From NCBI GenBank assembly GCA_937914895.1, contig CALGIL010000255.1:1-20052 (forward strand): a DNA stretch of 20,052 nucleotides, read 5' to 3'. Below, in pieces: positions 1 to 20,052 of the stretch. The position numbers and the translations under genes were made by a program. The notes under the pieces are model-generated. The model made no database searches. It saw only the letters and a list, made by a program, of their open reading frames with translations, and was not told where the DNA came from. The stretch is from an uncultured Angelakisella sp. (GTDB lineage Bacteria; Bacillota; Clostridia; Oscillospirales; Ruminococcaceae). Each line of letters starts with the position of its first letter. Position 1 is the first letter of the stretch.

Positions 1-71
1 CCCTGAAGCTGATGATTCTGTACGTGGTGGTTGCCATTGTGGGCGGCGCCATCGGTCTGCTGGTCCCCTAA
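1..71 (+). CDS. C-terminal end of a membrane protein, probably PTS mannose-family EIID (partial)
   Basis: Only the last 22 codons and the TAA stop are present, with the first complete codon at position 3. The residues form one hydrophobic helix rich in Val, Ile and Gly and end in GLLVP. Mannose-family EIID proteins end in a similar glycine-containing transmembrane helix, and an EIIC gene of that family follows, so EIID is the best guess. The usual order is EIIC before EIID, so this may instead be the end of a separate PTS operon or of another membrane protein. A strong terminator follows directly. The family call rests on one helix and on context. Confidence 0.4.
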   Translation, partial: LKLMILYVVVAIVGGAIGLLVP

Positions 72-103
72 AAAACCCCGGCGGCCCGCCGGAAAGCGAT
101 TGG

Positions 104-133
104 AAAGCCGGCCCCCTTGGGGGCCGGCTTTTT
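104..133 (+). terminator. Rho-independent terminator after the upstream PTS gene
   Basis: A 13-bp stem (AAAGCCGGCCCCC, TT, GGGGGCCGGCTTT) runs into a short T run. It lies 33 bp after the preceding stop codon and separates that gene from the EIIC gene and its promoter. Confidence 0.85.
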
Positions 134-156
134 CGGTCGGCGGCAGGCCCGGGCAA

Positions 157-185
157 TTGACAAATGGTGGGAAATAGAATAGACT
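157..185 (+). promoter_or_regulatory. Sigma-A-like promoter for the EIIC gene
   Basis: TTGACA at 157-162 is followed by a 17-bp spacer and TAGACT at 180-185, which matches the -10 consensus at four of six positions. The predicted transcription start near 191-193 falls inside the inverted repeat described next, which suggests repression. Confidence 0.5.
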
Positions 186-188
186 AAT

Positions 189-210
189 TATGTTATAACA
201 ATCTAACATA
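189..210. promoter_or_regulatory. Perfect inverted-repeat operator candidate upstream of EIIC
   Basis: TATGTTA at 189-195 and TAACATA at 204-210 are exact reverse complements separated by 8 bp. The site begins 4 bp downstream of the putative -10 and covers the expected transcription start, the classic place for a repressor. It does not resemble the AATGTCATGACATT sites upstream of the isomerase array, so a different regulator probably acts here. Confidence 0.5.
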
Positions 211-231
211 GCTACAATTGCGGAATGGGGT

Positions 232-1035
232 GTGGAGATGATTTTGAAGGCGGCGCTGATCGCCCTGTTCGGGTGGCTGTCCAGTACCGAATGTCCCTAC
301 GCGGGCACTTCCGGGTTTAAAAACGCCATCAGCGGGCCCATTGCCGGGGGCTTTATCAGCGGCATCATTTTGGGGGATGTGTCCAGCGGCGTCATTGTGG
401 GGTGCGCGGTGCAGACCATTTACCTTGCCACCCTGGTCATGGGCGGCGCCATGTCCGGGGATATGAACATCGTCTCCTACACCTGCATCCCCCTGGCGCT
501 GGTGGCCGGGGCCGACGTGGGCTTTGCCATGGCCCTGTCCGCCACCCTGGCCATTTTGGGGGCGGCGCTGTTTACTTTTTACGAGGGGTTTTGCTCCATT
601 TTTTACGCCATGGGTGACAGGGCCATTGAACGGGTGGATATTCCGGCCATGAAGCGTGCTTACATCCTCTGGCCCGCGGTGATTCATTTTCCCATCCGGT
701 TTGGCATCCCCTTTGTCACGGTGCTGCTGGGCGCCCAGTATGCCCAGTCGGTGCTGGACCTCATCCCGGAGCAGGCCCTGGTCATCGGACAGATTGTGGG
801 CGGGATGCTGCCCGCCGTGGGCATGGCCATTTTGCTGGCAAATTCCCTAAAGGACATCAAGCTGATGGTGTTTTACATTTTGGGGGTGATGGCGGTCAAG
901 TTTACCACCATCAACATTGTGGGGGTCGCGGTGCTGGGGGCCAGTCTGTCGGTGCTGTACTACATGTTCGCCCCGGACCGGCCCGCCGTGGGCAAGGCTC
1001 CGGACATCCCGGCCAGGGGAAACGACCCCGGCTGA
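232..1035 (+). CDS. PTS mannose/sorbose-family EIIC membrane component
   Basis: The 267-aa protein is a membrane permease subunit of a mannose-class phosphotransferase system, which imports a hexose or related sugar while phosphorylating it. It consists of hydrophobic Gly/Ala-rich helices. The ISGPIAGGFISGIILGD segment followed by an AVQTIYLA-type segment is typical of the EIIC (EII-Sor) family, and the length fits. The start is uncertain: GTG at 232 or ATG at 238, and neither has a strong Shine-Dalgarno sequence. No EIIA, EIIB or EIID gene lies immediately downstream, so the gene stands apart from its usual partners, which may be further upstream. A HAD phosphatase and a phosphomannose isomerase follow. 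Transport of mannose or a related hexose is therefore plausible but is inference. Confidence 0.85.
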   Translation: MEMILKAALIALFGWLSSTECPYAGTSGFKNAISGPIAGGFISGIILGDVSSGVIVGCAVQTIYLATLVMGGAMSGDMNIVSYTCIPLALVAGADVGFAMALSATLAILGAALFTFYEGFCSIFYAMGDRAIERVDIPAMKRAYILWPAVIHFPIRFGIPFVTVLLGAQYAQSVLDLIPEQALVIGQIVGGMLPAVGMAILLANSLKDIKLMVFYILGVMAVKFTTINIVGVAVLGASLSVLYYMFAPDRPAVGKAPDIPARGNDPG

Positions 1036-1038
1036 GCC

Positions 1039-1067
1039 TTGACACTCCGCCCAAAGTGGGATAGCAT
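1039..1067 (+). promoter_or_regulatory. Putative promoter for the HAD-manA pair
   Basis: TTGACA at 1039-1044, a 17-bp spacer and TAGCAT at 1062-1067 (four of six -10 matches). It starts just after the EIIC stop codon. Transcripts from it would carry the tandem repeats as a leader of roughly 190 nt. Confidence 0.45.
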
Positions 1068-1240
1068 AAAAATCCAAAGGCCGCCAGGGGCCGGTGCCAC
1101 GGTTTCAACGCGGCATCCCGTTCAGAACGGATTGGCATAAAAATTCAAAGGTCCGGCAGGGGCCGGTGCCATGGCTTCAACGCAGGACCCCGTTCAGAAC
1201 GGGGTGGAATAAAAGCTGAAAAAACCCGGCAGGGGCCGGG
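1064..1240. repeat. Imperfect ~72-bp tandem repeat, about 2.5 copies
   Basis: GCATAAAAATCCAAAGG starts at 1064 and a near copy starts at 1135. A more diverged third copy (GAATAAAAGCTGAAAAA) starts at 1207. TTCAGAACGG recurs at 1121 and 1193. Each full unit holds a CAGGGGCCGGTGCC segment and a small hairpin. In unit 2 the hairpin is CCCCGTTC, A, GAACGGGG at 1188-1204. The array fills most of the gap between the EIIC and HAD genes and has no convincing reading frame. A structured leader or an expanded repetitive element are both possible. Confidence 0.7.
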
Positions 1241-1269
1241 TACGCAAATATCATCATAACGGAGGACCC

Positions 1270-2136
1270 ATGATCAAACTGTTTGTAAGCGACATTGACG
1301 GCACGCTGCTGCCAAAGCCCCATCTGTACGACAAAAAGACGGGGGGCGTCAGCGGCGAGGACCTGGACGCCCTGTCGGATCTGAAGCGCTCCGGGGTGCG
1401 CCTGGGGCTGGCCACGGGGCGGCACCACACCTTTTTGTCCACCTTTGACAGGCACCCCAATCTGCTGCTGCCCACGGTGGGCTTTAACGGCGGCTATGCC
1501 TGGATGGACGGGCGGGTGCTGTACGACAACCCCTTTCCCAAGGAAGAGGTCCGCGCCATGATCCGGGACTTTCCCGAAATCATCCACGGCTTTATGGGCT
1601 GTACGGTGGAAAATACCTGGGTATACTACACCCTGGAGGACTGCCGCCGGTTTTACTTTCAGGGCAGGGCGGAGGGCCGCTGCGGCTTCGAGCGGATGTA
1701 TCCCCTCTCCCTGGAGGAGTATTTGGAGGACGCCACGGTGCCGCCCCTAAGCCACATCTTCATCAGCATCAGCCCGCCCCACACGGTGGAGCAGTACCGG
1801 GACATCCTAAATGCCCACTATGCGGGCACCGGCCTGCGGGCGGTCATCACCTCCCCCCGCTCGGTGGACTTTTTGCGGGACGGCGACAGCAAGGCCGCCG
1901 GCATCGGGATTTTGGCGGAGCGGATGGGGCTGTCCATGGAGGAGGTGGCCGTGGTGGGGGATTCCTACAACGACATCGAAATGTTCCGGGCCGCGGGCAG
2001 AAGCTTTTGCATGGCGGGCGCACCCGAAGAGGTCCGCCGCCACGCCCACCAGACCGTCCGCGGGGTGGCCCAGGCGGCCCGGGTGATTTTGGCGGAAAAC
2101 CGACAGGCTGCGGCCGGAAAAAAGAAGGAGGCATAA
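1270..2136 (+). CDS. HAD-superfamily (Cof-type, IIB) sugar-phosphatase-like hydrolase
   Basis: The 288-aa protein is probably a cytosolic phosphatase acting on sugar phosphates or similar small phosphoesters. Motif I is DIDGT (nucleophile Asp8, acid/base Asp10). Motif II is ATGR with Thr49. The motif III lysine is Lys208, and motif IV is GDSYND (Asp231, Asp235). The long segment between motifs II and III fits a C2b cap. Length is normal for Cof proteins. The ATG has a good GGAGGA ribosome binding site at 1261-1266. The manA start lies 2 bp past the stop, so the two are almost certainly co-transcribed and translationally coupled. This suggests the phosphatase acts on hexose phosphates or clears a toxic phosphosugar. 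Substrate specificity cannot be read from sequence in this family. Confidence 0.88.
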   Translation: MIKLFVSDIDGTLLPKPHLYDKKTGGVSGEDLDALSDLKRSGVRLGLATGRHHTFLSTFDRHPNLLLPTVGFNGGYAWMDGRVLYDNPFPKEEVRAMIRDFPEIIHGFMGCTVENTWVYYTLEDCRRFYFQGRAEGRCGFERMYPLSLEEYLEDATVPPLSHIFISISPPHTVEQYRDILNAHYAGTGLRAVITSPRSVDFLRDGDSKAAGIGILAERMGLSMEEVAVVGDSYNDIEMFRAAGRSFCMAGAPEEVRRHAHQTVRGVAQAARVILAENRQAAAGKKKEA

Positions 2137-2138
2137 GG

Positions 2139-3098
2139 ATGGAAATGATCAGACTGAACCCGGTGTTTAAGGATTACCTGTGGGGCGGCGTGCGCCTGCG
2201 GGAGCAGTACAACAAGGACTGCGCCTATGATAAGGTGGCCGAAAGCTGGGAGCTGGCCGTGCACAAGGACGGCACCAATACCGTGGGCTCCGGCCCCGAC
2301 GCCGGCATGCCCCTGGACCGGTACCTTAAAAAACAGGGGGACGCCTGCCTGGGCGCCCGGGCCGCCGCCTTTGACTTCTTTCCGGTGCTCATCAAGCTCA
2401 TCGACGCCAAGGACCCCCTGTCCATTCAGGTGCACCCCTCGGACGAGTACGCCCTGGCGCACGAGGGGGAGTACGGCAAAACGGAGGTCTGGTATATTGT
2501 GGACGCCGAACCCGGCTCCTTTTTGTACTTCGGCCTTAACCGCACCGTCACCCCGGAGGAATTTAAAAGGCGCATCCAGGACAACACCATCCTGGAAATC
2601 CTAAACAAGGTGGAGGTAAAGCCGGGGGAGATCTACTTCATCCCCTCGGGCACCATCCACGCCATCGGCGCCGGCATCCTCATCTGCGAAATCCAGCAGA
2701 ACTCCAACCTGACCTACCGGGTGTACGACTACGACCGCCGGGATAAGGACGGCAACCCCCGGGAGCTCCACGTGGAAAAGGCCCTAAAGGTGGCCAGCAT
2801 GGAAAAGCTGGACCTGGCCCCCCAGGGAGCCAGAAGCGCCGGAGCCCAGGGCGGCATTAAGACCCCCATTGCCGACTGCAAATACTTTGCCAGCACCCAC
2901 TACACGGTGGGGGAGAAATGCGACCTGACCGCCGACCCGGGCAGCTTTACCCACCTGCTGTTTTTGGACGGCGCGGGCAGCGTCCGGTATGACGGCGCCA
3001 GCCTGGACTTTCAAAAAGGCGACAGCTTCCTGGTCCCCGCGGGGACAGGAGCCATCGCCGTTAAGGGCCGGTGCCAGTTTGTGGCTACAACGGTCTGA
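2139..3098 (+). CDS. manA: Class I mannose-6-phosphate isomerase (short Bacillus-type ManA)
   Basis: The 319-aa zinc cupin enzyme interconverts mannose 6-phosphate and fructose 6-phosphate in the cytosol. Metal ligands are visible as SIQVHP (Gln97, His99), KTEVWYI (Glu116) and SGTIHAIG (His174). The family motifs YLWGG, AESWELAVH and TYRVYDYDR (Arg194) are intact, and the length matches Bacillus-type ManA. I chose ATG 2139 over upstream in-frame starts because AAGAAGGAGG lies just ahead and it follows the HAD stop by 2 bp. The last 14 bp overlap the convergent GntR gene. It is the most canonical of the seven PMI-type proteins here and so probably the housekeeping or PTS-linked isomerase. Confidence 0.93.
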   Translation: MEMIRLNPVFKDYLWGGVRLREQYNKDCAYDKVAESWELAVHKDGTNTVGSGPDAGMPLDRYLKKQGDACLGARAAAFDFFPVLIKLIDAKDPLSIQVHPSDEYALAHEGEYGKTEVWYIVDAEPGSFLYFGLNRTVTPEEFKRRIQDNTILEILNKVEVKPGEIYFIPSGTIHAIGAGILICEIQQNSNLTYRVYDYDRRDKDGNPRELHVEKALKVASMEKLDLAPQGARSAGAQGGIKTPIADCKYFASTHYTVGEKCDLTADPGSFTHLLFLDGAGSVRYDGASLDFQKGDSFLVPAGTGAIAVKGRCQFVATTV

Positions 3099-3858
3099 GG
3101 GCGCTTAGGTTATCCCGCACCCCGCCCTCAAACTCCTCCCGGGTGCTGATGACCTCAAAGCACAGCCCCTGATAGGGGAGGATTACCGCGATGGAGTATT
3201 CCACCGGAAGGCTTTCGGCCAGGGCCAGCTCCTTTACGATCCACACCGTGGACCCCGTGGGGATGCCCAGCAGCCTGGAGGCCTTCCGGTCGCTGCTGCC
3301 CACCTCCATGCGCTGATGGACCTCGGTGATGCAGTAGCCGGCCTTGTCTATGTACTTATACAGGCCCGCCGTAACCTCATCCTGGTCCTGGGGCATGGTG
3401 GGAAAAAGGCGCGCCGGCGCATAGGACCGGGAGAAGGCCAGGGGCTTTTTGTCCACCCAGCGCAGGCGGTCCAGCACATAGACCGGGTCCCCCGCCGCAA
3501 GCTCCAGGCGTTCGGCAATGGCGGCGTCGGCCGGCTGGGTGCCAAAGGCCACCCGGGTGCACGTGCCTCCCACATGCCCGGCGTTCAGGCTCATGTTGAT
3601 GCGGCCCGTGGCGGTGGGCATGGGGCGGGCGGCCACAAAGGTGCCCACGCCCTTGTGCCGCTCCAGCACCCCCTCGTTGACCAGCTCGCCAATGGCCTGG
3701 CGGACGGTGGTACGGCTGAGCCCAAACTCCTCCATCATCTCAAATTCCGAGGCGATGGGCTCCCCCTTGGGGTAGATCCCCTGGTCGATGCGCTCCAGCA
3801 GAAGCTGCTTCAGCTGGTAGTACAGGGGAATGGGAATGGCTTTATCAATGCTTGTCAT
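3085..3858 (-). CDS. GntR-family (HutC subfamily, UTRA domain) transcriptional regulator
   Basis: The 257-aa protein should be a ligand-controlled DNA-binding repressor. Residues 10-76 form the GntR winged helix: PLYYQLKQLL, a helix-turn-helix around SEFEMMEEFGLSRTTVRQAI, and a GVLERHKGVGTFV wing. Residues from about 95 to 245 match a UTRA effector domain, which in this subfamily usually binds phosphosugars or other small metabolites. Its 3' end overlaps manA by 14 bp tail to tail. Its place between manA and the isomerase array, and the absence of any other sugar-type regulator in the window, make it the leading candidate for the AATGTCATGACATT operators near 5864 and 6193. That link is inference. 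Confidence 0.9.
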   Translation of the reverse strand: MTSIDKAIPIPLYYQLKQLLLERIDQGIYPKGEPIASEFEMMEEFGLSRTTVRQAIGELVNEGVLERHKGVGTFVAARPMPTATGRINMSLNAGHVGGTCTRVAFGTQPADAAIAERLELAAGDPVYVLDRLRWVDKKPLAFSRSYAPARLFPTMPQDQDEVTAGLYKYIDKAGYCITEVHQRMEVGSSDRKASRLLGIPTGSTVWIVKELALAESLPVEYSIAVILPYQGLCFEVISTREEFEGGVRDNLSALRPL

Positions 3859-3913
3859 AATCTTCTGGACCCCTTCTTAAAAGTCTGGTATAATAGCCTT
3901 ACCTACTTTGGCT

Positions 3914-3959
3914 TGGGGCTTTGCCCCAGGCCCCACCGGTTTTTTTGAAAAAAAGCCGG
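3914..3959. repeat. Two adjacent palindromes between gntR and the M28-like gene
   Basis: TGGGGC, TTT, GCCCCA (3914-3928) is a perfect short hairpin. CCGG followed by T7, G, A7, G and CCGG (3936-3959) is a second near-palindrome with one bulged G. They lie between divergent genes, so a terminator role is unlikely. They may belong to a small dispersed repeat. Confidence 0.45.
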
Positions 3960-3975
3960 GCAAAAAACCTATAAT
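3945..3975 (+). promoter_or_regulatory. Putative promoter for the M28-like membrane protein gene
   Basis: A consensus TATAAT at 3970-3975 is preceded by TTGAAA at 3945-3950 with a 19-bp spacer, longer than ideal. The gene's ATG is 48 bp downstream. A TTGACA at 3996-4001 has no -10 at a usable distance and is not counted. Confidence 0.4.
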
Positions 3976-4022
3976 GACAAAAAGCGCGGGGCGCTTTGAC
4001 AATCTTTTTATCGAGGTGCAAC

Positions 4023-4997
4023 ATGAAAGAGCTGAAGGACAACTTTGTGTTCCTCTGCACATCCGCCGCCAAGCGCAGAAGCCCGCGGCAAAAGGGGCGG
4101 TTCCTCAATTACCTTACCACCGAGTTTACAAAGGCGCTGCTGCCCTGCCGCATCGAGCAGAAAACCGAGCAGAGCGGCGGCCTTGCGGGCAAGGTGATGG
4201 GCGGCATTACCACCTCGAACCTCATTGTGGGGGACATCAAAAAAGCAAAGAAGATTCTGGTGGCGGGGTACGACACCCCGGAGCGGGCCATTTTTAACCT
4301 GAAGTACTATCCCTTTTCCGTGGATAAAAACCGCGGCCAGGAAAAGAAGAACCTCATCCTGAAAAATGTCATTTCCTTTGTGGTCATGGGCCTTAGCGCG
4401 GCGGCCATCGTGCTCACCTGGGGCCGAAGCTGGCCGGTGCGCATTGCGGTGATGGTTTTGGCGGCGCTGGCCAACTACCTGGCCTTTGAGCGTCTGATGC
4501 GGTGGGCCAACTGGTACAACTTTAATAAAAACAGCGGCGCCGTGGCGGTCCTTTGGCAGATGCTTGACACCGTGGGCATCCTGGACGGCAAGGTGGCTTA
4601 TGTTTTCTGCGACGAGGCGGCCAACTCCTACCTGGGGTACCGGCACCTGCAGGCGTACCTGGAGGAAAAAAACCGCAACGCCGAGGTCATTCTGCTGGAC
4701 TGCGTGGCCTGGGGGGAGGGGATGTATGTGGGCGCCGGCCCCAAGGCCCGGGAGCATCAGCAGGCCCTGGCCCAGCAGCAGGCGGGAGAACTGAAGCTGG
4801 AGCCGGTGGCGCTGGAGGGGGACGCCTTGGAACAGTCGCCCCTCTCCCTTTTCCCCAAGGCCATGATGATTACCTGCGGCAGCAGGGTGGGGGACGACGT
4901 GGTGGTATACGGCACCCGCACCGGCAAGGACAGCAACTGCGACCTGCAGCAGCTGGAGGACCTGACCGAGACCTTGGTCCGGTACTGCCAGGCCTGA
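4023..4997 (+). CDS. Membrane protein with a degenerate M28-peptidase-like fold
   Basis: The 324-aa protein has no certain family name. ATG 4023 is chosen because GAGGTG sits 4 bp upstream; an in-frame TTG at 3996 lacks one. Two hydrophobic helices lie near residues 115-133 and 139-156. The flanking parts follow the M28 metallopeptidase order: ILVAGYDT (78-85) for the usual AHxD strand, NKNSGAVAVL (168-177) for DNxSG, VFCDEAANSYLGYRHL for the GxEExGLxGS region, VILLDC for NLDM, and a closing VYGTRTG helix region. Most metal ligands are replaced: His to Gly, Asp to Asn, Glu-Glu to Asp-Glu, and the last His to Thr. It is therefore probably not an active peptidase. The M28 link is my own motif reading and needs a profile or structure test. 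Confidence 0.6.
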   Translation: MKELKDNFVFLCTSAAKRRSPRQKGRFLNYLTTEFTKALLPCRIEQKTEQSGGLAGKVMGGITTSNLIVGDIKKAKKILVAGYDTPERAIFNLKYYPFSVDKNRGQEKKNLILKNVISFVVMGLSAAAIVLTWGRSWPVRIAVMVLAALANYLAFERLMRWANWYNFNKNSGAVAVLWQMLDTVGILDGKVAYVFCDEAANSYLGYRHLQAYLEEKNRNAEVILLDCVAWGEGMYVGAGPKAREHQQALAQQQAGELKLEPVALEGDALEQSPLSLFPKAMMITCGSRVGDDVVVYGTRTGKDSNCDLQQLEDLTETLVRYCQA

Positions 4998-5034
4998 ACC
5001 CCGCAGACAAAATAACGCCCCACAACGTGGGCAA

Positions 5035-5062
5035 GCCCGGGACCTTAGCCCCGGGCCTTTTT
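5035..5062 (+). terminator. Terminator of the M28-like gene, overlapping the deoC 3' end
   Basis: GCCCGGG (5035-5041) pairs with CCCGGGC (5050-5056), followed by C and T5 on the plus strand. The right arm and T run lie inside the final codons of convergent deoC, so one sequence serves both. A second weaker stem, GCCCCACAACGTGGGC (5017-5032), sits beside it and may help stop transcripts coming from deoC. Confidence 0.65.
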
Positions 5063-5737
5063 GTATTCCTCCAAAATCTGCAGGGCGCTGCTGGTTCCAA
5101 TGCGCTCGGCCCCCGCGTCGATCATGGCTTTGCACGCAGCCCAGTCCCGGATGCCCCCCGCGGCCTTTACCTTGACGGCGCCGCCCACCGTCTCCTTCAT
5201 CAAACGGACGTCCTCCACGGTGGCGCCCCCGGTGCCCATGCCGGTGCTGGTCTTGATAAAGTCGGGCTCCACGTCCCTTGCAATTTCGGCCAGCCTTACA
5301 ATTTCCTCCTTGGTCAGATAGCAGTTTTCGAAGATGACCTTGGACAAAACGCCGGCCCGGCGGCATACCCGGACAATGGATTCCATCTCCTCCCGGAGAT
5401 AGTCCCACCTGCCGTCCCGCAAAGCGCCGATATTGATGACATAGTCGATTTCATCCGCACCGTTTTGGATGGCGTTTTCGGTTTCGAACACCTTGGCCTC
5501 AATGGTGGTCTGCCCCAGGGGAAAGGCGATGGCGGCGCCCACATGGACCCCGCTGCCGGCCAGCAGGTCCTTGCACAGGGCGGTGGGCCCCGAGTTGACG
5601 GCCACCATGGCAAAGTGGTGCTCGGCGGCCTCGCTGCACAGCTTTTTAAAATCGGCCCCGGTGGCAAAGGCCTTCAGCAGGGTGTGGTCAAACAGTCCGC
5701 ACAGCTCCTGCCGGGTAATGGTGTCGGAACGAAGCAT
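5045..5737 (-). CDS. deoC: Deoxyribose-phosphate aldolase
   Basis: The 230-aa class I aldolase cleaves 2-deoxyribose 5-phosphate to glyceraldehyde 3-phosphate and acetaldehyde in deoxynucleoside catabolism. The Schiff-base lysine is Lys162 in FIKTSTG, and the proton-relay lysine is Lys191 in VKAAGGIR. The active-site Asp is in the DEIDYV segment (Asp98). Length is typical. The start has GGGAGG upstream at modest spacing. It is monocistronic here and diverges from the isomerase array, so the 500-bp gap between them holds promoters for both. Nothing shows that it works with the array, although an aldolase beside sugar isomerases is suggestive. Confidence 0.95.
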   Translation of the reverse strand: MLRSDTITRQELCGLFDHTLLKAFATGADFKKLCSEAAEHHFAMVAVNSGPTALCKDLLAGSGVHVGAAIAFPLGQTTIEAKVFETENAIQNGADEIDYVINIGALRDGRWDYLREEMESIVRVCRRAGVLSKVIFENCYLTKEEIVRLAEIARDVEPDFIKTSTGMGTGGATVEDVRLMKETVGGAVKVKAAGGIRDWAACKAMIDAGAERIGTSSALQILEEYKKARG

Positions 5738-5778
5738 CTTTTGCAGCCTCCCTCAAGTTTCTACATGTTCTACCCTTT

Positions 5779-5784
5779 ATTATA
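5779..5784 (-). promoter_or_regulatory. -10 element of the likely deoC promoter
   Basis: The minus strand reads TATAAT here, 42 bp upstream of the deoC ATG. No good -35 hexamer is visible at 16-18 bp. The direct repeat TTCTAC (5759-5764 and 5768-5773) lies just downstream near the expected transcription start. Confidence 0.4.
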
Positions 5785-5831
5785 CGAAAAAACTTAACAA
5801 AAGAAAAGCGGCAAAATGGCTTAAGATTTGG

Positions 5832-5877
5832 TTGACGGATTGGTAAAAATCGTATATCATCATAATGTCACGACATC
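5832..5877 (+). promoter_or_regulatory. Distal promoter-operator module of the isomerase array
   Basis: TTGACG (5832-5837), a 17-bp spacer, TATCAT (5855-5860), three bases, then AATGTCACGACATC (5864-5877). The last element contains the inverted repeat ATGTC, 2 bp, GACAT. Position, spacing and sequence repeat those of the proximal module 329 bp downstream. An operator over the transcription start implies repression. Confidence 0.65.
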
Positions 5878-5880
5878 GTG

Positions 5881-6160
5881 CCGGGGGCCTCTGCCTCAAG
5901 CGGAAATCCGCCATGGACCTTTGGGCGGACGCCCGCCGCGGTTCCAATCACAGCGGACGCCCCGCCGGCACCGTCCGGGAGTGCGGTCCGGGGGCCGCAT
6001 CCGTATGGCCGGCGGCACGGACAGGCCTGCCGCGGCCCGGCGACGCCGGGAACAAAACAGCCCCGCCGCCCAGGGCCGTCCGGCTGCGGGCGGGGGGACA
6101 AAATTGGAAAAAGTGTGTAAATTCCCGCGAAAAAACCCCTATCTATGGGCAAAGATTCAA
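5881..6160. other. GC-rich stretch between the two array promoters, no supported gene
   Basis: These 280 bases would be the leader of transcripts from the distal promoter. An open frame runs from ATG 5865 or 5913 to about 6164, but it has no ribosome binding site, its first ATG lies in the operator, and its Arg/Gly/Pro/Trp-rich product resembles nothing I know. Short inverted repeats are visible, such as GCGGA, AA, TCCGC near 5900. I recognise no riboswitch or known RNA. Confidence 0.5.
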
Positions 6161-6206
6161 TTGACATTTGGGGCAAGTTCAAGTATGATTATAATGTCAT
6201 GACATT
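6161..6206 (+). promoter_or_regulatory. Proximal promoter-operator module of the isomerase array
   Basis: TTGACA (6161-6166), a 17-bp spacer, TATGAT (6184-6189), three bases, then the perfect 14-bp palindrome AATGTCATGACATT (6193-6206). An extra half-site, AATGTCA, lies at 6212-6218. The palindrome covers the expected start of transcription and lies 32 bp ahead of the first gene. The symmetry and position fit a GntR-type or similar dimeric repressor. Confidence 0.75.
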
Positions 6207-6238
6207 CTAGCAATGTCAGAGAAAAGGGAGGTACCTTT

Positions 6239-8008
6239 GTGAGCTATTTTAACGACCCAAGCTGGAAGCCGAATTTTAACATGCACCCTGTCTTTGAGAT
6301 TGGGGGCACCCAGTCGGCAAAGGGCTACGCCGCCATTGCGGACACCCTGAAAAAGCGCATTGCCGCCAGGGGCGGCCAAAAGACCGTGGTGGTCTTTGAC
6401 TACTACTACGGCATCAATGAACAGGGCATGCTGGACGGGGTGATTGGGGCCCTGGGCGCCGCCACCCTGCTGAATATGGAGGAGGCCCACTACCCCGAGG
6501 CGGTTATCCAGGAAAAATTCGGAAAGTATATCACCGACGACCGCATTATGGGCGTGTTTGCCGTGGACCAGATCGACGCCCACTTCGACCCCGAAAAGGT
6601 GGCCCGGCTGAAGAAGCAGATTGACGAGGCCGCGGGCCTTGTGGTGCTGTACGGCGTGGCCGCCTCCATCGTCACCCGGGGCGACATTCTGGTGTACTGC
6701 GAAATCCCCAAGCAGTCCATTCAGGAGCGCTATAAGGCCGGCATGCCCAACTGGGGCGCCGGCAACGGCGGCGAGGAGCAGCTGAAAAAGGAAAAACGCC
6801 TCCAGTTTGTGGAGGGGCGCATCCTCAACTGGCACAAGCAGCTGATTCTGAACGACTTTGATTACATTGTGGACTGCCATGACGACCTGAAGGGCCAGCC
6901 TGTGATGATTGACATGAAAAACTTTGATAAGATGGTCCGCAGCATTGCCACCCGCCCCTTTACCACCATGGGCAGCTGGACCCCCTCCATCTGGGGCGGC
7001 AAATGGGCCCAAAAGGTGCTGGGCGCCGACCCCACCAAGGACAACATCGGCTGGGCCATGCCCGGCAACATCGACCGCTTTCCCATGAACGTCAGGATGG
7101 GCGGCAACGAGGTTACCCTGGAGGCCATGGACCTGGTGTACTACCTCCCCAAGCAGATCATCGGCCCCCATCACCTGTCCGTCCACGGCTACTCCGGCAT
7201 TTTGGTGGTCAACTATCTGGACACCTGGGGCGGCGGCAACCTCAGCCTGCAGGTGCACCCCACCTACGAATACGGCAAGCGGACCTTTAACATGGAAAAG
7301 GGCCATCACGAATCCTACTACATCATGGACGCCGGCGAAAAATCCCATGTTTACCTGGGCGTCAAAACCGGCGTCACCCTGGACGAGCTGGTGGACGCCT
7401 TTAAGGAGGCCCAGGAGACGGGCACCTTTGACGAGGACAAGTACCTGAACAACTTCCCCGTCCAAAAGCACGACCACGTCTATGTCCCCGCGGGCACCGT
7501 CCACGCGTCGGGCACCGACACCGTGGTGCTGGAGATTAACGCTTACAGCACCCAGACCTTTAAGCTGTGGGACTGGGGCCGGGTGGATTACGACGGCAAG
7601 CCCCGCCCCATCAACATCGAGCACGGCCGGCACTGCATCGACATGGACTTTAACACCGAGGTCTCCCGGGACCAGCTGCTGTCCAAAAAGCAGGAAGTGG
7701 ACCGCGGCGTGGGCTGGCGCAAGGAGTTCTCCGGCGTTTCTCCCTACGCCCCCTACTCGGTCTACCGCTACTGGGTCAAAAGCTCGGTGACCCTGGAGAC
7801 CAAGAAGGAGCTGAAGGTCCACGTGCTGGTGGAGGGCGCCGAGTGTGTGGTGGAAAGCCCCGACCACGCCTTTGAGCCCTACGTGGCCCACTACGGCGAG
7901 GTGTTTTATATCCCCGCGGGGGTCGGCCAGTACACCATCCGCCCCTACGGCAAAGCCGAAGGCCAGGAGATTGCCTTTGTGGAAGCCTATATGTGCTACA
8001 ACCGCTGA
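6239..8008 (+). CDS. Long phosphomannose-isomerase-like protein 1, kinase-like domain plus class I PMI cupin
   Basis: The 589-aa protein starts at GTG with GGGAGG seven bases upstream. Residues about 28-215 form a domain whose order (VVVFDYYYG strand, IQEKFGKYITDDRIMGV, GLVVLYGVAAS, GDILVYCEIP, NWGA, WHK, DYIVDC) recalls the core and lid of nucleoside-kinase-like proteins. No GxxxxGK[ST] P-loop is present. The rest is a class I phosphomannose isomerase core: SIWGGKWAQKV, SLQVHP (Gln338, His340), HHESYYI (Glu358), PAGTVHASGT (His422). Metal ligands are complete, so sugar-phosphate isomerase activity is possible. The Arg of the TYR motif is Lys442. Such long PMI-like proteins occur in other anaerobes as far as I recall, usually annotated simply as mannose-6-phosphate isomerase. 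First gene of the array; its substrate is unknown. Confidence 0.85.
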   Translation: MSYFNDPSWKPNFNMHPVFEIGGTQSAKGYAAIADTLKKRIAARGGQKTVVVFDYYYGINEQGMLDGVIGALGAATLLNMEEAHYPEAVIQEKFGKYITDDRIMGVFAVDQIDAHFDPEKVARLKKQIDEAAGLVVLYGVAASIVTRGDILVYCEIPKQSIQERYKAGMPNWGAGNGGEEQLKKEKRLQFVEGRILNWHKQLILNDFDYIVDCHDDLKGQPVMIDMKNFDKMVRSIATRPFTTMGSWTPSIWGGKWAQKVLGADPTKDNIGWAMPGNIDRFPMNVRMGGNEVTLEAMDLVYYLPKQIIGPHHLSVHGYSGILVVNYLDTWGGGNLSLQVHPTYEYGKRTFNMEKGHHESYYIMDAGEKSHVYLGVKTGVTLDELVDAFKEAQETGTFDEDKYLNNFPVQKHDHVYVPAGTVHASGTDTVVLEINAYSTQTFKLWDWGRVDYDGKPRPINIEHGRHCIDMDFNTEVSRDQLLSKKQEVDRGVGWRKEFSGVSPYAPYSVYRYWVKSSVTLETKKELKVHVLVEGAECVVESPDHAFEPYVAHYGEVFYIPAGVGQYTIRPYGKAEGQEIAFVEAYMCYNR

Positions 8009-8015
8009 CGGCCGC

Positions 8016-8096
8016 CGCCCCTGCGGAAGGGGCGCGGCTTTGGCGGAGGGACGCCCCTGTCAAAACGGATCACAGGGCCGCCGCCCGGGCGGCGGC
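8016..8096. promoter_or_regulatory. Two intercistronic stem-loops between long1 and long2
   Basis: CGCCCCT, GCGGA, AGGGGCG (8016-8034) and the perfect 20-bp palindrome GCCGCCGCCCGGGCGGCGGC (8077-8096) fill the gap between the two genes. Neither is followed by a T run, so they look like mRNA processing or stability elements that could set gene dosage rather than terminators. Confidence 0.55.
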
Positions 8097-8137
8097 GGGC
8101 CCATGGCTGAGCAAAGCTTGAGAAAGGGAGAGTTTGT

Positions 8138-9916
8138 ATGAGCTACTATTACGACAAAAACTGGGTCCCCAACTTTAATGTGCGCCCGGTGTTCCCCATC
8201 AAGGACACCTGCTCCTGGAAGGGCAACGACGCCATTGTCTGCGCGCTGAAGGACCGGATTGCCAAAGAGGGGAAGGAAAAGCTGGTCGTCACCTTTGACT
8301 ATATGTACGGCTTTGACGAAAGCGTCCTGCTGGAAAAGGTCATCAAACAGCTGGGCGCCGCCACCCTCATCGACACAAACGAGGCCAAATATCCCGAGCC
8401 CGTCATCCAGGAGAAATTTGGCAAGTATATCACCGAGGACCGCATTATGGGCGTCTATATCCCCGACCAGGTGGATGCGTTTTTTGACCCCGCCGCGGTG
8501 GAAAAACAGCGCAGGGCCATCCGGGACGCCAAGGGCCTGGTGGTGGTGTACGGCGTGGCCGCCGAGGTGGTCTGCGGCGGCGACGTGCTGGTCTACTGCA
8601 ATGTCACCGAAAAAACCATCGGCGACCGGATGCGCCGGAAGGGCCTGGGCAACTGGGGCGCCGACAACGGCGGCGACGAGTTCTTAAAGCGCCAGAAGAG
8701 AAACAACTTTGTGGAAAAACGCGTTTTGTACTGGCACCGCACCGTCATTCTGCCCGTCATCGACTACATGATGGACTGCAACGACGAGGAAGCCCTGGTC
8801 ATGGTTGACCGGGAGACCTTTGACAAGGGCGTTAACAGCATGGCCCACCGCCCCTACCAAAGCTGCCCCCGCTGGACCGAATCCATTTGGGGCGGCGACT
8901 GGGCGCAGAAGGTGCTGGGCGCCGACCCCAGCCTGCCCAACGTGGGCTGGGCCACCCCCGGCAGCGCCGAAAGCCTGCCCATCATCCTCAACTTTGGCGG
9001 CAACGACTTTATGCTGGAGGGCATGGACCTTATCTTCTACCTGCCCAAAAAGATCATCGGCGCCCGCCAGCTGTCCTGGCACGGCTACCGCGCCCCCGTC
9101 AGCAGCAACTATCTGGACACCTGGCACGGCCAAAACCTCTCGCTGCAGGTACACCCCACCAAGGTGTACGCCCAGCGGATGTTTAACGCCGACACCGGCC
9201 ACCACGAGTCCTACTACATGATGGACACCATGGAGGGCACCGGCGATGACAGCCATGTGTACCTGGGCGTCAAAACCGGCGTCACCCTGAAGGAACTGGT
9301 GGCCGCCTTTGAGGAGGCCCAGGAGACCGGCAAATTCGACGACAAAAAATACCTTAACGACTTCCCCATGAAGAAGCACGACCATGTCTACATCCCGGCG
9401 GGCACCGTCCACGCGTCGGGCACCAACACCGTGGTGCTGGAGATTAACTGCTTTGGCATCGAGACCTTTAAGCTGTGGGACTGGGGCCGCGTGGACTACG
9501 ACGGCAAGCCCCGCCCCATCAACATCGAGCACGGCAAGCACTGCATCAACGTGGACTTTAACACCGAGGTGGCCGCCGACGAGCTTATCTCCAAGCGGCA
9601 GGAGGTGGCCCGGGGCTACGGCTGGCGCAAGGAGTTCTCCGGCACATCCCCCTACGCCCCCTACTCGGTGTACCGCTACTGGTTTACCGAGGCCATCCAG
9701 TTTGAAACCGACGACGTCATTAAGATGCACGTGCTGGTGGAGGGGGAGGAAGCCATTGTGGAAAGCCCCAACCAGGCATTTGAGCCCTACGTCTTCCATT
9801 ATGGCGAGACCCTGTATATCCCCGCCGCCGTGGGCCAGTACACCATCCGCCCCTACGGCAAGGCCGCGGGCAAGGAGTGCGCCATCGTCGAGGGTTATAT
9901 GAACTACACCCGCTGA
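8138..9916 (+). CDS. Long phosphomannose-isomerase-like protein 2, kinase-like domain plus class I PMI cupin
   Basis: The 592-aa paralogue of the preceding gene is closest to it, with very high similarity over the last 200 residues. The kinase-like N-terminal domain again lacks a Walker A motif (VVTFDYMYGFDESVLL at the expected place). It keeps EKFGKYIT, RIMGV, GLVVVYGVAAE, DVLVYCNVT and NWGADN. In the cupin core the ligands are Gln337, His339, Glu357 and His425. The TFKLWDWGR motif has Lys445 where ManA has Arg. ATG 8138 has GGGAG seven bases upstream. It is followed by a terminator-like hairpin and then short1, so long2-short1 may form a functional pair. Substrate unknown; differences from long1 around the cupin pocket suggest specialisation rather than redundancy. 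Confidence 0.85.
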   Translation: MSYYYDKNWVPNFNVRPVFPIKDTCSWKGNDAIVCALKDRIAKEGKEKLVVTFDYMYGFDESVLLEKVIKQLGAATLIDTNEAKYPEPVIQEKFGKYITEDRIMGVYIPDQVDAFFDPAAVEKQRRAIRDAKGLVVVYGVAAEVVCGGDVLVYCNVTEKTIGDRMRRKGLGNWGADNGGDEFLKRQKRNNFVEKRVLYWHRTVILPVIDYMMDCNDEEALVMVDRETFDKGVNSMAHRPYQSCPRWTESIWGGDWAQKVLGADPSLPNVGWATPGSAESLPIILNFGGNDFMLEGMDLIFYLPKKIIGARQLSWHGYRAPVSSNYLDTWHGQNLSLQVHPTKVYAQRMFNADTGHHESYYMMDTMEGTGDDSHVYLGVKTGVTLKELVAAFEEAQETGKFDDKKYLNDFPMKKHDHVYIPAGTVHASGTNTVVLEINCFGIETFKLWDWGRVDYDGKPRPINIEHGKHCINVDFNTEVAADELISKRQEVARGYGWRKEFSGTSPYAPYSVYRYWFTEAIQFETDDVIKMHVLVEGEEAIVESPNQAFEPYVFHYGETLYIPAAVGQYTIRPYGKAAGKECAIVEGYMNYTR

Positions 9917-9930
9917 TAAGTACCTGCCCG

Positions 9931-9966
9931 AAAGAGTATTATTCCGCCCGGGGTAATACTCTTTTG
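9931..9966 (+). terminator. Internal terminator or attenuator between long2 and short1
   Basis: AAAGAGTATTA (9931-9941) pairs perfectly with TAATACTCTTT (9954-9964), giving an 11-bp stem that ends in four Ts. The T tract is short, so termination may be partial and would lower expression of the downstream genes. Confidence 0.5.
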
Positions 9967-10000
9967 GCACGATTATCCCACCACGAAAAGAGGAAAAACC

Positions 10001-10957
10001 ATGGAACAAATCGTACTGCTGACCCCCCCGCCCCTGGACCGCGAGGCCATTTGGGGCGACGGCAGCCTTGCCAAAAAATACGGGGCCAAGCTGGCCCCCG
10101 GCATTGACCCCGACCATAACCACCTGACCGGGGGCGGCGGCTTTAACGAAATCGACATCATCGATTCGGGCGAATACGCCGGCAAAACCCTGAAGTGGCT
10201 GTATGACAACCACAAGGAATATTTTGGCACCCCGGACGAAATCCGCTGGCAGGATATGCTGCCCGTAAGCGCCGGGACCCTGAATGCCGGGGAAAACCTC
10301 AGCGTCCAGGTCCACCCCCGGGAGGACTGGGCCCAGGAGCATCTGGGCATCCACGGCAAAAGCGAGTGCTGGTATATCCTGGACTGCCCCAAGGACGCCA
10401 CCATTGTCCGGGGGCACAACGCCCAAACCCTGGAGGAGCTGGACGACTATATCGCCCGTAAGGACTGGATGAACCTGATGCGCTTTGACCCCATTCGGCC
10501 CGGCGACCTGCTGGGCATCAAGGCCGGCACCCTCCACGCCATCCAAAAGGGCACCCAGTGCATCGAGGTGTGCAACCCCTGCCCCATTACCTACCGCTTT
10601 TGGGACTGGGACCGGGTGGGCCTGGACGGCAAGCCCCGGGAGCTGGACATTGAAAAGACCCGGGACAACATCCTGGTGCCCTACCGGCCCATCACCTTTC
10701 CGCCCATTGTCAGCCATTACGGCGACGTGGAGGAAAAGTGGCTGGCCAACAACGAGGACTACTCGGTGTGGACCTATACGCTGAACGGCAAAGGCACCGT
10801 CCCCCGCAAAAAGCCCTTTATCGGCGGCTTTGTGGTGGAAGGGGAGGGGACGATAAACGGCGTGGCTGTAAGGGCCGGCCGGCCCTTCCTCGTCTCCCGC
10901 GGGTGCGGCGAATTTGTGCTGGAGGGCAACATGACCATGCTGGGCTGCCACGCCTGA
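10001..10957 (+). CDS. Short phosphomannose-isomerase-like protein 1
   Basis: The 318-aa class I PMI-type cupin protein has ligands in SVQVHP (Gln103, His105), KSECWYI (Glu122) and KAGTLHAIQKGT (His179). The TYRFWDWDR motif keeps the conserved Arg199. It differs from ordinary ManA at two signatures. The YLWGG motif is AIWGDGSLAKKYG, and the AESWEL segment is replaced by IDSGEYAGKTLKWLYDNHKEYFG. This defines a separate subfamily shared by the three short proteins. Hexose-phosphate or aldose isomerase activity is likely from the intact metal site, but the sugar is unknown. GAGG lies about 8 bases ahead of the ATG. The gene is bracketed by terminator-like hairpins, so its level is probably set separately from its neighbours. 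Confidence 0.85.
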   Translation: MEQIVLLTPPPLDREAIWGDGSLAKKYGAKLAPGIDPDHNHLTGGGGFNEIDIIDSGEYAGKTLKWLYDNHKEYFGTPDEIRWQDMLPVSAGTLNAGENLSVQVHPREDWAQEHLGIHGKSECWYILDCPKDATIVRGHNAQTLEELDDYIARKDWMNLMRFDPIRPGDLLGIKAGTLHAIQKGTQCIEVCNPCPITYRFWDWDRVGLDGKPRELDIEKTRDNILVPYRPITFPPIVSHYGDVEEKWLANNEDYSVWTYTLNGKGTVPRKKPFIGGFVVEGEGTINGVAVRAGRPFLVSRGCGEFVLEGNMTMLGCHA

Positions 10958-10975
10958 CCACGGTCCCCCGCCAGC

Positions 10976-11012
10976 GGCAGGCCGGACGGCCAAAGCTCCG
11001 GCCTGCCTTTTT
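10976..11012 (+). terminator. Strong intrinsic terminator between short1 and short2
   Basis: GGCAGGCCGGA (10976-10986) pairs with TCCGGCCTGCC (10997-11007) and is followed by T5. This is the clearest terminator inside the array. Genes beyond it need readthrough or their own promoter, and I see no convincing promoter in 11013-11122. That stretch does contain the palindrome CCGGACCGGTCCGG at 11083-11096. Confidence 0.75.
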
Positions 11013-11122
11013 CAGGGCAGGGTTTGTAGGTACATACCGACATACTTCCCCAGCAATCGGGTAAATTTGCCGGGGCCGGCCCCCGGACCGGTCCGGCGCA
11101 GCAGCATAAAGGAGGGAGACCC

Positions 11123-12073
11123 ATGGAGAAGATTTTGCTTTTGGAGCCGGAACCCCTGAAGTTTGAGGCCATTTGGGGCGACGGCCGCATCGCCAAAAAG
11201 TACAACCGCAAGGTGGCCCCGGGGGCCAACATTGACCGCCTGGCCGACGGCGGCGGCTTTGGCGACACCGACACCATTGTCAGCGGCCAGTACGCCGGCA
11301 AAACCCTGAAGTGGCTGTACGACAACCACAAGGAATACTTTGGCACCCCGGAGGAGATCCGCTGGGAGGATGTGCTCCCTGTGGGGATGGGGGTGGGCTA
11401 TGCCGCCGAAAACCTGAGCATCCAGGTGCACCCCCGGGAGGACTGGGCCCAGGAGCACCTGGGGATGCACGGCAAAAGCGAGTGCTGGTTTTTTATCGAC
11501 TGCCCCGAAAACGCCAGCATCGTCATGGGCCACAACGCCCAAACCTTTGAGGAGCTGGACGACTATATCGCCCGCAAGGACTGGTACGGCCTCATCCATT
11601 ACGAGCCCATTGCCCCCGGCAAGCTGCTGGCCATTAAGGCGGGGACCCTTCACGCCATCCAAAAGGGCACCACCTTTATCGAGGTGTGCAACCCCTGCCC
11701 GGTAACCTACCGCTTTTACGACTATGACCGGCTGGATGCCGACGGCAAGCCCCGGTATACCGACATCCCCAAAACCCGGGAAAACATTTTGGTGCCCAAC
11801 CGCATCTTTACCTTCCCGCCCATTGTCAGCCGGTACGGCGGCGTCAAGGAGACCTGGCTTGCCAACAACGAGGATTACTCGGTGTGGCGGTATGAGGTGG
11901 ACGGCAAGGGCACCGTGCCCCGGAAAAAGCCCTTTATGGGCTGCTTTGTCATCGAGGGCCAGGGCACCATCGACGGCATGCCCCTGGAGCCCGGCCGCAA
12001 CTTCTTTGTCTCCCGGGACGCCGACGAGGTCACCCTGGAGGGCAAGCTGGACATTTTGTGCTGCCACAGCTGA
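11123..12073 (+). CDS. Short phosphomannose-isomerase-like protein 2
   Basis: The 316-aa short-subfamily PMI cupin has metal ligands Gln101 and His103 (SIQVHP), Glu120 (KSECWFF) and His177 (KAGTLHAIQKGT). Arg197 is kept in TYRFYDYDR. The subfamily marks AIWGDGRIAKKYN and GKTLKWLYDNHKEYFGTPEEIRW are present. It is very close to short1 through the core but differs at the N-terminal loop (residues 34-52, GANIDRLADGGGFGDTD) and has YDYDR in place of WDWDR, both near where substrate should lie. AAGGAGGGAG precedes the ATG at good spacing. It follows a strong terminator and has no visible promoter of its own, so its expression level is uncertain. Confidence 0.85.
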   Translation: MEKILLLEPEPLKFEAIWGDGRIAKKYNRKVAPGANIDRLADGGGFGDTDTIVSGQYAGKTLKWLYDNHKEYFGTPEEIRWEDVLPVGMGVGYAAENLSIQVHPREDWAQEHLGMHGKSECWFFIDCPENASIVMGHNAQTFEELDDYIARKDWYGLIHYEPIAPGKLLAIKAGTLHAIQKGTTFIEVCNPCPVTYRFYDYDRLDADGKPRYTDIPKTRENILVPNRIFTFPPIVSRYGGVKETWLANNEDYSVWRYEVDGKGTVPRKKPFMGCFVIEGQGTIDGMPLEPGRNFFVSRDADEVTLEGKLDILCCHS

Positions 12074-12194
12074 GCAATGCGGCGGACGGGAGGCCTGCAT
12101 CTTTATTTCCCCCATGTGCAAAACCGGATACAACCCTTTTGGTCAGGCAAAGCCGGCGGCGGCCGGAATTTTATAAAATAACAGGAGGAGAGCC

Positions 12195-13976
12195 ATGAGC
12201 GACCGCAAAAGCTATTTTTTTGACGAGACTTGGGTGCCCAACTTCAACCTGGACCCCAAAACGGTTATTCCCGACAGCAAGTCCCACAAGGGCTACGACG
12301 CCATTCTGAAGACCCTGAAGGACCGCATTGCCAAAGAGGACAAGAAAAAGCTGGTGGTGGTCTTTGACTACTACTACGGCATCGACCAAAAGAAGATGCA
12401 GGACAACGTCATCGGCAAGCTGGGCGCCAGCCTGCTGGTGGATGTGGAATCCGCCAAGTACCCCGAGGACGTTGTTCAGGAAAAATTCGGCAAGTACATC
12501 ACCGACGACCGCATTATGGGCGTCAACATTCCCGACCCCATCGACGCCTTTTTCTGCCCCGACAAGCTGGCCGGCCTGCAAAAGCAGATTGACGGCGCCG
12601 CGGGTCTTGTGGTCGTGTACGGCGTGGCCGCCGCGGTGCTGACCCGGGGGGACCTTTTGATCTACTGCGAGATTACCCACCAGGAGGTGGCCGCGCGGTT
12701 CCGCAAGGGCCTGCCCAACTGGGGCGCCACCAATTATGACGAGGACCCCCTGCGCAAGGAAAAGCGGGACAGCTTTGTGGAAAAACGGGTCCAGCTGTGG
12801 CACAAGCGCCCCCTGCTGAAGGTGATGGACTACCTTATCGACTGCACCGGCGACCAGGGCGACGGCCCCGTGATGATGTGCGGCGACGGCTTCCGCAAGG
12901 CGATTCAGTACATGGCCCACCGCCCCATCCAGAACACCCCCAACTTTACCCCCGCCGTCTGGGGCGGCCACTGGGCCCAAAAGGTGCTGAACGCAAAGCC
13001 CCAGGAGAAGAACATCGGCTGGGCCATGCCCGGATCTTTGGAGATGCTGCCCGTCAAGCTGGTGGCGGGGGGCAACGAGATTTCCATCCCCGCCTACGAC
13101 CTGGTTTTGATGGAGCCCAACGACGTCATCGGCAGCCGGCAGTTTTCCAACTACGGCTACAAGGCCCCGGTCATCATCAACTATCTGGATACCTGGCAGG
13201 GGGGCAACCTCAGCCTGCAGGTACACCCCACCATCTCCTATGCCCAGGAGAAGTTCAACTCCGACTTTGGCCACCACGAAAGCTACTACATGATGGACGT
13301 TATGGACGACAGCCACGTCTATCTGGGCCTTAAAAACGGCGTTACCGTGGACGAGTTTGTGGATGCCCTTAACGAGGCCCAGGAGACGGGCACCTTTGAC
13401 GACGGAAAGTATGTCAACAACATCCCCATGACGCGCCACGACCATATCTTCATCCCCGGCGGCACCGTACACGCCTCGGGCGACAACACCGTGGTGCTGG
13501 AAATTGACATCTTCGGCGTCCAGACCTTTAAGCTGTGGGATTGGGGCCGCATCGATTTTGACGGCAAGCCCCGCCCCATCAACATCGAGCACGGCGCCAA
13601 CGTCATCAACCCCGAAATCGACACCGACTTCACCCTGGAAAACCTGGTGTCCACCCGCCATCTGCTCAAAAAGGGCTACGGCTGGAAGAAGGAGTTTTCC
13701 GGCACCAACGCGTGGGAGCCCTTTTCGGTCTACCGCTACTGGTTCCACAAGCCCCTGTACCTGGAAACCGACGGCGTGGTTAAGGCCTATGTTCTGGTGG
13801 AGGGCCGCGAGGCCGTGGTGGAAAGCCTGGACGGTTCCTTTGAGCCCTTTGTGTTCCACTATGCCGAAAACGTCTTCATTCCCGCCTCGGTGGGGCAGTT
13901 CCTCATCAAGCCCCACGGCGAAAGCGCCGGGCAGGAGATTGCCATTGTGGAAAGCTATATGAATTTCTCGGTTTAA
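12195..13976 (+). CDS. Long phosphomannose-isomerase-like protein 3, kinase-like domain plus class I PMI cupin
   Basis: The 593-aa protein is the most diverged of the three long paralogues. The N-terminal kinase-like domain (about residues 35-218) retains VVVFDYYYGID, VVQEKFGKYITDDRIMGV, GLVVVYGVAAAV and NWGATN, again without a P-loop. Cupin ligands are Gln342, His344, Glu362 and His426; Lys446 replaces the TYR-motif Arg. In the middle region the segment before the metal site (ISIPAYDLVLMEPNDVIGSRQFSNYG) differs clearly from long1 and long2. AGGAGGAG lies ahead of the ATG. It is followed by a hairpin and then short3, repeating the long-short arrangement of long2-short1. Isomerase activity is plausible; substrate unknown. 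Confidence 0.85.
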   Translation: MSDRKSYFFDETWVPNFNLDPKTVIPDSKSHKGYDAILKTLKDRIAKEDKKKLVVVFDYYYGIDQKKMQDNVIGKLGASLLVDVESAKYPEDVVQEKFGKYITDDRIMGVNIPDPIDAFFCPDKLAGLQKQIDGAAGLVVVYGVAAAVLTRGDLLIYCEITHQEVAARFRKGLPNWGATNYDEDPLRKEKRDSFVEKRVQLWHKRPLLKVMDYLIDCTGDQGDGPVMMCGDGFRKAIQYMAHRPIQNTPNFTPAVWGGHWAQKVLNAKPQEKNIGWAMPGSLEMLPVKLVAGGNEISIPAYDLVLMEPNDVIGSRQFSNYGYKAPVIINYLDTWQGGNLSLQVHPTISYAQEKFNSDFGHHESYYMMDVMDDSHVYLGLKNGVTVDEFVDALNEAQETGTFDDGKYVNNIPMTRHDHIFIPGGTVHASGDNTVVLEIDIFGVQTFKLWDWGRIDFDGKPRPINIEHGANVINPEIDTDFTLENLVSTRHLLKKGYGWKKEFSGTNAWEPFSVYRYWFHKPLYLETDGVVKAYVLVEGREAVVESLDGSFEPFVFHYAENVFIPASVGQFLIKPHGESAGQEIAIVESYMNFSV

Positions 13977-13997
13977 CCAGGCGGGCCTGTACAAAAA

Positions 13998-14027
13998 GGG
14001 GGCGCGGGCTTTTTCTGCCGCGCCCCC
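13998..14027. promoter_or_regulatory. Intercistronic stem-loop between long3 and short3
   Basis: GGGGGCGCGG and CCGCGCCCCC form a perfect 10-bp stem with a 10-base loop that holds T5. No T run follows, so it is more likely a stability or processing element than a terminator on this strand. Confidence 0.5.
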
Positions 14028-14052
14028 GCACACAAACGCAAAGGAGAAGCAT

Positions 14053-15009
14053 ATGGAACAGGTCATTTTGCTAAAGGTCCCCCCGCTGGAGTGGGAGGTC
14101 ATCTGGGGCGACGGCTCCCTGGCCAGAAAGTATAACCGGGAGCTGGCCCCCGGCCTGGACCGGAACAACAACCGCACCTCGGGCGGCGGGGGCTTTAGCG
14201 GCAGCGACATTATTGCCGACGGTCCGTTTGCGGGCCAGACCATGGACTGGCTGTACAAAAACCACAAGGAGTACTTTGGCACCCCCGACGAGCTGCGCTG
14301 GGATGACATTATCCCGGTGGGCGGCGGCATCCTCCACGCGGCCGAGGACCTGAGCGTCCAGGTGCACCCCCGGGAGGACTGGGCCATGGAGCATCTGGGC
14401 ATCCACGGCAAAAGCGAATGCTGGTACATTGTGGACTGCCCCGAGGGCGCCGACATCGTCATGGGCCACAAGGCCAAAACCTTTGCGGAGCTGGACGACT
14501 ACATTGCCCGGGAGGCCTGGGAGGACCTGGTGGAGCGCCACCCCATCTGGCCCGGCTGCTTTTACGCCATCAAGGCGGGCACCCTTCACGCCATCCAGAA
14601 AGGCACCACCTGTGTCGAGGTGGCCAACCCCTGCCCGGTGACCTACCGCTTTTGGGACTACGACCGGCTGGACGCCGACGGCAAGCCCCGGTACGTGGAC
14701 ATCCCCAAGACCCGGGAGAATATTTTGGTGCCCTACCAGCAGTTCCAGTTCCCCCGCATCATCAGCACCTACGGCGGCGTCAAGGAGACGTGGCTTGCCA
14801 ACAACGAGGATTATTCCACCTGGCTGTACGACGTGGACGGCCGCGGCGCCGTGCCCCGGAAAAAGCCCTTTATCGGCTGCTTTGTCATCGACGGCCACGG
14901 CACAGTCAACGGCATGGAGCTGAAGGCCGGCGATCCCTTTTTCATCTCCCGGGGCTGCGACGAGTTTACTTTGGAGGGAAAGATGCAGATCATCTGCATG
15001 CACGGATAA
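14053..15009 (+). CDS. Short phosphomannose-isomerase-like protein 3
   Basis: The 318-aa third short-subfamily PMI cupin has metal ligands Gln103 and His105 (SVQVHP), Glu122 (KSECWYI) and His179 (KAGTLHAIQKGT), with Arg199 in TYRFWDYDR. The subfamily signatures VIWGDGSLARKYN and WLYKNHKEYFGTPDELRW are intact. It departs from short1 and short2 in the 60s (GQTMDWLYKN for GKTLKWLYDN) and in the helical segment near 154-172, which may reflect a different sugar. AAGGAG is well placed before the ATG. The AKR gene starts 26 bp past its stop, the closest gap in the array, so the two are probably co-expressed and may act in sequence. Confidence 0.85.
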   Translation: MEQVILLKVPPLEWEVIWGDGSLARKYNRELAPGLDRNNNRTSGGGGFSGSDIIADGPFAGQTMDWLYKNHKEYFGTPDELRWDDIIPVGGGILHAAEDLSVQVHPREDWAMEHLGIHGKSECWYIVDCPEGADIVMGHKAKTFAELDDYIAREAWEDLVERHPIWPGCFYAIKAGTLHAIQKGTTCVEVANPCPVTYRFWDYDRLDADGKPRYVDIPKTRENILVPYQQFQFPRIISTYGGVKETWLANNEDYSTWLYDVDGRGAVPRKKPFIGCFVIDGHGTVNGMELKAGDPFFISRGCDEFTLEGKMQIICMHG

Positions 15010-15035
15010 AGCACTGCAAGGAAGGAGCATGATTG

Positions 15036-15893
15036 ATGTTTCAAGTCGAAAAATCCTACAAAATGTACAACGGGGTTTCCATCCCCAGCATCGGATACGG
15101 CACCTGGAAGATTACCGACCCACAGGTGGGCATACGGGCCATGAGGGAGGCCATCGAGGTGGGCTACCGCCACCTGGATTCCGCCCAGGGGTACGGCAAC
15201 GAGGAGACCCTGGGCGAGGCCATCCGCCAGTCGGGCATCGACCGGAAGGAGCTGTTTATCACCGGCAAGGTCCTTAACAGCAGCAAGGGGTACGAATCCA
15301 CCCTGCAGGCCTTTGACCAGACCTTAAAAAACCTGGGCACCGACTACCTGGACCTGTACCTCATCCACTGGCCCAAGACCAAGGATACCCTGGACACCTA
15401 CCGGGAGCTGAACCGCCAGACCTGGAAGGCCTTTGAAAAGCTGTATGATGAAGGCCTTGTGCGGGCCATCGGCGTCAGCAATTTCCACAAGCCCTACCTG
15501 GAGGAGCTTTTAAGCGATAACATCAACATAAAGCCCATGATGGACCAGATTGAAATTCACCCCCATTATTTTGAGCGGGAGACCATTGAGTTTGCCAAGG
15601 CCAACGACATGCTGGTATCCGGCTACAGCCCCCTGATGCGGGGCGGCCAGCTGGAGGACCCGGTCTTTGTAAAGCTGGCCCAAAAGCACGGCAAGACCCC
15701 CGCCCAGGTGGTGCTGCGCTGGGCCCTGCAAAAGGGGACCATCCCCCTGCCCAAGACGGTCACCAGGGAGCGGATGATCTCCAACCTGGACGTCTACGGC
15801 TTCCAGCTGGACCAGGACGACATGGCTATTCTGGACGCCCAGCACCGGGCGGACGGCAAAATCGGTTCCCACCCCGACCACACAAAATTTTAG
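15036..15893 (+). CDS. Aldo/keto reductase
   Basis: The 285-aa (alpha/beta)8-barrel NAD(P)H-dependent oxidoreductase reduces aldehydes, ketones or sugars. The catalytic tetrad is complete: Asp48 and Tyr53 in HLDSAQGYGNEE, Lys78 in FITGKV, His111 in LIHWP. The C-terminal nucleotide-binding region has PLPKTVTRERMISNL. Length is normal for the diketogulonate-reductase-like group. I chose ATG 15036 because AAGGAG (15022-15027) is 8 bases upstream; a TTG at 15033 and an out-of-frame ATG at 15029 are less likely. As last gene of the array before a terminator, it may reduce a ketose or aldose made by the isomerases to a polyol, or the reverse. That role is inferred from position only. Confidence 0.9.
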   Translation: MFQVEKSYKMYNGVSIPSIGYGTWKITDPQVGIRAMREAIEVGYRHLDSAQGYGNEETLGEAIRQSGIDRKELFITGKVLNSSKGYESTLQAFDQTLKNLGTDYLDLYLIHWPKTKDTLDTYRELNRQTWKAFEKLYDEGLVRAIGVSNFHKPYLEELLSDNINIKPMMDQIEIHPHYFERETIEFAKANDMLVSGYSPLMRGGQLEDPVFVKLAQKHGKTPAQVVLRWALQKGTIPLPKTVTRERMISNLDVYGFQLDQDDMAILDAQHRADGKIGSHPDHTKF

Positions 15894-15907
15894 GCCCGAA
15901 AACGTCA

Positions 15908-15935
15908 ACAGGGAGCGCATCTGCGCTCCCTGTTT
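15908..15935. terminator. Terminator ending the isomerase array
   Basis: ACAGGGAGCGCA (15908-15919) and TGCGCTCCCTGT (15922-15933) form a perfect 12-bp stem with a very tight loop, ending in TTT. It lies 15 bp past the aldo/keto reductase stop and could also act on the converging acetyltransferase pseudogene. Confidence 0.7.
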
Positions 15936-15958
15936 GGGTGTGCCGGGACCCCCCCTTT

Positions 15959-16451
15959 TTATTCCACCGCAATCCAGTACCGCTGGACGGCGCGGCCGTC
16001 CTTGACAATCTCGTTTTCCAAGACGCCGCCGCACCGCTGGATGGTCCGGGCCGAAGCGATGTTGTCCTTGTAGCAGGTGACCAAAGCCTTTTCAATGCCC
16101 AGCCTGCGGCACTCCCCCAGGGCCATGCCCAGCAGCTGGACGGCGTAGCCCCGGCGGCGCTCCGAGGGGCGGACGCTGTACCCGATGTGGCCGCCGGATG
16201 TTGACCATCCCCACCAGGCGGCTGTCCGACGCCCGCACCCCCAAAAAGGTGGTGGCGGGCACAAAGCCCCCGCGGACCGTTTCCTCCCGGGTGTTTTCGT
16301 CCTGGGCCTTCAGCCAGTCCTCCAGGGAATGGGCGGTTTTGAGGCCCCCGCTGCCGTCTATGCTGTCCCCGCTTGCCTCAAACTCCCGGCGGTAGTCCGC
16401 AATCTGCTGCTGCCACACGCCGCTGGGCCGTACAAATATCAGCTCGTCCAT
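15959..16451 (-). pseudogene. GNAT acetyltransferase broken by an out-of-frame internal deletion
   Basis: The N-terminal 86 codons (MDELIFVRPS to GMVNIR) read in one frame, from ATG at 16451 to about 16194. The C-terminal part, starting GGHIGYSVRPSERRRGYA and ending QRYWIAVE, reads in another frame to the stop at 15959. The acetyl-CoA-binding motif ERRRGYA and the NIASARTI helix are in the second part. From memory, relatives carry about a dozen residues between NIR and GGHIGYS that are missing here. A deletion that also shifted the frame fits better than a single-base sequencing error. The first frame continues into unrelated residues, so no functional enzyme is expected unless frameshifting occurs. 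Confidence 0.8.
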
Positions 16452-16468
16452 AACAAAAACCCCCTGAT

Positions 16469-16564
16469 AGAAGTGAGAAATGAGAAGGAAGAAGGGAGAA
16501 CGGAGACGTGAGAAAGCCCGCGCCGCGCGCGTTTCTGTTCTCTGGCTTCTGACCCCTCACTTCT
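16469..16564. repeat. Imperfect long inverted repeat between sufD-like gene and GNAT pseudogene
   Basis: AGAAGTGAG at 16469-16477 is matched by CTCACTTCT at 16556-16564. Inside, a purine-rich left arm (runs of GAGAA, GGAAGAAGG) faces a pyrimidine-rich right arm (TTCTGTTCTCTGGCTTCTG). The centre is a GC-rich CCGCGCCGCGCGCG segment. The 96-bp element fills the gap between two minus-strand genes. It resembles a small dispersed repeat more than a standard terminator. Confidence 0.5.
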
Positions 16565-16573
16565 TTCCAGGCT

Positions 16574-17501
16574 TTACTTTAAGAACCCCTGGATAATGAC
16601 CTCCTCGGCCTGCTGGGCGTCCAGGCCGAAGGATTCCAGCTTTAGCAGCTGGTCGCTGTTGATGCGGCCGATGGCCGCCTCGTGGATGATGGCGGCGTCG
16701 GGGTGGTTGGCGGTAATGGCCGGGACGGAGCTGACCTTGGCGTCGTCCATGATGATGGAATCGCACTGGATGTGGGCGTGGCAGAAGGCGTTGCCGGTGG
16801 CGCTCATGTGGAATAGCTGGCTGGATTTTTCCCGGGCCACCGACCGGGACACGATTTGGGCGGAGGAATCGGCTCCGTCCAGGTAAATATCCACGTCGGA
16901 GGTGGCCAGCTGGGAGCCCTGGGTGAGGAGGCGCTCGGTGATGACCATTTTGGCCCCGGCGTCCAGGTGGGCCTGGGTGGTGCGCAGGGTGGAATCCACC
17001 CCGGCAATCTGGACCATCTCCATTTCGCAGTAGGAGCCCTCCCCCTGTTCCACCTGGGTGGTGGGGTTGAGGACCCGGCCGCCGGTGCCGTCGCCGCTTC
17101 CGTAGTGCTTTTCCACATAGCGCAGCCGGGCGTTTTTGCCCACGTGAAAGGTGTGGATGCCGTCGTGGCGGCTTTCGCCGTCGCCGCAGTTGTGGATGCC
17201 GCAGCCGGCGACGATGAGGACGTCCGCCCCATCGCCGATGTAAAAGTCGTTATAAACCATATCGCTGAGGCCCGACTGGGTGAGGATGACCGGGATGTGC
17301 ACCGACTGGCCCTTTAGGCCCGGGGCCACCAAAATGTCGATGCCGGGGCGGTCGGTCTTGGGGCGGATTTCGATGCCGTCGGAGCTTTGGCGGATGGCCC
17401 CCTGGCCGTTGCGCCGCAAATTGAAGGCCCCGGTGGGAAAGGCGTCCAGGTCCGCGATGCTCCTCGGGGGAGAGGGCCTCAAAAATCTGTCTATTGTCCA
17501 T
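16574..17501 (-). pseudogene. SufB/SufD-family Fe-S scaffold (SmsB-like), apparent one-base frameshift near the start
   Basis: This is a SufD/SufB-fold partner of the SufC ATPase in iron-sulfur cluster assembly. From SIADLDAFPTGAFNLRRNGQ onward the frame is intact for about 290 residues, including DKPG-like TDRPGIDI, YNDFYIG, IVAGCGIHNCG with two cysteines, VEKHYGSGDG, CDSIIMD and IHEAAIGRI, ending GFLK. The natural start, ATG 17501 (MDNRQIFEALSP), overlaps the sufC stop by 11 bp but is in another frame. Removing one base from the G5 run at 17466-17470 (C5 on the coding strand) restores a continuous protein of about 308 aa. This may be an assembly error, a phase-variable tract or a real lesion. 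The long intact frame argues for recent change or error, and the gene may well be functional. Confidence 0.75.
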
Positions 17502-18243
17502 AGCGTCTGCCCTCCGTCATGGTTTGGCGGCCAAAGGAGCAAAAATCGGTGAGTTCGCCCATGAGCCTGGGCAGAATCTCGTCCCGGGGGCCGGTCTCCC
17601 GCACCCGTCCGTCGGCGATGACGGTCAGCTCGTCCGCCAGCTCCATAATCCGCTCCTGGTGGGAGATGATGATGACGCTGGGCCCGCCGGGGCGCAGCAT
17701 ATTCTTAAAGGTGTCCACCAGCATGTTAAAGCTCCACAGGTCGATGCCCGCCTCCGGCTCGTCATAAATGGCCAGCTTCAGCCGCCGGGCCATCAGGGTG
17801 GCAATCTCGATGCGCTTGACCTCGCCGCCGGACAGGGAGCTGTCCACCTCCCGGTCCAGGTAGTCGGCGGAGCAGAGGCCCACCTTGGTCAGATAGTCGC
17901 AGCACTGGTCGGCGGGCAGGTCGCCGCCGTGGGCCAGGCTGAGGAGCCTGTGGACGGTAAGCCCCTTAAACCGGGGCGGGTTTTGAAAGGCATAGCCGAT
18001 GCCCAGCCGGGCCCGCTGGGTGACGCCCAGCCCGGTGATGTCCTGGCCGTCAAAAAGGATCTGCCCGGCGTCGGGCTGGTCGATGCCCATGACAAGGCGG
18101 GCCAGGGTGGATTTTCCGCCCCCGTTGGGCCCCGTGATGACCATGAGCCTGCCGTCCTCCAGGGTGAGGCTCAGGTCCCGCAGGATGTCGGTTTTGCCGC
18201 CCCCGTCCGAGACCCCGTATGAGAGATGTTTGAGTTCCAGCAT
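17491..18243 (-). CDS. sufC: SufC-type ABC ATPase for Fe-S cluster assembly (SmsC-like)
   Basis: The 250-aa cytosolic ABC ATPase powers the SufB/SufD scaffold during Fe-S cluster biogenesis. Walker A is GPNGGGKS (38-45), the Q-loop is Gln87 in FQNPP, the signature is LSGGE (137-141), Walker B is LAIYDEPE, and the H-loop is His195. DEPEAGIDLW, where most ABC proteins have a conventional DEPTxxLD, is typical of SufC. ATG 18243 has AAGGAG eight bases upstream. It is followed at once by the SufD-like gene with an 11-bp overlap, and no SufS, SufU or second SufB is present. The two-gene layout matches the minimal SmsCB system of anaerobes and archaea. Confidence 0.92.
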   Translation of the reverse strand: MLELKHLSYGVSDGGGKTDILRDLSLTLEDGRLMVITGPNGGGKSTLARLVMGIDQPDAGQILFDGQDITGLGVTQRARLGIGYAFQNPPRFKGLTVHRLLSLAHGGDLPADQCCDYLTKVGLCSADYLDREVDSSLSGGEVKRIEIATLMARRLKLAIYDEPEAGIDLWSFNMLVDTFKNMLRPGGPSVIIISHQERIMELADELTVIADGRVRETGPRDEILPRLMGELTDFCSFGRQTMTEGRRYGQ

Positions 18244-18343
18244 GGATGATCTCCTTTTTCTTTCCGTATCCTCCCCGGCGGACAGCGGGCCGCACAGGAC
18301 AAGGGAAGCCCCCAAAGGACGGAGCCTTTTAAAGAACCCATTT

Positions 18344-18349
18344 ATTATA
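18344..18349 (-). promoter_or_regulatory. Possible -10 element of the sufC promoter
   Basis: TATAAT on the minus strand, about 100 bp upstream of the sufC start. No acceptable -35 is seen, so either an activator is needed or the match is chance. Confidence 0.3.
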
Positions 18350-18426
18350 CTCCTTTTTGGGCAAAAAGGCCACCATTCCACTCCAATTCCGCAAAAACCC
18401 CATAAAAATTCCGCGGGGGGACGTCC

Positions 18427-18455
18427 TTGACAGGACCCGGAAAACTCAATACAAT
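18427..18455 (+). promoter_or_regulatory. Sigma-A-type promoter for degV
   Basis: TTGACA (18427-18432), a 17-bp spacer and TACAAT (18450-18455), one mismatch in twelve bases. It leaves a leader of about 60 nt with a GATGCC / GGCATC hairpin just before the ribosome binding site. Confidence 0.7.
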
Positions 18456-18523
18456 AAAACAGGAAGTTTGTCTTTGTCCCCCGGGGCGATGCCGGCGGAT
18501 GGCATCCGGCAGCGGGGAGCCGT

Positions 18524-19423
18524 ATGAACAGCAGTGGGGGGACCAAGCCTTTGGTTAAGATCATTACCGACTCCGCCGCGGACATCCCGCGGGAGGAAGC
18601 GCAAAAATACGATATTGACGTCCTTGCCATCCCCATTACCATCGACGGGGAGACCTATATGGAGGGGGAGGACCTTACCACAGCCGAATTTTATAAGCTG
18701 CTGGGCAGGGCAAAGGAGCTGCCCACCACCGCCCAGGTGACCCCCTACCGGTACCTGGAGGCCTTTGAGAAGGCGGCCCGGGCGGGGTATGACCACATCG
18801 TCTGCGTCACCATCAACGCCAAGGGCTCGGGGATGTTTGAGGCCGCGCAGCTGGCCAAGGAGCTGTTTGCGGAGGAGCAGCCGGTGCTGGCGGAGCAGGT
18901 GACCGTCGATGTGCTGGATTCCGGCGCCTACACCTATATTTACGGCCACGCCGTGGTGGACGCCGCCCGGGCGGCGGCCGAGGGCAAAAGCCGGGAGGAC
19001 GTCGTCCAGGTATTCCTCCGCCGCAGCGAGAGCTACCAGGTCTATTTTGGACTGACCAACCTGGATTATGCCAGGCGCAGCGGGCGGGTGACCACCGCCG
19101 CCGCCTTTGTGGGCGAGGTGCTGGGCTTTCGGCCCGTGCTGACCGTGCGGGGCGGGGGCATCGACACCATTGCCAAGGTGCGGGGGGACCAAAAGCTGGT
19201 GGCCGCCATGCTGGACCTGTACAAGGAGCGGCGGTCCGGGGACGGGCGGGGCTTTTACACGGTGTACGCCGACAACAAAGCCATGGGCCAGCAGCTGCGC
19301 AAGCTCATCGAAAAAGAGACCAAGGACAAATGCCTTGGGGAGTATTACATCGGTGCGTCGGTGACCATCAACTCCGGCCCCACGGTATTCGGGGTTTTGG
19401 TGCCGGTGGACCAAATCAAATAA
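18524..19423 (+). CDS. DegV-family fatty-acid-binding protein
   Basis: The 299-aa DegV-family protein is of the group that binds fatty acids, in some cases (FakB) presenting them to a kinase for phospholipid synthesis. It opens with the hallmark VKIITDSAADIP (residues 11-22), followed by DVLAIPITIDGETY and the binding-loop region VTINAKGSGMFEAA. Near the end are SVTINSGPTVFGV and similar C-terminal strands. GGGGAG lies just before the ATG. It stands alone, with its own promoter and a strong terminator, and no FakA-like kinase gene is in the window. A lipid-binding role is family-level knowledge; the exact ligand is unknown. Confidence 0.92.
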   Translation: MNSSGGTKPLVKIITDSAADIPREEAQKYDIDVLAIPITIDGETYMEGEDLTTAEFYKLLGRAKELPTTAQVTPYRYLEAFEKAARAGYDHIVCVTINAKGSGMFEAAQLAKELFAEEQPVLAEQVTVDVLDSGAYTYIYGHAVVDAARAAAEGKSREDVVQVFLRRSESYQVYFGLTNLDYARRSGRVTTAAAFVGEVLGFRPVLTVRGGGIDTIAKVRGDQKLVAAMLDLYKERRSGDGRGFYTVYADNKAMGQQLRKLIEKETKDKCLGEYYIGASVTINSGPTVFGVLVPVDQIK

Positions 19424-19438
19424 TTTATTTACACAAGA

Positions 19439-19470
19439 CAAACACCCGCCTCCTGGGAGGCGGGTGTTTG
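19439..19470. terminator. Terminator after degV
   Basis: CAAACACCCGCCTCC (19439-19453) and GGAGGCGGGTGTTTG (19456-19470) form a perfect 15-bp stem with TTTGT at the end, 15 bp past the degV stop codon. Confidence 0.8.
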
Positions 19471-19549
19471 TGCGTAAGAGGGTGATATTTCAAAAGCGCC
19501 GGGGGAGTTTTCGAAAGCCCGGTACTTTTGTTCCCGGATACCTTTTAAA

Positions 19550-19579
19550 TTTACAACATACGTCTATGTAACGTATTAT
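19550..19579 (+). promoter_or_regulatory. Promoter of the small XRE regulator gene
   Basis: TTTACA (19550-19555), an 18-bp spacer and TATTAT (19574-19579). The first operator-like site (19558-19575) sits between the -35 and -10 boxes, as expected for repression. Confidence 0.5.
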
Positions 19580-19630
19580 AGCACACCAAATCTGCTACTG
19601 TCAATAGTAGAAATACGCTTAAATAACGTA
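19558..19630. promoter_or_regulatory. Two matching 18-bp operator-like sites flanking the XRE gene leader
   Basis: ATACG, 6 bp, TAACGTA occurs at 19558-19575 and again at 19613-19630, 55 bp apart. The flanking 12 bases are identical and the middles differ. One copy lies in the promoter and the other runs into the ribosome binding site. Between them is the inverted repeat CTACT, 6 bp, AGTAG (19595-19610). The pattern suggests autoregulation by the XRE protein. Confidence 0.5.
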
Positions 19631-19639
19631 GGTGGTGCT

Positions 19640-19900
19640 ATGAAGAAAATTGGATATGCCGACAATAAAAATGTTATAGGGGCAAGGCTTAGGGAGGCGC
19701 GCAAGGCCGCGGGGCTTTCTCAGCAGGACCTGGCGGCCAGGATGCAAACCATGAATGTGGCCATGGACCAACAGATGCTCAGCAGAATTGAGCGGAATTT
19801 GCGAATTGTTACCGATTATGAACTTGCCTGTTTTTGTGAGATACTGCGCATTCCGGAAAGGGAGCTTTTGCAGGATTTTTATTTGACGCTTCATCAATAG
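19640..19900 (+). CDS. Small XRE-family helix-turn-helix protein
   Basis: The 86-aa protein is almost entirely one Cro/CI-type DNA-binding domain: IGARLREARKAAGLSQQDLAARM, a linker, then QQMLSRIERNLRIVTDYELACFCEIL (residues about 13-72). AGGTGG lies five bases ahead of the ATG. There is no sensor domain, so it resembles small repressors of mobile or stress-linked loci. Local sequence around the start is AT-richer than its neighbours, which may mean acquisition by transfer. It has its own promoter, twin operator-like sites and a strong terminator, making an isolated one-gene unit. Its target besides itself is unknown; what lies beyond the right edge could matter. Confidence 0.88.
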   Translation: MKKIGYADNKNVIGARLREARKAAGLSQQDLAARMQTMNVAMDQQMLSRIERNLRIVTDYELACFCEILRIPERELLQDFYLTLHQ

Positions 19901-19913
19901 AAGTTGATACGGG

Positions 19914-19940
19914 CCACCAGGGCAACCTGGTGGTTTTTTT
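19914..19940 (+). terminator. Strong terminator after the XRE gene
   Basis: CCACCAGG, GCAA, CCTGGTGG followed by T7. The stem is perfect with a GCAA tetraloop, 13 bp after the stop codon. Confidence 0.92.
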
Positions 19941-19961
19941 ATTTTTCTGCCCTGCCGGGCG

Positions 19962-20052
19962 GGGGCTGTTTTTAGCCAAGGTTATCCTTCTTTACTCTTT
20001 GGGGTGTGGCCCCAAAGAGTAAAGAAGGATAACCTTAGCTAAAAACAGCCCC
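19962..20052. repeat. 91-bp nearly perfect inverted repeat at the window edge
   Basis: The left arm 19962-20004 (GGGGCTGTTTTTAGCC through CTCTTTGGGG) and the right arm 20010-20052 (CCCCAAAGAG through AACAGCCCC) are 43 bases each with a single mismatch. The loop is TGTGG. The element reaches the last base of the window, so the arms may be longer. It contains no usable gene. A MITE-like or other mobile repeat is most likely; a processed long hairpin RNA is an alternative. Confidence 0.9.

Follow-up and report, generated by a model that had tools for sequence, protein, structure and literature searches.

Tandem phosphomannose-isomerase-like genes and a kinase-fold fusion in an uncultured Angelakisella sp.: a predicted PTS-fed sugar-phosphate locus

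Class I mannose-6-phosphate isomerase (PMI), the product of manA, is represented by structures from B. subtilis (1qwr) and Salmonella (3h1m and 3h1y). We take the lysine of its K-x-E motif, equated by motif with Salmonella K132, to be catalytic; the title of structure 5zvu names a K132A mutant. Longer proteins of about 580–600 aa in mannoside or mannose-PTS loci also carry the NCBI name 'class I mannose-6-phosphate isomerase'. The window analyzed here is the whole 20,052-nucleotide contig CALGIL010000255.1 of an uncultured Angelakisella sp., on which an earlier note had described three long (L, ~590 aa) and three short (S, ~317 aa) PMI-type genes in tandem on the plus strand, closed by an aldo/keto reductase and with manA nearby. 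This arrangement and the PMI fold were confirmed, and the array ORFs are open and intact. The earlier note's view that they are not decaying duplicates is supported. The span given for the system, 6239–15893, covers the array and the reductase but omits the linked genes annotated upstream, namely the PTS IID end, IIC, HAD, GntR, and DeoC (Table 1). Of the mannose-family PTS, the window shows IIC and an IID tail; IIA and IIB are not seen, since the contig ends at IID.

Table 1. Features of the window with their supporting matches.
Feature	Position	Strand	Remarks
PTS IID-like gene, 3' end	1..71	+	cut by contig edge; 22-residue frame 3 tail resembling the Massilimicrobiota IID tail (judged by eye, short)
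Mannose/sorbose-family PTS IIC	232..1035	+	below cut-off for TIGR00822 (87 bits) and AgaW (86.5 bits)
Cof-type HAD-IIB phosphatase	1270..2136	+	TIGR00099 125 bits (cut-off 137); TIGR01484 65 bits, above its cut-off
Canonical manA, class I mannose-6-phosphate isomerase	2139..3098	+	TIGR00218 156.2 bits, above cut-off
GntR/UTRA regulator	3085..3858	-	PF00392 and PF07702
DeoC/DERA-like aldolase, operon-type subfamily	5045..5737	-	TIGR00126 231.2 bits, above cut-off
Promoter-like site and operator-like palindrome, copy 1	5832..5877	+	consensus match only
Second promoter-like site, before L1, with perfect palindrome (copy 2)	6161..6206	+	promoter 11 of 12 to consensus
L1, 589 aa	6239..8008	+	P-loop-less kinase-fold domain (residues 1–~236 = 6239–6946) fused to PMI domain
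L2, 592 aa	8138..9916	+	architecture as L1; 62% to L1 end to end
S1, PMI-fold short protein, 318 aa	10001..10957	+	1qwr match E 1.5e-41; TIGR00218 86.5 bits
S2, PMI-fold short protein, 316 aa	11123..12073	+	TIGR00218 90.5 bits, below cut-off; PF21621 above cut-off
L3, 593 aa	12195..13976	+	architecture as L1; 56–57% to L1/L2 end to end
S3, PMI-fold short protein, 318 aa	14053..15009	+	65–68% to S1/S2
Aldo/keto reductase (2,5-DKG-reductase type), 286 aa	15033..15893	+	PF00248 177 bits; PRK11565 227 bits, below cut-off

Alignments showed that the Gln/His/Glu/His metal ligands are retained throughout, as the earlier note had read: Q338, H340, E358, and H422 (L1 numbering) are invariant in L1–L3, and Q103, H105, E122, and H179 (S1 numbering) in S1–S3 and manA. 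Because all six array proteins scored below the TIGR00218 cut-off of 116.2 bits (L 19.5–37.9, S 86.5–90.5 bits), they are judged from their sequences to be PMI relatives rather than ManA equivalogs. Pairwise identities were 56–62% among L1–L3, 65–69% among S1–S3, and about 27% between S and manA, and the amino-acid divergence among array copies was 31–44%. The canonical lysine is present in S1–S3 and replaced by His in L1–L3. The dN/dS values among copies (0.33–0.74) carry little meaning, since at a GC3 near 0.85 synonymous change has probably almost saturated. A PF01238 profile search of the own genome gave no match despite manA and its six relatives in the window; that model is unsuited to this PMI branch and was therefore not used as evidence.

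The assignment of the long genes to the PMI type held for their C-terminal ~350 residues, but residues 1 to ~235 form another domain. According to structural models and fold matches, the L proteins combine an N-terminal domain of the pantothenate/uridine-kinase type of P-loop kinase fold, without the P-loop, with a type I PMI domain (AlphaFold2 models for L1, pLDDT 95.2 and 94.9). A loose Walker A motif, [AG]xxxxGK, was found at the aligned P-loop position in none of 98 aligned L rows, and [GA]xxxxGK[ST] in none of the 120 N-domain matches listed. The strict motif GxxxxGK[ST] occurred within the first 130 residues in one of the 120 listed long proteins, off position, and in none of 125 size-selected locus ORFs, a set of which 86 carry a PMI motif and which includes unrelated ORFs. 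Most aligned L rows carry a D-x-Y-x-G motif, and no Pfam model for the N-domain was found among the best 25/35 families. Having lost its P-loop, this domain is most likely a ligand-binding module or a scaffold for the enzyme, and not an active kinase.

Of 7997 candidates scored in the L1 search, 4763 proteins reached E<=1e-3; among the 120 matches listed, 118 span 95% or more of L1 and the remaining two 81% and 91%. Kinase-fold/PMI fusions are widespread, often as single copies. Other L genes adjoin ROK kinases, cupin glucose-6-phosphate isomerases (GPI), mannoside hydrolases, or mannose-type PTS; 14 ROK and 13 GPI were counted among 132 neighbour proteins of 24 loci (25 hand-picked loci minus one; of 133 neighbour proteins one was excluded by choice). 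These neighbours fit sugar-phosphate isomerization as the job of the L family. Neither ROK nor cupin GPI was found among the scanned window genes or the operon genes of the loci L031, L170, and L171 described below. Array-type L proteins formed a separate, rare clade (100/100, stem 0.89). With clade membership read from a tree of 98 rows (3 from the window, 73 of the 120 listed matches, and 22 rows from loci and plasmid records), His was found at the canonical lysine position in 69/69 array-type rows vs. Gln in 29/29 other L rows; by motif, this position was unreadable in 14 of the 120 long proteins and 39 of the 125 locus ORFs. The four metal ligands together with E432, K442, D445, and R448 were fixed in all 69 array rows. 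Some other L genes lie outside clear mannose loci: around a Listeria L gene, GntR, ABC transporter, and transposase genes were seen, but within 17.7 kb neither a mannosidase nor a ROK kinase. An L1 match was also present in 23 phage records, at least 80% of L1 being covered in five; the five listed comprise four Listeria records (9–12 kb) and a 28-kb 'Bacteriophage sp.' record, lack annotation, and may be host DNA. The viral_contigs search gave no L match.

The gene set recurs outside the genus. Gene-by-gene reading of L031 (Massilimicrobiota), L170, and L171 gave the operon AKR-IIA-IIB-IIC-IID-Cof-S-La-Lb-GntR-HAD-DeoC, in which the PTS set IIA, IIB, IIC, and IID is complete, and a fourth genome (L032), read in part, keeps this order for AKR, IIC, HAD, S, two L genes, GntR, and DeoC. 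The L–S set thus recurs with a mannose-family PTS in one operon of a distant lineage, a point that the search proposed in the earlier note was meant to test; conservation beyond this strain, the absence of which was to count against a specialized pathway, does exist, though it is rare, and the full operon was read in one other lineage only. Identities between window and operon were 43–48% for IIC, 45–48% for AKR, 24–27% for the Cof HAD, 33–36% for GntR, and 64–67% for DeoC. The Cof HAD follows the PTS genes in both; relative to the operon the window is rearranged, with GntR and DeoC on the opposite strand, IID before IIC, and an additional manA, and it lacks the HAD that adjoins DeoC in the Massilimicrobiota-type operon. 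The genes preceding AKR in L170 (G5/3D, nitroreductase, ArsR, flavodoxin/ferredoxin) were rejected as operon members, because ToxN occupies that place in L031 (scanned ORFs).

On equal-size longest contigs, S occurred together with array-type L for 10 of 60 S clusters vs. none of 46 lower-scoring PMI matches from the same search; this comparison used the longest contig per cluster, covered 65 array-type L clusters (two of them from the window), and matched equal sizes rather than contig names. Wherever two array-type L genes shared a contig outside the window, they were one La and one Lb (8/8 tree sources, counted for two copies together; single-copy cases lie outside the count). The L gene multiplied independently, as the La/Lb pair in the Massilimicrobiota-type lineage and as L1–L3 in the window. 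The trees of the window copies disagree, (L1,L2),L3 vs. S1,(S2,S3), and thus do not support pair-by-pair co-duplication of L and S. Nine other genomes of the same genus (completeness 59–97%) gave no L1 match at E<=1e-3, and a sample of 300 from another family of the same order gave none at E<=1e-200, a sample that says nothing alone; one genome search scored at most four candidates per genome. The single E. coli-labelled L locus had no match in complete E. coli genomes.

The window DeoC exceeds the TIGR00126 cut-off and carries the motif of the lysine that we take to form the Schiff base. At least one further DERA was present in all six genomes checked, and in each of four Massilimicrobiota-type genomes the operon DeoC motifs are unlike those of the best-scoring DERA. 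These motif differences hint that the operon DeoC may act on a substrate other than 2-deoxyribose-5-phosphate.

Two putative promoters were recognized by consensus match: TTGACG-17-TATCAT, followed by AATGTCACGACATC at 5864–5877, and TTGACA-17-TATGAT (11/12), followed by the perfect palindrome AATGTCATGACATT at 6193–6206. The palindrome was first spotted by eye and then checked genome-wide; without mismatch, AATGTCAYGACATY occurs at two genome sites only, copies 1 and 2. It was not seen in the upstream stretches of the Massilimicrobiota-type operons, and a shared-motif scan of intergenic stretches gave G+C-rich words only. Rfam returned no match in the window at gathering scores, so a regulatory RNA was dropped as a candidate.

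Since the same gene types recur in one operon of a distant lineage, a dedicated sugar-phosphate locus is likely. That part of the dedicated pathway proposed in the earlier note stands, S and L also sharing contigs; the kinase-fold fusion, the Lys-to-His change, and the PTS/GntR/DeoC/HAD set had escaped it. We give an about even chance to the window being a GntR-controlled, PTS-fed catabolic locus in which PMI-like isomerases have diversified alongside the usual single one and are joined by a DERA-like aldolase of its own. In such a pathway, the mannose-family PTS would bring a sugar in and phosphorylate it, S and L would act on 6-phosphates beyond the reach of ordinary ManA, interconverting aldoses and ketoses or else 2-epimers, the DeoC-like aldolase would cleave the isomerase product, and the aldo/keto reductase and HAD phosphatase would handle fragments or by-products. 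We infer the order of the pathway, its metabolic direction and substrate class, regulation by the locus's own GntR, and the role of each S and L copy. Fructosamines, 2-deoxy sugars, and allose/tagatose-type sugars were considered as substrates, and the evidence decides for none. More tentatively, and with considerable doubt, the pathway may be an undescribed one whose key step falls to a new type of enzyme, a His-for-Lys isomerase coupled to a P-loop-less kinase-fold domain sensing sugar phosphate or nucleotide. This isomerase would act before a new DERA-like aldolase and would have multiplied independently in two lineages, with different copies serving different sugar phosphates or all joining in one hetero-oligomer. 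No description of the array or of the kinase-fold/PMI fusion was found in titles and abstract openings of the openly searchable literature, which mostly excludes subscription papers.

The co-occurrence of S and L, the pairing of one La with one Lb in all eight two-copy sources, and the three S plus three L of the window would also suit a single hetero-oligomeric isomerase whose subunits are S and L, or alternatively La and Lb, and whose kinase-fold domain has a part in assembly or allostery. We consider this unlikely, as four metal ligands in every copy leave no obvious non-catalytic partner, the S:L ratio is 1:2 in the operon vs. 3:3 in the window, and the window S and L trees disagree. Lineage-specific amplification of an ordinary mannose-6-phosphate isomerase, through dosage or drift and without new specificity, appears distinctly improbable: the retained type I PMI fold and ligands, the mannose-family PTS in the locus, and the absence of the array from every same-genus genome searched are consistent with it, but a divergence of 31–44% is far above that of fresh dosage copies, a canonical manA is already in the locus, Lys-to-His is fixed throughout the array clade, and the gene set with its special aldolase recurs in another lineage.

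That L serves mainly as a sugar-phosphate sensor, its degenerate kinase domain and altered PMI domain controlling S, the PTS, or GntR, would explain the missing P-loop, the His in its active site, and the position of Lb immediately before GntR in the three operons read gene by gene. The fixation of the metal ligands and of E432, K442, D445, and R448 in 69/69 array rows, and the many other L genes at sites where a PMI is needed, make this very improbable.

If the catabolic locus favoured here is right, some Bacillota import a still unassigned sugar by PTS, and in a family of thousands of proteins, its named members mostly 'class I mannose-6-phosphate isomerase', a degenerate kinase-like domain is joined to a sugar isomerase. 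Whether a single position of the active site holds His, Gln, or Lys offers a simple handle on specificity, and repeated independent duplication makes the question of why several isomerases are kept tractable with purified proteins.

Compared with ManA, array L has an extra domain of ~235 residues and His for the lysine, and all six array proteins fall under the TIGR00218 cut-off. The long class I enzymes share the two-domain architecture; array L is about 34–40% identical to them over the best segment (L034 onwards, matches listed), with His where they have Gln, and ROK or cupin GPI neighbours, common there, are missing from the array operon. Unlike the PanK, uridine-kinase, and NRK P-loop kinases, the L N-domain is without Walker A and has D-x-Y-x-G in most rows. 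Finally, the operon-type aldolase keeps the lysine-bearing motifs KTSTG and VKAAGG of DERA (DeoC), while differing from the best-scoring DERAs of the genomes G446, G447, G499, and G503 in having VAVN/VAIN for VCVN, IDYVIN for (V/I)DMVIN, and FENCYL for IETCLL.

Seven intact ORFs on the plus strand make up the array, in the order L1, L2, S1, S2, L3, S3 and an aldo/keto reductase (AKR). The long (L) proteins, which join a P-loop-less kinase-fold N-domain to a phosphomannose isomerase (PMI) domain, share 56–62% pairwise identity, the short (S) PMI-fold proteins share 65–69%, and S proteins are about 27% identical to the nearby manA product. The earlier note had held that the metal ligands are kept, and all four were indeed found in 7/7 PMI-type proteins, that is, the six array members and manA. 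The TIGR00218 cut-off was passed by manA and missed by all six array genes. In the tree, the array-type clade that includes L1–L3 comprised 69 of 98 rows with 100% SH-aLRT support, and a careful 50-row tree agreed (100/100, stem 0.89). At the lysine position of the canonical PMI K-x-E motif, His was present in all 69 rows of this clade, as His356 in L1, and Gln in all 29 other long proteins, and Lys was kept, judged by motif, in 58 of 60 clusters of S proteins.

The long-short gene set, for which the earlier note suggested a search in other genomes, recurs with PTS genes in Massilimicrobiota and relatives. The Massilimicrobiota locus L031 encodes, in order, AKR, PTS IIA, IIB, IIC and IID, a Cof-type HAD protein, S, two array-type long proteins (La and Lb), GntR, HAD and DeoC. 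The same order was found in L170 (genome G503) and L171 (G499), the proteins of which are 78% (S) and 72–74% (La/Lb) identical to those of L031, and AKR, IIC, HAD, S, two L, GntR and DeoC of a fourth locus, L032, are likewise ordered as in L031. The window carries the gene types of this operon in a rearranged order, its left edge cutting what looks like IID, and the identities to the operon proteins are lower: AKR 45–48%, IIC 43–48%, S 47–48%, L 43–48%, GntR 33–36%, DeoC 64–67% and HAD 24–27%. Among 60 S clusters from the protein database, 10 matched one of the 65 array-type L clusters compared in the exact size of the longest contig, vs. 0/46 for the lower-scoring PMI hits. A toxin-antitoxin gene lies immediately upstream of the Massilimicrobiota operon, and further genes flank the array in the window (see the table). 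There, the 333-aa ORF is absent from the conserved operon and gave no family above cut-off, DUF4191 being weak; the 119-aa piece of the split gene had no Pfam match at E ≤ 0.01.

Coordinates of the features in the window and at related loci
Locus	Feature	Positions	Strand	Remark
Window	whole stretch	G000:C255:1-20052		
Window	333-aa ORF	3996-4997	+	between GntR and DeoC
Window	promoter-like site	5832-5860		upstream of L1; consensus-type match
Window	promoter-like site	6161-6189		upstream of L1; consensus-type match
Window	two overlapping ORFs	15959-16451	-	resemble one acetyltransferase-like gene (by eye) split by frame change or assembly error
Window	SufD/SufC-like genes and DegV-like gene	16574-19423	- (SufD/SufC), + (DegV)	after the locus; labels by eye
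L170	IID	5897-6745		
L031	ToxN-family gene (type III toxin-antitoxin)	4322-4855	-	
L093	cupin glucose-6-phosphate isomerase (PF06560)	9447-9995		close upstream of non-array long PMI gene
L039	cupin glucose-6-phosphate isomerase (PF06560)	8634-9407		close upstream of non-array long PMI gene
L216 (G000:C90:5001-15042)	mannose-family PTS, weakly SIS-like and DeoC-like genes	3900-8329		second locus in the window's genome

The array clade is rare. When genomes were searched with the array profile and matches above 800 bits were counted, 4 of 294 genomes matched in the order around Massilimicrobiota, which NCBI's taxonomy places in Erysipelotrichales. Only the window's genome matched among 327 genomes of its family and among 398 of its phylum (limit 1e-205), and only G448 among the 198 genomes of its own order. 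In G448 a single array-type L gene and a single S-type PMI gene lie on separate contigs. Another family of the window's order gave no array-profile match in 300 genomes (limit 1e-200), and L1 had no match in the nine further genomes searched from the window's genus (completeness 59–97%).

La and Lb formed separate groups in the tree, and one La accompanied one Lb in all eight sources in which two copies were seen side by side, namely five pairs on contigs of equal length and three genomes. L1–L3 and three database relatives formed their own clade (100/100), nested in a 24-row group that also contains La (96/97), indicating that L1–L3 arose separately from the La/Lb split. S1–S3 fall within a single six-row clade, and the branching of L and S in the window did not match pair by pair, which leaves strict co-duplication of the two unsupported.

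From the gene content, a sugar would be taken up via the mannose-family PTS, and sugar-phosphate isomerisation, aldol cleavage and reduction would follow. The best reading of the array is that PMI-like isomerases have diversified within that sugar locus. Its rivals are a hetero-oligomer, which the pairing of one La with one Lb would fit; amplification, against which the 56–62% identity of L1–L3 speaks; and a sensor. The putative role of the kinase-fold domain in the L proteins is read from its fold and motif loss.

The two-domain architecture itself is common: 4763 of 7997 scored candidates matched at E ≤ 1e-3, and at least 546 of 586 pattern-matching stretches of GTDB contigs encode relatives. 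The matched proteins include homologues from Tannockella, Clostridium sp. KNHs216 and C. innocuum. Several copies outside the array clade (non-array L) reside in mannoside loci. GH92, GH38 and ROK genes adjoin the one in Parabacteroides and GH76, GH92 and ROK genes that in Spirosoma; GH38, GH76, GH125 and ROK genes lie near a partially matching Streptomyces relative. The Deinococcus copy is accompanied by ROK, AGE-family epimerase and sugar ABC transporter genes. Neither mannosidase nor ROK was found within the stretch shown for the Listeria copy, and one further record had no annotation at the site. Among the 132 proteins that neighbour long PMI genes at 24 loci, 14 belonged to ROK and 13 to the cupin glucose-6-phosphate isomerases. 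ORFs of similar size upstream of long PMI genes in L036, L104 and L109 were likened to the cupin isomerase by size and position only. Mannose-family PTS, GntR and DeoC genes accompany non-array L in two Bacillota loci (L035 and L093), and a Citrobacter copy precedes PTS IIB, IIC and IID. In the 485-aa database protein P0227, the kinase-fold domain and part of a PMI domain continue directly as UTRA (precomputed PF07702), as though deletion or misassembly had fused an L gene with the last part of a GntR-type gene. Other long manA forms, with a putative second domain, are the manA-like ORFs of L022 (G021, 724 aa) and L029 (G044, 632 aa).

Promoter-like sites numbered 11 vs. 5.2 expected, and each of the two upstream of L1 is followed three bases later by a palindrome, AATGTCACGACATC at 5864-5877 or AATGTCATGACATT at 6193-6206. 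With up to three mismatches, the window held three palindrome matches vs. 0.37 expected, one of them within the 333-aa ORF. Genome-wide, exact AATGTCAYGACATY occurred just at these two palindrome sites, while matches with up to two mismatches were at control level (6 and 6 vs. 4 and 7). GntR would be the natural candidate for acting at these operator-like palindromes.

The operon DeoC scored as a deoxyribose-phosphate aldolase (DERA) with 231 bits, and each of the six genomes checked has one or more DERAs besides it (2 to 5 matches per genome). Its motifs are VAVN/VAIN, AI(A/S)FPLGQ, IDYVIN and FENCYL, vs. VCVNP (or VCVN plus another residue), VIGFPLGA, (V/I)DMVIN and IETCLL in the best-scoring DERAs of four Massilimicrobiota-type genomes (G446, G447, G499 and G503). 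Neither pattern is shared by the window genome's other two DERAs. FENCYL also occurs in the DeoC that adjoins a non-array L of Breznakia (G450); a second Breznakia copy, G450_b, falls in between. These motif differences fit a putative dedicated substrate of the operon DeoC. Besides its PTS genes, L216 encodes another DeoC-like protein, with FECCQL replacing FENCYL, and a protein weakly resembling the FrlB/GlmS-type SIS family (52.8 bits, below cut-off). A third DERA-like gene lies about 10 kb or less from another PMI-like gene in L214 (G503) and L215 (G446), the latter cluster also containing a cellobiose-type PTS IIC and GH1 phospho-glucosidases. The operon DeoC retains the KTSTG and VKAAGG motifs of DERA. 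The gene set as a whole is unusual and recurring and has a clean active-site marker, and its component families are known ones.
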